A DNA stretch of 64,000 bases, taken from IMG/VR virus record IMGVR_UViG_3300044736_000016, positions 45,769 to 109,768 of that record. One strand, written 5' to 3'. Positions 1 through 64,000 of this stretch are shown piece after piece. The position numbers were made by a program, and so were the translations under genes. A model generated the notes under the pieces. That model saw nothing but the letters and a program-made list of their open reading frames with translations. It was not told where the DNA came from and made no database searches. This DNA is from a virus. Numbering within the stretch: the stretch's first letter is position 1; every line of letters starts with the position of its first letter.

Positions 1-1692
1 GAGGTGTGGCGGGAGATGGGGCATGACGCCACCTTGGCGATGTGCCTCCACGCCACCATCAACCCGCTGCGCAGCGCCGACTGGTTCATGGAGCCCGCGA
101 GCGAAGACCCTGTCCACGTCGAGCAAGCTGACCTCGCACACTGGTGCCTGTGGGAGTTCGGCACCATGTCATACGACGACCTGTTGCGCCAGCAGATGCG
201 TGCCATGAAGCAGTACGGGATTGGATGCTCAGAGCTCTGCTATCGACCGATTCCCTCCGGTGAGTTCGCAGGCAAGTGGGGATGGGAGAAGTTGGCGTGG
301 CGTTCACCGCTGTCCCTCTACCGCTTCAACGTCGAGTCGGTGCAGACGGAATACGGTGGCACGCGTCGCGAACTCGTCGAGGTGGTGCAGCGTGATCCTG
401 CCAGCGGTGGGCTGTTCTACCTTCCCAAGGACAAGGTACTGCTGTTCATCAACGACCTCGAAGGTGAAAACTTCCTCGGCAATTCAAGCTTTCGCCAGTG
501 CTACGAGGCATGGCGGTACAAGCGTGCCATCGCGCGCCTGGAGGCCATCGCCCTAGAACGCTGCGGGATGGGACGCATGAAGGCCACGCTTCCGCAGGAC
601 TACTCCGACGAGGAGCGCAAGATGGCGCGGCAGATCGTTGAGAACGACCGCATCCACGAGAACGCCGGCATCGTCACCACCGAGGCGGTGCCGGTCGAGG
701 TCATCCACAACTCAATCGAGGGGGCGGCATTCCGGGCGGCGTGGGAGGCGTACGACGCGGCGCTGTGCTTCCCGTTCCTCACGCAGTACCTGCTGCTCGG
801 GCAGCGGGGCAACAGCGGGGCGTACTCGCTCAGCCAAGATCACTCGCAGATTCAGCTCACGCAGCTCAACGGTGATGCGAACCAGTTCGAGCAGGTGCTG
901 AATCTCAGTCCGGGCATCCCGCTGCTCATCGCCATCAACTACGCGAACGCCGACCCGAGCAAGATGCCGAAGTTGCAGCACGGAGACATCGGCCGCAAGG
1001 ACATGGAGCTGATGGGCAAGACCCTTCTCGCGCTGTCGCAGGGTGGGTGGGTCATGCCGACAGCGCAGGACGAGGACACGCTGCGCAAGTTCGTCGACCT
1101 CCCGGAGCGCGATCCGCTGCTCGGCCCCGAGGCGTTGGTGCCGCTCATCCAGCAGGTGCTGCCGCCGACGTGGTGGGGCACGCCGCACCAGGCTGGACAG
1201 GCGGTCAACCCTGCGGCCAAGGCTCTGGTCGGCTCTGGGACGCCCGTGTCGAGTGTTCAGCAGGCGACCGATGCGAAGGGGCAGTTTTCCGAGCGTGAGT
1301 GGGCCGTCATGGCTGAGCGATCGGTGAGGGCACGGATGCCGTGGCGCCGCCCTGCGGTCAAGGGTGGACGCGTCACCGCCGAGGACGCTGTGAGGGTGCG
1401 GATGGGGGAGTATCTGTTGGACTACTTCGAGCAGGCCGACCGACCACGTATGCAGAAGCCCGACTCGCCATCGGTGCGCATTGCCAAGCGGCGCAGGCCG
1501 TACCAAGTAGCGCGTATGGCACAGGATGCGGCCAAAGTGGTGGAGATCAACGCACGAGCCAAGGCGGGCGGCGGGAGTGCGAACGGCAAGCGCAAGGTGG
1601 TCGTGAGCCCAGCGGACATCGTAGCGAGGCAGGGGCGTAGGTCGGTGCAGGACGTGCTTGCGGGCCTCGGCGCGAACGGGAGCGGGAAGTGA
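1..1692 (+). CDS. Phage portal protein, 5'-truncated (Mu gp29/DUF935-like)
   Basis: The reading frame is open from the first base, so the N-terminus is outside the window; the first in-window start is GTG at 4. The protein begins in the portal core, with a stretch on sampling of a few sites (residues ATINPLRSADWFMEP) that is characteristic of DUF935-type portals. It then has the mixed alpha/beta body and ends in a basic Arg/Lys-rich tail. The portal forms the dodecameric DNA channel at the capsid vertex. A MuF-like head gene lies downstream, which supports the call. No terminase is visible because the upstream part is missing. Confidence 0.8.
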   Translation, partial: EVWREMGHDATLAMCLHATINPLRSADWFMEPASEDPVHVEQADLAHWCLWEFGTMSYDDLLRQQMRAMKQYGIGCSELCYRPIPSGEFAGKWGWEKLAWRSPLSLYRFNVESVQTEYGGTRRELVEVVQRDPASGGLFYLPKDKVLLFINDLEGENFLGNSSFRQCYEAWRYKRAIARLEAIALERCGMGRMKATLPQDYSDEERKMARQIVENDRIHENAGIVTTEAVPVEVIHNSIEGAAFRAAWEAYDAALCFPFLTQYLLLGQRGNSGAYSLSQDHSQIQLTQLNGDANQFEQVLNLSPGIPLLIAINYANADPSKMPKLQHGDIGRKDMELMGKTLLALSQGGWVMPTAQDEDTLRKFVDLPERDPLLGPEALVPLIQQVLPPTWWGTPHQAGQAVNPAAKALVGSGTPVSSVQQATDAKGQFSEREWAVMAERSVRARMPWRRPAVKGGRVTAEDAVRVRMGEYLLDYFEQADRPRMQKPDSPSVRIAKRRRPYQVARMAQDAAKVVEINARAKAGGGSANGKRKVVVSPADIVARQGRRSVQDVLAGLGANGSGK

Positions 1693-1991
1693 TGGATGTG
1701 TCGATGTCGTGTAGCGGAGTGGGTGCCATGCAAGTGGCGGATATCCACGCCGAGATGGTCGTTCGCTATGCGAAGGCGCGACGTGCTTACCGCGAGCCGC
1801 GAATCTCCGAGGCATGCGCCACGGTGGGCTTGTCAGAGCGCGAGTACTGCGAGCGGTACGTGGCACAGATGGGTGCTATCTACATGACGTGCAGCACCAC
1901 CAACCCTGCGGTCGTACGCGACGCCTTCATCGATGCTGGGCTGGTGCTCGCGCAGGAGGGACAGTGGGTAGATGAAGTGCGAGGAACGTGA
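1689..1991 (+). CDS. Hypothetical protein, 100 aa
   Basis: The GTG start overlaps the portal stop codon (GTGATG), with an alternative ATG at 1692, so it is translationally coupled to the portal gene. The mostly helical protein has two central cysteines and ends acidic. I do not recognise a family. Its position between portal and minor head protein suggests a small accessory of the head module. Confidence 0.6.
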   Translation: MMDVSMSCSGVGAMQVADIHAEMVVRYAKARRAYREPRISEACATVGLSEREYCERYVAQMGAIYMTCSTTNPAVVRDAFIDAGLVLAQEGQWVDEVRGT

Positions 1992-2191
1992 GCGTAATGC
2001 GGTGGGCTTGGGTCTGCCGGCTAGTCGGCCACGGCTGGCGTGCTGATGCACATGTGCGAGTACCCGGTGACCTCCACGCCGATGCGAGTGGGTTACGCAT
2101 AGCGAGTTACCGATGCGTACGTTGCTGGAAGCGCTGGCCTGTCCCGTACTATGGCGATTACCGACCGCCGAGCCGGTATGCACATGGCTGA
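1988..2191 (+). CDS. Small CxxC protein, 67 aa
   Basis: The GTG start overlaps the preceding stop (GTGA). The sequence is rich in Trp and Arg, with a single CVRCW motif near residue 45 that may be half of a zinc site or a redox pair. Short proteins of this kind are frequent in actinophages. Function unknown. Confidence 0.5.
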   Translation: MSVMRWAWVCRLVGHGWRADAHVRVPGDLHADASGLRIASYRCVRCWKRWPVPYYGDYRPPSRYAHG

Positions 2192-2414
2192 GTATCCCGC
2201 GTTTCGCAGGTTCATGTTGCGTCGGCATGAGGATGTCACTGGGCTGAGCGGTACCGGGGACGTCGCATGGGGATGTGTTTTCCCGGACGGCAAGGCTGTG
2301 GTGCGCTGGCGGTCTGAGCACGGCTCTACGGTCGTGTGGGATCGCGAAGAGAGTATCGAGGCTATCCACGGTCATGTCGGGAAGACCGAGACCGTATGGC
2401 TGGATGAGGAGTAG
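2184..2414 (+). CDS. Conserved small actinophage protein, 76 aa
   Basis: I chose ATG at 2184 because it overlaps the upstream stop; an in-frame ATG at 2151 would give 87 aa. The pattern FxLRRxxDVTGLSGTGDVAWGxxFPDG, followed by a Trp-rich strand and an IHGHVGKT segment, matches a small beta-rich protein often seen in actinobacterial phages and prophages. Its role is not known. Confidence 0.65.
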   Translation: MAEYPAFRRFMLRRHEDVTGLSGTGDVAWGCVFPDGKAVVRWRSEHGSTVVWDREESIEAIHGHVGKTETVWLDEE

Positions 2415-2417
2415 GGG

Positions 2418-2561
2418 ATGCGCAAGCACAGTCCGTTCAACTGCACGCGGATCGGGGCGCACGCCGAGTGTACCAAGCAAGCGAAGACGCAGAAGGCGAC
2501 AAGGATCACACGCTTGCGAATCGAGAGCGCATCCCGTCGTCGGAACCGAAGGCGGCGCTAG
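2418..2561 (+). CDS. Very small basic protein, 47 aa
   Basis: The ATG is preceded by a purine-rich GGAGTAGGGG. The product starts MRKHSPFNCTRIG and ends in a run of arginines. Its stop TAG overlaps a GTG (TAGTG) that probably begins the next gene. It may be real or only a leader for the membrane gene downstream; no family is recognised. Confidence 0.3.
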   Translation: MRKHSPFNCTRIGAHAECTKQAKTQKATRITRLRIESASRRRNRRRR

Positions 2562-2914
2562 TGTCCGGCGACCATCTTGCAGACCGTCTTGTTGCGCTGA
2601 TCGGCTCGTGGCCGTTCCTGCTCGCACAGGCTGTGGTGCTCATCCTATGGGTAGCTGTCAACGCGAGCGGGTATGCCCACAGTTGGGACAATCCGCCGTT
2701 CGTGCTGCTGAACCTGTGTCTCAGTGTGGAGGCCGCCTTCGCTGCTCCGCTCATCCTCGTCGCTGAGAGACGGTCTACGCAGGCGTTGCAACTCAAGCTG
2801 GACGAGATCATCAGGGCCATCCCGAGCGCGCGGGATGAGATCATCGCTGCGGAGAAGTTACCAGCCAAGGAGATCGACCGGTTGCGTGAGGAGGCTTGCG
2901 ACGTCGATGGCTGA
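2561..2914 (+). CDS. DUF1003-like membrane protein
   Basis: The segment LADRLVALIGSWPFLLAQ, a first membrane helix, then WDNPPFVLLNLCLSVEAAFAAPLIL as a second helix match the DUF1003 family core. After the helices comes a charged cytoplasmic tail, as in that family. I take GTG 2561 as the start because it overlaps the previous stop and leaves a normal family N-terminus; an upstream in-frame GTG at 2468 would add 31 poorly conserved residues. The family's biochemical role is unknown. In a phage it could be an inner-membrane accessory such as an exclusion factor (inference). Confidence 0.7.
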   Translation: MSGDHLADRLVALIGSWPFLLAQAVVLILWVAVNASGYAHSWDNPPFVLLNLCLSVEAAFAAPLILVAERRSTQALQLKLDEIIRAIPSARDEIIAAEKLPAKEIDRLREEACDVDG

Positions 2915-3107
2915 CGTGATCTGTCCACGCTGCGGTTGGCCTACGGCAGAAGAATGGATGTGGCACGATGTCTGTATCGCTTGCGCTAGCGATACTGGAG
3001 TAATCGGACCGGATCTCCGTGAGCACGGCAACGTTGAGATCGCCAAGGCGCTCAAGGTTGGTGACTTGGACCGCGTAGCCCGAATCCGTCGATCGCAGGC
3101 ATGCTGA
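2907..3107 (+). CDS. Zinc-ribbon protein, 66 aa
   Basis: The ATG overlaps the end of the DUF1003-like gene. CPRCGW near the N-terminus and CIAC about 17 residues later form a plausible four-cysteine zinc ribbon, followed by a helical tail. Its stop overlaps the start of the minor head gene. No specific function can be assigned. Confidence 0.6.
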   Translation: MADVICPRCGWPTAEEWMWHDVCIACASDTGVIGPDLREHGNVEIAKALKVGDLDRVARIRRSQAC

Positions 3108-4345
3108 TGGACCGTCTCGAACTCGCACACCCCAGCGACACCCGGCAGGCCGCGCTCGACGCTCTGCCCGTCCATGGCTCGCTGCGCAAGACGGCGGCGG
3201 CGCTGGCTGGGCCTGACGGCAAGGGTCCGAGTAAAAGCAGCGTGCACCGATGGAAGCAACGTGCATCGGCAACCACAGACACTCCTGCACCGCCTGACAC
3301 GTCCGACCTACCCGAACCTGACACCACGCAGAGTGCCGCGGACGATCCCGTCGTGCAGGCTGAGGCCGAGTACATCGACCCGGCTGGCGCCGCACCGGAG
3401 CCCGGCCCAACCTTCGCTGACCGTCTGACCGACCCGACCTTCCTCCGCGCCTTACACCGTTACCTCGATCTCTGCGCCACAGGTACACGCCCGGACATCG
3501 CATGGGAAGGCGCGAAGGTGATCGACCCGTTCTTCTCGCTCTCCGACAGCGAGGATGCGGACCTACGGGCAGCAGTAGAGCGGTTCACAGGAGCGGAGAC
3601 AGAGCGTGCCATCTTCGCGCTGTCCGAGCCGCTGTTCGTCAGCCAGACCGCCAGCGCGTTTCACTTCGACCCTGCGTCCACCAACGACCTCCTTGACGCA
3701 CTGACCGCGGTGCGCACGGACGGGTATATGGCAGGCATCAACGCTGGCCTCACCGCGCATGGTCGTGATCCGCTCACGGATGTCACGGATGCTCGAACGC
3801 TGAGGTCGATCCAACTTGACGCGGCGGACGTCGTAAACAGCGTCACGAAGCAGTGGAACTCCGATGCCAGCGCCGCTGCGTGGAAGCAGTGGTCGGCGAT
3901 CAAGGATGACCCGTCGCTCACCACCGAAGCAGACCGGAAGGCAGCGCTAGAGGCTGGCATGTCGGACTGGCGAGACGGGCGGTCGCAGTGGAAGGCTGAC
4001 CAGTGGACGGGAGACAACGCGGCGGCAGGGTTGTTCGACGGGGCGAAGGACTTTCAAGACCAGAACCAGACAGGTACGGTCGGGTGGATCGAGCCACGCG
4101 AAGGTGTCTGCTCTGCATGCCAAGACGCGATCGACCTTGGCGACGAACAGAGCCCTGTGGATGCCGACACACTCTACGCACTCGACTGGCCACTCCATCA
4201 GTCGTGCGAGCACGGACCCGTCACGGTGCAGATCGATGTCCCACCTGATCAGGCGCTGTGGGGCGAAAACCTCGGCCCGACCGATGGCGGTGGAGACGCA
4301 GCACCAGCCGACGCATCGTCCAGTGGCGACGAGGCGGCGGCATGA
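3107..4345 (+). CDS. MuF-like minor head protein with N-terminal HTH-like segment
   Basis: The ATG at 3107 overlaps the upstream stop (ATGA); an ATG two codons upstream (3101) is possible. The first 50 residues contain a helix-turn-helix-like stretch (GSLRKTAAALAG ... SSVHRWKQR) followed by a Pro/Asp/Thr-rich linker. The body is helical, and the C-terminus has CSAC ... WPLHQSC, the Cys/His pattern found at the end of phage Mu gpF-type minor head proteins. Such proteins contact the portal and help head morphogenesis. The HTH-like N-terminus is unusual for the family. Confidence 0.65.
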   Translation: MDRLELAHPSDTRQAALDALPVHGSLRKTAAALAGPDGKGPSKSSVHRWKQRASATTDTPAPPDTSDLPEPDTTQSAADDPVVQAEAEYIDPAGAAPEPGPTFADRLTDPTFLRALHRYLDLCATGTRPDIAWEGAKVIDPFFSLSDSEDADLRAAVERFTGAETERAIFALSEPLFVSQTASAFHFDPASTNDLLDALTAVRTDGYMAGINAGLTAHGRDPLTDVTDARTLRSIQLDAADVVNSVTKQWNSDASAAAWKQWSAIKDDPSLTTEADRKAALEAGMSDWRDGRSQWKADQWTGDNAAAGLFDGAKDFQDQNQTGTVGWIEPREGVCSACQDAIDLGDEQSPVDADTLYALDWPLHQSCEHGPVTVQIDVPPDQALWGENLGPTDGGGDAAPADASSSGDEAAA

Positions 4346-4352
4346 GCGCGAC

Positions 4353-5441
4353 GTGAGGGTTCGCTACTACCCCGCCTCCCGCTATGACGGCTGCGCCATG
4401 TACCGTCTCGTCTTCCCTGCGACCGTCCTTGCAGCGCAGGGGCTGGACGTGGCCGAGGGGCGGCGCGAGGACATACAGGCCGTGTGGCGCCGCACTCAGG
4501 ATGGGCCGCGGGTGGCGTGGGCCGAACCGCTCGACTGCGACGTGGCTGTCTTCCAGCGGGTGTGCAGGCGTGACATCGTGGACTGCATCCCGTCTTGGCA
4601 GCGGCAGGGCACGGCGGTGGTGATGGACGTGGACGATCTGCTCTCGGCGGTCGACCCCGGCAACCCGGCGTTTGCGGCCTACCACCCGTCCAACCCAGCA
4701 GAGAACTGGCACCACCTTGAGCGGGCGTGCAGGATGGCGGACATGGTCACGGTGAGCACGCCAGCTTTGGCTGAGCGGTACGGGAGGCATGGGCGGGTCA
4801 GGGTGCTGCGAAACTGCGTGCCAGAGTGGTATCTTCGTGTGGCGGGGGCATGTCCGATGGACGGAGGGTCGCAACCTCAAGTCGTCGCGACCGCTGCTCC
4901 CGTACTTGGCTGGGCTGGACGGGTCGATGTCCACGCTGCCGACCTTGCCGTGGTTGGGACGGCCGTCGCTCAGGCACTACGGCAGACCAGCGCAACCTTC
5001 CGCGCTGTGGGGGATGAGGCCACCCTGACGGCGCTCGGGGTGCAGGGCGAGGTGGTGCCCTTCATGCCGTTCGAGGAGTACCCTGCGGAGGTGGCACGGT
5101 TGGACGTCGGGATCGCACCGCTGGCGTATACGGCGTTCAACCGCGGGAAGTCTGCCCTCAAGCCGCTCGAGATGGCCGCGCTGGGGGTGTCGTTCGTCGC
5201 CTCACCGCTGCCCGAGTACGCACGCCTGGCCGAGCTCGGTGCTGGCGACCTAGCATCCAGACCACGGCAGTGGCTCGCTGCTCTGCGCCGCCTGTTGACT
5301 GACGATGAGTACCGCGCTGAGCGTGTCGGTAGGGGGCGTGAGGTGGCCGCAGGGCTGACGTATGATGCGCACGCGGGTGGTTGGGCGGCAGTGTGGGGCG
5401 AGGCGCTGAGGGTGCGTCGGGGGGCGGCGTTGTGCCGGTGA
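4353..5441 (+). CDS. GT-B glycosyltransferase
   Basis: GTG 4353 is the first good start after the minor head stop; the protein then begins RVRYYPASRYDG. Features typical of GT4/GT1-type enzymes are visible: a VMDVDDLL segment, a VTVSTPALAERYG segment at the domain junction, and a C-terminal domain with PLAYTAFNRGKSALKPLEMAALG, the usual acidic donor-binding loop. It heads a run of five overlapping sugar-modification genes. The donor and acceptor cannot be read from sequence. Confidence 0.75.
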   Translation: MRVRYYPASRYDGCAMYRLVFPATVLAAQGLDVAEGRREDIQAVWRRTQDGPRVAWAEPLDCDVAVFQRVCRRDIVDCIPSWQRQGTAVVMDVDDLLSAVDPGNPAFAAYHPSNPAENWHHLERACRMADMVTVSTPALAERYGRHGRVRVLRNCVPEWYLRVAGACPMDGGSQPQVVATAAPVLGWAGRVDVHAADLAVVGTAVAQALRQTSATFRAVGDEATLTALGVQGEVVPFMPFEEYPAEVARLDVGIAPLAYTAFNRGKSALKPLEMAALGVSFVASPLPEYARLAELGAGDLASRPRQWLAALRRLLTDDEYRAERVGRGREVAAGLTYDAHAGGWAAVWGEALRVRRGAALCR

Positions 5442-6157
5442 CAAGGCTTGCGCACTACTATCACGCCTATCTCGCTCAAGGCTGGCGCTCCATCGTCACT
5501 GAGCATCTCGACGCCCTCACCCGCAGCGGCCTCGCCGAGCGCCTCGGCATCCTCCATCTCGGTCTCGTTGGAACCCCATCAGCGCGAGCAGCGTGTGCCC
5601 GGCTCTGTCAGGAGCGGATGCCCGTTGAGGTGACTGCCGAAGAAGACGAGGGATGGGAGCAGACGACCCTCACCGCCCTGCACCGTGCCGCAACGCAGTG
5701 GGACGCCGTCCTCTACGCCCACACCAAGGGCGTGTCCAACCCGAGGGACGAGTGGGCTGCGACGTGGCGGCGGTCGATGACGTTGGCACTCGTTGCTGGC
5801 TGGCAGGAGTGCGTGCGTTGCCTCTACACATGTGAGGCGGTGGGGTGTCACTGGCTGACACCGGGCTGGTACGACATCGTCCTCCCTCGCTACCGAGGAC
5901 GCATCGAGGTTCACGCCCCATTCTTTGGTGGCAACTTCTGGTGGGCACAGGCGTCGCTCATCCAGCGTCTCAACCCTCCCCTGAGCAACACTCGCCATGA
6001 TGCTGAGATGTGGATTGGATCTGCCCTGCCCATGCCGGTCCACGACTGCACGCCCGGGTGGCCGAACTGGTCGACGTGGCGCCTCCCTGGTGGAGTTGGT
6101 AACGAACCGGTGAGGGTTCACCTCGGCAGCGAACCTAGCCCCGTCCCGCCGCCATGA
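5438..6157 (+). CDS. Glycosyltransferase-like protein, 239 aa
   Basis: GTG 5438 overlaps the previous stop (GTGA); GTG 5432 is also in frame. Motifs such as WDAVLYAHTKGVS, a WRR...W..C helix and FFGGNFWWAQASLI followed by DAEMWIGS resemble a group of phage and capsule-locus glycosyltransferases that carry HTKG and GNFWWA signatures. It is translationally coupled on both sides, so it should act with the neighbouring enzymes. Substrate unknown. Confidence 0.65.
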   Translation: MTRLAHYYHAYLAQGWRSIVTEHLDALTRSGLAERLGILHLGLVGTPSARAACARLCQERMPVEVTAEEDEGWEQTTLTALHRAATQWDAVLYAHTKGVSNPRDEWAATWRRSMTLALVAGWQECVRCLYTCEAVGCHWLTPGWYDIVLPRYRGRIEVHAPFFGGNFWWAQASLIQRLNPPLSNTRHDAEMWIGSALPMPVHDCTPGWPNWSTWRLPGGVGNEPVRVHLGSEPSPVPPP

Positions 6158-6843
6158 TCGTCTGCGCGACCACCCTTACGCATTTCGCCATGGGTCACCC
6201 AGATATCTGGGGAGCGTGGCTGTACAACGCCGAGGCGATGCAGGCCAGTCACCCTGACGTGCGGTTCTTCTGCGCCATCGAAACGGACGCTCGCGGGCTG
6301 GCGCCGTTCGCCCCGCTGATGTCGCGCCTAGATGATGTCGGTGGGGAGTGGTGGACGTACCACCTTGACGACGGACGCAGCAAGGTGACCACGGAGAACC
6401 GCGGTCGCCATCTGGTATGCGGCCAGAACCTCGCCACCGACTACGCAACGTCCATCGGAGCGACGCACGTCGTGTTCCTCGCTGCAGACTGTGAGCCGCC
6501 ACCTGACACCATCCCCAAGCTGCTGGAGGTGAACTGGCCCATCGTCGGTGGTCACGTGCCGGGGTACTGCCTCGACGGCCCCGACGTGGTCGGCTATGAC
6601 TTCCCGGTGAAGCGCCACATGGCGACCGCGGCGTTTGTCATGCTGCAACGGTCTATCTTCCGCTCGATCCGCTGGCGCTGGGATATCGACCTTGGCCTCA
6701 CGGATGACCCATGCCTCTACTGGGATGCCAAACGACTGTACGGAGTGGACACCTACGTCCGTCATGATGTCGTGGGGCGACACTACCCCGAGGCGCTATG
6801 TGGCATCGAGGAGCGCGGGTACGACCTGAGCGTGGCGCAGTGA
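6154..6843 (+). CDS. GT-A-type glycosyltransferase, 229 aa
   Basis: ATG 6154 overlaps the upstream stop. The N-terminus (MIVCATTL) and the segment ATHVVFLAADCEPPPDTI look like the nucleotide-sugar site of a GT-A fold, where AADCE would replace the usual DxD metal motif. The later GLTDDPCLYWDAK could supply acidic catalytic residues. Third glycosyltransferase in the cassette. Confidence 0.6.
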   Translation: MIVCATTLTHFAMGHPDIWGAWLYNAEAMQASHPDVRFFCAIETDARGLAPFAPLMSRLDDVGGEWWTYHLDDGRSKVTTENRGRHLVCGQNLATDYATSIGATHVVFLAADCEPPPDTIPKLLEVNWPIVGGHVPGYCLDGPDVVGYDFPVKRHMATAAFVMLQRSIFRSIRWRWDIDLGLTDDPCLYWDAKRLYGVDTYVRHDVVGRHYPEALCGIEERGYDLSVAQ

Positions 6844-6938
6844 GACGCATCGACGCGCTGTTTCGAGCGTGGTTCTGGACACTGACCGTCATCACCGCTG
6901 CTGGCGTCGCGCTGGTGGTCTGTGCACTGCTCCAGTAA
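6840..6938 (+). CDS. 32-aa single-span membrane peptide
   Basis: GTG 6840 overlaps the upstream stop. After a short basic N-terminus (RRIDALFR) there is one hydrophobic span of about 22 residues ending at VVCALLQ. The positive N-terminus suggests N-in topology. Coupling to the glycosyltransferase suggests a membrane anchor or adaptor for that cassette (inference). Confidence 0.5.
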   Translation: MRRIDALFRAWFWTLTVITAAGVALVVCALLQ

Positions 6939-6957
6939 TACTGTTCACTGCTGCGTT

Positions 6958-7470
6958 GTGAGACTCAACGTTGGGTGCGGGGAGTGGCGAGCCGAGGGCT
7001 GGCTGAACATCGACGTGGTGCAGAACGAGCATGTAGCCTCCGACCTCGTGGCGTCGGTCACCGATCTGCCGACGCACGTCACGTGTCTCACCGCGGTGTA
7101 TTGCGGCCATGTCCTCGAACACATCCCGCATGACGCCGTCGTCCCTGCCCTGCGTGTGCTGAGGGAGCGGATGGTGCCGGGGGCGCCCATCATGTGCGTC
7201 GGGCCGGACGTACACCGCGCTGAGGCCATGTTCCGCGCTGGAGAGATCGATGAGCCGACGTGCCGATCCTGCCATGCGGAGACCCGACCGCCGCGGTGGG
7301 CTGGCGACGCCCATCACTGGGACTGCCACGAAGCCGAACTCGTCACGCTGCTCACGGAGGCGGGGTTTGTCGATGTGCATGCCGTGGACGTGGGCAGTCG
7401 CTACCTGCTGACCGAGTGGCCGCTGGTATCCGGCGTCGGCTGGCAGTGTGCCGTGGAGGGGCGACGGTGA
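6958..7470 (+). CDS. Class I SAM-dependent methyltransferase
   Basis: I chose GTG 6958, which makes the protein start VRLNVGCGEW, placing motif I (NVGCG) at residues 4-8 as in short methyltransferases of sugar-modification loci. An LNIDV motif II equivalent follows, then CGHVLEHIP, the usual strand-4 signature (xxxHVLEH). A four-cysteine/His set (CRSC...H..C) near residues 100-120 may bind zinc. Its place between glycosyltransferases and an epimerase suggests methylation of a sugar or a glycan end. Confidence 0.7.
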   Translation: MRLNVGCGEWRAEGWLNIDVVQNEHVASDLVASVTDLPTHVTCLTAVYCGHVLEHIPHDAVVPALRVLRERMVPGAPIMCVGPDVHRAEAMFRAGEIDEPTCRSCHAETRPPRWAGDAHHWDCHEAELVTLLTEAGFVDVHAVDVGSRYLLTEWPLVSGVGWQCAVEGRR

Positions 7471-7532
7471 GACGTCGCGCGGCTGACCGCAACTCAGACT
7501 ACCACCCCTACCAGCTCTGGTGCTGTCGGTGA
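7467..7532 (+). CDS. Possible 21-aa peptide
   Basis: GTG 7467 overlaps the methyltransferase stop (GTGA) and the frame runs 21 codons to a TGA that itself overlaps another GTG. The aromatic, Cys-containing peptide may be only a coupling sequence that carries ribosomes to the next gene. Confidence 0.2.
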   Translation: MRRRAADRNSDYHPYQLWCCR

Positions 7533-7561
7533 GCAACGGCTTCCTGCCCATCGGAGGAGAC

Positions 7562-7648
7562 ATGCCGCCGCGGCTGTTCTGGGCGGTCCTTGCCGTCATC
7601 GCCGTCGGCGTGGGGACCATGATCGTCTTGGCGATGCTTCACCTGTGA
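7562..7648 (+). CDS. 28-aa membrane peptide
   Basis: A strong ribosome binding site (TCGGAGGAGAC) lies directly before ATG 7562. The peptide is PPRLFW followed by one hydrophobic span rich in Val, Ala and Ile. An in-frame GTG at 7529 would make it 39 aa. Its stop overlaps the start of the epimerase gene. It is the second tiny membrane peptide in the cassette. Confidence 0.5.
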   Translation: MPPRLFWAVLAVIAVGVGTMIVLAMLHL

Positions 7649-8526
7649 GGGCGCTGGTCACCGGGTCGGAGGGGTTCGTGGGTTCTCACTTCGTCATGCG
7701 CCTCCGAGCAGACGGGTGGGAGGTTTACGAGATCGACGTCGCCTCCCGGACTAGGCCGATCGACGTTCGCGTCCTCAACCAGTGGCAGGAGGGCGGCACG
7801 CATTTCGAACTCGCGATCCACTGCGCCGCCGTGGTCGGTGGTCGCGCGACGATCGACGGCAGCCCGCTGGACGTGGCTGTCAACTTCGAACTCGACGCTG
7901 CATTCGCGCGCTGGTGCCTGCGGGTCCGTCCCGAACACGTCGTGTACTTCTCCAGCAGCGCCGCGTATCCGGTCTGGATGCAGGGCGACATCCGCCACGG
8001 ACCTCTGCGGGAGGACGACATCAGCCTCGACCACCTACAGCAGCCCGATGCCATCTACGGCCTAGCGAAGCTGGTCGGCGAGACGCTGATGCGCCACCTC
8101 GAGCGAGCGGGAGTGCGGACGCATGTGTTCCGGCCGTTCAGCGGCTGGGGCGCAGACCAGAGCATCGCGTATCCGATGCCAAGCCTCCTCGACCGCGCTC
8201 GACGCCGCGAGGATCCGTTCGTGGTCTGGGGGGACGGGCAGCAGGTGCGCGACTGGGTGCATGTGGATGACGTAGTCGGGGCAGTGATGGCTGCGGTCGA
8301 CCAGGACGTCCGAGGCCCGCTCAACATCGGGTCAGGCGTACCGGTCAGCTTCGACGAACTCGCCGCCATGGTCTGCGCCGCCGCCGGCTACAGCCCGACC
8401 ATCCAGCACCTCACCGATGCCCCCACAGGCGTCCGCTACCGGGTGTGTGATCCGACGCGGATGCTGGAGGTCTACCAGCCGAGGACAACGCTGGAGGAGG
8501 GCATCAGGCGGGCGCTGGCGGGGTAG
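7645..8526 (+). CDS. NAD-dependent sugar epimerase/dehydratase (extended SDR)
   Basis: GTG 7645 overlaps the previous stop. The Rossmann motif TGSEGFVGSH is at residues 6-15, FSSSAAY provides the catalytic Ser region, and YGLAK (Tyr about 138, Lys about 142) is the SDR active site. RDWVHVDDVVGAV and LNIGSG are typical of the GalE/RmlB branch. It probably makes or interconverts a nucleotide sugar for the neighbouring glycosyltransferases. The exact reaction cannot be told. Confidence 0.85.
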   Translation: MRALVTGSEGFVGSHFVMRLRADGWEVYEIDVASRTRPIDVRVLNQWQEGGTHFELAIHCAAVVGGRATIDGSPLDVAVNFELDAAFARWCLRVRPEHVVYFSSSAAYPVWMQGDIRHGPLREDDISLDHLQQPDAIYGLAKLVGETLMRHLERAGVRTHVFRPFSGWGADQSIAYPMPSLLDRARRREDPFVVWGDGQQVRDWVHVDDVVGAVMAAVDQDVRGPLNIGSGVPVSFDELAAMVCAAAGYSPTIQHLTDAPTGVRYRVCDPTRMLEVYQPRTTLEEGIRRALAG

Positions 8527-8529
8527 AAT
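8524..8529 (+). promoter_or_regulatory. Candidate -10 box, leaderless start
   Basis: TAGAAT matches the sigma-70-type -10 consensus in five of six positions. It ends seven bases before the GTG of the next gene, so transcription would begin at or next to the start codon (leaderless mRNA, common in actinobacteria). No good -35 box is visible. Confidence 0.3.
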
Positions 8530-8535
8530 CGGGCT

Positions 8536-8928
8536 GTGAGGCTACTCATCGCCGGTTCGCGGTATTGGGACGACCCCGTGCCCATCCGGCAGGCGTTGGA
8601 GCGTGCGCGGCCCACGGTCCTCATCCACGGGGCTGCGAGGGGAGCCGACAGCATCGCAGCACGGCTGGCGTACGCTATGGGCATCGAGGTGCTGGCCTTC
8701 CCCGCGGACTGGGACCGCCACGGCCGTGGCGCAGGGCCACTTCGCAACCAGCGCATGCTCGATGATGGACGACCAGAGTGGGCGATCCTGTTCGCTGACT
8801 ACATCGCCACCTCATACGGTACGCGGGACATGCTCAGGCGGGCAGAGCGGTGCCCGGACGTGAAGCGGATCCACACATGCTCGCATGTCATCGGCTGGCG
8901 AACGGTGCGGGAGGCGGTAGCGGCGTGA
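8536..8928 (+). CDS. DUF2493/SLOG-family protein, 130 aa
   Basis: The motifs MRLLIAGSRYW, HGAARGADSIAARLA and PADWDRHGRGAGPLRNQRML are diagnostic of DUF2493, a Rossmann-like branch of the SLOG superfamily (YspA/DprA relatives) predicted to bind nucleotide-derived ligands. Length is normal. It is common in actinophages, where its role is unknown. A TAGAAT box just upstream may give it its own leaderless transcript. Confidence 0.8.
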   Translation: MRLLIAGSRYWDDPVPIRQALERARPTVLIHGAARGADSIAARLAYAMGIEVLAFPADWDRHGRGAGPLRNQRMLDDGRPEWAILFADYIATSYGTRDMLRRAERCPDVKRIHTCSHVIGWRTVREAVAA

Positions 8929-9269
8929 ATCAGTACGCGCGTCTGGTCGGGTTGAGTGTTGGCGGCCATCAATGGGAGGTAACGTACGGCGCCAACACTG
9001 TGATGCTAGTGGTCGATGGTGTGACCGAGGCAGCCATGCTGGATCCCGAATCGCTGGACCGTGACGCTGGCTTGACCGCTCTGCGTGTCGAAAACGCCGA
9101 ACTTCGTGCTGCGCTGGACACGCTCGTTCCTAATCGCTGCGAGTGGGATAGCTACCCTTCAGGGCAGGCCCGAGTCTGCGCCCTCTCGTCCACAAAGGAG
9201 GTCACTTGCTGGGATGGCGAGGCCGAGTACCGACTGTGCGACGGACATGCGGAGGTCGCCGGCAAGTAA
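8925..9269 (+). CDS. Hypothetical protein, 114 aa
   Basis: GTG 8925 overlaps the SLOG gene stop. The beta-rich N-terminal half is followed by a short coiled helix (LRVENAELRAALDTL), then a Cys-containing end (CEW, VCAL, VTCW, RLCDGH) that could bind a metal. Unknown function. Confidence 0.55.
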   Translation: MNQYARLVGLSVGGHQWEVTYGANTVMLVVDGVTEAAMLDPESLDRDAGLTALRVENAELRAALDTLVPNRCEWDSYPSGQARVCALSSTKEVTCWDGEAEYRLCDGHAEVAGK

Positions 9270-9340
9270 AGGCAGACGCTTGGTCACAGCACCCGAACGG
9301 TATCGAACTCATACCGCGACCTGAGCCATCGGCAGCCGAC

Positions 9341-9559
9341 ATGGACGGCGACTACCTCATGACGTGGCGCAACGAGCACATGCATGCTCGGATCTATGAG
9401 GCGAGAGTGGCTGGCCGTGTGGGGCAGGTAGTCATCCGCGATGTTGAGATCACGACCGCGCAATATCCAAACGACGTCTATCTCGAACGCACAAACAGGC
9501 TGGTCGCGTCGCTAGCCGCCGCAGCGCGAGTCGCCAGTCTGGATACTGGCAGCGGCTAG
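9341..9559 (+). CDS. Hypothetical protein, 72 aa
   Basis: I chose ATG 9341; the frame is open upstream to 9206 but that part looks non-coding. The product has a compact alpha/beta look, with a Tyr/Arg-rich middle and a helical C-terminus. Its last residues are encoded by a dyad-like motif repeated elsewhere in the window (9529-9547), and it converges with the leftward anti-sigma-like gene. Confidence 0.45.
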   Translation: MDGDYLMTWRNEHMHARIYEARVAGRVGQVVIRDVEITTAQYPNDVYLERTNRLVASLAAAARVASLDTGSG

Positions 9560-9560
9560 C
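9511..9560. promoter_or_regulatory. Dyad motif copy 1 inside a 9-bp inverted repeat
   Basis: AGTCGCCAGTCTGGATACT lies at 9529-9547 and fits the dispersed dyad described in the findings. It is enclosed by a perfect 9-bp inverted repeat, GCTAGCCGC (9511-9519) and GCGGCTAGC (9552-9560). The site marks the convergence of a rightward and a leftward transcript. It could end transcription from either side or bind a protein. Confidence 0.5.
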
Positions 9561-9783
9561 GTTGCTGCTCCTCTCTGATGGCACGCATGACCCTGTCGAC
9601 CAAGTCCGGTGGCGGCGGTGGTGCCGCGATGCCGGCAAGGAGGCGATCCACCTCTGCTAGCGTGTCCGCGAACTCTACGCAGGCGGCGCAGGTAGCGAGG
9701 TGAGCGCGGACGGCAGTGTGATCAGCCCAGCCCTCCGCTAGGGCCTGTTGGCACTCGTCGTGGGACAGGGTTCCGACCGTCAT
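9556..9783 (-). CDS. Anti-sigma-factor-like zinc finger protein, 75 aa
   Basis: CQQALAEGW at residue 11 and HLATCAAC (His28, Cys32, Cys35) reproduce the zf-HC2 pattern of anti-sigma factors, where Cys and HxxxCxxC bind zinc and the fold grips a sigma factor. A proline run (PPPPP, about 55-59) separates it from a short C-terminal helix; no membrane span follows, so it would be cytosolic. It is the last gene of the leftward block. It could redirect host sigma-factor use (inference). Confidence 0.65.
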   Translation of the reverse strand: MTVGTLSHDECQQALAEGWADHTAVRAHLATCAACVEFADTLAEVDRLLAGIAAPPPPPDLVDRVMRAIREEQQR

Positions 9784-9868
9784 GGCTAGTTACTCCGGGG
9801 GCGTGGGTCCGTCACCCATATAGACGCATCGGCGAGGCGAAATGACGGGATGTGCGGCTCAGAGGTGA

Positions 9869-10213
9869 CTATGCGTCGGTTGACGAGGGCGTGGCCTGAT
9901 CTGTGAGTAGTGCGCGGCCCTTCTCGTTGATCTCGAAGTCACCGCGACACCCGCAAGCGCAGCCTTCGCTAAGCAGACCATGTGCGATTACTCGCTTAGC
10001 CTTGGCCAGGATGACCTTCTCGGGGAACGTTGGAAGCGCGGTGGCAAGGTCGCTCACGAGGCACCAGTGGCCACCCCTCACGAATGCCCCGCCGAGCATG
10101 GTGTGGCGATCATTGGTCAGTGTGCAGGTTCCATCGTTGCAGGCCGCGACCACTGCCAAGAAAGCTGCGTCGGTGATGTCCGAGGCCTTCGGCACGGTCC
10201 GGGGTTCACTCAT
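9869..10213 (-). CDS. Hypothetical protein, 114 aa, CxCxC
   Basis: The ATG overlaps the stop of the zinc-ribbon gene upstream. A winged-helix-like middle (VILAKAKRVIAHGLLSE) is followed by GCACGCRGDFEI, which could bind zinc. No family recognised. The 85 bases between this gene and the anti-sigma gene show nothing definite. Confidence 0.55.
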   Translation of the reverse strand: MSEPRTVPKASDITDAAFLAVVAACNDGTCTLTNDRHTMLGGAFVRGGHWCLVSDLATALPTFPEKVILAKAKRVIAHGLLSEGCACGCRGDFEINEKGRALLTDQATPSSTDA

Positions 10214-10382
10214 GCTGGCATTCTACGGGCATCTCCGGCATCTGCGCGGTCCGGTACTGCTCCACGGCCGTGTCTCCACCGTCCCAGCATGCGAAGCACC
10301 ACATCTGCGGCGGTGTCGTCCAGACGATAGTGGCTGCGGCGGACCGCTGTATGGGCGCCCCACAGGCTGCGCACTGGCTCAT
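10206..10382 (-). CDS. Zinc-ribbon protein, 58 aa
   Basis: The protein starts MSQCAACGAP and carries a second pair, WCFACWDGG, about 28 residues later: a standard four-cysteine zinc ribbon. Both ends overlap neighbouring genes (ATGA at 10379-10382, stop-start at 10206-10213), which strongly supports it despite its small size. Confidence 0.65.
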   Translation of the reverse strand: MSQCAACGAPIQRSAAATIVWTTPPQMWCFACWDGGDTAVEQYRTAQMPEMPVECQHE

Positions 10383-10615
10383 CTCTTTGCGGACCTAGCG
10401 TAGGCTCGGCGGTCGATCCAGAACAGCACCAGCGGCTCACACCCGACACACGTAGCCACTGCGGCGAACACTGCGAAGGTAGAGCGGATCGCGCCTGTGG
10501 TCAGGATTGCCGATACTGCGTAGATCACCGTCAAGGCGAATCCCGCCGCGATCAGGCGTTGAGCCTGTGCTCGCCACTTCCACTCAGCCCACGTAAGCTT
10601 GGTGCCCTCAGACAC
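10379..10615 (-). CDS. Two-span membrane protein, 78 aa
   Basis: A charged N-terminus (KLTWAEWKWRAQAQR) is followed by two hydrophobic helices joined by a short TTGAIRS loop, then an Arg-rich tail. The expected topology puts both ends inside. Function unknown; it lies in an unbroken leftward operon. Confidence 0.6.
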   Translation of the reverse strand: MSEGTKLTWAEWKWRAQAQRLIAAGFALTVIYAVSAILTTGAIRSTFAVFAAVATCVGCEPLVLFWIDRRAYARSAKR

Positions 10616-10624
10616 GCTCAGTGC

Positions 10625-10921
10625 TCACGGCAGCCACCCGGTCAGCCAGAGCCACTGACGGCGACGGCGGGATGGACGCGGACGTAGCAGCATGATGAGC
10701 CCCATCGCCTCCCACGTCCTGCCCATCTCTGCGACCACCTCGGAGGCGTGGCCGGTCTGCTCCACGGGGATACGCAAACTCGCCCTGTCCGCATCCAGCA
10801 TGAGTAGCGACGGGAACCCGCGCGTAGCCTCTGCGACGGCCCGCATGCGCTCGACTGCATCGCCAGACGTGATGACCCATGCGTCCGGATGTGGCAGGCG
10901 GAATCGGTCGTCCGTGGTCAT
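10625..10921 (-). CDS. Hypothetical protein, 98 aa
   Basis: An alpha/beta protein with a central helix-strand pattern (DAVERMRAVAEATRGFPSLLML) and a basic, Trp-containing C-terminus (RRRRQWLWLTGW). The ATG overlaps the preceding gene's stop. Not recognised. Confidence 0.55.
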   Translation of the reverse strand: MTTDDRFRLPHPDAWVITSGDAVERMRAVAEATRGFPSLLMLDADRASLRIPVEQTGHASEVVAEMGRTWEAMGLIMLLRPRPSRRRRQWLWLTGWLP

Positions 10922-11247
10922 CTTTGGGACTCCGTCTTGGTGCGCTTACGGCGCGGCTTGCGGGGTGGTGGCAGATAATCTAACGCGACGTCCAGCGCCA
11001 CCTTCGCTGCGATGAGGTCATCCCGCGCGAGTGCTGTCCGTGCGTCGATGGCGGCTCGTGCAGTATCAACCAGCCAATCGCATGCTTCCTTGTCCACCTC
11101 ATACTCGGAGGAACCGGCCACGAACTCCTCTGCCACTGCCAGCCGCTCCTCTGCCGTGGTGGCAGAGTCAAAGGTACGCGGGGTGTATTCGACGTCAAGC
11201 GCTCCGGCCTCGTCACCCATATCCGAACTCGGTGCGGGATCGATCAT
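10918..11247 (-). CDS. Hypothetical acidic protein, 109 aa
   Basis: ATG 11247 is preceded by AGGGGG, a good ribosome site, and overlaps the upstream stop (ATGA). The body is acidic and helical and ends in a strongly basic tail (PPRKPRRKRTKTE). Unknown function. Confidence 0.55.
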   Translation of the reverse strand: MIDPAPSSDMGDEAGALDVEYTPRTFDSATTAEERLAVAEEFVAGSSEYEVDKEACDWLVDTARAAIDARTALARDDLIAAKVALDVALDYLPPPRKPRRKRTKTESQR

Positions 11248-11453
11248 CTGTATCCCCCTATCCTCAGCCAGCGGGCGAGGGTGAGTAGCCACGGACAGCG
11301 GCGGGCGGGGTTCGCGCACAAGACGAGTTCCTCGAAGGGCTCGTCTGGCCCGAGTTCGCGTCGCCGGGATGGGTCCCACGGTTTGCCGTCGTCTGTGCGC
11401 ACCTCGCCAAGCATGTTGCCTTCAAGGTCATACAAGTACTCGGGCTCATCCAT
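11244..11453 (-). CDS. Hypothetical protein, 69 aa
   Basis: It starts MDEPEYLYDLEGNMLGEVR and ends with a basic amphipathic helix. It overlaps neighbours at both ends. No family recognised. Confidence 0.5.
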   Translation of the reverse strand: MDEPEYLYDLEGNMLGEVRTDDGKPWDPSRRRELGPDEPFEELVLCANPARRCPWLLTLARWLRIGGYR

Positions 11454-11721
11454 GGCAGTGCGACCTCAGCGGAGAGGTATCGCCACAGATCAGCCACGTT
11501 GCTGCGCCAGCGTAGATGATGAATCCACCGATCACCTGCAAGAGCGGTGAGGAGGAGACCGTCCAGACAACGAGCGTCGACAGGATCGGTGCCAGCACTA
11601 CCAACAGGAAGCGGAGCCTCTCGGTGTGGTGTTCTTGCGAGTCGATGAGTAGATCCACGGCTGCGATCCTCTCCTCGATGGTGAAGTCGCGTATTGGTTC
11701 GGGATGCTCTGTCTCGCTCAC
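11446..11721 (-). CDS. Two-span membrane protein, 91 aa
   Basis: GTG 11721 overlaps the upstream stop (GTGA). A charged coiled N-terminal half is followed by two hydrophobic helices (FLLVVLAPILSTLVVW and IGGFIIYAGAATWLI). Probably a small inner-membrane phage protein of unknown role. Confidence 0.6.
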   Translation of the reverse strand: MSETEHPEPIRDFTIEERIAAVDLLIDSQEHHTERLRFLLVVLAPILSTLVVWTVSSSPLLQVIGGFIIYAGAATWLICGDTSPLRSHCHG

Positions 11722-11954
11722 GGCGTGAACCTCCGTACGCTCTCGCTGGCAGCCTTGCGTCGAGCGTGTGCCCATGCTATCGGAGTACCGTCAGGCAGGT
11801 GGCAGGGACGTCCCATCTCGGACCCACAGTGCGGGCAGGCTACGTCTCTCGGCGGCCCGCGGTAGAGCGGGTTGCGGCACACGTCGTCGGTGGTACTGAC
11901 CAGCCAGCCGCATCCCTGCCGCCCACAACGCACGTAGCAGCCGCAGGAGCCCAT
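11718..11954 (-). CDS. Zinc-finger protein, 78 aa
   Basis: ATG 11954 gives a protein with CGCYVRCGRQGC near the N-terminus and VACPHCGSEMGRPCHLPDG near residue 50, then a HARRKAASE helix. The second part resembles a short zinc-binding domain widespread in actinophage proteins. The frame extends upstream but that part looks non-coding. About 160 bases upstream (11955-12115) show no convincing gene. Confidence 0.6.
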   Translation of the reverse strand: MGSCGCYVRCGRQGCGWLVSTTDDVCRNPLYRGPPRDVACPHCGSEMGRPCHLPDGTPIAWAHARRKAASESVRRFTP

Positions 11955-12115
11955 ACCCTGTGCGCCGCAGGGCTCAGGACGTGCCGGCAGCAGGATGGTC
12001 AGCGATCCTGTCGTCGTGGTATCTTGGTCTGGGCTGCGGTGAGGGTGATGCCCCGGGCGGGACTGACGAGTTGCGCGAAGGGTGGGCGTTCCGATCCGCA
12101 GCCCATCAGTCGTGC

Positions 12116-12322
12116 TCACTCTGGGCCGAGCTCCGTCAGCGCATCCCACATCTCCCGGCCGGCTGAGCACCATGCCTTGGGCTCCACGTTCCCGCTGTAG
12201 AGTAGTGTGGCTTCGGCGGCGGCACACTTCGGACACTCAGCGCAGTGTGCCGAGATAGCCTCATAGACGAGTTCGCGAACCATGGTGGTAGGGACGATCT
12301 CGCCCTTATTTATCTTGCTCAT
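12116..12322 (-). CDS. Small Cys-rich protein, 68 aa
   Basis: ATG 12322 gives MSKINKGEIVP and a helix followed by HCAECPKCAAAE, a likely zinc site. The start overlaps the stop of the upstream gene. Not recognised. Confidence 0.55.
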   Translation of the reverse strand: MSKINKGEIVPTTMVRELVYEAISAHCAECPKCAAAEATLLYSGNVEPKAWCSAGREMWDALTELGPE

Positions 12323-12549
12323 GGCAGCAACGCCTTGGCTTCTCTTAGGAGACGCTGTGCCTGAGAGATGATGCGACGTACCTCGGCACGTTCCTTCCTG
12401 CCGTGGGTCGACATAGCGCAGGCGTCGATGAGGAGATCCTTCGCCTCCCACACCTTGTCGTATGCCATGCGCTCTACGGTGACAATCGGCGCGACGGCCA
12501 CGTCGCAGGGCCTGTATTCGCCCATGTCGGGGTCTCCGTGTCCTCTCAT
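12319..12549 (-). CDS. Hypothetical helical protein, 76 aa
   Basis: The second half is a long basic amphipathic helix (KERAEVRRIISQAQRLLREAK). Overlaps both neighbours by ATGA-type junctions. Unknown. Confidence 0.5.
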   Translation of the reverse strand: MRGHGDPDMGEYRPCDVAVAPIVTVERMAYDKVWEAKDLLIDACAMSTHGRKERAEVRRIISQAQRLLREAKALLP

Positions 12550-12932
12550 ATCGCATCTCCGTGTGTCGGTGCTGGGTGGTTCTCATGCCGAGGATCGCTG
12601 GGAGGGAGTACGCACCATCCGGGCATGCAGTCGGCGTGAGGGCGCTCTGCTCCGAATGCGCACAGCGGTGCGGGCGCGGCGTACCTGATCTCGGCAAGCC
12701 GAACGTTGGCGCGATCCATGGTGGCAAGGCGGGCAGGCGTCTCGTCCTCGCGGTAGCAGTTCACGTCCCAGCGGCTAGCCCAGAACTTTCCGCCAAAGCC
12801 TAGCGAGCCGCAGAAGCGGAACTCATCGCCAGACGCCCCCGTGTCGAACCACTGCGCGAAGTAGTCACGACTCGCTTCTCGGGCCGCGCACTCCTCAACG
12901 AGAACATCATAGATGCGGTTGGCGGCGCTCAT
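12546..12932 (-). CDS. Hypothetical protein, 128 aa
   Basis: ATG 12932 overlaps the preceding stop. The sequence has an N-terminal helix (RIYDVLVEECAAREASRDYFAQWF), a Gly/Phe-rich middle (FCGSLGFGGKFWAS) and several scattered cysteines. It is one of the longer proteins of this block; family unknown. Confidence 0.55.
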   Translation of the reverse strand: MSAANRIYDVLVEECAAREASRDYFAQWFDTGASGDEFRFCGSLGFGGKFWASRWDVNCYREDETPARLATMDRANVRLAEIRYAAPAPLCAFGAERPHADCMPGWCVLPPSDPRHENHPAPTHGDAI

Positions 12933-13141
12933 GCTGGGTCTCCTTGGTGGTTGCGCCGATGTGCTGCCTTCCGGCACGTCGCCGAGCAGAAACGCTTTGT
13001 GCTCCGCTCCCCTGCCATCGGCTGACGGCACTGCTCGCAGACTTGGACGAGGTTGAGCGCGTCGAGGTCGATCGCCAACTCCGCGACGAGGTGGGAGCCG
13101 TCTATCCGCAGGCTGGTGACCTTCACGGAAAGCTCGGTCAC
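12929..13141 (-). CDS. Zinc-finger protein, 70 aa
   Basis: GTG 13141 overlaps the upstream stop (GTGA) and is preferred to an ATG at 13183 that would cause a 46-base overlap. The C-terminal half has VCEQCRQPM and RFCSATCRKAAHRR, a four-cysteine ribbon like those in small DNA- or RNA-binding phage proteins. Its first 16 residues (MTELSVKVTSLRIDGS) closely match the N-terminus of the gene next upstream. Confidence 0.65.
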   Translation of the reverse strand: MTELSVKVTSLRIDGSHLVAELAIDLDALNLVQVCEQCRQPMAGERSTKRFCSATCRKAAHRRNHQGDPA

Positions 13142-13458
13142 GACTGCGGATGCGAGCAGGGACGGATTGCGCCGACACTCCATCCCTGACCATCTTCACA
13201 CTCGATGACAAGCCAGCAGCACCGACAACTCCGACAGATGTAGCCAGCAGCACTGAGCAACGAGAAGCGGGATGACCCCGAGACTTCGCCGACCCAAGCC
13301 TGTCCGGGTGTGTGGCCAGCGCGTCGCATCCTGCCCATGAGTGCTGCACGGGCTGCATCAATGGACGAGGCGTGGGTCACGGTCTCAGGCTGAGCCGCGT
13401 AGGGTCGGCTGCCCTCAGTCCGCAGGGAGGTGATCCGCGCTCCGGTGAGGTCAGTCAT
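13138..13458 (-). CDS. Hypothetical protein, 106 aa, chimeric paralogue
   Basis: From about residue 21 onward it is clearly paralogous to the gene at 13694-13972: AAQPETVTHASSIDAARA matches AVQPETITLASSMDAARA, then RMRRAGH and a YICRSC zinc-like pair. Its first 16 residues (MTDLTGARITSLRTEGS) instead match the start of the downstream gene at 12929-13141. It therefore looks like a fusion of two neighbours. Function unknown. Confidence 0.6.
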   Translation of the reverse strand: MTDLTGARITSLRTEGSRPYAAQPETVTHASSIDAARAALMGRMRRAGHTPGQAWVGEVSGSSRFSLLSAAGYICRSCRCCWLVIECEDGQGWSVGAIRPCSHPQS

Positions 13459-13697
13459 TCGGTTCCTCCGTTGTCATCTGCGCCGCACTGAAAGCAACGA
13501 CGCCCGCGAGATGCTGACGGTGAAAGCCGCACGATGCGGGCACTGCTGCGCCAACCGGATGCCTCCCACTCTGCCCAAAGTTCATAAAGCTTCTGCTGGC
13601 ACGGGCCGCAGTGGATGATGCCAACAGGCTTGGAGCGGCCTGACGTGTACTCCCATTGCTGGTACCAACGGGATGGGTCTGCTGTGAGGTCGGTCAT
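13455..13697 (-). CDS. Zinc-ribbon protein, 80 aa
   Basis: ATG 13697 overlaps the upstream stop (ATGA). HCGPCQQKL and RCFQCGADDNG form a four-cysteine ribbon split by a helix. It begins MTDLTADPSRW, sharing MTDLT with the next gene downstream. Unknown role. Confidence 0.6.
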   Translation of the reverse strand: MTDLTADPSRWYQQWEYTSGRSKPVGIIHCGPCQQKLYELWAEWEASGWRSSARIVRLSPSASRGRRCFQCGADDNGGTE

Positions 13698-13972
13698 CGC
13701 GCGTCGCCTGTGCAAATCGTGATGGCATCGACGAGCCATCCATGGCCCATATCGCCGTACTCGATAACCATCGAACTACTACGGCAGCGTGCGCAAACAT
13801 ACCTTGCACCTCGCCATGGAAGAGAGGTGGGTGACACGCCCGCCCATTCTAGTTGCGGTACGTGGCCAGCGCGGCGCATCCGCCGCATGATGGTCGCGCG
13901 TGCAGCATCCATCGACGAAGCTAGGGTTATCGTCTCGGGCTGAACTGCTGGGGACTGCGCCGACTGTTCCAT
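13694..13972 (-). CDS. Hypothetical protein, 92 aa, paralogue of 13138-13458
   Basis: Shares QPET(I/V)TxASS(M/I)DAARA, RMRRAGH, Y(V/I)CxxC and GWxVxAI with its downstream paralogue. A single CARC pair probably needs partner ligands from elsewhere. The two copies flank one unrelated zinc-ribbon gene, so this looks like a local tandem duplication. Confidence 0.6.
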   Translation of the reverse strand: MEQSAQSPAVQPETITLASSMDAARATIMRRMRRAGHVPQLEWAGVSPTSLPWRGARYVCARCRSSSMVIEYGDMGHGWLVDAITICTGDAR

Positions 13973-13989
13973 GCCAAGAGCATACCACG

Positions 13990-14355
13990 CTATTCGCCGT
14001 AGCGTGGCAACCCATCACGGCAATCTGCGTCAGGCGTCGCCAGACTGGATACTGCCCAGGGCGTAGGCGACGGGCTCTGGCTGGGCGGCGCTGAGGGACG
14101 TGGCTGCCGCTGTGCGTGGGGTTGGGCGGGGTGCTGGCCTCCGGGGCGGTACGGGGCGCTCGTAGCACGCTGGCGTGACCGTCCGCCGTTCGGTGCGGGT
14201 CGGCTGCTCGAGGATGGCGAACCTGTCCCGCCTCCGTGTCCTGCCGGCGACTCCGAGCAGGGCGGGGTGCAGGCTCGGGCCAGCTGCGTCGCCGTGGTGG
14301 GGATCAGGACGGCAGCGACGGTAGCGAGAGCCACCAAGCCGCGACGTGCGTGCAT
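13990..14355 (-). CDS. Secreted Pro/Ser-rich protein, 121 aa
   Basis: ATG 14355 follows GGAGGCG at good spacing. The N-terminus is a clear signal peptide: MHARRGLVALATVAAVLIP followed by TTATQLARA and a cysteine. The rest is low-complexity Gly, Ser, Pro, Arg and Gln, typical of an extracytoplasmic spacer. The 3' end contains dyad motif copy 2. It may coat or modify the cell surface of a lysogen (inference). Confidence 0.5.
   Translation of the reverse strand: MHARRGLVALATVAAVLIPTTATQLARACTPPCSESPAGHGGGTGSPSSSSRPAPNGGRSRQRATSAPYRPGGQHPAQPHAQRQPRPSAPPSQSPSPTPWAVSSLATPDADCRDGLPRYGE
14035..14072. promoter_or_regulatory. Dyad motif copy 2 inside a 7-bp inverted repeat
   Basis: CGTCGCCAGACTGGATACT at 14035-14053 matches copy 1 at 17 of 19 positions. 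A perfect 7-bp inverted repeat, CGTCGCC (14035-14041) and GGCGACG (14066-14072), surrounds its right half. It lies in the 3' coding end of the secreted-protein gene. Confidence 0.5.
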
Positions 14356-15107
14356 GTCGGTCGCCTCCGTGCGTGGGTGTGACGCACGTATGACGATCCA
14401 CGGCGCGCGAATCCTGCCCGCGAACTCACGCGGCGCGGCGAAATTGGCACACGTAGGCTTTACGGTGTCCCCTCTACCTCGCGCGTGGTCTTGCTTCGGT
14501 TCTCTGGGGTTGGCCCGTGGTCCACAGCCCGTGCCGTGGTTGTTGCTACGCCCGTCCCCCACCCTGCCATCACCGGATCCAGCAGCGGAGTATCTGTCGC
14601 CCCCCCTATATCCCCCACACGGAAGATACAGAGAGGACGACATGCAGCATCACCGTCACCGTTGCGTGATCACTGCTACCGGGTTCCCTTGACCTTGCGG
14701 CCACCGCCTCATTTCACTCAGCGGCTTACCCGGATCGACGCGCCGCCTGCAACGGCCGTCGGCATGGGCTCGTTCAAGCCAACGTGTTTATGTGGCCCGC
14801 GCCTTCCTTACCCTGCATCCCGCATCCCCCGAGTAGCCGGTGGGCGGACCCTGGCCGGGAACTAGATGGGGCGGCGCTGCTGGGTGTGCGCGTCGTCGTG
14901 GCCGTAGCCACGGACCGAGGCTGGGCCTACCGGGTACCCATGGGGTCTCCGACGCGGTACGATGAGCCCGCGAGGCAGCGGCTTGGACGGTCTCATCTCC
15001 GTCCCCTCAGTGCTAGCTGAGGCGCTGGGAGTATTGTTACTCACGCAGGCCGCGCCTCGCAACCACCCGCCCCACGATGCCGTGGTATCTGAATGCCGCT
15101 GACCGTT
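14356..15107. other. Gene-poor stretch, about 750 bases
   Basis: No convincing gene. A 16-codon rightward frame (14642-14692) has GAGAGGACGAC before its ATG, and a 66-codon leftward frame (14862-15062) lacks good composition or ribosome site. The region should hold the promoter of the leftward secreted-protein gene, but no box is clear enough to name. It also separates two sub-operons of the leftward block. Confidence 0.4.
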
Positions 15108-15305
15108 CTACTCCGCGCTAGGTAGCAGAACCGCAGCCGTCTTGGCCAGCACCGCGGCCCGTCCACGGCTCATCGCAGGCCGAGCACGGCGGATGTGGCG
15201 CAGTACCGCTCCCGCATCCCCGACGAACACGCGGCAGCCCTCCAGCGTCACCACGTACCCACGTGCCCTTATCCCCGCCAGCGTCCTAGCCTGACTGCGG
15301 CTCAT
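15108..15305 (-). CDS. Hypothetical basic protein, 65 aa
   Basis: Arg-rich (MSRSQARTLAGIRARG ... LRHIRRARPAMSRGRAAV) with a short beta segment in the middle; it could bind nucleic acid. Real by position and composition, but no family recognised. Confidence 0.45.
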   Translation of the reverse strand: MSRSQARTLAGIRARGYVVTLEGCRVFVGDAGAVLRHIRRARPAMSRGRAAVLAKTAAVLLPSAE

Positions 15306-15334
15306 CGCAGCCGTGGGCGGCCCGCTTCTCTCCT

Positions 15335-15359
15335 TGGTCCCCAGTATCCAAGGGATACG
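15335..15359. promoter_or_regulatory. Dyad motif copy 3
   Basis: TGGTCCCCAGTATCCA at 15335-15350 is identical over 16 bases to copy 5 (35716-35731). Here the half-site is mirrored in a short hairpin, GTATCC-AAG-GGATAC (15344-15358). It lies in the 66-base gap between two leftward genes. Confidence 0.5.
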
Positions 15360-15371
15360 GCTGGAGCCAAC

Positions 15372-15704
15372 CTACGGGGCTGCGGCGTCCACGGCTGCGA
15401 CGGCCTTCGCCAGCAGCTCACGAGTGTGCGTCCCGGCAGGCGTGCCGTAGGTGAGATCGGCGCGGGCGGCGAGCAGGACCGCCTCTAGGAGTGCCATCCG
15501 TTCTGCATCTGGCCATGGTCGGACGTACTCAGCGAGTCGGTCGTCGTCTAGCCATGCCCACTCAGCAACGAGGTTGATGTCGATCTCATGGTCGTGCATC
15601 CACGGCTCATCGATGCCCTTCTCCTCGGGCAGACTATGGTCGATCGCCTTGCCGCTGTACGCCGCGCGCACCGCCACCGCATCCCCATCCTTGTACTCGC
15701 TCAT
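15372..15704 (-). CDS. Hypothetical acidic protein, 110 aa
   Basis: Begins MSEYKDGDAVAVRAAYSG; an acidic helical body with three Trp residues and a C-terminal helical hairpin. ATG overlaps the preceding gene's stop. Unknown function. Confidence 0.55.
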   Translation of the reverse strand: MSEYKDGDAVAVRAAYSGKAIDHSLPEEKGIDEPWMHDHEIDINLVAEWAWLDDDRLAEYVRPWPDAERMALLEAVLLAARADLTYGTPAGTHTRELLAKAVAAVDAAAP

Positions 15705-15901
15705 GGCTGGGGATGGTAGCGCGGATCGATCTCAGCCTTGCGTCGCCGTAGGTCCATGATTCCGCATGCCTTGGAGCAGAACAGAGCGTCAGAGCGCTTC
15801 GGCAGGAACCACACTCCGCAGCGAGGGTTGTGGCACTGCGTGAGGCCGTCTGGTAGGGCTCGGACGGTGACGCGAGGCCCAGTCTTGCGTGCCGCGGTCA
15901 C
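15701..15901 (-). CDS. Zinc-finger protein, 66 aa
   Basis: QCHNPRCGVWFLPKR and ALFCSKACGIMDLRRR build a CxxxxC...CxxxC zinc site followed by a basic helix, similar to small DNA-binding zinc proteins of actinophages. It overlaps neighbours on both sides. Confidence 0.6.
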   Translation of the reverse strand: MTAARKTGPRVTVRALPDGLTQCHNPRCGVWFLPKRSDALFCSKACGIMDLRRRKAEIDPRYHPQP

Positions 15902-16884
15902 CGGGTGGGCGCAGTGTGCAGGCGGTAGTCGTGCTCTACACGGCCGATCTGTGCGTCGCCACGGGCATGCTGCGGTACCCAGAACTTGCCCTCGTGCCGC
16001 CCGAACAGGAGGCCACGCCCGTACTTGGGACCGTAGTGGTGGAAGGAGCCTCGGACGCTGGTGAGTGGTACGCCCCCGCCTTGGCCACCTACACCTCCGC
16101 GAGTTGATCGGCCAACGGGGAACACGTTGAGCGTCTTCACGGTCACACCCATAGCGGCCAGTCGTCGCCGCTCAGGGCGAGGACGCTGGGGCTCTACAAG
16201 TTCTACATTGCGGCACGCGAGGAAGTTGAACGTTCCGAGCAGAACGAGAAGCGCCTCGTCCCATGCGTAGTCGTGGTCGTGGATGATGTCGATAGAGCGG
16301 ATGTCCGCTGGGCTGCCGTCCTCATAAATATCGATCTGCCATGAGTGCAGCGGTCCTACAGTCGTGGCCAAGCCGCCCTGGCCCCTACCCCCGACCCACA
16401 TGAAGGCTAAGACGCGCCAAAACACATCGTCTTCCCTGACGACGTGGACCGGCTGGTTGTGGGGGATCGGCTTTCCAATATCATCCCAGGAATTCCCCAG
16501 CAGTTCGTCACGTTGAGTAGAGACGAGGTGGAGGACGAATACCGTGCCATATTCGTTGACAAAGCACACGGCTGCCTCGCGCCAGGGTTGAGCGATGCAC
16601 GGGTGGTCCTCGTAGACAGCCACTGGGCGAGCAGATGTTTTGAGCGATTCGTAGATCGCCGTAGCGTCGACCACGACTGGATCTTCAACTAGCTCAAGCG
16701 CTCGCTCCGTCACTTTGGCTCCTGCGGCCTGCTGCGGCGTGCTCGCTGTGGCCGGGCAGGGGTTGCCTGCGCGGTGCCTGCGGAGATCGCTTATGACCTT
16801 AGCGATGGGCTCTGCGGTCATCGGACAGTACTCATGCGAGCATGATACCGAAACCGAGTTGAGATCGGCAACATGGCTCGGCAT
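15898..16884 (-). CDS. Conserved protein of unknown function, 328 aa
   Basis: ATG 16884 is preceded by a weak GAGG; ATG 16821 is an alternative (307 aa). The N-terminal part is helical. The middle has a beta-rich segment (HPCIAQPWREAAVCFVNEYGTVFVLHL). The C-terminus, HHYGPKYGRGLLFGRHEGKFWVPQHARGD, resembles a short domain I have seen at the end of actinobacterial plasmid and phage proteins, without known activity. It is the first and largest gene of the leftward block and divergent from the capsid protease. Confidence 0.5.
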   Translation of the reverse strand: MPSHVADLNSVSVSCSHEYCPMTAEPIAKVISDLRRHRAGNPCPATASTPQQAAGAKVTERALELVEDPVVVDATAIYESLKTSARPVAVYEDHPCIAQPWREAAVCFVNEYGTVFVLHLVSTQRDELLGNSWDDIGKPIPHNQPVHVVREDDVFWRVLAFMWVGGRGQGGLATTVGPLHSWQIDIYEDGSPADIRSIDIIHDHDYAWDEALLVLLGTFNFLACRNVELVEPQRPRPERRRLAAMGVTVKTLNVFPVGRSTRGGVGGQGGGVPLTSVRGSFHHYGPKYGRGLLFGRHEGKFWVPQHARGDAQIGRVEHDYRLHTAPTR

Positions 16885-16955
16885 GGTAGCGCCAGCCTCG
16901 GCCTGACGCAGCGGGTAGGCGCGGGCAAACCCACAGGCACGGCGATCCTGCGCCC

Positions 16956-18662
16956 GTGGCGACCGATACCAAGACCACCGAGTCCGACGCCCAAGCTGTC
17001 GAACATTCGCATCCCAAGGCGGGCGGCGGGAAGTACACACACTCCCACGCCATCACGGGCACGAAGGCCCACGGGCACGCCGTAGACGCGAAGGACAACG
17101 GCTCCACGACCGAACTCCTGCCCACGGTCGCTGCGATGAGCGAGACCTCGCCCGGGGTGATGGCACTGCGGTTCCCCCAGCAGGCAAGGCTCTCTGAGGG
17201 GGCGCCGATCGACTACCTGTGCACTGGGGAGTGGACGTTCCCCGAGTTGAACCGCGGCAATCCGATCTGTGTGACCCGCGACGATCTCACCGATGTCAAG
17301 CGGCTGTGGGACGAGAACGCCTACGGGCAGAACCTGCCGATCATCGATGAGAACCACGATCCGAACCGCGCAGTGGGGTGGATCAAGCGCCTCGACTGGC
17401 ATCCCTCTGACCCCGACAGGCTGGTGGCGGTCCCTGACTGGAACGAGGGATGCGACAAACTCGTCGCTTCTGGCGCGTACGGGTACACATCACCGCTTCT
17501 GCTCCTGAACTGGCGCGACCCAGTGTCCGGCACGGTGTATCCCGTCGTCCCCGGCGGCCTCGGCCTGGATCCCAACGACCCCGAGGGCGATACGTCCGGG
17601 CTGGCCTTGGCGAACCACCCGAAAATCAAGAAGCTCAGTGCCAAGTTTGCGGCATCCGAGAGCGGTGATACGCAGGCTGCGCTGATTGCGTTCGGCGAGG
17701 CAGGCACGGTGTTCAGCGGCGTTGCGGCAGACACTGCCCGCGCACTGCTGGCTGAGGGTGACGGCGCACCGATCGACTTCGCTGCGGCCGACACCTCTGC
17801 GGACATGACCGATCTGCCGCCGTGCAGTTGGGCGCCGCCCTATGCGGAGTACAACCGCTGTCCGGGCTATACGCGGGTGCTCGCAGATGGTGACGGCGAT
17901 GCTCCAGGCGATCTGCCCGGATGCTGCCGTCTGGCGGCGCAGTGCAATGGCTACTCCCCGGTCCCAAACGGGACTGTTCCACCGTATCAGCGCTCCTACT
18001 ACAGCGAGGGACACAGCATGGCCGACAACCCGGCCCAGCCGGCCGGAGTGCCGGCCGCCAATCCGTCTCCGGTACCCAACGCGCCGCAGACCGCCCCGCC
18101 CGCGGCCCCGCAGCCACCGCCAGCACCACCGCCCCCTGCTCCCACCCCTGCCGCGCAGCACTCCGCGGACATGGGAGAGATGCAGCGCATGCTCGCTGCG
18201 GAGACCCACCAGCGCGAGACGATGCAGACCGAGGTCGCACGGCTCGGCGAGGAGCTGAGGCGGCGCGATGAGGACGACAAGATCCGCAGTGTGACGGTTC
18301 GGCTGTCAGAGCTCGCGAAGCGTTTTCCCCCCGCCGTCCTGGACAGTCTCGCCGGAGCCGCAAAGAACGGCGTGCGCGACCGCACCCGCCTGCTCAGGCT
18401 GAGCGAGCATCCGGTAGGGATCGAAGCGCTCGAGGCCATCCCGCAGGTGAAGGGTGGCGCGGTGTCGCTGAGCGAGATCGGCACTGGCGCAGAGGCTGAC
18501 CCGGAGACCTCCTACTCGCGGCTGCGGAAGTTCGCCGAGGAGCTGCGCGCGGCAGACCCGAAGCTCACCCGCGAGCAGGCGATGCTCAAGGCGAGCGAGG
18601 ACCACCCTGACCTCGTCGCTGCGTACCGCGCCGAGAAGTATGTGCCCGGCGCGGCTGGCTGA
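16956..18662 (+). CDS. Capsid maturation protease-scaffold (Mu gpI-like)
   Basis: GTG 16956. Residues about 60-270 match the layout of Mu gpI-type capsid proteases (LPIIDENHDPNRAVGWIKRL; GAYGYTSPLLL), where catalytic residues sit around the DENHD and the G(Y/R)TSP strands. A Cys-bearing segment and a Pro/Ala-rich linker (about 365-405) follow, then a coiled, scaffold-like C-terminus. This is the usual protease-scaffold order, directly before decoration and capsid genes. Confidence 0.75.
   Translation: MATDTKTTESDAQAVEHSHPKAGGGKYTHSHAITGTKAHGHAVDAKDNGSTTELLPTVAAMSETSPGVMALRFPQQARLSEGAPIDYLCTGEWTFPELNRGNPICVTRDDLTDVKRLWDENAYGQNLPIIDENHDPNRAVGWIKRLDWHPSDPDRLVAVPDWNEGCDKLVASGAYGYTSPLLLLNWRDPVSGTVYPVVPGGLGLDPNDPEGDTSGLALANHPKIKKLSAKFAASESGDTQAALIAFGEAGTVFSGVAADTARALLAEGDGAPIDFAAADTSADMTDLPPCSWAPPYAEYNRCPGYTRVLADGDGDAPGDLPGCCRLAAQCNGYSPVPNGTVPPYQRSYYSEGHSMADNPAQPAGVPAANPSPVPNAPQTAPPAAPQPPPAPPPPAPTPAAQHSADMGEMQRMLAAETHQRETMQTEVARLGEELRRRDEDDKIRSVTVRLSELAKRFPPAVLDSLAGAAKNGVRDRTRLLRLSEHPVGIEALEAIPQVKGGAVSLSEIGTGAEADPETSYSRLRKFAEELRAADPKLTREQAMLKASEDHPDLVAAYRAEKYVPGAAG
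18018..18662 (+). CDS. Probable nested scaffold, in-frame internal start
   Basis: Within the protease frame, ATG 18018 (codon 355) is preceded by GCGAGGG at seven-base spacing, a proper ribosome site. Translation from here gives 214 aa: the Pro/Ala linker, a coiled coil (ETHQRETMQTEVARLGEELRR) and a helical end without the protease. Nested scaffolds made this way are known from lambda C/Nu3 and Mu I/Z. Confidence 0.55.
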   Translation: MADNPAQPAGVPAANPSPVPNAPQTAPPAAPQPPPAPPPPAPTPAAQHSADMGEMQRMLAAETHQRETMQTEVARLGEELRRRDEDDKIRSVTVRLSELAKRFPPAVLDSLAGAAKNGVRDRTRLLRLSEHPVGIEALEAIPQVKGGAVSLSEIGTGAEADPETSYSRLRKFAEELRAADPKLTREQAMLKASEDHPDLVAAYRAEKYVPGAAG

Positions 18663-18673
18663 GGAGATAGGAC

Positions 18674-19042
18674 GTGGCTTACGAGTTGCAAGGCGCAGGG
18701 GGGATCATGTCCCTCCTCGCTCTCGCGGACATGACTGGGTCGCAGTACCTCGCCGTTGCGGGCGACGTGGCTAGCGGACAGGTGGTGGTGAATACCTCCG
18801 CAGGAACGCGCAGTCTCGGCGTGTTGCAGAACAACCCCCGCCTCGGACAGCCGTGTGCGATCTGGCGGGGGTCGAGCATCACGAAGTGGGTCGCGGGAGC
18901 CACCATCGCACAGTTCGCTGTGGTGACGACCGACACCGCAGGAAAGGCCAAAACTGCTACTGGCGGTGACATCGTCCATGGGGTAGCGCTGGAAGCCGGG
19001 GTCACAGGCGCCCTTGTGACCGTGGCGCTGGGAGGCATCTGA
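18674..19042 (+). CDS. Capsid decoration protein
   Basis: GTG 18674 follows GAGGAGATAGGA. The small beta-rich protein (122 aa) has repeated short strands, GSQYLAVAGDVASGQVVV and AVVTTDTAGKAKTATGGDIVHGVALE, like the DUF2190/gpD-like decoration family. It sits between protease and major capsid genes, as expected for a head-stabilising protein. Confidence 0.7.
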   Translation: MAYELQGAGGIMSLLALADMTGSQYLAVAGDVASGQVVVNTSAGTRSLGVLQNNPRLGQPCAIWRGSSITKWVAGATIAQFAVVTTDTAGKAKTATGGDIVHGVALEAGVTGALVTVALGGI

Positions 19043-19043
19043 C

Positions 19044-20036
19044 ATGCAGCCGAGCCCGAACAGCGTCTACGTCGACCCGCTGCTGAGCGACATGGCCGTT
19101 GCGTTCATGCAGGACGCGACATCATTCATCAGCGATCAGGTCTTCCCGACCGTCCCAGTACAGTACCAGACGGGCAAGTACGACTACTACGACCGCGGCG
19201 CGTGGTACAGCATCCGTGCCAAGCCGCGCGCTCCCGGAGAGGAATCGGCGGGCGGTGGGTACACCCTGCAGCAGAAGACCTACGCGGTCATCCCCTACGC
19301 GGTGCACTCCGACCTCGACGCGCAGACTGCGGCAAACGCCATGCCGCCCGAGGATCCGCGACGGAACAAGACCCGCTGGTGCACCATGCAGTTGCTCCTG
19401 CTCAAGGAGAAGCTCTGGGCCGACGGGTTTTTCAAGGCTGGCGTGTGGACCACCGACATGACCGGCGTGACCGGAACGTCGCCTACCTCCGTGCAGTTCA
19501 CGCAGTGGAGCAACCACACGTCCAGCACTCCGATCGAGGATGTCGAGGCTCAGGTCACGGCCATGGAGCAGTTGACGGGGTTCAGCCCGAACACCCTGGT
19601 CATCGGGCGGTCGACGTGGGCGGGGCTTAAGAACCACCCGCAGCTCGTCGATAGGATCAAGTACACGCAGCGCGGCATCATGACCGAGGATCTGCTCGCC
19701 GCGGTCCTAGGACTGGACAAGGTTCTCGTCTCACGGGCGACCATCGACACCGCTCCCGAGAGCGGCGCGTCGCCGCCCACGGGTGACGTGTACTCGTTTT
19801 TGATGGGCAAGGGTGCGCTGCTCTGCTACTCCGCACCCTCGCCGTCCACCGAGATGCCGAGCGCTGGCTACCACTTTACCTGGACCGGGTATTTGGGTGC
19901 GAGTGCGAACGGCAGCGTGGTGTACGAGATCCCCGCGCCGCTCCGCAAGTCCGTTCGCATCGAGGGCGAGCTGGCCACGTCGCCGACCATCGTGGCCCCC
20001 GACCTCGGTACCTTCTTCGCCTCTGCGGTCGCGTAA
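19044..20036 (+). CDS. Major capsid protein (HK97 fold)
   Basis: 330 aa. The start DPLLSDMAVAFMQDATSFISDQVFPTVPVQYQTGKY is the recognisable N-arm of a large family of HK97-fold capsid proteins, followed by RAPGEESAGGG, TYAVIPYAVHSDLD and an LVIGRSTWAGLK motif in the A-domain. No N-terminal delta domain is present, in line with a separate scaffold. Protease, decoration and capsid genes are contiguous. Confidence 0.85.
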   Translation: MQPSPNSVYVDPLLSDMAVAFMQDATSFISDQVFPTVPVQYQTGKYDYYDRGAWYSIRAKPRAPGEESAGGGYTLQQKTYAVIPYAVHSDLDAQTAANAMPPEDPRRNKTRWCTMQLLLLKEKLWADGFFKAGVWTTDMTGVTGTSPTSVQFTQWSNHTSSTPIEDVEAQVTAMEQLTGFSPNTLVIGRSTWAGLKNHPQLVDRIKYTQRGIMTEDLLAAVLGLDKVLVSRATIDTAPESGASPPTGDVYSFLMGKGALLCYSAPSPSTEMPSAGYHFTWTGYLGASANGSVVYEIPAPLRKSVRIEGELATSPTIVAPDLGTFFASAVA

Positions 20037-20038
20037 CA

Positions 20039-20293
20039 GTGCAGTACATCGTTAAGCGGCGCATCTCTGGGCTGTCTCACGCCGTGGGTGACGTGCTCAG
20101 CGATGCCGACGTCGGTGGGTGGAGCACATTGAAGTCGCTCGTCAACCTCGGCTGGCTGGAGGCGGTGCAGACCTGTCCGCGGTGTGCATGGCCGTCTTCC
20201 GAGGCACCACCTGATCCGCCTGCACACACACCGACGCCCCGCAAGATTCCGGCGAAACTGGACATCGACCTCAGCCCGGTCGGGAGGCGGTAG
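20039..20293 (+). CDS. Hypothetical protein, 84 aa
   Basis: GTG 20039 is three bases after the capsid stop. The N-terminal half has a small compact domain (SHAVGDVLSDADVGGWSTLKSLVNLGWLE) resembling short head-neck accessory proteins; it then has one CPRC pair and a Pro-rich tail. Function unknown. Confidence 0.55.
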   Translation: MQYIVKRRISGLSHAVGDVLSDADVGGWSTLKSLVNLGWLEAVQTCPRCAWPSSEAPPDPPAHTPTPRKIPAKLDIDLSPVGRR

Positions 20294-20467
20294 ATGGCCG
20301 CAGGGTTGCAGATCACCGTAGGGCCGTCGGTCGTCAAGGTGACGGTCGACAGCGTCAAGTACACGCTGTCTGCTGGTTCCCCTGGGTACGTGCCACTCGA
20401 GCACCGCCAAGGTGCGGTCGACGCCGCTGCGGTCAAGGGAATCACGCTGACGGCAGCCGTGATCTGA
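20294..20467 (+). CDS. Small beta protein, 57 aa
   Basis: ATG 20294 overlaps the previous stop. The peptide reads as alternating beta strands (LQITVGPSVVKVTVDSVKYTL) with no charged core, fitting a small virion component. Supported by the tight gene packing; no family recognised. Confidence 0.5.
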   Translation: MAAGLQITVGPSVVKVTVDSVKYTLSAGSPGYVPLEHRQGAVDAAAVKGITLTAAVI

Positions 20468-20477
20468 TGGCCATGTG

Positions 20478-20618
20478 ATGTGCAGCCTCACCATCACCGC
20501 TGTGGCCGTCACCGTCTGCGTCGTGCTGGCGGTGTTCCGCGGTCCACGCTGGCTTCTCGTCGGAGCCGTCGTCGGAGTAGGCGGCTACACGATCAGCAGG
20601 AGAACCCGCGTTCCGTGA
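20478..20618 (+). CDS. 46-aa membrane peptide
   Basis: ATG 20478 (or GTG 20475). Two short hydrophobic stretches separated by FRGPRW, then a basic tail. Its stop overlaps the next GTG. Small membrane protein in the head region; role unknown. Confidence 0.45.
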   Translation: MCSLTITAVAVTVCVVLAVFRGPRWLLVGAVVGVGGYTISRRTRVP

Positions 20619-20770
20619 TCCCGCTCCTCCTCGTTCTGCTGCTCATCGTCGTGCTGTTCGGCGCGGGGTCGTTGTTGAACCTGCTGTACTGGGTGGCGAT
20701 CATCGCGCTTGCGGTGTGGCTGGTCGGCTTCGCCATGCACGGCCCTGATGGTCGGTGGTACCGCTGGTGA
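20615..20770 (+). CDS. Hydrophobic WYRW membrane protein, 51 aa
   Basis: GTG 20615 overlaps the previous stop. Two hydrophobic helices (PLLLVLLLIVVLFGAG and LLYWVAIIALAVWLVGF) followed by DGRWYRW match the small hydrophobic proteins found in many copies in Streptomyces and relatives. The host copies have no known function. This suggests capture from, or adaptation to, an actinobacterial host. Confidence 0.65.
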   Translation: MIPLLLVLLLIVVLFGAGSLLNLLYWVAIIALAVWLVGFAMHGPDGRWYRW

Positions 20771-20973
20771 ACGCAACCGCACACTTCTGCAAGCGTTGCA
20801 ACGTTGTGCACTTCGCGGCGCAGTGCCCACGGGATCTGTGGGATGCCGACGAGGCTGAGCGTAGAGACGTCGCCGTCGCTCGCTCCACCTTCTCGCGGTG
20901 GGCGTCGGGATACGTCGCCAGTCTGTCCGGTCTCAGGGACGCAGGCGTGAAATTGGGGAAGGAACAGCCGTGA
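20767..20973 (+). CDS. Small Zn-binding-like protein, 68 aa
   Basis: GTG 20767 overlaps the previous stop. HFCKRCNVVHFAAQCP near the N-terminus gives Cys, Cys, His, Cys in zinc-knuckle-like spacing; a helical tail follows. Its end overlaps the next start. Unknown role. Confidence 0.55.
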   Translation: MNATAHFCKRCNVVHFAAQCPRDLWDADEAERRDVAVARSTFSRWASGYVASLSGLRDAGVKLGKEQP

Positions 20974-21380
20974 ACGTCGAAGTCGGCAAGAAGCTGCGCC
21001 TGCGGGAGCACGTCGGATACATGCCAGAGATCAACCCGCACCACGACTATGAGAAGTATCTCGACCGGCACTATCCGCTGTTCGCCGGGCAAGAGGCCGA
21101 GGTGGTGGGACTGAGCCCCGCAGGCGAGCATGGCGCCGGGCCGCACGACCAGGACACCGTGGTGCTGCGTTTGGAGCACCGGCAACTCGTCGTGACACCG
21201 CCAACTCCGGCCGCAACTGCGCACGCAGCCGGACCGCCCGGACCGCTGCCCGAGGAGCATCAGGTGTTCCACCCGACCGACCCTGACCATGAGCCCACAG
21301 ATCCGCCGACGGTGCGTCACTGGTCGTGCACGCTGGAGCAGCTTGACGAACTGTTCGAGCCCATCGACGGGGAGGGCTAG
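20970..21380 (+). CDS. Hypothetical protein, 136 aa
   Basis: GTG 20970 follows GGAAGGAAC. The N-terminal half looks like a small beta-barrel (VGKKLRLREHVG ... AGQEAEVVGLSP ... DTVVLRLEHRQLVV); the rest is Pro/His/Asp-rich with an acidic end. The next gene follows in the same frame right after its TAG stop. Unknown. Confidence 0.55.
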   Translation: MNVEVGKKLRLREHVGYMPEINPHHDYEKYLDRHYPLFAGQEAEVVGLSPAGEHGAGPHDQDTVVLRLEHRQLVVTPPTPAATAHAAGPPGPLPEEHQVFHPTDPDHEPTDPPTVRHWSCTLEQLDELFEPIDGEG

Positions 21381-21383
21381 GTC

Positions 21384-22064
21384 ATCGCTGGGGAATTTTC
21401 GCGCAACTCTAACTACCGCGGGCTCAATACTGCGCTGAGCATCGGCGGACCGTCTGGCGCCAACCTTGGCGATATCGTGGCGACCGTCACCACTGGCATC
21501 ACCGCCGGCACGACAGCCACCACGTCGATCGTCTGCTCGGGCGGTCTGTCACGCGCGCTCCCATCCGGTACGGTCATCATCTGCACGTCAACCACCGGCA
21601 CGAACACCGAGGCGTACATACTCAACGGCGCGCATGCCGCCGCGGTGACCACGCTGACCGTCACCTCGCAGACCGCCAACCGTGCACGCGTGAGCGGCGA
21701 TCTGGTGTGGGTCTTGCAGGTGCCGCAGCCATACCTAGCGCTCATCACCAACGCTACGGCGCCGCTGGACAACGTGCTCGGCTCCGAGTACACCGCGACC
21801 GGCTATGCACGCCAGCCGGTGACGTGGACGGCTCCGACCGCCGCCGACCCACCTGTGACCACGAACTCTGCGCTGATTACGTGGGGACCGATGACTGCAG
21901 GAACCGGCGCGGTGCTTGCCAGTCTCTCGCTGATGGAACTGCTCTCCGCGGGGACGGCAGCAAACCAGATGGCATGGTGGACGTTGGCCGCTACAAAAAC
22001 ACCTGGCACGGGAGACAGCGTGACCTCGGCGGCCACGACTGGCATTACGATGTCGCTCCTGTAG
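21384..22064 (+). CDS. Virion/tail-fibre-like protein with doubtful start
   Basis: The frame is open from 21381. The coding-like N-terminus (AGEFSRNSNYRGLNTALS) begins right after a GGAGGG ribosome site, but the codon at start distance is ATC (21384); the first ordinary start is GTG 21477. The middle (ATTSIVCSGGLSRALPSGTVIICTS) looks like a small beta domain. The end (YLALITNATAPLDNVLGSEYTATGYARQPVTW) matches a short phage tail-fibre/adaptor domain. Confidence 0.6.
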   Translation: MAGEFSRNSNYRGLNTALSIGGPSGANLGDIVATVTTGITAGTTATTSIVCSGGLSRALPSGTVIICTSTTGTNTEAYILNGAHAAAVTTLTVTSQTANRARVSGDLVWVLQVPQPYLALITNATAPLDNVLGSEYTATGYARQPVTWTAPTAADPPVTTNSALITWGPMTAGTGAVLASLSLMELLSAGTAANQMAWWTLAATKTPGTGDSVTSAATTGITMSLL

Positions 22065-22297
22065 TGGCTAGACGTGGCGAGAACATGCGGACGGTTGCCA
22101 TGGACGTGATCGACGACGACGAGGCGGTGCAGACGATTATCGCGCTCGCAGACATGCTGAACGAAGGCTCGCATGTCGTCCTGCTGAGACGGCCCGACCT
22201 CCCTGCCGACGTGTGGAACGCCGTATCTCCGGTGCTCATGGCGAGGGCGAGTGCGGCGCTGCATGGCGCTCCGGTTGAGGCGCCTGCTCCCGAGTAA
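22064..22297 (+). CDS. Hypothetical acidic protein, 77 aa
   Basis: GTG 22064 overlaps the previous stop; ATG 22085 is an alternative. A helical protein (DEAVQTIIALADMLNEGSHVVLLRRP) without known family. Lies between two virion genes. Confidence 0.5.
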   Translation: MARRGENMRTVAMDVIDDDEAVQTIIALADMLNEGSHVVLLRRPDLPADVWNAVSPVLMARASAALHGAPVEAPAPE

Positions 22298-22313
22298 CCC
22301 GGAGGGCTGACCC

Positions 22314-25271
22314 GTGGCGGCCCCAGTCCTCGTTCAGCACGTCGGCGGCACGGCGGTCAGCGGCACGTCGGCGATCTACACGGTCTCGGCCACGGGTGCT
22401 GCCGCCGGCACGGGGCTCGCCATCGTCATCGGCTGGCGCATCACCGCCGCCGCCAGCCAGACCATCACCTCGATCACGGACAACAAAGGCAACACGTGGG
22501 CGGTAGAGGACCGCGACAACGACGCGACGTCCACGCAGAAGGCCGATATCTGGTCGGTCAACCCCAGCGCCTACATCAGCGGCGTCACGACCATCACGGT
22601 CAACTTCAGTATCGCTGCCAGCTCGAACTTCGACTTCTACGAACTCTCCGGCGGCGACATGGGCGGCGCGTGGGCCGATACGGGCGGCGCCAACCACGCC
22701 AGTAGTACGGCACCCACGGTCACCTCTGGAACGCTCGCGGGTGCTACGGAATACGCCGTCGCAGGCATCGCATGGGCGTCGAGCGCCAACACCATCTCAG
22801 GTCTCACCGCCGGCTGGACGACGGAGACGCTACAGACCACGGCAGGCGCGCCGAACCAGCGACTCCAGTCCGCGCACCAGACCACGGCCGCCACCACAGC
22901 GCTGACCTACGCGGGAACGCTCTCGGCATCCACGCGCTGGGCTGCCGTCGTCTGTCCGTTCAAAGGCAGTTCTGGCTCGGCGCTTCCCGTGACCGCAACT
23001 GGGTCGTCGGCCGCATCCGGTTCGGCAGCGGCGGTCCTCGTTATGCCGGTGGCGGGAACGGGAGTGTCCGCGAGTTCCGGGGCGGCAGCGCCCAATCTGC
23101 TGATGCCTGCGGCGGCGTCTGGCGCATCCGTGAGCAGCGGGAGCGCGGCGTCAGTCCTGACCATGCCCGTCAGCGCAAGCGGGTCAGCGACTTCTGCGGG
23201 GACCGCGACACCCACGGCCACCTACGTCGTCACGGCTGCGGGCGCGTCGGCTGCGTCGGGGAGCGCGACTGCACGTCTCACGATGCCGGTGTCAGCAAGC
23301 GGCGCGTCGGTGGTGAGCGGCACGGCTGCGATCACGTCCGGCCAGCCACCGGCCCAGGTGCAGAACGTCGTACGCGTCAGCACCGTCAACAACGAGACGA
23401 CGACGGGCAGCATCAGCGTCACGTCGACCAACGCCGGGAATCTGCTGCTCATCAGCGTGGTGTTCAACTCGCTCACCTCTGGCCAGAGCGTCACCGCGGT
23501 GTTCGACAACGCGGGCCAGACGTGGAACAACGTCGTTGACATCACGTCCGGCACGATGAGTTGCGGGATCTGGGCCGCGACGAACTGCCTCGCCGGGACG
23601 ACGACCGTACAGGTCAACTACTCCGCGGGAGTCGCCGATATCGTCCGGTTTCAGGAGGTCTCGGGAGTACTGGCGAGTTCTCCGCTCGACGTGGTGGCCA
23701 GCAACAACGGGACGAGCACAACGCCGAACACCGGCACGACGACAACCACTGCGCAGGGGTCGGAGTGGGTCGCAGCGGTCTACGGGTTCACGTACACCGG
23801 CAGTATCCCATCGGAGAGCGGGTTCCCGTCAGGGTTCATCGAGGACACGGTCCAGCACACAGCGTTCGGGGCCGGGACGCAACTTGCAGAGCGTCACGGG
23901 TACGAAGCTGCGTCCGCAACCGGCACGTTCAACTTCTCCTCCACGCTCAGCACGTCGTCGCCGTGGATCGGCAGCATCGCGACATTCAAGGGCGCGGCGG
24001 CTGGCGGGCCTCTACCTGTTACAGCGTCGGGGGCGTCCATCTCGAGCGGCGCGGCATCCGTCGTACTGACCCTGCCTGCGACGACAGTCGGCGCATCGTC
24101 TGCCGCAGGTACCGCTGCTGTCGGAGTGGTCGCAAGGATCTCCGCTGCGGGTTCGTCCACGGCCGCGGGATCGGCGAACGCAGCCATCGCCATGCCAGTC
24201 ACGGGCGTCGGGTCCGCGAACGCGAGCGGTGTTGCGTCGGCAGTGCTGGTCATGCCTGCGTCCACGGTTGGCGCCTCCACGGCGAGCGGAACTGCGACAG
24301 CTGTGGCAACTCTCGCAGCAAGTACGTCTGGTGGTGCGGTTAGCGTCGGGTCCGCCATCGCGGCGATCTCCACGCCAGTCTCGGGCGTGGGCACCTCGGT
24401 AGCATCCGGGGCGGCAACGATCCGCCTGTCCATGCTGGTGTCCGGTGTCGGGGCGTCATCAGCCAGCGGCAGCGCGTCCTTGGTCGTGCTCGAGGCGGTA
24501 TCAGCGGGCGGGGCGTCTGCAACAGCAGGGTCGGCATCGGTCGTCTTGCTTATGCCTATCTCCGCGGCAGGGGCGAGCGCTGCGGCGGGGTCGGCGCTGG
24601 TGTCGTCGGGATCTATCTCTGCCGGTGGCGCGGCCGTATCGTCGGGCTCTGCAGTGGTGGCGCTGCGGCTCGTGCTGGCCGCGCCTGGAGCCTCTACGGC
24701 GGCTGGGAGCGCCACCGTCGCGATGCTCATGCCTGCGTCCGCTGTGGGGGCGTCCTCTGCTGTAGGGACGGTGTCTGCGGGCCTCGCGCTGCCGGTGGTC
24801 GTGCTCGGCTCGGCGTCCGCGGCCGGTGCGGCCAGCGTGGTCGTACTGCTGGCTGTCTCGGGGGCAGGCGCAGCGGTGTCTGGCGGCACGGCCGCGGCCG
24901 TTCTACTCCTGCCGGTGACCGGCATGGGTTCGGCGGTCGCATCTGGCACGGCCACGGCCCGCACCGTGCTGGTGGTCTCCGCTGGTGGTGCGGCGACAGC
25001 GTTCGGGGTGGCCTCGGTCGTGCTGCCGCTGCCCCTGTCGAGCGTGGGCGCCTCGCTGGCCACCGGCGCCGTCGCACTCGCCATCCTGCTGCCGCTGAGT
25101 GCCGCTGGTACGTCTCAGGCGTCCGGTTCCGCGGCCGTGCTCATCCTCATGTCGGCCAGCGGCGCGTCGGTCAGTGTAGGCTCGGCGACCGTGGTTCTCA
25201 TCCTGCGCATCCCGTATCTGGTCGTCTACGGGACGGCTAGGACACCTGTGGCGGTCGGATCAGCGTCCTAA
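22314..25271 (+). CDS. Giant repeat fibre protein with two beta-sandwich domains, 985 aa
   Basis: Start GTG 22314. Residues 1-220 form a beta-sandwich domain (SITDNKGNTWAVEDRDN ... FDFYELSGGD); residues about 344-565 form a second one of the same type (AVFDNAGQTWNNVVDI ... VRFQEVSGV). Each is followed by tandem 20-residue repeats, 6 and then 20 copies, with consensus near LPVSAxGASxASGTAxVVL. The end, TARTPVAVGSAS, resembles the tail of the second repeat protein. Likely a long adsorption fibre; no enzyme motif is visible. Confidence 0.65.
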   Translation: MAAPVLVQHVGGTAVSGTSAIYTVSATGAAAGTGLAIVIGWRITAAASQTITSITDNKGNTWAVEDRDNDATSTQKADIWSVNPSAYISGVTTITVNFSIAASSNFDFYELSGGDMGGAWADTGGANHASSTAPTVTSGTLAGATEYAVAGIAWASSANTISGLTAGWTTETLQTTAGAPNQRLQSAHQTTAATTALTYAGTLSASTRWAAVVCPFKGSSGSALPVTATGSSAASGSAAAVLVMPVAGTGVSASSGAAAPNLLMPAAASGASVSSGSAASVLTMPVSASGSATSAGTATPTATYVVTAAGASAASGSATARLTMPVSASGASVVSGTAAITSGQPPAQVQNVVRVSTVNNETTTGSISVTSTNAGNLLLISVVFNSLTSGQSVTAVFDNAGQTWNNVVDITSGTMSCGIWAATNCLAGTTTVQVNYSAGVADIVRFQEVSGVLASSPLDVVASNNGTSTTPNTGTTTTTAQGSEWVAAVYGFTYTGSIPSESGFPSGFIEDTVQHTAFGAGTQLAERHGYEAASATGTFNFSSTLSTSSPWIGSIATFKGAAAGGPLPVTASGASISSGAASVVLTLPATTVGASSAAGTAAVGVVARISAAGSSTAAGSANAAIAMPVTGVGSANASGVASAVLVMPASTVGASTASGTATAVATLAASTSGGAVSVGSAIAAISTPVSGVGTSVASGAATIRLSMLVSGVGASSASGSASLVVLEAVSAGGASATAGSASVVLLMPISAAGASAAAGSALVSSGSISAGGAAVSSGSAVVALRLVLAAPGASTAAGSATVAMLMPASAVGASSAVGTVSAGLALPVVVLGSASAAGAASVVVLLAVSGAGAAVSGGTAAAVLLLPVTGMGSAVASGTATARTVLVVSAGGAATAFGVASVVLPLPLSSVGASLATGAVALAILLPLSAAGTSQASGSAAVLILMSASGASVSVGSATVVLILRIPYLVVYGTARTPVAVGSAS
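22983..23342 (+). repeat. Six 20-residue (60-bp) repeats
   Basis: Six in-register copies of a 20-residue unit, each with two short strands around a conserved Gly in G-A/S-S and S-G-T/S-A turns. DNA identity between units is low, so the repeat is ancient or selected at protein level. It lies between the two beta-sandwich domains. Confidence 0.8.
24012..25202 (+). repeat. Twenty 20-residue repeats
   Basis: Eighteen units are exactly 20 residues; one has 19 and the last 18. Positions 1-2 are usually L/M-P, position 7 is Gly, position 13 is Gly and positions 17-20 are V-V-L-x. Composition is almost only Ala, Ser, Gly, Val, Thr and Leu with nearly no charge. Confidence 0.85.
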
Positions 25272-25288
25272 GTATCCAGCTGGCGACT
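25271..25288. promoter_or_regulatory. Dyad motif copy 4
   Basis: AGTATCCAGCTGGCGACT, the reverse-strand form of the dispersed motif, with the two half-sites abutting at CAGCTG. It starts within the TAA stop of the repeat protein and ends before the stop of the convergent methyltransferase, so it marks a convergence exactly as copies 1 and 7 do. Confidence 0.55.
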
Positions 25289-25293
25289 CGAGA

Positions 25294-26013
25294 TCAGGCT
25301 GCCTCTAGCGGGAGGACGCCTTGCGCCAGCCTGCGCGCGGTCACCTCACACCAGCGCTCCTCTAGTTCGACGCCGATCGCTCTACGCCCGAGGTTCTTGG
25401 CTGCCACCAGCGTGCTCCCGCTACCAGCAAATGGGTCTAACACAATCTCTCCGGGATCGGATAGACAAGACACGATGCGTTGCATGAGCGAGACAGGCTT
25501 GGCGCTCTCATGCTCATGGCGAGCATATGAACCGCTCTCCTCGTGGACATACCACACTGATCCGGGGGCAGAACCTAACGGGTGTCGCTTGTGGTTGCGG
25601 CTCGGCTTGCTGGCTGGTGCATACGGAACCCGAACGCGATCCACCTTGGGGGCTGCGCGGGGCGGCAGATAGTGGATCGTGAACAACTCATGGCTACGAC
25701 CGAACCGCTCGCCAGCCGTCCCCAAGGTGCCACGCGACCACACCATCTCTTGCTCTAGTTCCAGCCCCGCCGCCTCAAGCGCTGCGACTACGGGAGCGAG
25801 CGTGCGCAAGAGGCCGAAAGCCACACAGAACCCACTCGGTTTCAGGAGTGGAGCTGCCAAGGCTTCCCAAGATACAGGGTTATCCCACCGCGCTATGCCG
25901 ATGCCGTAAGGCGGGTCAGTGATTATCGCGTCTATCTCGTGCAGCGTCGGTAACACCTCGCGGCAGTCGCCGTGATAGAGCGTTACGCTTCCGTCTTGGT
26001 AGTAAGGCTGCAC
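25294..26013 (-). CDS. DNA (N6-adenine or N4-cytosine) methyltransferase
   Basis: 239 aa. DPPYGIG at residues 33-39 is the catalytic motif IV; DPFAGSGST at 193-201 is the SAM-binding motif I, in the beta-class order. The target recognition region (about 100-165) is between them. No restriction enzyme is adjacent, so it is probably an orphan enzyme that protects phage DNA or changes regulation. It is a single leftward gene inside a rightward fibre module, so it looks like an inserted accessory gene. Confidence 0.85.
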   Translation of the reverse strand: MQPYYQDGSVTLYHGDCREVLPTLHEIDAIITDPPYGIGIARWDNPVSWEALAAPLLKPSGFCVAFGLLRTLAPVVAALEAAGLELEQEMVWSRGTLGTAGERFGRSHELFTIHYLPPRAAPKVDRVRVPYAPASKPSRNHKRHPLGSAPGSVWYVHEESGSYARHEHESAKPVSLMQRIVSCLSDPGEIVLDPFAGSGSTLVAAKNLGRRAIGVELEERWCEVTARRLAQGVLPLEAA

Positions 26014-26074
26014 AATCGCAGTCTAGCCTAACCACGGCACGGGCAACCACCCGCACGCCGTGATCCTGCGCTGA

Positions 26075-26419
26075 GTGAGTCGACTCAAGCTGAACAACGT
26101 TGGCGGGACCACGGGCGCGGCGCTCGGTTCTTCGTCGTCGGGCACGTCGCAGGCGATCACTGGACTCTTCGCGGTCGCCCCTGCCTTCGCCACCATCGTC
26201 GCACCTGACTACTACGTGGTCATCTTCGAGCCGAACACGGCGAACGAGGAGATCGCGTATCTGACCGTCTACACGTCGGGCGCGCTCGACGGAACCATCA
26301 CCCGTGGGCAAGAGGGGACGGGGGCACCCGCACACACATCGGGGGTCTCATGGACACACGGACCGACCGCGCAGGACTTCGCTCCGACGTACAAGCCCGC
26401 GGCGTTTTTCCTTTCGTGA
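26075..26419 (+). CDS. Small tail-fibre-associated protein, 114 aa
   Basis: GTG start. The C-terminal part, GALDGTITRGQEGTGAPAHTSGVSWTHGPTAQDF, is a signature of short phage fibre/baseplate proteins in which a GRGQEGT-like strand is followed by HxxG and WxHGPTA. It overlaps the next gene's start. Likely a virion protein that organises fibres. Confidence 0.65.
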   Translation: MSRLKLNNVGGTTGAALGSSSSGTSQAITGLFAVAPAFATIVAPDYYVVIFEPNTANEEIAYLTVYTSGALDGTITRGQEGTGAPAHTSGVSWTHGPTAQDFAPTYKPAAFFLS

Positions 26420-27138
26420 TGGCCCTATCCCGCCTGCTTCTACTGCTCGGGCTGGTCACGCTGATCGGTGGTTGTGGTTCAGGTACGTTCGCCGCAGGGA
26501 TCGCGCCTGCGTACACGGGGCACATCGTCGCTCTCGGCGACAGCCTGACGTACGGCCACGGTAACGGCGCCAACGACCAGTGGTTCGGTCCACCACAGCC
26601 GCACTCCTACCCGTGGGACATGGAAGCCGACCTTGGTATGCCCGTGGTCAACGCCGGGATCACCGGGACAACGGCGTACTCAGTCCTGCATCAGGAGACG
26701 CTGCCCTGCTGCCCACGGCCGGCAGAATATCAGCTACCCGCCCTGCTCGCTCAGCATCCGCGCCTGATCGTGGTCGGCTTCGGCACGAACGAGGCGAACT
26801 ACCGCCACCCGATCGCGCAGACGGTCGCTGACTTCCAACTCCTGCTCTACCAGATCGCGAACGCAGGCGTGCCCATCGTTCTGTTCGGCGTCCATGTCGA
26901 CTGCACCGTCCAGCCGTGCACCCCGCCCGGTCCGGGAGAGACGGCGCAGGTGTATACGACGGCGTGGGACCAGGCGCTGACCTCGCTCGCGGCGCAGTAT
27001 CACGCTGGGTTGGTGCTCGACATCCAGCATGGGTTCACCTCGGCCGACATGACGGACTGGATTCACTGCAACGCGCAGGGCTATCAGAAGATGGCGAACC
27101 AGATCGAACCGGCCGTGCGGTCGAAGTTGGGTATCTAG
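26419..27138 (+). CDS. SGNH/GDSL hydrolase with lipoprotein-like signal
   Basis: ATG 26419 overlaps the previous stop. The signal MALSRLLLLLGLVTLIGGC ends in a lipobox-like IGGC (Cys19), so export and lipidation are likely. SGNH blocks are clear: GDSLT with Ser42, Gly80 (NAGITG), GTNE with Asn124 and DWIH with Asp213/His216. Such esterases remove acyl groups from glycans. In this setting it may act on the host cell surface or on the lysogen's own receptors. Confidence 0.75.
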   Translation: MALSRLLLLLGLVTLIGGCGSGTFAAGIAPAYTGHIVALGDSLTYGHGNGANDQWFGPPQPHSYPWDMEADLGMPVVNAGITGTTAYSVLHQETLPCCPRPAEYQLPALLAQHPRLIVVGFGTNEANYRHPIAQTVADFQLLLYQIANAGVPIVLFGVHVDCTVQPCTPPGPGETAQVYTTAWDQALTSLAAQYHAGLVLDIQHGFTSADMTDWIHCNAQGYQKMANQIEPAVRSKLGI

Positions 27139-27141
27139 TTG

Positions 27142-27333
27142 GTGATCTGGAGCGACGCCGTGCACTGGCCATGGCGTACCGGGACGAGCGTCCATCGGAC
27201 CATCTACGGCTGCCCGCCCGGATCAACTCACCGCGCTGGCGAAGTTCTGATCGGCATGATGGACACTCCAGACCTCGCCCGCGAGGCTGTCGACGCTCAT
27301 AACGAACGTCTCGCCTCGGGCAGGCTGCCGTGA
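27142..27333 (+). CDS. Small actinophage protein, 63 aa
   Basis: GTG 27142 (TTG 27139 is one codon upstream). WRTGTSVHRTIYG and LIGMMDTPDLAREAVDAHN match short proteins common near tail or lysis genes of actinophages; the second part is a helix often annotated only as hypothetical. Its stop overlaps the next GTG. Confidence 0.6.
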   Translation: MIWSDAVHWPWRTGTSVHRTIYGCPPGSTHRAGEVLIGMMDTPDLAREAVDAHNERLASGRLP

Positions 27334-30300
27334 TCACTCTCGCCGCTACCAACACAATTCAGGGTAGCGCGGGAACCACGACGGCGGTCACCTACACAAT
27401 CACCGGCATGACGCTGTCGAGCGCGCAGGCAGAGACGTACGCAGTCCTATCTCAGGGCCAGCTCGCCACATCCGCGGCAGCGATCTACACCGTGCCCGCG
27501 AGCACGTCGGCGCTCGTCAAGGAGATCCTGCTCGCCAACGTCACGGCCGCAGCCGTATCGGTCAAGCTCTACATCAACGGCACCACGGCGGCGAACCAGA
27601 TCACCTCGCTCAACATCCCTGCCAACGGCGAGGCGAAGTTCGATCACACGGGCTGGGCGGTGTACGACGGCAACGGTAGCCTGCAAGTCACGCCTGTCTA
27701 CATCACTGCGGCGGCGGGGTCGGTCCCGGAGGCGTCGGTCGCCAACCTCGGCATGGACCTGACCGTGCTGACCGCGGCCATCGCAGACAACGGCGTGGAT
27801 TCGGGCTGCGCCGTGACGTGGGTGTCAGGCCTGAACGTTGCCATCGCCACAGGCATCGTGCGCATCGGCGGTGGACGGTACAACATCGCAGCCGTCGCCT
27901 CGCAGGCGCTGAACACCGCCGACCCGAACTACGCGCGCTGGGACATGATCACCGCGAACACCTCGTCCGCCGTGGTCTACACAGCAGGCACCGCTGCGGC
28001 GTATCCGGTGGTCCCGGCCATCCCCGCGAACTCCGTCGTGCTGGCGATCATCCCCGTCTACGCTGGCAACAACCCGGCGCTGTCGGGCGCAGCCATCGTG
28101 GACAAGCGCATCATTCTGCCGACCACGAACCTGAACCTGCCGCCAGTGTTCGACCCGAGCGGTGGTTTGAAGACGTGGCGTGCCGCGGTGGCGAACAAGG
28201 AAAACAAGCCCGCGGACATCCTGTTCATCGGCGACAGCATCCACGAGGGCTACTACAGCAGCGACGATGCGCACCGGTACGCCTCGCTCGTCAGACGCAG
28301 GCTACAGAACTACTACAACCCGACGCACATTCCCGGAGGCGAGGGCTTCATACCCGGCACGCATGTGCAGGGTTCCGGCGCAGGCAACGGGTACATCGCG
28401 CTCGCGCAGCGGTGGACGGTCGTCGGACCAAGCCTACCTCCGACCGATCTGGGTTACGGGTTGGGGCGGCGGTCTGTTCCGCTCACCGCCGCAACGCACA
28501 CTGCGACCATCGGCGGACTGCTCGCGGACCGGTTCTGGATCTACTACACGGCCACCACGACGTCAGGCTGGATCGGCATCGCTATCGACGGCAAGCTGAC
28601 CACGGTGGCAACGCAGGGCGTTCTGTCCGGCACCGGCACGGGCACGTTCACGACGACGCTCGCGACAGGATGGCCGGGTGGCACGTTCACACTCACGGTG
28701 GACGACGAGGACATGACCGTCACGGCGAACGGCGCCACCATCACGATCACGGCACGAGGAGCGAACGCCACCACCGCAGTCACGCATGCCGTGGGCGCGA
28801 CTGCGCAGTGGGCTCCTGCGGGCGTGAAGCGCGCCAACACCCTCGGCGCCGCGATCAAGGGCGGTCGCATGTGGGATTCAGGCGCGCTGACCCGCGGTAT
28901 CCACTCAGTGACCGTCGTGCCGATCAACCGTGCCGGTGGCGGGTCGACCTACAACGTCAACCTCGACGGCGTCATGGTGTTCGACGGCGACGGTGGGCCG
29001 GGACCGGGCACGTTCACTGACGGCGTGCTCGTCGGCACGACCACCACAGGCGTCCAGACGCTCCCCATATCGACCATCAACGTCACATCCACGACGAACT
29101 TCCCTGCGTCCGGCCAGGTGAACATCGTGACCTCGTCGGGCGCGCAGACCGTCACCTACGCGGGCGTCACCGCCAACACGCTGACCGGATGCTCGAACGG
29201 CGTCGGCAACACCTCGGCTGGCGGGGCCGTCACATCCCAGACATTCCAGAGCGCCACGGCAGCCTTCACCGCGGCCGACGTCGGGCAGTACATCTACGCG
29301 GTCGGCATCCCCGTGCACACGACGATCACCGCCGTTGTGAGCGCGACGCAGATCACGCTGTTGCAGCCAGGGACTGCCACCAGCTCGGGAATCACCTTCG
29401 AGATCAACGGCAGATCCGCAGGAGTGCGCATGTGGGATGGCGCGCACTCGACCATGACATCTGCGGGCATGGCTGGTCCGGCGGGGGCGATCAACGGTTG
29501 GTGGGCTGACGCGCTCGACACCGTGGACCCTGACCTTGTGGTGATCGAGTTCGGCATCGTGGACTTGATTTTGTCCGTGACGGGTGCGACCTACTACGCG
29601 AACCTCACGTCGATGGTCAGCCTCATCAAGTCGAAGTGCCCCGGCAACCCGTCCATCTGCTTCTTCGTCGCGTGGCAGCCCGGAGATTACACGGCAGCGC
29701 AGTGGGGCGTGTTTACCAACGCGATGTACCTCGTCGCCCAGCAGCAGGGCTGCGCGGTGTTCGACTTCTCGCTCAGGGTCTCTGCGGCAGCGGCATCAGG
29801 TGCCGGTGCGGTGATGTTCACCGACACCATCCACCCGAACGATGCTGGTGCGCAGGACATTGCGCTCGAGTTCACCAAGTACCTCGTCGGGCACGAACTC
29901 GTGCAGCCGATCAAGAGTCCGTGGTTCGGGGACGGTTCGGACGGCGCGGTGGTGTTCGACGGCACGACGACCATCCTCGGCATGGCCCCAGCGTCGAGCG
30001 TCTACACCCTGACGCGCGATCTGTTCCTGACCAACATGACCGTGAACAACGGCGTGACGATCAAGACGGCATCGTTCCGCATCTACGGTACCGGCACCTT
30101 GATGACGCCGATACAGGCTGTCGCGTCCACGGGGATCATCGACTGTTCTGGCGGAAACGCAGCAGGACAGACTGCTGGGGCGGCAACCGCGAACCAGTCT
30201 CTGTCGGGTAGCGTCGGCGGCGGGGCTGGAGGCGCGATCGGTGGGGCGGGTGTGGCGGGTGGCACTCTCACCGCAGCGGGGACAGGACCGCTCATGGGAG

Positions 30301-30776
30301 GTGTCGGCGGGATCGGTGGTGCCTCGACGGGAGCCGCTGGTGCAGCGGGTGCAAACACCAACGCAGCGGCGCAGAACCTCCTCAACGCCCGCACGGTCCA
30401 CACGGCGACGACAGGCTGCGCCATGGGGTCGTTCGGCGCCTTCCAGAAGGTGCTGTACGTCCAGCCCGGTCAGGGCGGCGGCGGCGGCGGCGGTGGCGCG
30501 GCGGTCGGTGGTGGTGGTGGCGCTGGAGGCGGCATCGTCCTGCTCGCCTTCGCGACCATCAACTTCCTCGGACCCATCCTCGCGAACGGCGGCAACGGCG
30601 GCAACAGCACGGGTGGGGCGGGCGGCGGCGGCGGCGGCGGCGGGGCGATCTACCTCACCTGCGCCAACCTAGGACTGCTTGGCCCGGTTGCAGCAGCAGG
30701 CGGGTTCCCCGGCACGGGCACGGCCGGCGCACCGGCCTCGGGTGGCGCAGGCAGCGTCATCATCACCCGCGTGTAG
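27330..30776 (+). CDS. Tail fibre/spike with split SGNH hydrolase and Gly-rich end, 1148 aa
   Basis: GTG start overlapping the previous stop. Residues 1-280 are beta-rich attachment domains. An SGNH domain begins at about 297 (ILFIGDSIHEG) and closes with DTIHPND at about 830, with large beta insertions between (bacterial Ig-like stretches near 430-500 and 580-690). WWADALDTVDPDLVVIEFG provides the block III region, with a less usual sequence. The last 200 residues are strongly Gly-rich (polyglycine runs), typical of fibre tips that form polyglycine helices or trimer caps. Probably cleaves acyl groups of surface glycans during adsorption. Confidence 0.7.
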   Translation: MITLAATNTIQGSAGTTTAVTYTITGMTLSSAQAETYAVLSQGQLATSAAAIYTVPASTSALVKEILLANVTAAAVSVKLYINGTTAANQITSLNIPANGEAKFDHTGWAVYDGNGSLQVTPVYITAAAGSVPEASVANLGMDLTVLTAAIADNGVDSGCAVTWVSGLNVAIATGIVRIGGGRYNIAAVASQALNTADPNYARWDMITANTSSAVVYTAGTAAAYPVVPAIPANSVVLAIIPVYAGNNPALSGAAIVDKRIILPTTNLNLPPVFDPSGGLKTWRAAVANKENKPADILFIGDSIHEGYYSSDDAHRYASLVRRRLQNYYNPTHIPGGEGFIPGTHVQGSGAGNGYIALAQRWTVVGPSLPPTDLGYGLGRRSVPLTAATHTATIGGLLADRFWIYYTATTTSGWIGIAIDGKLTTVATQGVLSGTGTGTFTTTLATGWPGGTFTLTVDDEDMTVTANGATITITARGANATTAVTHAVGATAQWAPAGVKRANTLGAAIKGGRMWDSGALTRGIHSVTVVPINRAGGGSTYNVNLDGVMVFDGDGGPGPGTFTDGVLVGTTTTGVQTLPISTINVTSTTNFPASGQVNIVTSSGAQTVTYAGVTANTLTGCSNGVGNTSAGGAVTSQTFQSATAAFTAADVGQYIYAVGIPVHTTITAVVSATQITLLQPGTATSSGITFEINGRSAGVRMWDGAHSTMTSAGMAGPAGAINGWWADALDTVDPDLVVIEFGIVDLILSVTGATYYANLTSMVSLIKSKCPGNPSICFFVAWQPGDYTAAQWGVFTNAMYLVAQQQGCAVFDFSLRVSAAAASGAGAVMFTDTIHPNDAGAQDIALEFTKYLVGHELVQPIKSPWFGDGSDGAVVFDGTTTILGMAPASSVYTLTRDLFLTNMTVNNGVTIKTASFRIYGTGTLMTPIQAVASTGIIDCSGGNAAGQTAGAATANQSLSGSVGGGAGGAIGGAGVAGGTLTAAGTGPLMGGVGGIGGASTGAAGAAGANTNAAAQNLLNARTVHTATTGCAMGSFGAFQKVLYVQPGQGGGGGGGGAAVGGGGGAGGGIVLLAFATINFLGPILANGGNGGNSTGGAGGGGGGGGAIYLTCANLGLLGPVAAAGGFPGTGTAGAPASGGAGSVIITRV

Positions 30777-30779
30777 CCC

Positions 30780-33542
30780 ATGAGCTTCGGCGGGGATCGC
30801 TACGGCGTCGTCCGCTACGCGGGGCAGTCCACAACGGGTGTGGTCCTGCCAGTCACGTCGGCGGGTGCGTCCTCGAGCACGGGCACCGCCACCCTGACGC
30901 TCGTCATGCCCGTCTCGGCGATCGGTGCATCTGCATCTACTGGCACAGCGACAGCAGCGGTCACGTACGGGATCACGGCGTCCGGTTCTTCCTCGGCCAC
31001 CGGGGCGGCGACCGCGGCGCTGATCATGCCGGTTGCGGCCACCGGATCGGCTGCGAGTTCGGGCACGGGTTCGGTCGCGCAGGTTATGGCGGTCGCTGCG
31101 ACCGGCGCATCGGTGGCCTCGGGGACAGGCGCGTCGGCCCTGACCATGCTGGTCTCGGCCTCGGGAGCGAGTACGGCGGTCGGAACCGTCAGCGGCGCTC
31201 TGGTCTTGGCAACTACGGCGACGGGCGGGAGCGCTACTGCTGGCGCTGCATCCGTGGGTCTCTCGCAGCCCGTGCCGGCCGTCGGGGCAGCGGTCAGCAC
31301 TGGGGTCGGGTCAGCCGCTCTCGTCATGCCGATCGCCGGGACCGGTGGTTCGGTAGCTGGCGGTGCCGCGGCCGTTGCGCTGTCGATGGCGGTCACGTCC
31401 TCTGGCCAATCTGCCGCATCCGGTTCGGCCGCTGTGGTCGCGACGCTCGCCGTGAGCGCCGCCGGGGCGTGTACGGCTGGTGGCACGACCGTGATCACGC
31501 TGCGTCAGCCGGCCTCCGGGTCAGGGGCCGCGGTGAGTTCTGGCGCCTCTGCGGTCGTACTAGCGATGCTGGTCGGTGCAACGGGGAGTGCGGCGACCTC
31601 TGGCACATCAGCGGTCAGCCTGTCGTTGGCGGTTCTGGCTTCCGGTGCTGCTGCGGCCTCTGGCGGCGCTGTGGCGGTCCTGCTTCTCGCCGTGAGCACC
31701 GCGGGTACTGCGTCGTCGGCAGGGACGTCGACGGTGACGCTCGGCATGCCCGTCTCGACTGTGGGCGTGTCAGCCTCGGTGGGTGGTGCGGCGGTCGTAC
31801 TGCTCATGCCGGTCTCAGCGGTGGCGGCATCGACATCAACCGGCGCGGCGACCGTCAGCCTCCGCGCACCGATCACGGCTGTCGGGCTGGCCACATCAGC
31901 AGGGGGCGCCGCGGCCGTCCTGGTCATGCCAACGTCGGGAGTGGGAACCACGGTCGCGGCGGGGACGGCGACCGTGGGGCTGCTGCTGCTGATCTCCGCG
32001 TCTGGCGTGTCGGTGAGCATCGGTACGTCATCCGTCCTGCTCGTCCAGCCGATCTCCACCACGGGCTCAGCAGTGGTGTCCGGCGCGGCGGCGGTGATCC
32101 TCGTCATGCCTGCTGCTGCGCTCGGAACGTCCTCTGCGGCGGGTTCCGCGTCCCTTGCGGTGGTTGTCGTCGTGTCCACGGCGGGGTCGGCGTTGGCTGC
32201 GGGCGCGGCGAGTGTGGCTCTGCGTATCCCGGTCACCGCATCAGGGTCGGCGGTGTGTTCGGGCGTCTCGTCTGCCGTTCTGAGCCTGCCGACCATCGCT
32301 GCGGGCGGTTCTGCCGCGGGCGGAACGGCTGCGGTCATCCTGCGCGTGTCGACCACCGGTTCGGGTGCAGCGGCGGCGTCCGGTGGGGCTGTCGTCGTAC
32401 TGACCCTCGCCATCACCGCGTCAGGAACGACCGTGGCCACTGGTGGAGCGGCGGCGGTGGTCGTTCTGCCGGTGACCGCGGCCGGCGCGTCTACGTCGGC
32501 AGGGACGGGCTCTGTCCTGTCCGGCGTCCCCATCAACGCGGTCGGGACGTCGCTCGGTGCCGGGGTGGCCTCTGTGGCGCTGCGGCTGGCATCCTCTGGG
32601 GTAGGCGCATCGGTCGCCGCGGGCTCGGCTAGCGTCGTCTTGATCCTCGCCCTTGGCGCTACCGGCGTGAGCGTCGCGGCAGGGACGGCGGACGTCAACA
32701 CTGGCGCGCTCCGGGCCGCAGGGACAGCCTCGTCCTCGGGGACGGCGGTCGCCGCCCTCCTGCTGGTGGTCGCTGGCGTCGGGGCCGGGGTGTCGTCGGG
32801 ATCTGGCGCCATCGGTCTGACCATGCTGTCTGGAGCCTCTGGTGCGGCGGCCAGCTCCGGGAACGCTGCGGTGTGGCTGAGCCTTGCAGTAGTCGGTGCA
32901 GGAGCGTCGGCCTCGAGCGGCACAGCGGCGATCGTCGTACTCACGCCTCTGCGCGTGTCGGCTGCCGGGGTCGCTACATCGGCGGGATCGGCGCTGGTTG
33001 GCCTGACGCTCCCCTCGGCCGCAGTGGGTGGTTCGCTGGCGTCTGGCTTCGCTCTGGCAGGCATCCCTGCGCTGGTGGCAGGAGTCGGCGCATCGACGAT
33101 TGCTGGCGCTGCGACGGTCGTGGTGTGGCTCGGCATCGGCTCTGCGGGGGCGTCAGCAGGCAGCGGTGCTGCGTCGGTCCGTCTGTCTGTGGCGATCGTC
33201 GGTGTGGGTGCGGCAGTCTCCGCTGGAGGCGCGACAGTCGAACTCGGTGGTGGCCTGGTCGGCGTCGGCATCGCTATCAGCATCGGGTCCGCGACGCTAG
33301 TCCTCGTCTACCCCGTCATCCGGCACCTCGCCATGGGGATCAGCCTCACACCCGTCGCTACGGGGGCTGGGGTCAGCGGAGGAGCGCGTGGCGGGATGGC
33401 TGCTGCGGGGTCGGTCGGGATGGCGCGAAGCGGTGATGTTCGGGGCCTGACGGTCAGCGCTGGCGTTACGGGCTCGGCTCGAGGCGGTGACGCGGCAGGA
33501 GTGGTCAAGACGCCCGCCGTGGCAGGCTCGGTGCTGCCATGA
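30780..33542 (+). CDS. Giant 20-residue-repeat protein, 920 aa
   Basis: After only 22 N-terminal residues (MSFGGDRYGVVRYAGQ...) the protein is 41 tandem 20-residue repeats, the first 31 perfectly in register, then about 75 Gly/Ala/Arg-rich residues containing SLTPVATG, like the end of the 985-aa protein. Regular two-strand units of constant length predict a very long beta-solenoid or fibrous rod. It carries almost no charge, no cysteines beyond two, and no enzyme motif. Its neighbours are fibre and connector genes. I know no named family for it. Confidence 0.65.
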   Translation: MSFGGDRYGVVRYAGQSTTGVVLPVTSAGASSSTGTATLTLVMPVSAIGASASTGTATAAVTYGITASGSSSATGAATAALIMPVAATGSAASSGTGSVAQVMAVAATGASVASGTGASALTMLVSASGASTAVGTVSGALVLATTATGGSATAGAASVGLSQPVPAVGAAVSTGVGSAALVMPIAGTGGSVAGGAAAVALSMAVTSSGQSAASGSAAVVATLAVSAAGACTAGGTTVITLRQPASGSGAAVSSGASAVVLAMLVGATGSAATSGTSAVSLSLAVLASGAAAASGGAVAVLLLAVSTAGTASSAGTSTVTLGMPVSTVGVSASVGGAAVVLLMPVSAVAASTSTGAATVSLRAPITAVGLATSAGGAAAVLVMPTSGVGTTVAAGTATVGLLLLISASGVSVSIGTSSVLLVQPISTTGSAVVSGAAAVILVMPAAALGTSSAAGSASLAVVVVVSTAGSALAAGAASVALRIPVTASGSAVCSGVSSAVLSLPTIAAGGSAAGGTAAVILRVSTTGSGAAAASGGAVVVLTLAITASGTTVATGGAAAVVVLPVTAAGASTSAGTGSVLSGVPINAVGTSLGAGVASVALRLASSGVGASVAAGSASVVLILALGATGVSVAAGTADVNTGALRAAGTASSSGTAVAALLLVVAGVGAGVSSGSGAIGLTMLSGASGAAASSGNAAVWLSLAVVGAGASASSGTAAIVVLTPLRVSAAGVATSAGSALVGLTLPSAAVGGSLASGFALAGIPALVAGVGASTIAGAATVVVWLGIGSAGASAGSGAASVRLSVAIVGVGAAVSAGGATVELGGGLVGVGIAISIGSATLVLVYPVIRHLAMGISLTPVATGAGVSGGARGGMAAAGSVGMARSGDVRGLTVSAGVTGSARGGDAAGVVKTPAVAGSVLP
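30846..33308 (+). repeat. Forty-one 20-residue repeats
   Basis: Consensus close to MPVSAxGASxSSGTAxVxLx. Units 1-31 are each exactly 20 residues; later units vary from 18 to 22. Together with the 26 units of the upstream protein this makes 67 copies. Confidence 0.85.
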
Positions 33543-33569
33543 TGACGACGTGCGGCGTGGGCTGATCCT

Positions 33570-34451
33570 GTGTCGTTTTTGCTCGGCAAGGCCGCAGTTT
33601 TGCAGAGCGTTTTCAAAGACCTCGTAACCGGCCTGCCCAACGATCCTCCCGGCGTCGCCTTCTCTCTGGTCGATCCGCTTGGCGTGGTCACTGCCGCGAC
33701 GTGGGTCGGACCTGCGCCGGGTACGTTCGCTGGTGCATCTGGCCTCTCACGACTGTCGGCCGGTGCGTTCCAGTTCGTCACCATCCCCAGTTACGCGGGA
33801 TCCCCGTGGCGATGGTCGTTCCTCTCCACCGGAACCGCAACGCCCACAGAGTACGCGGCGTCGTTCTCGGTCATCAGCACCGCCTCATACCCCTACCCGT
33901 ACGGCTACTGCGACTTCGCCGACGTGCGCAACCGGATTGTCGGTGGAACATGGGACGAGACCGTCGCGGACAGTTCGATCATCCAGACACAGGTAGCGGC
34001 GTTCATCGAGGAGAGCACCGCCGAGATCGACATGTCGCTGGCCAAGCGGGGATACTCGGTCCCGCTCGTCCCCCAAGTCAACATGCAGATCAGCGCGACC
34101 GTCTGGAACCATCTGCGTGGGATCTGCGGCATGCTTGCTGCTGGTAGGGTGGAGCTCGCCCGCCACGGGTCGGGTGAAGCCGAGGTGGACAACGTCGGCA
34201 AGTCGCTCATCGCCATCGCTCGTGCGCAGTTGCAACGTATCGAGACCGGCGCCGACAACCTGACCATCTTCGGCGTAGCCGGACTGTCCGAGCCGCAGGT
34301 GGATTCGGGCGCAGGGATGTCCGAGGGGACGCTGGTCGGACTGAACGGCAACGCCTACCCGCCGCTGTTCACGATCAGCGGCGATGTGCCCACGGTCGGC
34401 GTCCCCATCCCGGGCGGTGGGATTCCGTCAGGTGGCGTACAGCCGTGGTGA
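33570..34451 (+). CDS. Head-tail connector protein (DUF1320/gp36-like)
   Basis: GTG start. Residues 1-105 look like an immunoglobulin-like beta domain. From about 110, YCDFADVRNRI ... QTQVAAFIEESTAEIDMSLAKRGYSVPL followed by a helical bundle is the usual head-tail adaptor of the DUF1320 group. A Gly/Pro-rich tail ends it. The fused N-terminal beta domain is unusual. Confidence 0.7.
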   Translation: MSFLLGKAAVLQSVFKDLVTGLPNDPPGVAFSLVDPLGVVTAATWVGPAPGTFAGASGLSRLSAGAFQFVTIPSYAGSPWRWSFLSTGTATPTEYAASFSVISTASYPYPYGYCDFADVRNRIVGGTWDETVADSSIIQTQVAAFIEESTAEIDMSLAKRGYSVPLVPQVNMQISATVWNHLRGICGMLAAGRVELARHGSGEAEVDNVGKSLIAIARAQLQRIETGADNLTIFGVAGLSEPQVDSGAGMSEGTLVGLNGNAYPPLFTISGDVPTVGVPIPGGGIPSGGVQPW

Positions 34452-34969
34452 TGCCGCCGCCGGTTATCTCTGTCACCATCGTCGGTGCCCGCGAACTGTC
34501 TGGCCGATTCGCCACGATGCGGGACACTGGGTTGCAAGCCATCCTCACCGAGCGTGCCGACGCCATGGGGCAGGCCATCGTGCACATCTACGCCAACCAC
34601 GCTCCCAGATCCCCCGAGGGCGCCACCGCTCCCGCAGACGCCCGCACGCATTCCGCTCACTTCGCGGACAGTTTTTTCGCCACCACCACGGCACGGGCAG
34701 AGGGGTTCGAGGTCATGGTGGACACGTCCGAGCCTGACATCGAGGAGTTCATCCGCTTCGGCCACGGGGACATCTACCCGGTCAACGCCAACGTGCTGCG
34801 GTGGATCGACTACGCCTCGGGGAAGCCGGTTTACGCCATGCACGTCGGGCCGGTGGCGCCGAACCACTGGCAGGAGGAGGCGCAGGCCGAGGTGGATGCT
34901 GTGGTGGCGTTCGAGGGGCCGCGGATCGGCGTGGCGGTGTCGACGGCGCTCGGCGGGAAGTTGTGGTGA
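34448..34969 (+). CDS. Tail completion / neck protein (HK97 gp10-like)
   Basis: GTG 34448 or ATG 34451, overlapping the connector stop. ISVTIVGARELSGRFATM and the helix MGQAIVHIYANHAPRSPEGAT, then the beta strands around HFADSFFATTT, fit HK97 gp10-type neck proteins, which join connector and tail terminator. Position and length agree. Confidence 0.6.
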   Translation: MMPPPVISVTIVGARELSGRFATMRDTGLQAILTERADAMGQAIVHIYANHAPRSPEGATAPADARTHSAHFADSFFATTTARAEGFEVMVDTSEPDIEEFIRFGHGDIYPVNANVLRWIDYASGKPVYAMHVGPVAPNHWQEEAQAEVDAVVAFEGPRIGVAVSTALGGKLW

Positions 34970-35088
34970 GGATGCCTGCTATGATCCCCCCTGCGGGTGC
35001 GGCGGCCTCCACCTCAGACGTGGTTGCCGGGGGACGCCTTGGGTTCGCTCGCCGAGCAACACCCGCAACACACACCGACGGGGTGTAG
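34966..35088 (+). CDS. Possible 40-aa peptide
   Basis: GTG 34966 overlaps the previous stop and the frame ends TAG directly before the next GTG. Ala/Thr-rich and without clear structure. It may be a coupling peptide only. Confidence 0.3.
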   Translation: MRMPAMIPPAGAAASTSDVVAGGRLGFARRATPATHTDGV

Positions 35089-35673
35089 GTGGACGCTGGG
35101 TCTGCGACGCTCGATCAGGTGCTCAGCATGCTGAGCAGTGTCGCCATGAGCCAGAGCATGCAGGCTGAGATCGCGGCCTATCGTGCCACCCTGAGCGTAC
35201 CCGTAGCCTTCACCCTCGACGACGCCCACGGAGGGACGGAGACGGTCACGGTGGACGACACCCCCGCCGCAGCGTGGCTCCCGACCGCCTTGGCCCACGC
35301 CGAGACCGCTTTGAGCGTCAAACTACTCGCGCCCCTCCCAGCGATGATGGTCAGCCCAGATCCCGGCGGATTCCTCATGGCCGATGGTGGCGGGGAGTTC
35401 CGGCACGTCGGATACCGCGGATACCTCTACCACGTGAACTGTGCTGTCTTCGCCACCTCGGACTTCTCCGACATCGCCCAGCGTCAGGCCCGCATGCTCG
35501 TCCACTGTTTCGACAGCCTCGTGTGGAGAACTCATGAGGCCAGAGGATTCGGTAGTCTGGTGGCTAGTATCGAGGCTGACGGGCCGGTGGAGGAGAGCGG
35601 CGTGCGACCCTACAGGGGAGGCGGGCTGATCGCCGGGGCGAGGGTTCGGTACAGCGTGCGGACTATCGTGTGA
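35089..35673 (+). CDS. Tail terminator-like protein, 194 aa
   Basis: Located between the neck protein and tail tube in the usual place of a tail terminator. The sequence is alpha/beta with VNCAVFATSDFSDIAQRQARMLVHCFDSLVW, resembling the tail-terminator fold. Evidence is mainly positional. Confidence 0.5.
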   Translation: MDAGSATLDQVLSMLSSVAMSQSMQAEIAAYRATLSVPVAFTLDDAHGGTETVTVDDTPAAAWLPTALAHAETALSVKLLAPLPAMMVSPDPGGFLMADGGGEFRHVGYRGYLYHVNCAVFATSDFSDIAQRQARMLVHCFDSLVWRTHEARGFGSLVASIEADGPVEESGVRPYRGGGLIAGARVRYSVRTIV

Positions 35674-36569
35674 CCCAAGACTGGGACGACCTCGCCACCT
35701 CGACGCGGACCCGCGTGGTCCCCAGTATCCAGAAGGATCCGGCCGAGGACGATCCCGGACGACGACCGCGCATCCTCATCTCTACGCCCATCGTGGACTT
35801 CAAGCTCTACGCGCTGGACGAGTGGGTCGGGAGTATCCGCGATCAGGTGTGCGACATCGACTGGGATCTCACGCTCATCGACAACACCGACAGACCACGG
35901 CCCGGATACCTCGATTGGCTGACCGGCTTCGTGCGCTCCAAGCCGTTCGGCAGGGGACATAGGGTTCGGCTGATCCGCTTCGGCGAGAGTGTGGACGGCG
36001 AGCGGTACAAGCATCCGCACATGAAGATCACCAAGGCGCACCAGATGGGATGGGAGTGTGTCTCCGCGCGTGCGCATGCTCGCCGCCCTCGGGATCGCTA
36101 TGACGCGTGGTTGGCGTGGGAGTGCGACGTGCTCGCTCCCACGGACGCTGTACAGACGCTCTGGGACAGCGGGTACCCGTGGGCCGCGGCGTGGATGCTA
36201 TCTCGCAAGATGGCCGACCAGCGCGGTGGACTGCACGTCACCGAACTCCCCCTGCTCTGGCACAGCCTGACGCCCGAGACGTGGCGTGCAGCCCGAGGCT
36301 GGGATGACGTGATTCCCCTCGGGTACAAATCCCCCCCTGATGGCGTGACCCCATTCCCCTGCACTGTCACCCACCTCGGCCTGACCATGGTACGCAGTGA
36401 TGTGGTGCAGCGTGTTCCGTTCCAACTGACCACTGCCGGTGCAGATTGCAGTCAGTCGTGGGCAGTCACCGAGGGTGGATATCAGCCGATGTGTGTGCCG
36501 TCGATCCGCTGTGTACACCGCTGCGATTGGGAGGCGACGGCGTGGGGCAGACGTCCTAGCGCCTCCTAA
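35670..36569 (+). CDS. GT-A-type glycosyltransferase, 299 aa
   Basis: GTG overlaps the tail-terminator stop. After a 30-residue lead, RILISTPIVDFKLYALDEWVGSI starts the nucleotide-sugar fold; LIDNTDRPR and DAWLAWECDVLAP are likely donor/metal sites. LLWHSLTPETWR and CTVTHLGLTMVRSDV follow. It lies alone inside the head-tail genes, and dyad motif copy 5 is in its first 25 codons. Probably modifies the virion or shares substrate with the cassette at 4.3-8.5 kb (inference). Confidence 0.6.
   Translation: MTQDWDDLATSTRTRVVPSIQKDPAEDDPGRRPRILISTPIVDFKLYALDEWVGSIRDQVCDIDWDLTLIDNTDRPRPGYLDWLTGFVRSKPFGRGHRVRLIRFGESVDGERYKHPHMKITKAHQMGWECVSARAHARRPRDRYDAWLAWECDVLAPTDAVQTLWDSGYPWAAAWMLSRKMADQRGGLHVTELPLLWHSLTPETWRAARGWDDVIPLGYKSPPDGVTPFPCTVTHLGLTMVRSDVVQRVPFQLTTAGADCSQSWAVTEGGYQPMCVPSIRCVHRCDWEATAWGRRPSAS
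35716..35740. promoter_or_regulatory. Dyad motif copy 5
   Basis: TGGTCCCCAGTATCCA is identical to copy 3; the right half is degenerate (GAAGGATCC). It lies just inside the 5' coding part of the glycosyltransferase gene, near its junction with the tail-terminator gene. Confidence 0.45.
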
Positions 36570-36640
36570 CGACGGGGCAACTCCTCTCGCCTGCGAGCGT
36601 GGCCGAGACATCTCGCCACTGACCCGGAGGCCCATCTTTC

Positions 36641-37195
36641 GTGCCGAACACCATCGTCACCAAGCGGTTCGAGCTCGGCGCGTTGGATTCGATGATCCTT
36701 TTCAATACCATAGACCTCGGTGCCACGAAGGAGGGCGGCGCCAAGATCACCTACACCAAGACCTACTACCCGTTCGAGATCGACCAGAGCCTCACTGCCC
36801 CCGACGTCGTGGCCACGAAGGAAGCCGCAGTCATGGCGCTGGGCGGCATCGTCCAGTACCAGATGAACCTGATCGCCGCAGCCTTCGCCGTCTCGCAGAC
36901 CGGTGTGGGGACGGTGAGCGGCACGCCGAACCTCGACTACCTGTACGTGGGTGGCGACCAGACCGTGCCGATCGGCACCTTCGACTTCTCGGGACTGCGG
37001 CGTGGCGGTGGAGGCCTGCGTCTGCGCGGGCAGTTGTTCGCCGTCTACTCTGCTAAGCCGTGCGCGATCCCCTTTACGCGCAACGCCCCGACCGAACTGA
37101 CCGGCGTGGAGTTCGAGTGCCTCGCCGACATGACCCGCCCGGTCGGACAACGACTCTTCGTACTGGGACGCGACAACACCATCGCTCAGCCATAG
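36641..37195 (+). CDS. Major tail tube protein
   Basis: GTG 36641 follows CCCGGAGGCCC. 184 aa with an N-terminal beta domain (NTIVTKRFELGALDSMILFNTIDLGATKEGG) and C-terminal VEFECLADMTRPVGQRLFVLG. The length and place directly before the tail assembly chaperones are standard for a siphovirus tube protein. Confidence 0.7.
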   Translation: MPNTIVTKRFELGALDSMILFNTIDLGATKEGGAKITYTKTYYPFEIDQSLTAPDVVATKEAAVMALGGIVQYQMNLIAAAFAVSQTGVGTVSGTPNLDYLYVGGDQTVPIGTFDFSGLRRGGGGLRLRGQLFAVYSAKPCAIPFTRNAPTELTGVEFECLADMTRPVGQRLFVLGRDNTIAQP

Positions 37196-37225
37196 TCCCA
37201 CCGTCAGGCGCAGAGGAGACCCGCC

Positions 37226-37807
37226 TTGACAACCGCGAACGACCACATTGCCGCCGTCGCAGAACAGACCCTCGAGCGGCTGAGCGGCACACCCGTCAAC
37301 GTCGAGTGTCGCGATGGGACCACCGTCACCATCCACGTCGGCAAGCTGTACATCGACCAGCTCATCGCGCTGAGCCAGTTCGCCCGCCGTGCATGGGCAG
37401 CCTTCGCAGCCACGGGTGGCGACGGTGTGATGGCCGAGATGAAGGCCGCGGCCGTGAGTACCGTTCTGGACAGCGGGCAGACCGACGAGGAGAAGGCCGA
37501 AGCCAAGGTCAAGGCCAAGGCGGCGCTGGACAAGGCACTTGTGAACATCAGCGCCAGCCGGGTCATCGAGGCATTCCTCTCCATGCTCACGGTCGAGGAG
37601 GTGGGGACGCTGATGGGCGTGCTCTGCGATCGGCCTGGTCCATGGTGTGAGCGCAACCTCGGCATCGAGGACATCGCCAACGTGTGCGCTGCGGTCGTGG
37701 AGCACAACGACCCGGCGGTGATCTGGGCGGGTTTTCACCGGGCCGCGCGGGGCCTGAGAATCTCGCTGGGGAAGTCGGCCGCGCCATCGACAGCGCCCTC
37801 GTCGTGA
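37226..37807 (+). CDS. Tail assembly chaperone, short form (gpG-like)
   Basis: Starts at TTG 37226 after AGAGGAGAC, a strong ribosome site. A helical protein (RAWAAFAATGGDGVMAEMKAA; KAEAKVKAKAALDKAL) directly upstream of the tape measure, as for lambda gpG. Its 3' end overlaps a second frame joined by a -1 slip. Confidence 0.75.
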   Translation: MTTANDHIAAVAEQTLERLSGTPVNVECRDGTTVTIHVGKLYIDQLIALSQFARRAWAAFAATGGDGVMAEMKAAAVSTVLDSGQTDEEKAEAKVKAKAALDKALVNISASRVIEAFLSMLTVEEVGTLMGVLCDRPGPWCERNLGIEDIANVCAAVVEHNDPAVIWAGFHRAARGLRISLGKSAAPSTAPSS

Positions 37808-37953
37808 TCGGAAGGGTGGGTATCACGGAGCGCGAGGTGCGGCGCCACTCCATCGACTGGCTGCGAACGGTCGTCAGGGAATGCGCAGGCGTTGGAGAGC
37901 GCGACGCAGACGATCCCTTTGACGACCCGACACTGGAGTCGTGGAGCGCTTAG
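37226..37953 (+). CDS. Tail assembly chaperone, -1 frameshift form (gpG-T-like), 242 aa
   Basis: The ribosome is predicted to slip back one base at GGGTTTT (37729-37735). The first 170 residues are shared with the short form; the next 72 come from the -1 frame (SPGRAGPENLAGEVGRAID ... DDPFDDPTLESWSA). No stop interrupts this frame until 37951-37953. This arrangement is nearly universal in siphoviruses. Confidence 0.75.
37729..37735 (+). promoter_or_regulatory. -1 slippery heptamer GGGTTTT
   Basis: In the zero frame the codons are GGT TTT preceded by a G, exactly the X XXY YYZ pattern. Re-pairing as GGG TTT then continues with TCA in the -1 frame. It lies 72 bases before the zero-frame stop. 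Confidence 0.8.
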
Positions 37954-40661
37954 TGGGCGCCACCGCGGTCCAAATCCTGCTCGACATCGCCGGCAACAGT
38001 GCGGGTGCGCTCAAGGCGCTCGCCGAGATCGACACGGCATTGGTGGCGGCAGAGGCGAAGGCGAAGGCGCAAGCGACCAAGGCGGCGGCAGACAATCTCA
38101 TCAACCTGAACGGTGGCGTCGCAGCGGCGCGGACTGCACTTGCCGAAACTGCTAAGGCTGTGGCCACATCGGTCACGTGGTATCCACCGTCCAACCCCGC
38201 CTTGATCCAGTCTGCCGCGAAGGACGGTGAGAAGGCCGCGACCGGGTTCGTTGGCAAGTTTCAGTCGGTGATCGGCACGGGCATCAGCGCGGTTGCCGGG
38301 GCCATCGGTGGCACACTCAGCGAGGGGTTCAAGAAAACCGGCGAAAGTGCGGGGGAACTAGACGAGAAAACTCACAAGCTGTCCGAGACGTTCACCAAGC
38401 TCGGCGAGGCAGGGCTACAGGTGTCGGCCGGCCAGGGGTCGATCCTCGGGTTCCTCGGCAGCCTCGGTGCATCCATCCCGATGATCGGCGGCGTCGTGGC
38501 CGGGATGGGCCTGCTCGGTGGTCTGCTGGAACATGTCGTAACTGAGCAGGCTGACTACGCCTTCGCCATCGAGGAGCAGAACCAGCTACTCGGCATCGAC
38601 GTGACGATGCTGCAAACCCTTGACGCTATGGTGGCGCGCGTTGGACTGGACCATGACAACCTGACGAAGGTGCTTCAGCGGTTCTCAGCCAACATCAGCC
38701 AAGGTGGTCCGGCGCTCAAGGCATACGGGCTCACGCTGGCTGATGTTGGGATCACTACCAAGAGCCTGAACGACGCCATCCCCGAACTCATCAAGTGGAT
38801 GTCGTCGCAGACGGACAAAACATACGCCAACGCTGTTGCCACGGCGCTGATGGGCAAGGGTGCTACGGGCCTCATCGCCTCGTTCGACAAGGGCTTGCCT
38901 GCCTTCAAGGCGTTCACCGATGAGATGCAGCGCAACGGGCAGCTGATGTCTGATTCGGAGATCAAGGCGGGTGCGCTTGCCAAAATCTTCAAGGACGACA
39001 TGATGGCGAGTTTCCAGGGGGTGGTGCGTCAGTTGTCTGGCCCGCTGTTCACGGGCATGTCGCAGTTGTTCCACGCCATCACACTCGGCGCGCAGGGAGG
39101 CCAGGGCGCCTTCCACAACCTCGGCGAGGAGATCAGCAAGGTACTCACTCAGGTCGTCAGTTTCGTCGTGTCGCTGGTGGGTGGTAAGGCGGGCATCGAC
39201 GCCTTCAACAAGTCGCTCGGCGATTCCAGCGCGGCTTACAACAGCGACGCAGCAGCGACGGCCAGTGCAGCCGCGGTCACAGCACAAAAGAAGGTCACCG
39301 ACCTCGAAGCGAAGATCGCGCTCGACGCGCTCACGGAATCCACCGCCGACCAAACCAAGGCGCTCGACGCAAGTATCAAGACGCTGAACGATCGGCAGAC
39401 CGCCTTCGACAACATGATCGCGAAGGAGATCACTGGGTACACGGATGCGTCGACGGCCTTCACGAAGAATGCCGACAAGGAGATCGCTGACCTCAACAAT
39501 ACGGCGGCAGCGTACGTCAAGAACGCCGATGCGCTGATTCAGGCACAGCACGACATCGTCACCGCCATGGATCAGCGGATGGCGATGGAACAACTCCAAC
39601 AGCAACTCGCTGATGACGCGGGCACGAGCCAACTGGCCCTCCTCAAGGCGCAACTCGCTGCCACGCAGACCACGTACAGTGGCTTGCGGCAGTCTGGCGA
39701 GACCGTCAACGCCTACCTGCTACGTCTCAAGCAGCAGAGTTTGCAGGAGCAGATCACCGACGAGACGCAGCGTCGTGCCCTCGCCAAGGATACTGCCGAC
39801 ATCGCGAAGGCGCAGGCCACGGACGCCGCAGACGCAGTCATCAAACAACTGAACGACCAGAAGGCCGCGTACGCCGATGAGACCAAGGTCCGTGTCGACA
39901 CACTGACCGTTCAGAAGCAGGCGTACGCGGACGACACCGCCGCACGAATCGCATCGCTGAACACGCAGAAGACGGCGTACGACGATGACACGAAGGCGCG
40001 AGTAGCGTCGCTCGACGCGCAGAAGGTAGCGCTGCAGGACAACCTCACCGCAGCGCAGCGGAGTTACAACGACCTTACCAACACGATGGCGGACCAACTC
40101 GCCGCAGCGCAGTCGGACCTCTCCCAAGCGCAGGCTGGGTTCAACGCTGTTGTCGAGGGCAGCGCGAACAGCCTCATCGGTAACCTAGCGCTAACATTCA
40201 GCGACCCGGGCTCCTACCTGCAACGGTGGATCGACTGGCTCGGCGACACGCTGGGGCGGGCATTCATCGTCGGTTTGGGCCATGGCTTGGAAGCGGCTGC
40301 CGCCAGTCTGGCAAGTCCCGGAACATGGCTGGGGTGGCTCAAGGATGTAGCCCCCCGACTGCTCAGCCCCGGGACGGCCTTGCTCGGGCTAGCGGGTGGT
40401 GGACCGACTGTCCCCGGCCAACCCTACCTCGTCGGCGAGCAAGGCCCCGAGCTGCGCGTGTTCTCCCAGCCCGGGTCCATCGTCCCTCTGACGAAGGGCG
40501 GCATCGCGGCGCACGCCAGTGGAGGCGCAGCAGCAGGGACGACCATCCACCAGAACGTGTACATCACCGGATCGAGCGCGGAGATGCAGGACGTAGCGCG
40601 CCGCGAGATCGACCTCGCCAATATGCAACTCATCCAGCGCATCACAGCGACGGTCGCATAG
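37953..40661 (+). CDS. Tape measure protein
   Basis: GTG 37953 overlaps the chaperone stop (TAGTG) with GGAG at good spacing; GTG 37941 is four codons upstream. About 902 aa: long helical and coiled-coil regions, a hydrophobic middle (FVGKFQSVIGTGISAVAGAIGG; MIGGVVAGMGLLGGLL), repeats of (T/K)QKxAYADDT near residues 640-690, and a C-terminal GEQGPELRVFSQPGSIVPL motif common to tape measure proteins. It fixes tail length and crosses the tail tube. Confidence 0.85.
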   Translation: MGATAVQILLDIAGNSAGALKALAEIDTALVAAEAKAKAQATKAAADNLINLNGGVAAARTALAETAKAVATSVTWYPPSNPALIQSAAKDGEKAATGFVGKFQSVIGTGISAVAGAIGGTLSEGFKKTGESAGELDEKTHKLSETFTKLGEAGLQVSAGQGSILGFLGSLGASIPMIGGVVAGMGLLGGLLEHVVTEQADYAFAIEEQNQLLGIDVTMLQTLDAMVARVGLDHDNLTKVLQRFSANISQGGPALKAYGLTLADVGITTKSLNDAIPELIKWMSSQTDKTYANAVATALMGKGATGLIASFDKGLPAFKAFTDEMQRNGQLMSDSEIKAGALAKIFKDDMMASFQGVVRQLSGPLFTGMSQLFHAITLGAQGGQGAFHNLGEEISKVLTQVVSFVVSLVGGKAGIDAFNKSLGDSSAAYNSDAAATASAAAVTAQKKVTDLEAKIALDALTESTADQTKALDASIKTLNDRQTAFDNMIAKEITGYTDASTAFTKNADKEIADLNNTAAAYVKNADALIQAQHDIVTAMDQRMAMEQLQQQLADDAGTSQLALLKAQLAATQTTYSGLRQSGETVNAYLLRLKQQSLQEQITDETQRRALAKDTADIAKAQATDAADAVIKQLNDQKAAYADETKVRVDTLTVQKQAYADDTAARIASLNTQKTAYDDDTKARVASLDAQKVALQDNLTAAQRSYNDLTNTMADQLAAAQSDLSQAQAGFNAVVEGSANSLIGNLALTFSDPGSYLQRWIDWLGDTLGRAFIVGLGHGLEAAAASLASPGTWLGWLKDVAPRLLSPGTALLGLAGGGPTVPGQPYLVGEQGPELRVFSQPGSIVPLTKGGIAAHASGGAAAGTTIHQNVYITGSSAEMQDVARREIDLANMQLIQRITATVA

Positions 40662-43172
40662 ATGCCATCGCCGCTCCTCCCCATCTGGCGCACGCCCGCG
40701 CAGGCTGGGTTGCTGTCGAACAAGTACGCCACGCCGGGGGAGACGTTCACGGTGCGCTGCCGGTCGTCGGGAGGCGGGACAGACCCGGTCGGCAACATGC
40801 GGGTCACGGCCACGCGCCAGAGCGACCAGCTCGCCCTGTGGGACAGCGGGATCATCGGCCGCGCCACGACCACCAACCCCCCCACCGGAGGCACGCCCAA
40901 GGCGTTCGGCGGGCAGATGCCGGTGAGCGCCAACGGCGCCCTGACGATCGTCGGAGGCAACCTCGGTGGTACGGCGTCGGGCGACACCATGTCATCCTCC
41001 ACTCTGGGCGGCACCAACGGCACATGGTCGCGCAAGGTGCAGGCGCTAGCACCCTTCATCTCGGGCGGGAATCAGGTCTCCGGTGTCTCTTTGGCGAGAA
41101 CCGGCCACCGATTGCTCACCGTCCCGTTCGACGCCAACACCACGTACGTCTACTCGATCGGCGGCAACGACGGGCTGGTGACCACCTCGCCGACCGTGTT
41201 CTTCGGCACAAACACGGGGTATGCCGAACTCAACCCTGACGGCAGTTACGGCCCGTGGCAGCCGACGACCCCCATCCCCATCTTCACCTTCACCTACATC
41301 TACCAGCAGTCCGTCGTCTACCACGGTGTGGCTTGCGCGAAGATTGGCGGTATCTGGTACGTGTACGTCACGGGTGGGATCAGCGGCGGCAGCGCTCAGT
41401 CGTGGACCTACTTCGCCGCGGTGAACGATGACGGCCAACTCGGGCCGTGGACAGCGGCGTCGAACCTCCCCACCAGCCTATGGGGTCACGCATGTGTGGC
41501 GTGGGGTAACAACATCTACTGCGTCGGCGGAACCGTCGCGGTCGGGTCGAGCACGTGCATCACCACCCTCTACGGGGCGACCATCAACACTGACGGCTCG
41601 CTCAACGCGTGGGGCGTCATCGGCGGCATCACGCTGGCCACGGCGTTGCGCAACATGGCACAGGTGTCGGTGGTCGCACCCGGAGGCGTGTTCCTCTGCC
41701 TCATCCTGCTGGGCGGCAGCAACGGCACCACGGACGTGACCACAAGCCAAGTGTTGCAGTTCAGCAACGCGGGCGGCCAGGCTGGACCGCTCACTCTGAC
41801 GGCCGCTCCGCAGGCAGGGTCGGAGGGCGGCGCAGGGCTCGTCGTGGTCGGGTCGGCCAACGCCATCTACTACTTGCAAGGCTCGGGCGTCCTGTACAGC
41901 GCTCCGGTGACGATGGCTGGAGGATTCCCAACCATCGGCACATGGGTCCATGGTGTTGGCGCCACAGCCCTGCTCACCGCTGATCTGGGAACCAACGGCA
42001 CGGTCACCACCAACGCGGACGGATCGCAGGATCTGGTCTTTCAGTTCGGGCGGTTCGGTCCGGCAGCGACCTTTCCCGTCGCGGGTGACACCGTGGTGCT
42101 CACCGTTCAGGTAGCCGGCAACGCATCTGGTAACCCATCCCCCACGGCTGCAACTGCTGTGCAGTTCGGTGACGCCCCCACCGCCACTACGCTGAGCCTG
42201 CCGACCAACGGTCAGCCCACGCTCGGGTTCGTCTTCGCGCAGGGAGTGGGCGGTGGGCCGGAGCAACAGTGGGAGATTCAACTTCTCAACGCCGCCGGCA
42301 ACACCATCTACGCAGACAGCGGCATCCAGCAGGGCTCAGCGAACGCGGTCACCTTCAACCAGATCCAGCCTCCCTTAGTAAGCGCCACGCAGTACATGGT
42401 GAAGGTGCTCAACACTCAGTCGACCAGTCAGCCCATGCCCGGTTCGAGCGGAGCGGTGGCCACCACCACATCGCTCATCACCATCGGCACTCTGACGCCA
42501 CCGACAGCGCCGACATTCACCAGCGTCACCGCCGACAACGTCAACGCCATCGTCACTCTCGCGTTCTCATGGGCGGTCAACACCAAGACGGTCCGCATGT
42601 GGTACCGGGCCACCGGCTCGACGACATGGGCGCTGCTTGCCGACTACACCACGGGCACCGCGTCGGCAGGGTCCTCCACGTACTCCACGGGCGCGCTGAT
42701 CTTCGGCGTCGGGTATGACTTCGCTATCAGCGCAGTCAGTACCACCGCCAACGCCGAGACCGCCCTCACCGCCGTCAAGACCGCGACCATCGCTGTTCTG
42801 TCGTGGTGGTTGCGCGACCCTGCCGATGCCACCGCAAGCGTCGCCCTCAACACCAAGCCGGGGATAAAGCAGCCGCATCTGGAAAGTCTCGCCACCCACT
42901 ACCCGCTCGGCAGTCAGTACCCCGTTGTGGTCGCCGATCGGGTCCACGGACAGGACGGCACGCTCACGGTGTGGACCAAGGCCGCGACGGATGACACCGC
43001 CCTGATGACCCTGCTACTCCGACAAGTGACCTTGCTCCTCCACCACCCCTACGGCGAGCTCCACTACGTGCGGATCAACACCACGCGGGAGGTCACCAAG
43101 CCCTACCCCGGCACTCCGACCAAGCCATACCGCGAGTATCTGTTCTCCTACGTCGAGGTCGCCTACCCCTGA
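40662..43172 (+). CDS. Distal tail / minor tail protein with kelch-like repeats, 836 aa
   Basis: ATG right after the tape measure. The N-terminal domain (about 1-130) is beta-rich. Residues about 140-450 hold several kelch-type blades, for example GPWTAASNLPTSLWGHACVAWGNNIYCVGG, suggesting a beta-propeller. Fibronectin-III-like domains follow (about 500-720). The end (SQYPVVVADRVHGQDGTLTVWTK ... PYREYLFSYVEVAYP) fits a distal-tail domain. A propeller in the tail tip suggests carbohydrate binding. Confidence 0.65.
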   Translation: MPSPLLPIWRTPAQAGLLSNKYATPGETFTVRCRSSGGGTDPVGNMRVTATRQSDQLALWDSGIIGRATTTNPPTGGTPKAFGGQMPVSANGALTIVGGNLGGTASGDTMSSSTLGGTNGTWSRKVQALAPFISGGNQVSGVSLARTGHRLLTVPFDANTTYVYSIGGNDGLVTTSPTVFFGTNTGYAELNPDGSYGPWQPTTPIPIFTFTYIYQQSVVYHGVACAKIGGIWYVYVTGGISGGSAQSWTYFAAVNDDGQLGPWTAASNLPTSLWGHACVAWGNNIYCVGGTVAVGSSTCITTLYGATINTDGSLNAWGVIGGITLATALRNMAQVSVVAPGGVFLCLILLGGSNGTTDVTTSQVLQFSNAGGQAGPLTLTAAPQAGSEGGAGLVVVGSANAIYYLQGSGVLYSAPVTMAGGFPTIGTWVHGVGATALLTADLGTNGTVTTNADGSQDLVFQFGRFGPAATFPVAGDTVVLTVQVAGNASGNPSPTAATAVQFGDAPTATTLSLPTNGQPTLGFVFAQGVGGGPEQQWEIQLLNAAGNTIYADSGIQQGSANAVTFNQIQPPLVSATQYMVKVLNTQSTSQPMPGSSGAVATTTSLITIGTLTPPTAPTFTSVTADNVNAIVTLAFSWAVNTKTVRMWYRATGSTTWALLADYTTGTASAGSSTYSTGALIFGVGYDFAISAVSTTANAETALTAVKTATIAVLSWWLRDPADATASVALNTKPGIKQPHLESLATHYPLGSQYPVVVADRVHGQDGTLTVWTKAATDDTALMTLLLRQVTLLLHHPYGELHYVRINTTREVTKPYPGTPTKPYREYLFSYVEVAYP

Positions 43173-44312
43173 ATGCAGGCGTACAACATCGCGGGCGGGC
43201 TGCTCTCGGCGAACTGGACGGCCATGCTGCAGAGCGACTTTCAGCGCATCGCCACGCGTATCGACATCCTCCAGGGCGGTGTTCCCGTCGCCACCAGTGT
43301 CGCGCCACGCATGGAGCCCGGATCGTCGGTCACCGTCGACAAGGCGCAGGCCAGTCGACGCACCTGCGCGATCAGTTTCACCGACCCCACGGGCACGCTC
43401 ACCCCCGCTGTGGCGAGCGATGTGTTCCACCCGATGTCAGGCTATGAGTTCCGCCTGTCTCGCGGGTTCACCTACGCCGATGGGTCAACCGAACTGGTCA
43501 GCCTCGGCATCTTCGCGCCGTCATCGGTCACTGTGGACGACACCCCCAACGATCTGGTCATCAACGTCACGGGGTTCGACCGAGCCAGAGCAGTGGGGCG
43601 ACGCAAGCTCTCGGATGTCTACTCCATCCCACGCGGTCTCAACGCAGCAACCGCCATCCAAGCGTTGATCACCTCGCAATACCCCGGTCTCACCTACCTG
43701 TTCATGCTCACGTCCCTCACTACCGCACTGATGGCGCTGAAGCCCGGCGCCGATCCGTGGACGGAAGCGCTCACGCTGGCGACCACGCTTGGGGCGCAAC
43801 TGTTCTTCGACGTCTCCGGCCGTTGTGTGCTCATCCCCGAACCTGATCCCACACAAACCCCCGTCGCGTGGACCTACAGCGAAGGCGCGCAGGCCATGCT
43901 CACCCACACCGTCCGCACCCTGACCAACGAGGCCGTCCCCTCGCACGTGATCCGCGACGGGCAGGGTTCCTCGACCGTCGCCCCAGTCCGTGGAGAGGCC
44001 AAAGATCTCAACCCAGCATCGCCCACCTTCATCGGCGGCCCGTACGGCGACGTGCTGGACTATAGTTCCAACTCGCTCTACACCACATCAGCCCAATGCC
44101 AGGTCGCCGCTCAGGCCGCCCTGAACAGACGCCTCGGTATCGCCGATGGTCTCTCCATCAGCCACATCGTCAATCCGGCCCATGATGTCGATGATGTGGT
44201 GGTGGTCAATCGTGCGCGCTCCAAGCTGGCCAACCTGTACGTGATCGACAGCATGACGGTTCCGCTCGGGCCGGACGGGGTGCTCCAGACGGTCTGCCGC
44301 CGGGTATCGTGA
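43173..44312 (+). CDS. Tail hub protein (DUF5047-like)
   Basis: ATG is placed right after the previous stop. The start, AYNIAGGLLSANWTAMLQSDFQRIATRIDIL, followed by TVDKAQASRRTCAISFTDPTGTL and an alpha/beta hub domain, resembles actinophage tail proteins that share the DUF5047/gp27-like hub fold. It is in the right place between distal tail and baseplate genes. Confidence 0.65.
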   Translation: MQAYNIAGGLLSANWTAMLQSDFQRIATRIDILQGGVPVATSVAPRMEPGSSVTVDKAQASRRTCAISFTDPTGTLTPAVASDVFHPMSGYEFRLSRGFTYADGSTELVSLGIFAPSSVTVDDTPNDLVINVTGFDRARAVGRRKLSDVYSIPRGLNAATAIQALITSQYPGLTYLFMLTSLTTALMALKPGADPWTEALTLATTLGAQLFFDVSGRCVLIPEPDPTQTPVAWTYSEGAQAMLTHTVRTLTNEAVPSHVIRDGQGSSTVAPVRGEAKDLNPASPTFIGGPYGDVLDYSSNSLYTTSAQCQVAAQAALNRRLGIADGLSISHIVNPAHDVDDVVVVNRARSKLANLYVIDSMTVPLGPDGVLQTVCRRVS

Positions 44313-44974
44313 CGCCCAAGACCTCGCGCGATCTGACCACCGGGTTGCGGAAACTCGCCACCGCCTCCGTGCCCACCCAGAACCTAGAGCGGCATTGGGG
44401 GGTGATCCAAGGCGTGAGCGTCGACGGGACCGCGAGCCTGACCATCGGCGGCAGTTCGCAGACCGTCACGGGGGTGCAGTCGCTCGCCTCCTACTTTCCG
44501 GTGGCGGGCGACACCGTGCTGCTGGACGTCGTCGGGTCGGACGTCGTCGTTGTTGGGACGCTGGGGGCGTCGAGGGGGCCGCTGGGTGTGCTGCCGGGCG
44601 GTTACGCCGAGGTGCTGGTCAGCCAAGGCCCCATCACCACCGAAGTTGCGATTGCCGGCCTATTCGTGACCGTGCCCGTTTTTTCTAGCCGACGCATCCT
44701 GGTGACCCAGCAGACCTTCCCCGGCGCGGGCTCCGTGGCGAATCAGGTCATCACGACGAACATCAAAGAAGGCGTGACCTTCCTGATGCAGGCGAACACC
44801 ACGCTGTCCTTCTCCGGAGGCAACCAGACGAACCACTCGGCGGTGATCCTCAGACCTCCGGCCGGTATTCACACGTACTTCCTCTCCATGTCCACCGGTT
44901 CGGGGAGTTTCACCAACGCCGCCTCAGCCACGTTCAGGTCGTGGATCATGGCTGAGGATATCGGGCCAGCCTGA
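44309..44974 (+). CDS. Baseplate OB-fold protein, 221 aa
   Basis: GTG overlaps the hub stop. GVIQGVSVDGTASLTIGGSSQTVTGVQSLASYFPVAGDTVLLDVVGSDVVVVGTLG is an OB-fold barrel as in gpV/gp5-type spike-base proteins; the C-terminal half is a small beta domain (FSGGNQTNHSAVILRPPAG). Last rightward gene before a leftward gene. The sequence at the convergence (GGGCCAGCCTGATCC) is a possible degenerate dyad copy. Confidence 0.6.
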   Translation: MTPKTSRDLTTGLRKLATASVPTQNLERHWGVIQGVSVDGTASLTIGGSSQTVTGVQSLASYFPVAGDTVLLDVVGSDVVVVGTLGASRGPLGVLPGGYAEVLVSQGPITTEVAIAGLFVTVPVFSSRRILVTQQTFPGAGSVANQVITTNIKEGVTFLMQANTTLSFSGGNQTNHSAVILRPPAGIHTYFLSMSTGSGSFTNAASATFRSWIMAEDIGPA

Positions 44975-44978
44975 TCCG

Positions 44979-45509
44979 TCAGCGTGCCATACCAAGATCG
45001 ACGATGCGCCAACTACCCTGCAACGTACATGTCTGCATCTGAGCGACCACGCCCGCATCGTGGGAGGGAGGAGTGTTGATCGGCTCGTCGTGGATCGCGG
45101 TGACCGTCCACGGATGTCGCATGCCTGTCGCGTCCGTGTAGGTGACCACATCGCCGACGCCCAGCAGCATCACGGGGGTAAACACGCCGAGGTTGTGGCC
45201 GACGAAGTAGGTCTGATCCGTGACGCACGTGTCGATCGCAGCCGCGGTGTCGGTCAGTTCAGTCTTTCCCGAGCAGTCGCGGTAGAGACCCACCGTGGTG
45301 TCGAGCCCGAACGGTCCGCTCAGGTGGCTACGGATGGAGACGGTCACAGGAGCGGCGGCGGCGGCCTTCGGCGAGGCGAGGAGCGCACCGCCCGCGGCCA
45401 GCATGGCCACGCCCGCAAAGGCAACGGCCAGCGTCTTAGCGCAGCGGTGACGGCGCGCTGGCGGACCACTCCACAGAGGGGCGGGGTGGATCGGCGCCTG
45501 GGTCTCCAT
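44979..45509 (-). CDS. Membrane-anchored sortase-like protein, 176 aa
   Basis: ATG 45509. An N-terminal basic stretch precedes a hydrophobic segment (about 26-52: TLAVAFAGVAMLAAGGALLA), a signal anchor. The domain then shows TYFVGHNLGVF (His105), GVGDVVTYTD, QMQTC (Cys161) and WRIVDL (Arg168): the His-Cys-Arg order and TLxTC-like motif of sortases. Cys79/Cys95 could form a disulphide. It could cross-link phage- or host-coded proteins to the cell wall. The call rests on motif order only. Confidence 0.55.
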   Translation of the reverse strand: METQAPIHPAPLWSGPPARRHRCAKTLAVAFAGVAMLAAGGALLASPKAAAAAPVTVSIRSHLSGPFGLDTTVGLYRDCSGKTELTDTAAAIDTCVTDQTYFVGHNLGVFTPVMLLGVGDVVTYTDATGMRHPWTVTAIHDEPINTPPSHDAGVVAQMQTCTLQGSWRIVDLGMAR

Positions 45510-45590
45510 GCGTCCATGGTGCGCCCGATCGGCACTCAGGCTCAGGACGGGGGTGGGTCGGGGCAGTTCCGTCACGGGCGCGTCACGCCC

Positions 45591-45608
45591 AGTATCCATT
45601 GGCGACAC
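45591..45608. promoter_or_regulatory. Dyad motif copy 6
   Basis: AGTATCCATTGGCGACAC, in the gap between the divergent sortase-like and HNH genes. It overlaps the -35 element of the rightward promoter candidate at 45599-45628. Confidence 0.55.
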
Positions 45609-45637
45609 GGGGGGGCATAGGCTAGGCTGGGCTAGCC
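45599..45637 (+). promoter_or_regulatory. Rightward promoter candidate with inverted repeat
   Basis: TTGGCG (45599-45604), 18-base spacer and TAGGCT (45623-45628) form a plausible sigma-70-type promoter ending 17 bases before the HNH start. GGCTAG (45620-45625) and CTAGCC (45632-45637) are a perfect 6-bp inverted repeat over the -10 box, another possible operator. Confidence 0.4.
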
Positions 45638-45645
45638 TCGGCTCC

Positions 45646-46140
45646 ATGGCTGATGGTGGCGGCATGGTCGCGGCTCACACGGCGAAGCAGTCGCACGCCT
45701 ATGTCATTCACTTCCCTCCGCATCCAGCGAGGACCGACGACCCGCACTACAAGGACTTCGACCACTACCACCGGACGACCCGTGGCGCGGCGCGTTGCTA
45801 CACGGGTGAGCGGGTCGGTTTTCAAGACTGCCGCGACGCTCAAGGCAACCCCTGCGCCATCGACGCTGCTGGTCAGCAGTCTGGCCTAGAGCTGCATCAC
45901 GCCCACGTCGAGTTCGCGCTCCAGCAGGGCATCAGCTTGGCGGCGCTCGAGCACGACTACCCCGGCATCAGCAACCCGGACGAGGTGGGGGCGTGGGTGG
46001 AGACAGCGGCTAACCTACGTTGGATCTGTGTATTCCATCATCGCACCAATGCTGGCGGCGCGCATTCCGTATCACATTCGGATTGGGAAGGCAGTCTGTA
46101 CGTTCGCGGGTTGACCGGAGACGTAGCGCCCAAGCCATGA
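45646..46140 (+). CDS. HNH endonuclease, 164 aa
   Basis: LELHHAHVEF (His84/His85), NLRWICVFHHR (Asn123, His131/His132) and Cys51/Cys62/Cys70 give an HNH nuclease core with extra cysteines. Small HNH proteins of this type are frequent in actinophages, either near terminase (packaging) or as free-standing homing enzymes. Here it leads the operon of membrane proteins. Confidence 0.7.
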   Translation: MADGGGMVAAHTAKQSHAYVIHFPPHPARTDDPHYKDFDHYHRTTRGAARCYTGERVGFQDCRDAQGNPCAIDAAGQQSGLELHHAHVEFALQQGISLAALEHDYPGISNPDEVGAWVETAANLRWICVFHHRTNAGGAHSVSHSDWEGSLYVRGLTGDVAPKP

Positions 46141-46454
46141 GCGCCAAGATCGTCGCAGGCAGCGATGGTGGGCAGAGAGGGATCGGGATGCCGCTCACGG
46201 ATGACGAAGGCAGGGAGTTGCTCGCGACCGTACGTACCCTGAGCGCTCGGCTCGATCAGTCCTTCGCCGACTTCAAGATGGAGGAGATCCCCAAGCGGCA
46301 TAAGGCCAACCTTCCCTCCGTCCTCGACTGGTGGGATGGGCGTGCCGACCGAGGTGAGAAGTCGCGGTATCTCCTACCGCTCCTTGTGACGGCCATCTGC
46401 CCCGTCATCGGCGGTGTCATCGTGGCCATCATCCTCAAGGCGCTCCACCTGTGA
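46137..46454 (+). CDS. Tail-anchored membrane protein, 105 aa
   Basis: ATG 46137 overlaps the HNH stop. A soluble N-terminal part with a helix (DEGRELLATVRTLSARLDQSFADF) is followed by one C-terminal membrane span (YLLPLLVTAICPVIGGVIVAIIL). The piece SVLDWWDGRADRGEKSRYLLP recurs in altered form in the PAS protein downstream (SLLTWWGRM...). Start of a four-gene membrane cassette. Confidence 0.6.
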   Translation: MSAKIVAGSDGGQRGIGMPLTDDEGRELLATVRTLSARLDQSFADFKMEEIPKRHKANLPSVLDWWDGRADRGEKSRYLLPLLVTAICPVIGGVIVAIILKALHL

Positions 46455-46855
46455 TGAACAAGTCGCCACTGCGGGGTATGCCGTTCCTGCTCAAGGTCTA
46501 TTACCACAAGATAGAACTGCTCTCGCTTTTGTTCACCATTCTGCTCGTCGTCGTCTTTTACATCTTGGCTCAGGAGGTGGTCGAGACGAGGCGGCAGGCT
46601 GGGGTCATCGCCGCCCAAGGTGTGCAGCAGAGGAAGGTGATGGAAGATGAGATCAGGTTCAACCGGTTCCTCATCGACAGAGAGACGGCGCGGACGGGGT
46701 CTGGCGGGCGGCAGGGACTCATCGACCAAGCCAACCTAGACAGGGCAGAGCTACGGCGGTTAGAGGCCGCGCTACGGGCCGCTGGGGTACGGCTGCCGCC
46801 CTCTGACGTGCTCGAGGGGCATCCTGCCAACCCGCCCCAACATGCACCGCCATGA
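46451..46855 (+). CDS. N-anchored membrane protein, 134 aa
   Basis: GTG 46451 or ATG 46454, overlapping the previous stop. One membrane span near residues 23-42 (LLSLLFTILLVVVFYILA) and then a charged coiled helix (VVETRRQAGVIAAQGVQQRK), ending Pro-rich. Its topology is opposite to that of its neighbours, which suggests a complex built in the membrane. Confidence 0.6.
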   Translation: MMNKSPLRGMPFLLKVYYHKIELLSLLFTILLVVVFYILAQEVVETRRQAGVIAAQGVQQRKVMEDEIRFNRFLIDRETARTGSGGRQGLIDQANLDRAELRRLEAALRAAGVRLPPSDVLEGHPANPPQHAPP

Positions 46856-48066
46856 GTGCCCAAATCGTCGCTGACACTGACGGGCGCGTGATCTCGTGGG
46901 ACGCTGAGGCAGCGCGGCTCTTGGGGTATCCGGCGGACGAGGTTGTCGGGCGTCTGCTCGGAGAGACGATCGTCCCCCCACAGCATCGTGACCAGTACGA
47001 CCGTGGGCTGGATGACTTCCGAAAGACGGGCGCAGTGCGTTCGCTCGGGATGCGCTTGCAGGTTGATGCACTGCGCAAGGACGGCACCGTGATCCCGATC
47101 GACTTGCGGCTGACGAAACTCTCGGCCGATCCGCCAACTCTGCTCGTGCTCATCGACCCGCGAGCACCAGCCGACCAACCCGACCCATACACCGGCACCG
47201 AGCACCGTGACTACGCAGCAGACACCGAGGCAGCCCGTGCTGGTCGTGCTGAGGCGCTGGCTGGTGGTGTGACAGAGGTTGCGGCAGAGGTCGAGGCAGA
47301 GCGGGTGCAGCGCGCCAAGGGGCTCGCCGCTCAGTCTGAGCACAACGTTGCGGTGGCCGCCGCAGACGTGGAAGCGGAGCGACTGAGGATTGCTGCAAGT
47401 CTGGCCACGCAGTCCGCCCTGGGCGCTGCCTCGGCTGCTTCGATCTTGGAGGAGGAGCGCATCAAACGTGCAGTCGCCCTGGCTCTCGAATCCATCCGCG
47501 AGACGTCTGCCACGGCCGCCGGAGTTGAGGCAGAGCGGATCCACCGCGCCGAGACCTTGGCGGATCGTTCGGCACGGGGCGTGTCATCGGCAGCAGCAGA
47601 CGTCGAGGAGGGCCGGGTAGAACGAGCCACGAAGCTCGCCGTCGAGGTGGAGCGTGCGAAGCTGAAAGCGGAGGGCGTGGCTGTGGCGGTGAACGGACTT
47701 ACCACAGAGGTAACCGAACTACGAGGCGCCGCCGTGCGGATGGAAACGGCAGTACGGGAAATGAGCAGCCATCTTTCCGAGGTACTGAAGGCGACCGAAG
47801 CGCTGCACACCGGGTACGGCGTTGACGAGAGCACCATGACGGACCGCTCGCGATTTCCATCCCTGCTGACATGGTGGGGGCGGATGACGACGGAGATCGT
47901 CCCAGGTACAGGCAAGACGCGGCTGGCGATATTCGATGAGGTGATCGCCCAGCGCGCGAGCCGTATGCACGTCTCTACAAGCGGGCTCAAGGTGTTCGCC
48001 ATCCTCACCCCATTCCTGTGCATCATCATCGGCGCAATTCTCACGTTTCTGCTCACTCGAAAATGA
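46852..48066 (+). CDS. PAS-domain, coiled-coil, tail-anchored protein, 404 aa
   Basis: ATG 46852 overlaps the previous stop. Residues 4-104 are a PAS domain (IVADTDGRVISWDAEAARLLGY; EVVGRLLGETIVPPQHR; RKDGTVIPIDLRLTKL). Residues about 147-275 are five repeats of a 26-residue helical unit (VEAERxxRAxxLAxxS...). One membrane span ends the protein (about 380-402). No kinase, GGDEF or HTH domain follows. It looks like a sensor with its signalling part replaced by a rod and a membrane anchor. A phage-coded protein of this form is unusual. Confidence 0.7.
   Translation: MSAQIVADTDGRVISWDAEAARLLGYPADEVVGRLLGETIVPPQHRDQYDRGLDDFRKTGAVRSLGMRLQVDALRKDGTVIPIDLRLTKLSADPPTLLVLIDPRAPADQPDPYTGTEHRDYAADTEAARAGRAEALAGGVTEVAAEVEAERVQRAKGLAAQSEHNVAVAAADVEAERLRIAASLATQSALGAASAASILEEERIKRAVALALESIRETSATAAGVEAERIHRAETLADRSARGVSSAAADVEEGRVERATKLAVEVERAKLKAEGVAVAVNGLTTEVTELRGAAVRMETAVREMSSHLSEVLKATEALHTGYGVDESTMTDRSRFPSLLTWWGRMTTEIVPGTGKTRLAIFDEVIAQRASRMHVSTSGLKVFAILTPFLCIIIGAILTFLLTRK
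47290..47670 (+). repeat. Five 26-residue helical repeats
   Basis: Units begin at residues 147, 173, 199, 225 and 251 with V/L-E-A/E-E/G-R; the first four are exactly 26 residues. The strict period points to a continuous rod. Confidence 0.75.
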
Positions 48067-48686
48067 CGACCTTACGCAGGATCTGGCAGTGGGCGTGGGG
48101 CTTGCGCCTCTATATCCTCGCTGCCTTGTTTGTAGCCCTAGTCATCGCCATGGCCGCATCGCTCGTGGGCTACGGGCAGCGACAGAACAGGCAGGATGCG
48201 CAGAGAGACCGAGACGAGGCTGCCGCGCGGGCGCAGATCGTCCGAATCACCGCAGACGAGGCGACGATCCAGACATTGGTCGACCAGAATCGAAGGTCAA
48301 TCAACAACAACTCGGCCATGCTCGGGACCAGCAGGCTGGACATCAGCGATCTGCGCGCCATCATCGCGCAGACCAAGGACGAGGTCGTGCGCCAGCTCGA
48401 TGGGCTCCCCAGCGTCGGGTTGCCTACGCCGACTGACACCGTGGCTGCCAAGCTCATCGCGCTGCTGGACCGTCTGGACAAGCTCGACGCGATCGTGGCA
48501 CGCCTCGATGCCCGCGTGGCCGCACTGGAGGCAGCCGCGTCCTCGGCTAGTGGCGAGCCCCGTCCCACGCCGACGGGAACGCCAGCACGCTCTCCACGGG
48601 CAGAGCCCGGACCACGCCCTGCGCCAGCGCCAGAGGAGCACTGCATCGTCCAGCATGTCGCTTTCTGTGCCAGCGCGAAGCCGTGA
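48063..48686 (+). CDS. N-anchored coiled-coil membrane protein, 207 aa
   Basis: ATG 48063 overlaps the PAS gene stop. One membrane span (LYILAALFVALVIAMAASLVGY), long coiled coil (about 40-175) and a Pro-rich end with two cysteines (HCIVQHVAFCAS). It ends the four-gene cassette. It may pair with the PAS protein through the coiled coils. A spanin-like role is possible but a Gram-positive host would not need one. Confidence 0.6.
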   Translation: MTTLRRIWQWAWGLRLYILAALFVALVIAMAASLVGYGQRQNRQDAQRDRDEAAARAQIVRITADEATIQTLVDQNRRSINNNSAMLGTSRLDISDLRAIIAQTKDEVVRQLDGLPSVGLPTPTDTVAAKLIALLDRLDKLDAIVARLDARVAALEAAASSASGEPRPTPTGTPARSPRAEPGPRPAPAPEEHCIVQHVAFCASAKP

Positions 48687-48694
48687 ACATGAGA

Positions 48695-48778
48695 GAGCCC
48701 CGGTGGTTCGGCTATGCCGCTCTCGCGGGTGCTGCGGTTGTCCCGTAGCAGACGATCCTACCGAGGCTCCTTCGCCTC
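48695..48778 (+). ncRNA. Structured RNA or attenuator candidate
   Basis: GAGCCCCGGT (48695-48704) pairs with ACCGAGGCTC (48760-48769) with one mismatch and encloses two hairpins: CGGC-TAT-GCCG (48709-48719) and GCTGCGG...CCGTAGC (48731-48749). GAGGC (48764-48768) can instead pair with GCCTC (48774-48778). These are mutually exclusive structures between two gene groups, before the holin-like gene. Confidence 0.35.
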
Positions 48779-48868
48779 TCAGTATAGCGCACAGGTTGGG
48801 CATCTACGTGCCACGCCTAGCCTGCGTGGGTGGTGGCGTCAGTAGAGCGCTACGAGCGGAGGGCGGGC

Positions 48869-49111
48869 ATGGGGACACTGAATCCGAAGGTGAAGGGACA
48901 GACGATCGCGCACCTTGCCGTATGGACGGCGGCCACTCTTGGGATGGCATGGCTGCAGGGCGGCAAGGCGGCGATGCTCACGGCTGGGACTGGGCTTGTC
49001 GCTACGCTCATGGGGTTCGGTACGGGCTACCAGATCTCCTCGCCTGAGCCTGCAGCGAGTACGATCGCACTGCCGAGCGGCGGGTCGATCACCGAGGTTC
49101 CGCCGGGTTGA
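48869..49111 (+). CDS. Holin-like membrane protein, 80 aa
   Basis: ATG 48869 follows CGGAGGGCGGG; GTG 48830 is also possible. Two hydrophobic segments (TIAHLAVWTAATLGMAWL and AAMLTAGTGLVATLMGFGTGY) separated by a short basic loop, then a polar tail, fit a class II holin. It lies upstream of a peptidase-type lysin. Confidence 0.5.
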   Translation: MGTLNPKVKGQTIAHLAVWTAATLGMAWLQGGKAAMLTAGTGLVATLMGFGTGYQISSPEPAASTIALPSGGSITEVPPG

Positions 49112-49119
49112 TGAGTACG

Positions 49120-49782
49120 CTACGAGCGTCGACAGTCAGCGCACCACCTGAGCTTGCTGGTGCCCTGACCGTTGGGCTTGAACTTGGCGCCGCAGCCCTC
49201 GCAGAAATAGTCCGGATGCCGCCGACCGGAGGCATTGCGCTCGCGCAGGGCGCTGAGCCGTCCGTCCTCCTCCATATGGCAGCGTCGGCACCGCCAGACG
49301 ACATTCGATGGAGAGTTGTCGAGGGTGTTTCCGTTCTTGTGGTGCCGATCGATGGCGCGTGCCCCGCAAGCACACACTGGCTCGACGTCTCGGTACAGCC
49401 TTCGTGCTCGCTGGTGTCCAGCGGGCATGGGATGCACGGGTATTCGCTTGCGGGGACGCGGACCAGCCAGATAACAGGCGCGGCACTTGACAGCAGAACG
49501 GCTAGTGAGAGGAGAGCCGCAGGCGCAGAAATGGTCTGCTGGCCTCCAGTAGGGTCTTTCGGGGGCCACGGGGCGGGCAGCCACGGCACAGGCGCGGCAC
49601 CGATTAGCCTGCCGGGTGATCGGTTTCCCACAAGCACACCGACGTGTCGGGTGCTGGGCGGATCGTTCGGCCAGCCGCTGCCTACGCAACTCGTGGTAGC
49701 AGGCACTGCATCGTTCGGTTGTCAAGCGTCGGGTACGCAACGGATCACCACAGTCGATGCAGTGCCTGACTGTTCTAGCCAT
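49120..49782 (-). CDS. HNH endonuclease with multiple zinc ribbons, 220 aa
   Basis: ATG 49782. Up to six CxxC/CxC pairs line the sequence (CIDC...CSAC; CACG...CRAC; CACG...CRAC; CEGC...CADC), and the core IDRHHKNGNTLDNSPSNVVWRCRRCH gives His147/148, Asn160 and His169 of an HNH nuclease. Free-standing, on the opposite strand, between holin-like and lysin genes: a typical mobile homing-type endonuclease. Confidence 0.75.
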   Translation of the reverse strand: MARTVRHCIDCGDPLRTRRLTTERCSACYHELRRQRLAERSAQHPTRRCACGKPITRQANRCRACAVAARPVAPERPYWRPADHFCACGSPLTSRSAVKCRACYLAGPRPRKRIPVHPMPAGHQRARRLYRDVEPVCACGARAIDRHHKNGNTLDNSPSNVVWRCRRCHMEEDGRLSALRERNASGRRHPDYFCEGCGAKFKPNGQGTSKLRWCADCRRS

Positions 49783-49799
49783 GAAGGGATGGTACCACT

Positions 49800-50579
49800 T
49801 TGAGTGTGCTGCAACCCGCACTACTAACATGGCTGCAATTTTCAGAGCCTGGACCGGATCATTCCGAAAGTTGCGGGCAAAATGCAACCGCCTCGGCCCT
49901 CATCGGCGGTGGCCATCTTCCACCTAACGGCAACGCTCCTATTACAGTGGATCGGTGGATGCAAGCGCAAGGCTATCCTGGCCTGTCGACCCAAGGCACG
50001 CAGACGAACTGGCTACAGGACGTCTTGGAACACTTTGGCGGCACTCGTGGCCACGACCACGGTAACAACTTCGACGCCATTGTTCGCACGCTGGGCGCAG
50101 GTCGCTATGCCATCGTTCTGGTTGGCTCCGATCACGTAGGGCATCCAGTACCCAACAACCAAGCCGTCACGGGGCACTGGGTCGCAGTCTATGGATACGA
50201 CGGCACCAACTACCACATCGCCAACAGCGGCTCGGGTCGAGTCGAGGCGTACACCACAGGATATTTCCGGAGCGCGTACCGCGGCATCACGCTCGACACC
50301 GGGATCACGCCGACAGCGAACGAGGAGAGTGGACCGATGACGCAGGATGAGGCGCGCGCCGTCACATACGCCCTGGTAGGGCTGGGGCTCGGTGAGGGCG
50401 CCGACACTCCGGGCATCGGTGCCCAGATCGAGGCGTATGCCACGCCTATGACAGCGAACGTTGAGGGCGCTATCTCGACGCTGATCTCGGACATGCGCAA
50501 GAACCCCGGCTACGTGTGGAACGTCGTGAAGGCGCTGCAGAGTGATGTCGCCAGCCTGAAACAACACGCCGGCATCTAG
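49800..50579 (+). CDS. C39-like cysteine peptidase, probable endolysin, 259 aa
   Basis: TTG 49800 gives MSVLQPALL; GTG 49806 is another option. ESCGQNATASALI has the nucleophile Cys25 of papain-like C39 peptidases; TGHWVAVYGYDGTNYHIANSG supplies His126 and Asn142. A C-terminal helical part (about 180-259) may bind the wall. The peptidase would cut peptide bridges of peptidoglycan; a holin-like gene is upstream. Confidence 0.65.
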   Translation: MSVLQPALLTWLQFSEPGPDHSESCGQNATASALIGGGHLPPNGNAPITVDRWMQAQGYPGLSTQGTQTNWLQDVLEHFGGTRGHDHGNNFDAIVRTLGAGRYAIVLVGSDHVGHPVPNNQAVTGHWVAVYGYDGTNYHIANSGSGRVEAYTTGYFRSAYRGITLDTGITPTANEESGPMTQDEARAVTYALVGLGLGEGADTPGIGAQIEAYATPMTANVEGAISTLISDMRKNPGYVWNVVKALQSDVASLKQHAGI

Positions 50580-50590
50580 GGAGAGAACGC

Positions 50591-50983
50591 ATGGGTCTCG
50601 GAGACATCTTCCACAAGGTCGTAGGCGCGGCGACGGGTGCCGTCAGGGGCGTCGCGGAGGTCGTGCCCGTCGCGGTGAGCACGGTCGTGGCGAACGTGGG
50701 TAGCGGCATCGCCAACCCCCCCACGGTGCCGAATATCGGGGCAGTGCTCACGGGCGCGGCCACCACCACCCACGCCAGCGGCCAGGGCACCGTCCTCGAG
50801 CACTACGTGGCCAAGTACGGCGCGGCAGGGCTGGCCATGGTGACCGCGCTAATCGTGCCGCACCTCCCGCTGCCCGCAGGGATTAAGACTGCCGGGTCCG
50901 CTGCCCTCGTCGGCTTCGCGCTCAAGATGCTGCACGACACCGCCGCCCACATGGAAGCGCCCTACACGGGAACTGCGGCGTGA
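50591..50983 (+). CDS. Membrane-associated protein, 130 aa
   Basis: ATG follows GGGAGAGAACGC. The N-terminal half is amphipathic (VVGAATGAVRGVAEVV), and two hydrophobic helices (LAMVTALIVPHLPLP and AALVGFALKML) follow. It could be a second holin or lysis accessory. It overlaps the next gene. Confidence 0.5.
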   Translation: MGLGDIFHKVVGAATGAVRGVAEVVPVAVSTVVANVGSGIANPPTVPNIGAVLTGAATTTHASGQGTVLEHYVAKYGAAGLAMVTALIVPHLPLPAGIKTAGSAALVGFALKMLHDTAAHMEAPYTGTAA

Positions 50984-51150
50984 TCGACGTCATCCTGCAG
51001 ACGACCGCCCATGCCTCGTCCAACGCCGTGACCGTGCTCGCGGAGGGCCTGGCTGCTGGGATAACCGGCGCGGGAGCCATCGCTGCGCTCATCATGCACG
51101 GGCTACACGTCACGACGCCTGCGATCGGCGCACTCCTGCGCCTGCTCTAA
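50980..51150 (+). CDS. Small membrane protein, 56 aa
   Basis: GTG 50980 overlaps the previous stop. One to two hydrophobic helices (LAAGITGAGAIAALIM; TPAIGALLRLL). Last gene of the rightward late operon; a terminator follows. Confidence 0.5.
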   Translation: MIDVILQTTAHASSNAVTVLAEGLAAGITGAGAIAALIMHGLHVTTPAIGALLRLL

Positions 51151-51171
51151 TTGACGCCCCCACCCACGCTC

Positions 51172-51203
51172 GACCCCGGCGTCATCGGTACGGCGCCGGG
51201 GTC
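51172..51203. terminator. Terminator hairpin between convergent operons
   Basis: GACCCCGGCG (51172-51181) and CGCCGGGGTC (51194-51203) are a perfect 10-bp stem around a 12-base loop. It lies between the last late gene and the end of the leftward early operon, so it can stop both transcripts. No T-run follows. Confidence 0.7.
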
Positions 51204-51210
51204 ACTGCGT

Positions 51211-51693
51211 CTAGGCTGGAACGTCGGCACGCGGTAGCCGATACACAGCACGGCTGACACGCTGCACGTCGCCTTCCCTTGTCATCAGAGAGAGCAGGGT
51301 GGATACAGTCTCACTAGACAGTCCAGTGCGCGCGGTGATCTGACGAGAGGTGGCTTGGCCGCGGTACTCCGCGACGACCCTCAATATGCGAGCACGCTGA
51401 GTCGGCTTCCTCGCGGACCCCAACGCTGGCCCAACCAATACCTCCGCCGTCCGCTGTCTCCGAGGCTCCCATTGGATGAACCCGAGTTCACGCATCTCTG
51501 TGAGCAGATCAAAGATGGTGGCGACCGAACTGAACCCAACGTAGGCGCCAATCTCGGTCAGTATCGGACCTTTCCCGAACGTCTTGCGGTACTGCTCAAC
51601 CCACCCTGCAACGCGGCGCATGCGTAACTCGGCGGCGGTGATGACGTAGACGGGCGGGTCCTCTACGGGCTCCGGCTGCAACTGCGCGCTCAT
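51211..51693 (-). CDS. Two-winged-helix regulator, 160 aa
   Basis: The first domain (TEIGAYVGFSSVATIFDLLTEMRELGFI) resembles the LexA-type winged helix; the second (RARILRVVAEYRGQATSRQITARTGLSSETVSTLLSLMTREGDV) is MarR-like. Last gene of the leftward operon. It may regulate phage genes or process control of DNA transactions. Confidence 0.6.
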   Translation of the reverse strand: MSAQLQPEPVEDPPVYVITAAELRMRRVAGWVEQYRKTFGKGPILTEIGAYVGFSSVATIFDLLTEMRELGFIQWEPRRQRTAEVLVGPALGSARKPTQRARILRVVAEYRGQATSRQITARTGLSSETVSTLLSLMTREGDVQRVSRAVYRLPRADVPA

Positions 51694-51953
51694 CGCGCCT
51701 CCCTCTCGCGATCGAACAGGATCTCGCAGGCGTGCGGCTCACCCACCTCGCAGTCCAGACACACCTTGTGGGGCGTACGACGTCGCTTCCTCTCCTGCTT
51801 CTCCCATGCCACAAGTTCGGGCCAAGAGATCCGCATGACGACACTCAGCGCCACACAAATGAGGGTCATAATTGCAATGCCACACAACATCCCGGCTGGT
51901 GCGCACGGCCAGAAGTCGGAGCAGTGGAGAGGATCGAACACGTTGGTGTTCAT
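51690..51953 (-). CDS. Membrane protein, 87 aa
   Basis: ATG 51953 overlaps the stop upstream. One strong span (GMLCGIAIMTLICVALSVVM), then a basic region and VCLDCEVGEPHACEI, a possible zinc site. Unknown role. Confidence 0.55.
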   Translation of the reverse strand: MNTNVFDPLHCSDFWPCAPAGMLCGIAIMTLICVALSVVMRISWPELVAWEKQERKRRRTPHKVCLDCEVGEPHACEILFDREREAR

Positions 51954-52135
51954 CGCTGCCCATCCCCCGGTGCGTTGCCGTGCAGGAGCGTGGAGAGTTC
52001 GTCCAATTGCGCCTGCGTGGCGGGACGGCTCCACAACCGGCGGCGCTTGGGGACGATGCGGAAACTGCGGTCCCAGCGGCCGAGGAGTTGGAGCGCACGG
52101 CTCAGCCCCTCTGCCGGCTGCTGCGCTGGTGTCAT
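51950..52135 (-). CDS. Hypothetical basic protein, 61 aa
   Basis: Helical and Arg-rich (LGRWDRSFRIVPKRRRLWSR). Overlapping starts and stops on both sides support it. Not recognised. Confidence 0.45.
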   Translation of the reverse strand: MTPAQQPAEGLSRALQLLGRWDRSFRIVPKRRRLWSRPATQAQLDELSTLLHGNAPGDGQR

Positions 52136-52320
52136 CGTGGTGTACCGACCGGCTCAGGCTGAGGTTCGGGTTGGGGCTGTGGGAAGCGGATCGGCTCCGG
52201 GGCTCCGCGGCGCTCCTTGTGCGTGATTTCGTCGGGATGCATCGCCGTCTGGCTGTACATTCCCCACATCTCCCGAAGTTCACACACCCAGATTTCGTTC
52301 GGCGTCAGGTTGGGCGTCAT
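52132..52320 (-). CDS. Hypothetical protein, 62 aa
   Basis: Starts MTPNLTPNEIWVCELREMW and ends in a PQPxPEPQPEP repeat. Real by operon packing; function unknown. Confidence 0.45.
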   Translation of the reverse strand: MTPNLTPNEIWVCELREMWGMYSQTAMHPDEITHKERRGAPEPIRFPQPQPEPQPEPVGTPR

Positions 52321-52502
52321 GGGTTCGGCTCCTTGTCGATCAGGTACTGCACCAACGCCTCAATCCGCGCCAGTCGCGCATCGATCGTGTGCACGGTCAC
52401 CGGCTCGGCATCGCTATACCAGCGCGTACCGTCTGAGATATCGGGGGCGATATGGCTCGGCATAACCGTCACGGATGCGCTGCGCGGTCGGGGCGTTGTC
52501 AT
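52317..52502 (-). CDS. Hypothetical protein, 61 aa
   Basis: The C-terminal helix (DARLARIEALVQYLIDKE) could dimerise. Overlaps neighbours by ATGA junctions. Not recognised. Confidence 0.45.
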   Translation of the reverse strand: MTTPRPRSASVTVMPSHIAPDISDGTRWYSDAEPVTVHTIDARLARIEALVQYLIDKEPNP

Positions 52503-52756
52503 CGCTTCATCTTGCGCAAGTCATCACGCAACCGCTTGCCCTCCAACTGCCAACCACGGAGCCGAGGCACCGTGTACAGAAGCAATATCACGGCAGCCCC
52601 GACCCAGAACGAGCCGAGGATCGACTGCGTCATATGCCACACCAGCAACAGGATCCCGGAGCCCAGCGTGAGCAGCAGGGCTAGGCCCCAGATCACGCCC
52701 GTCTCAAGGTAGCGGATGGCTGGCATGAGCGGGCCTTCTCTGTTCGGATCCGTCAT
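52499..52756 (-). CDS. Two-span membrane protein, 85 aa
   Basis: ATG 52756 overlaps the HNH gene stop. Two hydrophobic helices (GVIWGLALLLTLGSGILLLVW and FWVGAAVILLLYTV) and a basic tail. Possible superinfection-exclusion protein (inference). Confidence 0.55.
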   Translation of the reverse strand: MTDPNREGPLMPAIRYLETGVIWGLALLLTLGSGILLLVWHMTQSILGSFWVGAAVILLLYTVPRLRGWQLEGKRLRDDLRKMKR

Positions 52757-53190
52757 CGTCCTCGCACCTCGTCCATACGGCCCTGCTCGGTCAGCATGCG
52801 CTCGATCCTGCGGGCGACGTCCAGCGGCGTGTCCTCGTCGTATCGCTCCACCTCCAGCCTCAGCGCGAAGATACAGCGGTCCACGGCGGTCCAGCCCATC
52901 AGCTCGGCCTTCTCCTTGTCTCGTCCATCCGTGATGCGGCGATGGCAGGAGCGGTGCAATGCCTCGGTGAACCATGACGTCGAGCAAAGCGGCTCAGCGA
53001 TGAGGTGGCCGCGCTTGAAGATGTGCTCCCATTCTGTCCGGTCTCCGCGGTCCACATCCAGACGTCCCTTGCAGGCTCCGCACAGACCCTTGGCACGACG
53101 CACCACGATGCGCTTCGTGGCTTGGTGGAACGGGGCGAGGGCTGCCGCACGGTCAGAGCGCTGCCGCATCGGGCGGGGGAGACTGGACAC
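52753..53190 (-). CDS. HNH nuclease, 145 aa
   Basis: CGACKGRLDVDRGDRTEWEHIFKRGH (Cys37/Cys40, His56) and ALHRSCHRRITDGRDKEKA (His79, Cys82, His83) are a compact HNH domain with zinc. Third HNH in the window; as it is part of the early operon it may be a functional phage enzyme, not a homing element. Confidence 0.7.
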   Translation of the reverse strand: MSSLPRPMRQRSDRAAALAPFHQATKRIVVRRAKGLCGACKGRLDVDRGDRTEWEHIFKRGHLIAEPLCSTSWFTEALHRSCHRRITDGRDKEKAELMGWTAVDRCIFALRLEVERYDEDTPLDVARRIERMLTEQGRMDEVRGR

Positions 53191-53191
53191 G

Positions 53192-53611
53192 TCAGTTCAG
53201 CCTTGCCGTGGCACCGTCGACCGTATCCGCGGACGGCATGACGAGGCTCAGCGCGGCAGGACGGTCGGCCGAGGACGCTCCCGCAGCCTTCGCCTTCGGC
53301 CGTGCGATGACGTTGAGCGGGGCCGCGCAGGTGCACCCCTCGTCCATCCCCATGACGCAACGCGCCTCGTCGTCCGCGTCCATCATCGCGTCCCACGCCT
53401 CATCCTGCGCCGGTACGTCGTCACGTTCCATGGCGACATCCCACGCAGCGTCAGCCCGCAGTCGGCGCATGTACGCGGTGGCAACGGCGACGAGCTCGCC
53501 CGCAGACATGCGCATCGCCGCGTCGAAGTCCTCCTGCCCCTGGCCGATAGGCTCGCGATCCTCGGTGTCGACCACGGTCAGCGTGTCCCGTACTCGCCGT
53601 CGGTTGGCCAC
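53192..53611 (-). CDS. Hypothetical protein, 139 aa
   Basis: Acidic and helical with a single CTC motif (GCTCAAPL). It overlaps the next upstream gene by 34 bases if the ATG at 53611 is used. Unknown. Confidence 0.5.
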   Translation of the reverse strand: MANRRRVRDTLTVVDTEDREPIGQGQEDFDAAMRMSAGELVAVATAYMRRLRADAAWDVAMERDDVPAQDEAWDAMMDADDEARCVMGMDEGCTCAAPLNVIARPKAKAAGASSADRPAALSLVMPSADTVDGATARLN

Positions 53612-54201
53612 GCATCGCCACGAACCACACCGGACTCCTCGAGCGCAGAGGCGTCATCCTCGGGCGCGGCAGTCTCCTCGGCGACGTGGTGCTCGACGTG
53701 CGTGCCGTTCTCTGCGGGCTGCTCGGAAGGTCGCATACCGCGCAGATCTGCCGCGATCCAGTATCCCTTCGGCGTGGTGGGGCGCACGGCCACAGTACCG
53801 AGGTTCGCATTGTGGAGCCGCTGGAGCGACTGGGACACGGCGCGCCCGTCGACGCTGCCGAACCCCTCCATTGCGGTGAGGGCCGAGGTGATGGTGCCCA
53901 CGCGCATCGCGCCGCCACCCGTGGGAGGATCGTGCAGGATGCGCAGCACCGCGGCATCGATCATGGCGGATGAGGGCTTGGGCTCAGCCGGCGTCGAGGG
54001 GATGGGAGCGAGCTTGGCCTCCTGCGTCGGCTGCACGACCGGAGTGCCGGGGTCGGTCAGGACGACCAGAGCGTCGGTGAGGTTGGTGATGGCCAGTTCG
54101 CACGTCAGGGCCAAGGCCGAGAGACGGGCCTCGGCGGCCTCCTTCGCAGCGACGAGCGCGTCCACCTGCTGCCCGATACTGGGGGCGGCGGTGTTGTCCA
54201 T
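53578..54201 (-). CDS. Winged-helix protein, 207 aa
   Basis: ATG 54201. N-terminal coiled coil (QQVDALVAAKEAAEARLSALA), a linker, and a winged helix (AVLRILHDPP ... ITSALTAMEGFGSVDGRAVSQSLQRLHNANLGTV), then an acidic tail. A probable DNA-binding phage protein; target unknown. Confidence 0.55.
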   Translation of the reverse strand: MDNTAAPSIGQQVDALVAAKEAAEARLSALALTCELAITNLTDALVVLTDPGTPVVQPTQEAKLAPIPSTPAEPKPSSAMIDAAVLRILHDPPTGGGAMRVGTITSALTAMEGFGSVDGRAVSQSLQRLHNANLGTVAVRPTTPKGYWIAADLRGMRPSEQPAENGTHVEHHVAEETAAPEDDASALEESGVVRGDAWPTDGEYGTR

Positions 54202-54259
54202 GTGTCTCCTGTGGTCGTGGGGGAGCGACGCCATCAGCAAACGCCGCCCCACATGTCTG

Positions 54260-54499
54260 TCAGTAGTTGGTGAGCACCGCCCAGAGGACGATGGCAAGGA
54301 TGCCGACCGATACAGCAACGATGGGGACAACACAATCCGGGACGTGCCACGTTGGGTTATCGGGCGGGCCGGTTCGGAGCGGGTCGAGGCGGACGATATC
54401 CATGTACCGACCGTCGTCGCGAGTGATCCGCCACACGGGCTGACGGTCTGCGGGCTCGGGCACGGCGCGCACGGGGCCTACGGACTGGCGAGTGATCAC
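54260..54499 (-). CDS. Tail-anchored membrane protein, 79 aa
   Basis: A soluble N-terminal half ends in one hydrophobic span (CVVPIVAVSVGILAIVLWAVL). Overlaps the next upstream gene. Unknown role. Confidence 0.55.
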   Translation of the reverse strand: MITRQSVGPVRAVPEPADRQPVWRITRDDGRYMDIVRLDPLRTGPPDNPTWHVPDCVVPIVAVSVGILAIVLWAVLTNY

Positions 54500-54693
54500 T
54501 GGCGGTGCTGCCAGCCGTAACGCTGTACGGCGGCTCTCTCCTTGTCGTCAGCCCACGTCGAGGACACCTTCATGCGTTCGACGAACAGGTGCAGGGCGTC
54601 CGTCGTGCAGTGAGCCCAGCGAGAGTGGACCCGACCACACTGAGAGCACGCCTTGGGTTGCGACTGACGGAACGGCGAGTCGTTCCAGTTCAC
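54496..54693 (-). CDS. Small zinc-binding-like protein, 65 aa
   Basis: ACSQCGRVHSRWAHC gives CxxC and His/Cys ligands; a Trp-rich C-terminus follows. Overlaps neighbours. Unknown. Confidence 0.5.
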   Translation of the reverse strand: MNWNDSPFRQSQPKACSQCGRVHSRWAHCTTDALHLFVERMKVSSTWADDKERAAVQRYGWQHRQ

Positions 54694-54932
54694 GCTGCCG
54701 CCTCCGCTTTGGCCCAGATCGCGACCCGCCTCGTCGGCATCATCCCAGCCATGCCGGGGACAGCGAAGCGCTTGTGGAGCGGGCAGAACCGAACGTCTGC
54801 CACACCGTCACCCGCAGTTTGAGTGTCTTGGGATACGTGCATGCGGAAGGTGGCCGACTCTGCGCCCTCCCAGCAGTCGCGCCATCCGCAGTAGCCATCG
54901 GCGCACTTCGGGAGCATGCGGACGGTGGTCAT
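54690..54932 (-). CDS. Small Cys-rich protein, 80 aa
   Basis: Begins MTTVRMLPKCADGYCGWRDCWE, with a later RFCPLHKRF; likely zinc-bound. Its start and the junction with the upstream gene share about 25 bases with the junction at 57325-57350. Confidence 0.5.
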   Translation of the reverse strand: MTTVRMLPKCADGYCGWRDCWEGAESATFRMHVSQDTQTAGDGVADVRFCPLHKRFAVPGMAGMMPTRRVAIWAKAEAAA

Positions 54933-55252
54933 GGCCAGCCCAGCCGATCGCGCAAAGGAGCGAGGCGTGCCATCGTTGCCACGCTCTCATCGGCCAATTC
55001 CCCAAACCAGACGCGTGAGCCTCGCTCGTGCTCAATGGCACGCAATGCAGCGATGGCCTCATGGAACTGCCTGACCATGCGGCCCACATCTTCCACCTCA
55101 GCAACGCTCAGCCACGGGCCTACATGCTCAGATGGCCACGCCCATATGTCGCCATCTGGGTCTGCAAGCGTGACGCGGCCATGCTCATCCAACGGATGCC
55201 CACTTTCCTCGGGCGTGCACCGCAGTGCCATAAACCTCGGCGTGTCGGTCAT
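54929..55252 (-). CDS. LGW-family protein, 107 aa (paralogue 1)
   Basis: Ends LAPLRDRLGWP and carries a helical core starting WLSVAEVEDVGRMVRQ. Both features recur in the genes at 57329-57637 and 57838-58194, so it belongs to a local three-member family. Function unknown. Confidence 0.55.
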   Translation of the reverse strand: MTDTPRFMALRCTPEESGHPLDEHGRVTLADPDGDIWAWPSEHVGPWLSVAEVEDVGRMVRQFHEAIAALRAIEHERGSRVWFGELADESVATMARLAPLRDRLGWP

Positions 55253-55818
55253 CGCCGCTTCCCTGCGGGCTTCGGCTTCTCCACGCCGATCTTGCCCTTC
55301 GCCTTATGGAACGGCCGGATCGCTGCGGCAGCCTCGCCATCCTCGCGGAGGACGCGCCCCGCCTCCTTCGTATCCACAACGCGCTGCGTCTCATACGTAC
55401 ACGTCGGCTCTGCGTCTCCCGCGCGGAACTCCTCGTCGAGGATGGAGCACAGCCGGTCTGCCCTCTCCATCGCGCCGACGAAGGTATCGCCCGCGACGAT
55501 GTGGCCCAGCGTCACCCTCACCTGCACGTTGGAGACGAGTTCTGGCATCACCTGCGCGACGCCATCGCTGTCCCACTCGTAGCCGTCCGGGATCTTGGTG
55601 ACCAGCCCTGCCGACGTGCGGATCGGGCCGTTGTCCTTGTACCACGCTCCCAGCGAGCGGATGAGATGCCAACACTCGAGGTTGAGGTCGGCGCCGTACT
55701 GTGCCCACCACTCTGCGCGCTCTTGGATCGGGGCGTGGCGCGGTGGCGGGGCCGGGATGAGGGGTTGAGCGGGAGCCGAAGCCCCCGCTCCGAGATGGGT
55801 GTGATTCGTAGTTGTCAT
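55249..55818 (-). CDS. Hypothetical protein, 189 aa
   Basis: Located just downstream of the ERF gene. Helical core with LNLECWHLIRSLGAWYKD and VQVRVTLGHIVAGDTFVGAMERAD; a basic C-terminus (KAKGKIGVEKPKPAGKRR). Probably works in DNA recombination or repair by association, but no motif proves it. Confidence 0.5.
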   Translation of the reverse strand: MTTTNHTHLGAGASAPAQPLIPAPPPRHAPIQERAEWWAQYGADLNLECWHLIRSLGAWYKDNGPIRTSAGLVTKIPDGYEWDSDGVAQVMPELVSNVQVRVTLGHIVAGDTFVGAMERADRLCSILDEEFRAGDAEPTCTYETQRVVDTKEAGRVLREDGEAAAAIRPFHKAKGKIGVEKPKPAGKRR

Positions 55819-55825
55819 GTCAGAC

Positions 55826-56863
55826 TCAGAACGGGATCGGCGCGGGGTTGTCCCGCACGCCGCGGATGCATCCGGTGAGGTCGGAGATCAGGCTGACCAG
55901 CGGCCCCGTCTCCTCGAACGACCGCAGCCAGTCCGTCGACTTGGCCTTGCCGTCCCAGCCATGGTGGGTCATGACTGCCTTGCACGCCTCCGCGTCCATC
56001 TTGGAGAACTCAAGGGTCTTGCGAGCCGCGGTCTGGATGAGTTCGATAATGGTGACTGGCCCGTCCTCAGGCGGCGGTCCCTCATCCGTCATGGGTTGAC
56101 TCATCATCTCGGCCGCAGCCGCACCGGCCTCGGCGTCGCGGATCCACTGCGCCTGCACATCGAAGGCGGGGCGCCATCCGCACGAATCCTCTCCACGCTT
56201 CCACTCGGCGTGGCCGATGAACGGACGCTTGCCATCCGCGTAGATGATCGCCAAGGAGCCGCCGCAGTCTGGGCACCCCGGCTCGATGAGCACCTTGCGG
56301 GGCCGCTGACCCTCGCCTGAACCAGCAGGACCACCCTGAGTGGAGCGTGGCGCACTGCCCTGGTCGCGGGCCGCCGGCTTGCCTTCATCCTCGGCAGCTG
56401 CGAGATGGAACAGTGCCTTGTAAAACGCCTTGCGGGCGAACGACGATCCTGCGATGGGGTTGCTGCCGATGTCTGCCCACTCTGCCCAGTCCGTACGGTC
56501 TTCGGGGGTGTCCGCGTTGACGAGCCTAACCTTGAGCCTCACCATCCAGACATCGAAGGTACCGTCTCGTGCCGGTAGCGAGATCCGCTCAGGCGCCGCC
56601 GCCGAACTCCACTCCGTGACGACGCCATGCTCAGCGAGCAGCGGCCCAAGCACCTCCTCTACGTCATCGATACCGATGGCCTTCTTGCCGCCCGCCGTGG
56701 ACGCCGTCTTACTGGTCGCTTCCACGGGGCCGATCGCCTGCGTGATCGCGCTGATTCGCTGATAGAGGTTGCGGCCCGGATCGTGCTCGGGCACGTCCGC
56801 CGCTATTGCGCCGCTGGCCTTACGGCCTCGTGCAGTGCCGATGGGGATGGGCTGGTCGCTCAT
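55826..56863 (-). CDS. erf: ERF-family single-strand annealing protein, 345 aa
   Basis: NLYQRISAITQAIGPVEATSK, IDDVEEVLGPLLAEHGVV and VRLVNADTPEDRTDW, followed by FARKAFYKALFHL, are the conserved blocks of ERF recombinases (phage P22 Erf type). A CPDCGG...ESCGW zinc site follows (about residues 197-230). Erf anneals single strands in phage DNA circularisation and recombination. It is the only clear DNA-metabolism gene in the operon. Confidence 0.8.
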   Translation of the reverse strand: MSDQPIPIGTARGRKASGAIAADVPEHDPGRNLYQRISAITQAIGPVEATSKTASTAGGKKAIGIDDVEEVLGPLLAEHGVVTEWSSAAAPERISLPARDGTFDVWMVRLKVRLVNADTPEDRTDWAEWADIGSNPIAGSSFARKAFYKALFHLAAAEDEGKPAARDQGSAPRSTQGGPAGSGEGQRPRKVLIEPGCPDCGGSLAIIYADGKRPFIGHAEWKRGEDSCGWRPAFDVQAQWIRDAEAGAAAAEMMSQPMTDEGPPPEDGPVTIIELIQTAARKTLEFSKMDAEACKAVMTHHGWDGKAKSTDWLRSFEETGPLVSLISDLTGCIRGVRDNPAPIPF

Positions 56864-57096
56864 GCTGTCTCCACCTTGACTAGGGCATCTGCGAACGCCA
56901 ACTCGTCAGCGACCGCCTCCCGATACCACGTCCACTCGCCGGCCTCACCCTTGCCAAGGCAGACAGCGTTGTCCGTGGCGATACTCTCGTGTCCGCGCTC
57001 GCAACGCCACATGTCCAGGCACGCTACCGTCGAGGTGACGCTGTGGCGGTGGGCGACAAAGATCAACATCTGGTCGCAGTGCTGGCAGTGGTGCAT
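56860..57096 (-). CDS. Small zinc-ribbon protein, 78 aa
   Basis: ATG 57096 after AAGGGAG and a TAATG overlap. CQHCDQM and CLDMWRCERGHE provide four Cys/His ligands; a helix follows. Coupled to erf downstream. Unknown. Confidence 0.55.
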   Translation of the reverse strand: MHHCQHCDQMLIFVAHRHSVTSTVACLDMWRCERGHESIATDNAVCLGKGEAGEWTWYREAVADELAFADALVKVETA

Positions 57097-57332
57097 TACG
57101 CTGCGGCTCCCTTCGCGCCATGCCTTGCGGCACGCTCTGCGGCATCTGCGTCGGCGCACGGCCAGCACAAGTCAGCGTTCCGCCCCACACCGCCGATGGG
57201 CCAGTCCTGGCAGCGTCCGCAAAGCGATGGCTCCACGACGATGACACGGTGGCGCTGGCGGGCCTTGGGGAGCGTGCATACCGGGCAGTCCGTGCGGGAG
57301 CAGCCGGGGCAGCCGAGGACGAGGGTGGTCAT
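57096..57332 (-). CDS. Zinc-ribbon protein, 78 aa
   Basis: MTTLVLGCPGCSRTDCPVC and LCGRCQDWP...LCWPCADA supply six or more cysteines, possibly two zinc sites. Start overlaps the upstream stop (ATGA); stop overlaps the next start (TAATG). Unknown. Confidence 0.6.
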   Translation of the reverse strand: MTTLVLGCPGCSRTDCPVCTLPKARQRHRVIVVEPSLCGRCQDWPIGGVGRNADLCWPCADADAAERAARHGAKGAAA

Positions 57333-57637
57333 GCCCAGCCCAGCCGATGACGAATGGGTTCAACTGCGGCGAGCGCATCGTGCATCGGTTGCCACGGGCG
57401 TCCGCAGTCATCAGCCAGATACTCGTCAGTCGCCACTGCGATGACGCGACGAATGGCCTCCCATTCCTCCGTGCTCAGTCTCGGTATCAGATGGCCAGAG
57501 GTGGCGATGGTCTCCGTCCCGTTCGGGCACTCCACGATGTACTCATCGACGCCAGTCACGCCGTCCTCGCTGTGTTCCTCGCGCACCACGGTAACCACCA
57601 TCAGCGCGTCCTGTCCTAATGTTGGCGTGTAGGTCAT
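57329..57637 (-). CDS. LGW-family protein, 102 aa (paralogue 2)
   Basis: ATG 57637 follows GAAAGGAAAG. A beta N-terminal half (GQDALMVVTVVREEHS) precedes the family core LSTEEWEAIRRVI and the end VEPIRHRLGWA. The C-terminal third is the part shared with paralogues 1 and 3. Confidence 0.55.
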   Translation of the reverse strand: MTYTPTLGQDALMVVTVVREEHSEDGVTGVDEYIVECPNGTETIATSGHLIPRLSTEEWEAIRRVIAVATDEYLADDCGRPWQPMHDALAAVEPIRHRLGWA

Positions 57638-57837
57638 GATGCTTTCCTTTCGGTGAACGCGAGGGAGAGCAGGCGGCGCGTCTCCTCGATGCTGGCGGCT
57701 TGCTCCGACCGCGACATGCCGAGGCATCGCGGGCAGACTTCGCCATCGGGCTGCTGCTCCTCGTGGCATTCGATGCAGGACGCGTCTAGGCTCATCGGCA
57801 GGATGGCGTCGCGGGTGGAACGCTGGGTGAAGGCCAT
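57634..57837 (-). CDS. Zinc-ribbon protein, 67 aa
   Basis: CIECHEEQQPDGEVCPRCLG is a compact four-cysteine ribbon; helices flank it. Start directly abuts the upstream gene's TAG. Unknown. Confidence 0.6.
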   Translation of the reverse strand: MAFTQRSTRDAILPMSLDASCIECHEEQQPDGEVCPRCLGMSRSEQAASIEETRRLLSLAFTERKAS

Positions 57838-58194
57838 CTACCAGCCCAGCCGATCGCGGAGCGGTGCAAAGTCGCAGCGGGTATTCTCGGCGCGGTGGTG
57901 CGCGGTATTGATGCCGATCTCGTCGTTGGAGACAGGGTCGTCGTATGGACCACCGAGCAGGGTCAGGAGTTCGTCGATCTGCGTGTCCAACTCCTCTACG
58001 TGCCGACCGACGGCTTCCCATTCCTCGGCACTGGCCCACGGAGCGATGTGCTCCCGATCTACCTCAGCCGTCACATAGTCTTCGTCAGCACTATCGCCGT
58101 TACGCAGACAGACCTTGGCGCCAGCGTCAGCCTTGTAGCCCCAAAACTCGGCGCGGGCCGCCACGATACCGTCGATCTTGGGTTCCCACGTCAT
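57838..58194 (-). CDS. LGW-family protein, 118 aa (paralogue 3)
   Basis: ATG 58194 overlaps the stop of the upstream gene; GTG 58200 is an alternative. WASAEEWEAVGRHVEELDTQIDEL and the end FAPLRDRLGW match the other two members. Its N-terminal part is a small beta domain (AGAKVCLRNGDSADEDYV). Unknown. Confidence 0.55.
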   Translation of the reverse strand: MTWEPKIDGIVAARAEFWGYKADAGAKVCLRNGDSADEDYVTAEVDREHIAPWASAEEWEAVGRHVEELDTQIDELLTLLGGPYDDPVSNDEIGINTAHHRAENTRCDFAPLRDRLGW

Positions 58195-58550
58195 GTCCAC
58201 GTCTCCACGTTCGCGATGAGCGCATTGTCACGCGCCCAGCAGGCAACCTCACGAGCGAAATCGCGGTCAGCGCCATCGCCAACGCCAAGGAAGTAGTCCC
58301 ACGATGTCCACTGCTCAGGCTCGTAGCCAGCCTCGATGCGATGCTGCTCGTCCTGTGCCGCGTCGAAGTTGTCCTCGCGGTCGTTGCTCATACCAGAAGA
58401 CCAGTCGGTCACGAGCACACGCTCTGCGCCGATCACGACCAGCGGCATGCTGTGCTCGTGGCCCCACCCGCTGCGCCTCCACACGTCCGGGCCGAAGTGG
58501 TCCTCGATCTTTCGTGCGTCATAGATCGTGACTCCTCCCTCGCATCCCAT
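58191..58550 (-). CDS. Hypothetical protein, 119 aa
   Basis: Trp- and acidic-rich (PDVWRRSGWGHEHSMPLVVIG; YEPEQWTSWDYFLGVGDG). Overlaps both neighbours. No family recognised. Confidence 0.5.
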   Translation of the reverse strand: MGCEGGVTIYDARKIEDHFGPDVWRRSGWGHEHSMPLVVIGAERVLVTDWSSGMSNDREDNFDAAQDEQHRIEAGYEPEQWTSWDYFLGVGDGADRDFAREVACWARDNALIANVETWT

Positions 58551-58768
58551 CAGCGTGGGCTCCTATCGCCGTCAGCGCGGAGGGTGGCCTGTGCCTCTCC
58601 GTGGATCGTCCATGGGTCGTCGGTGACGCGCCTGCTCGGCCATCCCTCGGTCGGCTCGTCAGTGATGCAGGACGGCTCGTCATAGCAGCCACGGTTGCAC
58701 TTGCCGTCGCCAATACCATCGAGCCACGAGCGATAGTAGGGGCAGTCGCTCAGATCAAGCTCAGCCAT
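58550..58768 (-). CDS. Small Cys-rich acidic protein, 72 aa
   Basis: ATG 58768 overlaps the upstream stop. DCPYYRSWLDGIGDGKCNRGCYDEPSC holds four cysteines that may bind metal. Unknown. Confidence 0.5.
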   Translation of the reverse strand: MAELDLSDCPYYRSWLDGIGDGKCNRGCYDEPSCITDEPTEGWPSRRVTDDPWTIHGEAQATLRADGDRSPR

Positions 58769-59184
58769 CACGCAACCTCCCCGCTCGCGCGGTGCAAATT
58801 ACCGGCGTCGATCAGCGCGAGACGGATACGCTCGGGGTGCAGAGCGTCGAGGACGGGCTCCATGATGGCGAACACCGTGTCCTGGACGCCCCCCGGCGCG
58901 CTGATGCCGGTGGCGTAGCAGATCGCTTTGCGCTCTGGCGGCGTCTTTCCCACCGACGTGAGGTAGGCGTCTGCGGTTGCCAGCGCGGCGTTGGCCTGCG
59001 CGGCGAGTTGTCGGCCTGCCCGCTTGCGGTCGATCAGGTTCAACTCCTCGCATGCACGGATCACCGCGTCGAGTTCGGGCACGACACGCTTGGCCAGCTG
59101 CGTCTGCGCCTCGACGTACGCCTGCCGTGCGGCGTGTACCTGCTCGGTGCTAGTGGCGATGGGGGCGAGAGTGGCGGCGGTCAT
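58768..59184 (-). CDS. Hypothetical helical protein, 138 aa
   Basis: ATG 59184 overlaps the stop of the 45-aa gene. A helical bundle (QVHAARQAYVEAQTQLAKRVVPELDAVIRACEEL) with Gly-rich turn and a C-terminal helix. Unknown. Confidence 0.5.
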   Translation of the reverse strand: MTAATLAPIATSTEQVHAARQAYVEAQTQLAKRVVPELDAVIRACEELNLIDRKRAGRQLAAQANAALATADAYLTSVGKTPPERKAICYATGISAPGGVQDTVFAIMEPVLDALHPERIRLALIDAGNLHRASGEVA

Positions 59185-59318
59185 GACGTGCACGCGCGTG
59201 TGCCGCACGCGTCCAGCGCGGCGCATACGATCAGCGCGATATTCCACGGATTCCACGCACTGAGCAGCCACGGGTGAGCGTTGAACATCCAGATGATGAA
59301 CCAGATCAGCGCCAGCAT
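59181..59318 (-). CDS. 45-aa membrane peptide
   Basis: MLALIWFIIWMFNAHPW and NIALIVCAALDAC give one to two hydrophobic segments with four Trp. Both ends overlap neighbours by ATGA junctions, so it is very likely translated. A small membrane-acting early protein. Confidence 0.55.
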   Translation of the reverse strand: MLALIWFIIWMFNAHPWLLSAWNPWNIALIVCAALDACGTRACTS

Positions 59319-59875
59319 CACTGGCCACCCGTGGTGCACACAGAGCAGCCCTCGACCAGAGGCACGGCGTGCTCGCAGATCGGCACCTGCAAGGCGATGT
59401 CCTCCCGTACGCCTCCGCGACCATCGGCGACATGCACCACCAGCCCGAACAGCAGGCCAGCATCCTCACGGCGACGGACGAACACGCCTCCGGAATGGTC
59501 CGCTCCCCAACCGAGGATGGCGAGCAGCGCGCTACGGGTGCCGTCTGGGACCGCCTCGTGCTCCACCGACCGCCAGTTGTCGGCGTGAAGGTCAGCGAAA
59601 GTGACGCGCTCCTCTGCGGGGATACGCTGGATGGTCGTGGCAGGGGTCTCGGAGTGCCGCCACTCGGGTGCCTCATCGTAGGGGTCCATCCCGGCGGCAC
59701 GTCCAAGTGCCGCCCAACGGTGCCACGCCTTCACCATCCAATCGCGAGCGTTGTGCACGGCGCTGACTCCCACGTCAGAGCGCGTGTGGAAGTTGGCGGC
59801 CATGGCCGTGGCGGTGCGAAAGTCTCGACGTGCCTCCTCAGCGAGCATCTGCTCACGGGTTGCCATGGCGCTCAT
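59318..59875 (-). CDS. Hypothetical protein, 185 aa, first early gene
   Basis: Probably the first gene of the long leftward operon. N-terminal helices (ARRDFRTATAMAANFHTRSDV; ARDWMVKAWHRWAALGRAAG), a beta half and a C-terminal CEHAVPLVEGCSVC zinc-like set. ATG 59866 is an alternative. Unknown function. Confidence 0.5.
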   Translation of the reverse strand: MSAMATREQMLAEEARRDFRTATAMAANFHTRSDVGVSAVHNARDWMVKAWHRWAALGRAAGMDPYDEAPEWRHSETPATTIQRIPAEERVTFADLHADNWRSVEHEAVPDGTRSALLAILGWGADHSGGVFVRRREDAGLLFGLVVHVADGRGGVREDIALQVPICEHAVPLVEGCSVCTTGGQ

Positions 59876-60112
59876 CCGGGGTGCCTACACAGAACATACG
59901 CATCACCCGTAGCCTGCGCGGTATCCACGATGCCGTCAAGGGCACACGTCACCACACCGCAAGCTAGGCCGGTTCCGCCCGGGGTACGATCCATCCGCTG
60001 CCACCTCTCATCCAGGTGTCGGCCATGGGGCGGGCCGTTGCTGCGGCGCCGCCCTCCTTCGTGTGATCATTGAACCACGATGCCCGCGCGCCGTCAATAG
60101 GGGATGCGCACC
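59876..60112. other. Divergent control region
   Basis: Intergenic between the leftward early operon and the rightward XRE gene. On the minus strand there is a TTGACG near 59935-59940 that could be a -35 box for the leftward operon, and it is next to a GGTATCCAC half-site resembling the dispersed dyad. No gene is evident. Confidence 0.35.
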
Positions 60113-60142
60113 TTGACCAGCCAGTCACCAGATCGCTACCCT
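60113..60142 (+). promoter_or_regulatory. Promoter of the XRE gene (leaderless)
   Basis: TTGACC (60113-60118), 18-base spacer and TACCCT (60137-60142). The GTG at 60150 would be at or next to the transcription start, so the mRNA is likely leaderless; indeed no ribosome site precedes it. Confidence 0.45.
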
Positions 60143-60149
60143 CGGCCTC

Positions 60150-60374
60150 GTGAGCCAGCCCAACCGCATCCGCGAACTCCGAGAGCTACGCAAGCGCGAG
60201 GAGCCGGGGCGGTTCACGCAGGCTGGGCTGGCGGCACAGGTAGGCGTCGACACAGCCACGCTGCGACGCTGGGAGGCCGGTACCACTGTCCCCACCAGAC
60301 GCAACGTCAAGGCGCTGGCACGGCGGCTGGGGGTCAGCGTGGAGGAGTTGGAGGTCGGCGCGAAGCCGTGCTAG
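60150..60374 (+). CDS. XRE-family HTH regulator, 74 aa
   Basis: GTG start. IRELRELRKREEPGRFTQAGLAAQVGVDTATLRRWEAGTTVPTRRNVKALARRLGVSVEEL is a complete lambda-Cro/Xre HTH domain and nothing else. Placed opposite the early operon, it is a good candidate for a Cro-like repressor or early control protein. Confidence 0.8.
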   Translation: MSQPNRIRELRELRKREEPGRFTQAGLAAQVGVDTATLRRWEAGTTVPTRRNVKALARRLGVSVEELEVGAKPC

Positions 60375-60478
60375 GATCGCCCTAGGCTTGTGCGTCGCAC
60401 CAGTGGCTCTCCGGCACACTGGGGACCTGCAACTCTGAGTGCAGGCGCACAGCCTCCTTCCCTCTGACACATCTGCGC

Positions 60479-60506
60479 TTCACAGATACACTGTCAGGTG
60501 TAGGCT
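60479..60506 (+). promoter_or_regulatory. Promoter candidate
   Basis: TTCACA (60479-60484), 16-base spacer, TAGGCT (60501-60506): -35 matches consensus in five of six positions; the -10 is the same TAGGCT as in the 45.6-kb promoter. The next ATG is at 60522. Confidence 0.4.
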
Positions 60507-60521
60507 CCGGATCGACTGAGG

Positions 60522-60839
60522 ATGGGGACGATGAGGGCTGACGGGCACACGCTGGCGGCGCAGGAGTGGGTGGTCACCGAGGGCTGGGACGCCGGTCGAG
60601 GGCGGTGGTGCTGCCTAGAGTTGCGGCCGGCGACCTCTGGGGAGATCGTGGACGAGACCGAGCGCGAGAAGGTGGTCAGACAGCCGATCTACGTCATGGG
60701 CGACCCCAGCGACCCGCGATATGTGTCCGGGCATGGAGTCCTCGCTGAGACCGCCGAGACGCACCGGAGCCGATCACGTCAGCGCAAGGTGGGCGGGACC
60801 GAGGCCATGCAGATCCTGCGGCGGATGACGGGAGGCTAA
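60522..60839 (+). CDS. Hypothetical protein, 105 aa
   Basis: ATG 60522 or 60531. Trp-rich beta N-terminus (AAQEWVVTEGWDAGRGRWCCLELRPA) and basic C-terminus (SRSRQRKVGGTEAMQILRRM). Single rightward gene between regulators. Not recognised. Confidence 0.5.
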   Translation: MGTMRADGHTLAAQEWVVTEGWDAGRGRWCCLELRPATSGEIVDETEREKVVRQPIYVMGDPSDPRYVSGHGVLAETAETHRSRSRQRKVGGTEAMQILRRMTGG

Positions 60840-60850
60840 CCTCGGGTCGG

Positions 60851-60869
60851 AGTCGCCAGCCTGGAGACT
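60851..60869. promoter_or_regulatory. Dyad motif copy 7
   Basis: AGTCGCCAGCCTGGAGACT, the most symmetric copy (AGTC-x-CCAG-x-CTGG-x-GACT). It lies 12 bases after the rightward gene stop, before the hairpin at 60887. Confidence 0.55.
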
Positions 60870-60886
60870 GCGGCTAGACGTGGAGA

Positions 60887-60913
60887 GAGCCCGCCAGACG
60901 TTCTGACGGGCTC
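60887..60913. terminator. Terminator hairpin, convergent genes
   Basis: GAGCCCG (60887-60893) pairs with CGGGCTC (60907-60913); after one mismatch, CAGA and TCTG extend the stem around CGT. It lies between the rightward gene ending at 60839 and the leftward regulator ending at 60975. No T-run. Confidence 0.65.
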
Positions 60914-60974
60914 CCAGCCTGCCGCAGATCGACAAGCCCAGCAGACGAAGCGTCACGTATCCTACCGCGTCAGG

Positions 60975-62177
60975 TCAGGCTGCGGCGATCCCCAACCGCT
61001 GACCGAGGCTGGCCGCGCCGGGGATGGACCGCGACCGCCGCAGGATCGCCCTGACGATGTCCCGCACGATCTGCTGGTGGCGGATCTCCTCGGGCACCAG
61101 CGCCTCGGCCTGTAGCAGCGCGTGGATGGCAGCCTCGTCCTTTCGCTCAGCGGCGGCGTAGCAGCGGGCCAGTTCGAGCGACAGGCGGGAGCGGCGTTCG
61201 ACCATCTCGGGCGGGAACAGGCTCACATCGACGTCCTTGGCCCGCTCCACCGCCAGCCCGGTCTCCCCGAGCTCCACGGCCACGCTGACCCGGTGCAGAG
61301 CGACGTTCGGGGCGCCAAAGACGGTCCACCAGTGGTTCTGCGGCTGGTCACCGAGCCGGACGGACGCATCACCGGCCTCGGTCAGACACTCCTGCGCCCC
61401 TGCCCGGTCGGACTGACGCGCCGCAGAGATGGCCCCCATGAGCATCAACGCCCCGTAGACCGACACGGCAGCCTTGTCCTGACCACCCGCGGTCGGCTCT
61501 ACCCTGATCGCCGCAGCGAGGCAGACGTCCTTGGCCTCGGCGTGACGTCCGGAGCGCAGCAGAGGTAGGGCGTAGCGGTAGGCGGCGTGGCCCTGAGCGA
61601 GCACGTCGCCTGACTGGTGGGCTGCGTCGTACCCGGCCTGAGCCGCGCTGTATCCGGTCTCCTGGTCGCCGACGATCTCAGCCACGCGAGAGACGAGGAA
61701 CAGGGCCTGCGAGAGCATCCCGAGCGCCAAGGCGCGCTCCTCTCCCTCGTGCTGCTCCACGGCTGCCCGCGCCTTGGCCACGATGCTGGGTAGGTCGGCG
61801 CTCAGGTCGCGGTACTGGCAACCCTGGCGGGCGAGCCATGCGGCGTCCACGTCGCGGCGCAGGGATGGGAGGTCGACGGGGCGGTCCTCGAGCACGCCGT
61901 AGGGGATCACCGACCGACGCAGGCCGGGTAGACCGGAGAAGTCGAGGGCGCCGTTGGGGGCGAGGTGGAGCGGACCGGGGACGAGTTCGCGCGGGTCGAC
62001 GGCCAGCGCCTCGGCGATCTTGACGATCCACGAGAAGCGGTCTACCTCGGTGTGCCCGTTCTCAATGTCCCGCAGCCAGCGTTCCTCGCGCCCGAGACGA
62101 CCTGCCAGCTGCGCCTGCGTCAGCCCTCGGCGGTGTCGGAAGGCCCTGATCCGCGCCCCGGTGCTCACCTCAGCCAT
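60975..62177 (-). CDS. XRE-TPR transcriptional regulator, 400 aa
   Basis: Residues 1-70 are an XRE HTH (ARIRAFRHRRGLTQAQLAGRLGREERWLRDIENGHTEVD). The rest is a tetratricopeptide-like helical array with NHWWTVFGAPNVALHRVSVAVELGE, a signature of large actinobacterial XRE-TPR regulators. It overlaps the small zinc gene upstream by 13 bases. As the likely repressor of the lysogenic side, it differs from ordinary phage repressors in its large sensor part. Confidence 0.75.
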   Translation of the reverse strand: MAEVSTGARIRAFRHRRGLTQAQLAGRLGREERWLRDIENGHTEVDRFSWIVKIAEALAVDPRELVPGPLHLAPNGALDFSGLPGLRRSVIPYGVLEDRPVDLPSLRRDVDAAWLARQGCQYRDLSADLPSIVAKARAAVEQHEGEERALALGMLSQALFLVSRVAEIVGDQETGYSAAQAGYDAAHQSGDVLAQGHAAYRYALPLLRSGRHAEAKDVCLAAAIRVEPTAGGQDKAAVSVYGALMLMGAISAARQSDRAGAQECLTEAGDASVRLGDQPQNHWWTVFGAPNVALHRVSVAVELGETGLAVERAKDVDVSLFPPEMVERRSRLSLELARCYAAAERKDEAAIHALLQAEALVPEEIRHQQIVRDIVRAILRRSRSIPGAASLGQRLGIAAA

Positions 62178-62347
62178 GCCATCTCCTCCTCGAACCCACG
62201 ACGGTCGGCCTCACGCTCGGCTTCGGCACCCTGTTCGTCGGCCGCCGTTCGCTCATCCACGCAGGGCTGGCAGATCGGCTTGCCGGCGATCCAGACACCG
62301 GGAAGGGCTGGGTGAACGTGGCAGTAGCCGCACAGGGTGGTCGTCAT
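62165..62347 (-). CDS. Zinc-ribbon protein, 60 aa
   Basis: CGYCHVHPALPGVWIAGKPICQPC is a four-cysteine ribbon; an acidic coiled tail follows. First gene of the leftward regulator transcript, with a -10-like TACCGT eight bases before its ATG, so probably leaderless. Confidence 0.6.
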   Translation of the reverse strand: MTTTLCGYCHVHPALPGVWIAGKPICQPCVDERTAADEQGAEAEREADRRGFEEEMAWLR

Positions 62348-62360
62348 GGAGAGGACGGTA
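62348..62360 (-). promoter_or_regulatory. Leftward -10 box, leaderless
   Basis: On the minus strand TACCGT (62360-62355) precedes the ATG (62347) by seven bases. This spacing puts the transcription start at the ATG. No clear -35 is seen. Confidence 0.35.
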
Positions 62361-62400
62361 GCACCGCGCCACGAGAGCGGCTAGGACGGCAGGCCAACAT

Positions 62401-62421
62401 ACCGGTGGAAAAATCACCGGT
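62401..62421. promoter_or_regulatory. Perfect inverted repeat, immunity operator candidate
   Basis: ACCGGTG-GAAAAAT-CACCGGT: two perfect 7-bp arms around seven A/T-rich bases, in the 305-base gap between the leftward regulator transcript and the rightward HTH gene. The AT-rich centre in a high-GC genome is typical of repressor operators. Nothing else in 62422-62652 stands out except a GGAGGG ribosome site at 62639-62644. Confidence 0.55.
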
Positions 62422-62652
62422 CTGGCGCATCTGTTCGGGGTAGCGTAGGCGCTGGATCCCCCGTCACGGGGCCGGCGAGCGGCGGTGGAAGGCGAGCAAG
62501 GCGACATCACCCCGCCGGCCCCACTCCTTGCGTTGGTCATTTCGTGACCATTGCCTTACACAGCACATGCGCACCACCACTATGCAACGCCACATGCCCC
62601 GTGCTACTGTGTGCATCCCGGTAGATAGTCGGGTTGACGGAGGGTTGGCTAG

Positions 62653-62910
62653 GTGACCAGCGGCGAAGCAGGGGAGAACGGCGCAGCGACCGGCTGGGTC
62701 ATCCTCGACCCTGAGCGCGTGCGTCTCGCGCTGGTCTGCAAGCAACTCACGCAGGCTCAGGTCGCGCAGGGCGCCGGGATCAGCCAGGACACCGTCCGCA
62801 AGATGGTCCACGGCCAGCGCGTCCAGCCTCACAAGGCCGCTGCGGTGATCCGCTACCTCGACGACCAGCCCGATTGCCCCGGGTTTGCTGAGTACGTGTC
62901 GTGCGCCTAG
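62653..62910 (+). CDS. HTH protein, Cro/excisionase-like, 85 aa
   Basis: GTG 62653 after GGAGGG. LDPERVRLALVCKQLTQAQVAQGAGISQDTVRKMVHGQRVQPHKAAAVIRYL is an XRE-type HTH. Its 3' end overlaps the integrase stop by four bases, which suggests a joint switch role. Confidence 0.7.
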   Translation: MTSGEAGENGAATGWVILDPERVRLALVCKQLTQAQVAQGAGISQDTVRKMVHGQRVQPHKAAAVIRYLDDQPDCPGFAEYVSCA

Positions 62911-63941
62911 TCCGTCCTGCGCTTCCACGCGGCGATGAGATCCTCGTCGGTCGCCTTGGCGTACCGCAGGCTCATGACCGGCGTGGTGTGGCCAAGGGCG
63001 CGCTGCAACTCGCTGACGGCAGCGCCCGCCTCGAGCGTCCGGGTGGCGAAGGTGTGGCGCAGCTGGTGCGGCGTGAACTTGACGCGCGGGCCGTGCAGGG
63101 CGGTCCTGCGGCTCAGGCGGGCGACCAACTGACCCACGCCGGAGCGGGTGAGCGGCTCGTACCCACCGCCTCGCTTGCGGGCGCTCAGGAAAAGTTCGCT
63201 CCGGTCGGTATCCTGCGGGCGGATGCGGCGGATGTAGTCGCGGAGCACCTTGCTCATGGCGTGCTTGGGAGTGTCGAGTGGGATCATCCGCTCCTTGTTC
63301 CCCTTTCCGAACACGCGCAGCAACCAGTCTCCGCGGCTGGTCTGGACGAGCGAGTCCAGCGTCATGAGCGGGATCTCGCAGCGCCGCACGCCGCAGCGCA
63401 CCATGAGTTCAACGATCACGCCATCACGGCCTCGGTCGCGGGAGTTGAAGGCAGCCGTGCCGTCAGCCGTGCGAGCGAACGCCGTAACGCTGAGCAACCT
63501 GCGCGTGGCTTCGGGGTCGATGGAGCGCGGCAGGAGTTGCGGTCCCTTCGGCGCCGGGGTGTCGAGCACGGCGCGGTTTTCGAGATAGCCGCGCTTGGCG
63601 CACCAGCGCAGGAACTGCTTCGTGACGCGGTAGTGGATGTTGATGGTCGATGCGCTGAGGCCGGCGGATCCCTGCGGACCACGCAGCGCGGCGAGTTCGG
63701 ACAGAAAGCGCTCGAACGCCGCCTCGGTCCACTCTGCAACGGCCCGGAGCCCGGCCTCCTCGGCGAACTCCTGCGCCCGACCACGCAGCACCCAGCGGTA
63801 GTTGCGCATCGTCCCCTCCTCGCGCATCAGGCGCATCTGCGCAGCGAGGAACTCGGTGACGGTCTCCTCCCATCCGCTCGGGCGGGGCTTCTCGACCGCG
63901 ACGGGCGCGGGGATGGGCGTGGGGCGCTGGACGGAACGCAT
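62907..63941 (-). CDS. int: Tyrosine integrase, 344 aa
   Basis: An N-terminal SAM-like core-binding domain (about 25-130) precedes the catalytic domain with CGVRRCE (Arg186), GKGNKER (Lys213), HQLRHTF (His292, Arg295), LGH (His318) and Tyr327 in LRYAKA. All catalytic residues are present. It would recombine attP with a host attB. No att core could be defined here; the 59 bases after it run to the window end without other features. Confidence 0.9.
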   Translation of the reverse strand: MRSVQRPTPIPAPVAVEKPRPSGWEETVTEFLAAQMRLMREEGTMRNYRWVLRGRAQEFAEEAGLRAVAEWTEAAFERFLSELAALRGPQGSAGLSASTINIHYRVTKQFLRWCAKRGYLENRAVLDTPAPKGPQLLPRSIDPEATRRLLSVTAFARTADGTAAFNSRDRGRDGVIVELMVRCGVRRCEIPLMTLDSLVQTSRGDWLLRVFGKGNKERMIPLDTPKHAMSKVLRDYIRRIRPQDTDRSELFLSARKRGGGYEPLTRSGVGQLVARLSRRTALHGPRVKFTPHQLRHTFATRTLEAGAAVSELQRALGHTTPVMSLRYAKATDEDLIAAWKRRTD

Positions 63942-64000
63942 GCGGGCCTCCTACGGGGCCACGATCAGGCTGTGAGCGCCGTTGAGAATACGGAGGCTGC

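Follow-up and report, generated by a model that had tools for sequence, protein, structure and literature searches.

Two proteins with 20-residue repeats in a phage structural gene cluster: a putative β-solenoid stalk of an adhesion fibre

Phage fibre stalks and β-solenoids with 20-residue coils are both already known. The GIN domain DUF2807 (solved structures 3pet and 3jx8) is a right-handed β-solenoid with ~20 residues per coil, which is found in bacterial lipoproteins and adhesins and comprises few coils. The amyloid protein CsgA forms a flat solenoid, in which each repeat of ~22-23 residues contributes two strands and two turns and which exhibits ladders of Gln/Asn. About 20 residues also make up one structural unit of the β-flower fold (PF21786), in which 4-6 hairpins are closed into a ring; the six-fold form has ~125 residues, i.e. 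~21 per hairpin (PMC10584680). In phage LSH1, gp34-36 constitute an extra virion module with an adhesin/depolymerase and low-confidence "β-helix" spacers, located beside a protein similar to the GP4 fibril (PMC13243795). The authors of that work left the spacers unexplained, raised the possibility of hallucination and suggested a repetitive motif as its possible reason (PMC13243795).

Here we analyze a stretch of 64,000 nucleotides (the window; bases 45769-109768 of an IMG/VR virus record of 109,768 bases), which encodes two proteins made largely of 20-residue units: A (985 aa, 22314..25271) and B (920 aa, 30780..33542). Both are on the + strand, as are all other features given below unless stated otherwise, and both have the coordinates and lengths reported in an earlier note on this DNA. 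They share the length of the unit with DUF2807 and the β-flower, and the two strands and two turns of the modelled unit with CsgA, to which they exhibit no sequence likeness; the β-flower differs in its closed rings of hairpins, and neither A nor B matches it. No model in Pfam, PHROGs or NCBIfam matches the repeats of A or B, and a search of the open-access journal literature returned no description of this repeat class. With the repeats, their register, the selection on their pattern, their recurrence in other phages and their gene neighbourhood as observations, we infer the fold, the virion location and the function, and consider it fairly probable that A and B provide the β-solenoid stalk of an adhesion fibre, together with β domains and hydrolase-bearing partners.

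Layout, periodicity and reading frame of the repeats

The earlier note described both A and B as giant repeat proteins, which for A is true only in part, as its two repeat blocks alternate with an all-β domain present in two divergent copies, 30% identical to each other. The first copy (residues 1-220, 22314..22973), predicted to be all-β by AlphaFold2 (AF2) with a pLDDT of 60.5, is followed by a block of six exact units (residues 223-342, 22980..23339), the second copy (residues 345-560, 23346..23993), a block of ~20 units (residues 566-962, 24009..25199) and a short end. The AF2 model of the N-terminal domain had no significant fold match; by sequence residues 1-220 are related to the IMG/VR protein L007 (36%), and in layout they resemble the N-termini of L016, another IMG/VR protein, and of gp77 of phage ValentiniPuff. 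Protein B comprises a short N-terminus, ~41 units and a Gly/Ala-rich C-terminus of 65-75 residues. Its residues 22-641 (30843..32702) consist of 31 units in succession, each exactly 20 residues long, just as had been claimed; ~10 more, slightly irregular units follow in residues 642-842 (32703..33305), and the C-terminal tail (33306..33539) carries the motif LTPVATG. The TPVAxG motif is indeed present in both proteins, but it is an end only in A, while B continues for ~65 residues beyond it. Charged residues, His included, are nearly absent (22/920 in B and 48/985 in A, where most of them lie in the N-terminal domains), in agreement with the original description.

At lags of 20, 40 and 60 residues the identity of B with itself is 0.35, 0.345 and 0.34, against 0.15 expected (z ~16 in composition shuffles), and that of A is 0.28, 0.25 and 0.24 (z ~10-13); in neither protein does any other lag exceed z ~4. 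A matrix derived from the 31 exact units of B, with the limit set by 95% of shuffled proteins, detected 39 units in B and 25 in A, of which 35 and 22, respectively, exceed the limit. Gaps are filled by units of 18-19 residues (~766-784 and ~925-942 in A, 642-660 in B), and the matrix matches, the gap units and the last unit of B together agree with the totals of 26 units in A and 41 in B counted previously. Across the 31 exact units the even columns are conserved (L/M2, V/I4, A6, G8 in 30/31, S/A10, A/S12, G14 in 31/31, A16, V18, L20) and the odd ones vary, a hallmark of strands in which every second residue points inwards to a core. Read from either end, the pattern is nearly symmetric about position 11. 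The skeleton [AG]xG(x5)GxA recurs in register at +20 in 17 successions in A and 36 in B, while shuffled sequences reached at most 3 and 4, respectively.

Because the third codon positions coincide, an open and periodic frame exists on the antisense strand as well, with long ORFs such as that of 592 aa at 31505-33283, and the reading frame therefore needed to be checked. The antisense ORF could in principle be the real gene and the + frame its shadow, as it is nearly as periodic (unit-to-unit lag identity 0.319, z 35.8) and nearly as well conserved between relatives (identity 0.785). The + frame, however, scores highest in both respects (0.376, z 38.7, and 0.800, respectively), in B it starts 4 nt past the preceding gene of an operon transcribed in one direction, and it is continuous with folded homologous domains both in A and in other phages, which makes the antisense alternative hardly conceivable.

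Gene neighbourhood and relatives in other phages

The genes for A and B belong to a structural cluster, between capsid and adaptor genes and close to Gp80-like and SGNH tail genes. The major capsid protein (MCP), encoded upstream of the fibre cassette (19044..20036; phrog_1005, E=8e-73), has its closest relative in the phage collection in ValentiniPuff (38%). The gene adjoining A (21477..22064) matches Pfam family Gp80 (PF23140, E=1.6e-8, above the cut-off), that of the fibre I protein of Ralstonia phage GP4; given the role of that protein described in PMC13243795, its product is a candidate adaptor fibril. Between A and B there are a DNA methylase gene on the other strand, a gene for a short fibre-like protein (26075..26419; phrog_38058 tail fiber, E=1.2e-8) and two SGNH/GDSL hydrolase genes. 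One of these (26350..27138) matches PF13472 with E=2.2e-20, and the other (27330..30776) encodes a tail protein of 1148 aa with an SGNH/GDSL domain (PF13472, E=1e-16; phrog_15881 tail, E=1.5e-21) and a Gly-rich end, whose closest named matches are esterases or tail proteins of Arthrobacter, Gordonia and Rhodococcus phages; this gene stops 4 nt before B. A head-tail adaptor-like protein is encoded directly after B (33570..34451; PF07030, E=4e-4, below the cut-off; phrog_195 connector, E=0.0012). The adsorption role proposed in the earlier note is plausible in this setting, given the GP4-fibre-like gene, the two SGNH genes and the GDPD or apiosidase found with the same architecture in other phages.

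The statement that no named phage family carries the repeat does not hold, although none of the family models in the three collections searched covers it: the repeat is present in three phages with GenBank records (ValentiniPuff, Leaf and vB_MoxS-R1), and numerous contigs of IMG/VR contain it as well. A scan of IMG/VR with a three-unit DNA skeleton of the repeat returned at least 120 stretches, ~100 of those listed being real arrays. Among the matches listed, 102/121 reading frames have a period of 10, 20, 40 or 60 (z > 6), and a few of these 102 are simple tandem or Gly-rich repeats. Beyond the 60 residues searched, G(x5)G is found in register at the next three units in 56%, 47% and 33% of the listed proteins, the off-register rate among them being 2-4%. 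A profile of 57 other members (A4) matched A with E=8e-13, and ValentiniPuff gp77, Leaf gp66 and vB_MoxS-R1 gp68 with E from 1e-13 to 1e-17, all four proteins being outside the profile; it did not match Magritte, Slicko01, L008 or L014. Profile A3, built from non-overlapping repeat windows of A and B only, did not match ValentiniPuff or Leaf.

The proteins of the three Microbacterium phages, annotated as GDPD or minor tail protein, resemble A in having a related N-terminal β domain and a C-terminal 20-residue array with the G(x5)G skeleton. They differ from A and B in the presence of a GDPD enzyme domain, and in keeping Gly where the window repeats have Val/Leu. An N-terminal β domain followed by the array in one chain occurs in A, ValentiniPuff, Leaf, MoxS-R1 and L016, the last with no enzyme, but not in B. 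Magritte gp27 has the same layout as ValentiniPuff gp77 with a period of 42 residues (2 x 21), L014 has other N-terminal domains, and in L007 and L008 the N-terminal domain is followed by other low-complexity repeats (period ~42 in L008). In Leaf, Magritte and L008 the genes of the comparable proteins have capsid genes on one side and tail or adaptor genes on the other, while in ValentiniPuff the gene of the repeat protein follows that of the lysin and the region from the MCP to the tail genes contains no cassette like that of the window.

Searched by tblastn with the low-complexity filter, 50,697 phage records yielded no match for B, the N-terminus of A, L014, L016 or L008; the filter used in this search masks the repeats. 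Profile A3 had no match in 397 genomes of a sample of one actinobacterial phylum, and the sole match of profile A4 in the same genomes was a low-complexity false positive, the shadow frame of an exact 60-nt tandem repeat. As this false positive reached E 1.6e-13, E-values for such low-complexity sequences have to be read with care. Four matches from a pattern scan of genome contigs were judged from their translations to be due to chance.

Predicted fold and history of the repeats

Structure prediction of consecutive units, which the earlier note had suggested as a check, was carried out with AF2 for six units from 16 non-overlapping repeat rows and gave two regular strands in each of the six (at ~6-12 and ~15-21), at low confidence (pLDDT 60.6, pTM 0.59). 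A Foldseek search of the PDB with this model returned no match at E <= 0.001; the weak, non-significant matches are nearly all β-solenoids (CsgA at the top, bactofilin, ice-binding proteins, HpmA, 3lyc and 3pet). Against BFVD no match passed E=0.001 either, the weak ones including the "GDPD" protein of ValentiniPuff and proteins of uncultured phages. AF2 is known to over-predict β-solenoids and to give confident but unrealistic models for perfect repeats (PMC11795689), therefore we treat the repeat model as a lead and not as a proof. Of the interpretation proposed originally, a regular fold with two strands per unit is favoured by the strict even/odd pattern, by the model and by the weak Foldseek solenoids; the low pLDDT and the bias of AF2 weaken it.

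Better support for a 20-residue coil than that from AF2 is offered by the sequence linkage of relatives to DUF2807. The relative L109 matches this family in Pfam (PF10988) with E=1.9e-8 and is the only one above the cut-off, with A and B giving no match; vB_MoxS-R1 gp68 matches it weakly (E=0.006), and the gp68 repeats match the solved adhesin 3pet (E=0.004), in which a GxG motif recurs every 18-21 residues. The window repeat profile itself (A3) did not match 3pet in hhalign (probability 0.03), nor did A4 match 3pet or the reversed sequence of 3pet. A weak PDB profile match to the WD40 protein PkwA (E=5e-5) was dismissed as an effect of composition, the sequence being rich in A/S/G/V and containing no WD motif. 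No covariation of side-chain size was found between the columns that should pair across the proposed core. The rise of a β-solenoid is ~0.48 nm per coil; in place of the "very long rod" of the earlier note, the 41 coils of B, folded as a solenoid, would measure only ~20 nm, and the repeats of A ~12 nm.

The history of the units can be followed by comparison with the related contig IMGVR_UViG_3300044734_000006, whose MCP is 99.7-100% identical to that of the window at the protein level. Its B has the same length and is 80% identical, the best segment of its A is 83% identical, and its A has exactly 20 residues, one unit, deleted. Within A and B the same amino acid is encoded by the same codon in different units with a frequency of 0.330, the value predicted from codon usage being 0.331, which rules out a recent tandem expansion, and adjacent units are hardly more alike than distant ones (0.378 vs 0.370), with no decay with distance. 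For this one pair of sequences the dN/dS ratio (NG86) is 0.435 in residues 22-641 of B, 0.49 in 642-842 and 0.46 in the second block of A; it is 0.26 in the first block of A, 0.30 in the C-terminal tail of B, 0.10 and 0.11 in the all-β domains of A (1-220 and 345-560, respectively), 0.06-0.07 in the SGNH genes and 0.04 in the MCP. Over the 31 exact units Gly8 and Gly14 do not change between the relatives. Randomised codons, the lack of decay with distance, dN/dS of 0.44-0.49 and fixed Gly8 and Gly14 together indicate that the units are old and that their pattern is selected while their identity is relaxed, as expected of a scaffold, free in detail. A divergent allele is unlikely to have replaced the repeats, as their dS values (0.23-0.44) lie within the range seen in the genes on either side (0.21-0.60).

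A proposed adhesion-fibre stalk and its alternatives

According to the explanation that we favour, A and B would be proteins of an adhesion fibre on the virion of a siphovirus-type phage, whose host is probably an actinobacterium. Each 20-residue unit would form one solenoid coil of two short strands (~6-12 and ~15-21), with tight turns formed by Gly13-14 and by residues 2-5; the even positions would point to a thin core, with small A/G/S on one strand and V/L on the other, and the odd ones to the solvent. Such a stalk may keep the folded β domains away from the virion, and likewise the SGNH hydrolases by way of partner proteins from the cassette, while the Gp80-like protein may link the stalk proteins to the virion. 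The length of the stalk would change through whole units being lost or gained.

It is unlikely, in our judgement, that the repeats of three chains intertwine into a fibre, in the style of the T4 gp5 needle or the triple β-spiral, instead of making up a single-chain solenoid. Phage fibres are usually trimeric, and the weak PDB matches of the 57-sequence profile are mostly constructs of the C-terminal needle of T4 gp5, but with E ~0.02 these matches are not significant, the gp5 repeat has 8 residues and not 20, and the AF2 monomer is already a regular two-strand unit. If the unit were instead an antiparallel β-hairpin, arranged in rings or arrays like those of the β-flower families PF21784-PF21786, the ~21 residues per hairpin of the six-fold β-flower (PMC10584680), the two-residue Gly turn suitable for a hairpin, and the weak matches of 4/57 relatives to Bflower_3 (best E=6.4e-6) would be accounted for. 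This is distinctly unlikely, given that L059 reaches only 21.9 of 34 bits against Bflower_3, under the Pfam cut-off, that A and B have no Pfam match to the three families, that 31 unbroken units contrast with closed rings of six, and that the Foldseek search of the model returns solenoids.

An adhesive or carbohydrate-binding face of the repeats themselves, in place of a passive stalk, is suggested by the large repetitive surface, by the ice-binding and adhesin proteins among the weak solenoid matches, and by the name of DUF2807, "putative auto-transporter adhesin"; the scarcity of charged, aromatic and amide side chains on the repeats and the absence of diversifying selection (dN/dS < 1) make it improbable. 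Highly improbable is a low-complexity, largely disordered linker with the solenoid as an AF2 artefact: the Ala/Ser/Gly/Thr/Val-rich composition, the low pLDDT, the documented bias (PMC11795689) and the hallucination considered for the comparable LSH1 spacer (PMC13243795) are in its favour, but the length of 20 residues is constant over 31 units and Gly8, Gly14 and the hydrophobic Leu20 are kept despite randomised codons, with dN/dS < 0.5, a register that would not be expected from disorder.

The recurrence of the repeat allows for a broader reading, on which we are evenly divided, namely that a degenerate 20-residue solenoid with the G(x5)G skeleton is a widespread, interchangeable fibre shaft, which carries enzymes or binding domains in many unrelated phages. 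To the same extent we believe that the length of this shaft would be adjusted by gain and loss of whole units, and that the family would have been overlooked, hidden by low-complexity filters and by the diverse lengths of its arrays. Naming the class could make many phage proteins annotated as "hypothetical", "phosphodiesterase" or "minor tail" readable as fibres, and it puts in doubt the interpretation of such GDPD genes as metabolic, as proposed for vB_MoxS-R1. The array may also serve as a natural rod whose length can be adjusted, and as a test case for the solenoid bias of AlphaFold. Besides, the repeat class may account for "hallucinated" spacers near the adhesin domains of phage LSH1 and its relatives. 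An 1843-aa protein of Slicko01 with two domain copies, which by sequence appears to be the homologue reported for LSH1 gp34, exhibits periodicity at lag 20 (z=10.4). The Slicko01/LSH1 repeats differ from those of A and B in being rich in Asp/Asn/Phe/Ile and devoid of G(x5)G, and neither A3 nor the 57-sequence profile matches these proteins; the 20-residue periodicity fits the suggestion of the LSH1 authors that the spacers contain a repetitive motif.

Period-20 repeat proteins of other phages

The gp68 protein of phage vB_MoxS-R1 (positions 3501-5375 of sequence L024) has been published as an auxiliary metabolic gene for phosphorus acquisition (PMC9030533), but judged from its sequence it looks more like a virion fibre than a metabolic gene, because it has an N-terminal beta domain and C-terminal 20-residue repeats. 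The adhesin-like protein of Slicko01 (1843 aa, L033 33570-39101), rich in Asp, Asn, Phe and Ile, has the same 20-residue period as the window repeats, but the sequence skeleton is not common to them. Two further period-20 phage repeat proteins touch different Pfam folds: L059 matches the beta-flower PF21786 below the cut-off, whereas L109 matches PF10988 (DUF2807) above it.

Methylase gene and antisense frames in the fibre cassette

A DNA N4/N6 methylase gene (PF01555, E=6.5e-35) is located at window positions 25294-26013 (-). The DNA of the related contig IMGVR_UViG_3300044734_000006 matches the window poorly at that place (~0.49 identity), which suggests that the methylase gene may be a mobile insertion. 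Its strand is opposite to that of the fibre cassette in which it sits.

The repeat arrays are overlain by antisense ORFs of 592 aa (31505-33283, -) and 396 aa (23894-25084, -), which are long and also periodic because third positions are GC-rich, and which are easy to misannotate as genes.

Other frames of the window

In the adaptor-like protein (33570-34451), the first ~100 residues, preceding the Gp36-like part, look like an extra beta domain. An open frame of 419 codons (46807-48063, +), Ala-rich and charged in composition, exhibits lag-26 periodicity (z=8.1).

Follow-up and report, generated by a model that had tools for sequence, protein, structure and literature searches.

The window analysed here is a stretch of 64,000 nucleotides that corresponds to positions 45769-109768 of the virus record IMGVR_UViG_3300044736_000016, which is 109,768 bases long. 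It carries genes for a portal, a capsid protein (phrog_1005), a tape measure and tail proteins, with an integrase and a repressor-like regulator at its end. Based on this gene content, the virus looks like a temperate tailed phage. The relatives listed for its capsid and tail proteins are phages of Microbacterium, Arthrobacter, Rhodococcus, Streptomyces and others, each with less than 60% identity. Adjoining the tail hub, between the tail genes and the putative lysis genes, we found four plus-strand open reading frames (46137-48686), hereafter A, B, C and D, each of which overlaps the next by 1 to 4 bases.

Four overlapping genes for single-anchor membrane proteins

Gene A (46137..46454, 105 aa) and gene B (46454..46855, 133 aa) share a TGATG junction, and ATGA junctions link the preceding open reading frame to A, B to gene C (46852..48066, 404 aa) and C to gene D (48063..48686, 207 aa). 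A Kyte-Doolittle scan marks exactly one transmembrane (TM) segment per protein. It is C-terminal in A (residues 82-100) and in C (residues 383-401, 47998..48054, also seen in the structural model), and N-terminal in B (residues 20-38) and in D (residues 18-36). The C-terminal part of B is helical and charged, and that of D is coiled-coil-like and proline-rich. The first-pass annotation had described four overlapping genes for membrane proteins anchored at alternating ends, and the reading frames, junctions and TM segments bear this out. Codon usage also supports the coding of all four genes, weakly for B and C: the log-odds in their own frame are 0.26, 0.09, 0.085 and 0.11 bits/codon for A, B, C and D, respectively, and negative in the other five frames of each.

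The orientation of the four proteins was deduced from charge counts, to which the positive-inside rule was applied manually. For B and D the rule predicts N-termini inside and coils outside, and A and C, in which no signal peptide was seen, should be cytoplasmic proteins held by a C-terminal anchor. These orientations are an inference, since both flanks of the TM segment of C are positive (net +3 and +2) and since in D the Lys/Arg residues are more numerous after the TM segment than before it (4 versus 3), with net charges of +1 and +3, respectively.

Downstream of D, on the same strand, lie a small hydrophobic protein of 80 aa (48869..49111) with no family match, and a C39-like cysteine-peptidase frame (49842..50579) that matches PF14399 (E 0.00088) and PF13529 (E 0.0065), both below cut-off. 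As neither frame reaches a family cut-off, we name them as candidate holin and candidate endolysin. The earlier statement that the set lies directly before the lysis genes thus holds for a small membrane protein and a C39-like frame being there, their identity as lysis genes being putative. Upstream of A, the preceding frame was considered as an HNH endonuclease, a name that found no support: it has no family, PDB or phage match and shows no similarity to the HNH protein of Jflix2. Among the four proteins, D has weak matches to Rz-like spanin families of PHROG (phrog_1026, E 0.087; phrog_89, E 0.57), which are at chance level and were not counted as support. Nor did we count the Pfam coiled-coil matches and the PADLOC matches to LmuB (E 0.0041 and 0.074), the latter being confined to coiled-coil regions.

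Neither promoter-like signals (2 versus 1.1±1.2 expected) nor terminator-like signals (1 versus 3.3±2.2 expected) exceed chance around the four genes, which fits a single late transcript shared with the tail genes. Together with the tail-distal place of the set and the overlap of A with the preceding frame, this suggests that A-D would be expressed late.

The PAS domain and helical rod of C, and its kinship with A

The call of a PAS domain in C was put to profile searches and passes the cut-offs of both Pfam (PF00989, E 2.3e-12, 47.3 bits versus 22.6) and NCBIfam (TIGR00229 sensory box, 39.7 bits versus 22.9). The closest solved structure by sequence in the PDB is FixL (E 1.5e-10). A structural model of C, built from a three-sequence alignment, has a mean pLDDT of 63.6, while its PAS part is mostly at 77-91 (ten-residue blocks at 72-91, with one block at 62). 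In Foldseek searches with this model, FixL heme PAS domains rank first, with target-normalised TM scores of 0.67-0.81 for single-domain FixL chains. A VIA search gave Z scores of up to 16.8 over about 100 residues; there, ARNT PAS-B comes on top and FixL is absent among the 50 matches listed, an absence that does not count against FixL. In the model, residues 1-104 of C (46852..47163) thus match a PAS fold of FixL type, and it is the one PAS domain found in the whole virus record.

C shares with FixL and DosP the PAS fold, and FixL provides its closest PDB sequence. Unlike them, it lacks a kinase or cyclase/phosphodiesterase domain, and it carries Tyr49 at the position aligned to the histidine that we take to be the proximal heme ligand of FixL. 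In addition, the distal Arg position of FixL is aligned with Leu69. We therefore rejected FixL-like heme sensing by C: with a Tyr at the ligand position and a Leu at the distal one, such a heme is unlikely, which weakens the simplest form of the redox-sensing idea. Nor was any known output domain recognised in C by scans of Pfam, PHROG and NCBIfam. The Pfam scan found no kinase family, the whole-protein FixL and DosP models of NCBIfam match only the PAS part, far below cut-off, and the three scans found no DNA-binding family at the C-terminal end, where the TM segment stands instead.

The PAS domain is followed by a helical rod of about 190 residues (47227..47808; model residues 126-319), predicted as two long helices (126-242 and 251-319) that are interrupted at 243-250; the C-terminal helix of the model spans residues 378-403. 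The rod holds about five to six repeats of 26 residues. Indeed, the repeat score at lag 26 is 0.75, and the best score over lags 7-59 never exceeded 0.41 in 1000 shuffles. The "26-residue coiled rod" of the first-pass annotation is therefore right as to the repeat unit and wrong as to the length of the rod. A right-handed coiled coil was also considered and is not supported: a 26/7 periodicity corresponds to 3.71 residues per turn, yet the hydrophobic residues peak at 3.58.

A and C are related. Their first 11 residues are identical at 8 of 11 positions (24 of 33 bases; shuffle P ~0.0002), and the juxtamembrane segments SVLDWW of A (46317..46334) and SLLTWW of C (47860..47877) are also more alike than expected from shuffles (P 0.0015). 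The common origin that had been proposed from the WW segments is thus backed at two places, and A, a partial paralogue, looks like C without the PAS core and the rod. We also considered a duplication of two modules (A-B and C-D) and did not retain it: its A/C half holds but its B/D half is unconvincing, the likeness of B and D having a P of 0.028 over the whole proteins and of 0.075 without the TM segments.

PAS and PAS-like proteins in other phages

The search for relatives of C in GenBank phages, genomes and IMG/VR returned none. Whole-protein scans of viral contigs gave 17 pattern matches for C and 20 for A, and those of genome contigs 389 for C, with no relative among them; tblastn of A, B, C, D and the PAS domain alone against 50,697 phage records gave nothing convincing. 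A sister contig (G001), with a capsid protein 100% identical to that of the window's phage, stops near window position 35 kb, short of the set, and scans with tail proteins were unproductive. No match to PF00989 was found in 14 records that comprise a sister phage and distant relatives recognised through their capsid or tail proteins, several of these records being fragments.

By scanning IMG/VR with PAS alignments, we found two contigs, L021 (3300046517_001051, a 66-kb phage contig) and L025 (3300046559_000062, whose record was left out of the 14 above), in which a coiled-coil gene and a downstream PAS-only gene share an ATGA junction, and the PAS-only gene in turn overlaps a downstream membrane-protein gene by 1 base. 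The upstream gene is represented in L025 by its last 38 residues, at the contig end, which leaves L021 as the contig in which its TM segment is seen. The PAS proteins of the two contigs are 81-82% identical, with a dN of 0.17 and a dS of 1.32 over 125 codons, the latter near saturation, which suggests purifying-type selection on the gene. Both keep the His at the heme position of FixL. The model of the L021 PAS protein was poor (mean pLDDT 56) and was left out of the fold search. Like C, these are FixL-like PAS domains between a coiled-coil gene and a membrane-protein gene, and in L021 the place is also tail-distal, after the tail genes and before fibre-like genes. Unlike C, the PAS protein has neither rod nor anchor, and the partner proteins are not similar in sequence. 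Indeed, we rejected the coil of L021 as a homologue of B, D or the rod (P 0.58, 0.77 and 0.26, respectively), and its orientation by the positive-inside rule is opposite to that of B and D. No endolysin was recognised beside the PAS gene in L021 or L025. Altogether, the search for the gene set in other phages recovered a coiled-coil gene that runs into a PAS gene, but not the whole of A-D.

A structure search of BFVD gave 14 matches at E ≤0.001, including giant-virus and phage kinases and short PAS-like proteins of Caudovirales. The idea that a PAS domain without output domain is unusual in phages is thus tempered: C has no recognised output domain, but BFVD holds several PAS-like proteins in Caudovirales. 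Weaker Foldseek matches were a 240-aa protein of Cellulophaga phage phi19:1 (E 0.0029) and a 172-aa protein of Cellulophaga phage phi18:3 (E 0.020). By length, and by eye in gene tables of 118 and 123 features, these were assigned to gp108 of phi19:1 and gp090 of phi18:3. Both have an N-terminal TM-like segment (marked by the Kyte-Doolittle scan in gp090, read from the sequence in gp108), then helix or coil, then the PAS-like part. Their PHROG families, phrog_10199 and phrog_31932, match each other, and tblastn recovered members in 7 and 24 records of Cellulophaga phages. Seven records were inspected (phi18:3, phi19:1, Ingeline_1, phi38:2, Nekkels_1, phi10:1 and phi13:2): in six, the annotation places an endolysin, a lysozyme or an L-alanoyl-D-glutamate peptidase 1 to 5 genes downstream, and Ingeline_1 has no such enzyme annotated, just a DUF5675 protein.

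These two families thus resemble C in combining a TM-like segment, a coil and a PAS-like fold upstream of an endolysin. They differ in that the PAS-like end is C-terminal, recognised by structure alone and, by the positive-inside rule, should lie outside the membrane, whereas the PAS domain of C should lie inside. Profile searches detected no PAS domain in these proteins, and no sequence similarity to C was detected. Because of this lack of a profile PAS and the probable outer location, we treat them as a lead and not as members, and they may be just analogues of C.

A possible role in lysis timing

The presence of a membrane-anchored, sensor-type domain beside a candidate holin and endolysin led us to consider that A-D serves the timing of lysis or a lysis complex. 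We tentatively propose, at somewhat less than even confidence, that the four proteins are a membrane sensor or scaffold set, expressed late, which belongs to the lysis/tail-distal module and perhaps times lysis. In this reading, the PAS domain of C would most likely be cytoplasmic and kept off the membrane by the long helical rod. PAS dimers, through the rod, could relay a change in cell state (a small ligand or redox) or the binding of a partner to the WW segment near the membrane and to the TM helix, and lysis by the neighbouring membrane protein would be promoted or delayed as a result. A, as a PAS-less form, could compete with C at the membrane, and B and D would be partners whose coils face outwards.

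Among the other roles that we weighed, it is unlikely that A-D is a lysogeny or superinfection-exclusion cassette, whose membrane proteins would block later phages from the prophage and whose PAS domain would sense or sequester something. The phage looks temperate, with its integrase and repressor-like regulator, and exclusion-type membrane-protein genes are commonly found at the ends of late modules, but the set shows no promoter or terminator signal of its own beyond chance, A and the late-strand frame before it share an ATGA overlap, and PADLOC gave no match of note. We give an equally low rank to a lysis scaffold without sensing, in which the PAS domain would be a dimerisation module, a common use of this fold, and B and D would act like inner-membrane spanins or as holin partners. 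The weak matches of D to Rz-like spanin families would point this way but are at chance level; moreover, no outer-membrane lipoprotein partner was apparent, and a monoderm host would need no spanins.

It is still less probable that the four products are virion or DNA-entry proteins, with anchors and rods carried in the particle and inserted into the host membrane at infection. The set adjoins the tail hub and tail genes, and that of L021 sits between tail and fibre genes; however, we know of no precedent for a FixL-like PAS domain in a structural ejection protein, and the predicted helix is of low confidence. Finally, a recently captured host PAS fragment without a phage role, to which the lack of PF00989 in the 14 records could point, is very improbable given the codon signal that each of the four genes shows in its own frame, the preserved overlaps, the A/C duplication and the purifying-type dN/dS of the comparable PAS gene in L021 and L025.

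With lysis timing as the preferred reading, two known systems can be compared with A-D. A known phage PAS protein is VqmA, which also has a DNA-binding domain. For lysis timing, the textbook case is lysis inhibition in T4, and we know of no PAS domain in its proteins RI and T. The comparison of A-D with RI and T is a functional analogy alone, between small membrane-linked lysis-timing proteins: the T4 antiholin RI and the holin T are reported to form a membrane-linked pair that sets lysis time on a signal (PMC11413866). VqmA of phage VP882 and its relatives is reported to be a quorum-sensing receptor used for the lytic decision (PMC8284805, PMC12802170). C resembles it as a phage-encoded PAS protein, VqmA being tied to the lytic decision, but ends in a membrane anchor instead of the DNA-binding domain of VqmA, and no output domain was recognised in it. 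Neither RI/T nor VqmA is an architectural relative of C. In the open-licence literature, as far as its accessible text goes, we found no description of PAS proteins in phage lysis modules, Cellulophaga phages included. What is new here is the phage context in which a true PAS domain is found.

More speculatively, and with rather low confidence, membrane-linked PAS domains without output could be an undescribed class of lysis-module sensors that recurs in three or more unrelated groups of phages and ties the timing of lysis to the chemistry of the dying cell or of its membrane. Its architectures would be PAS-rod-anchor in the window's phage, a coil gene plus a soluble PAS gene in L021 and L025, and TM-coil-PAS-like in the Cellulophaga phages. 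Since the host strains of the latter are named, these phages lend themselves to a trial of the idea. The signal that sets the time of lysis is known for few phage systems, and a sensor built into the membrane beside the lysis genes would, if true, provide a directly testable input to lysis timing for phages outside the model systems.

Frames near the membrane-protein genes and within the putative lysis block

Upstream of A-D, the four overlapping membrane-protein genes, the minus strand encodes a secreted-looking protein (window 44979-45515) with His, Cys and Arg motifs in a sortase-like layout; searches with this protein gave no match above the cut-off in Pfam and no match in NCBIfam. Within the putative lysis block, an antisense frame (window 49120-49842, minus strand) has a weak HNH_3 match in the profile search (E 0.012).

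Observations on other contigs

The capsid protein of the sister contig (G001, locus L006) is 100% identical to that of the window, while the surrounding DNA is only about 90% identical. In L025, the frame adjoining the PAS gene set (1138-1521) encodes a lipobox-like LPSC and a hydrophobic C-terminal stretch. L005 harbours a presumably terminase-like reading frame, seemingly in two pieces (4832-5659 and 6117-7094), and this split could be caused by an intron, an insertion or a frameshift.

Overlapping gene pairs in Cellulophaga phages

Overlapping gene pairs lie 3′ of the endolysin in phi38:2 (L036 4156-4708) and phi13:2 (L039 4800-5352). In both phages, one member is an N-anchored coil and the other combines a lipobox-like start, a coil and a KKWW(D/N)GFGKG segment, followed by a C-terminal TM. 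These pairs appear spanin-like, and the WW end of the C-terminal-TM coil protein resembles the window's A and C.
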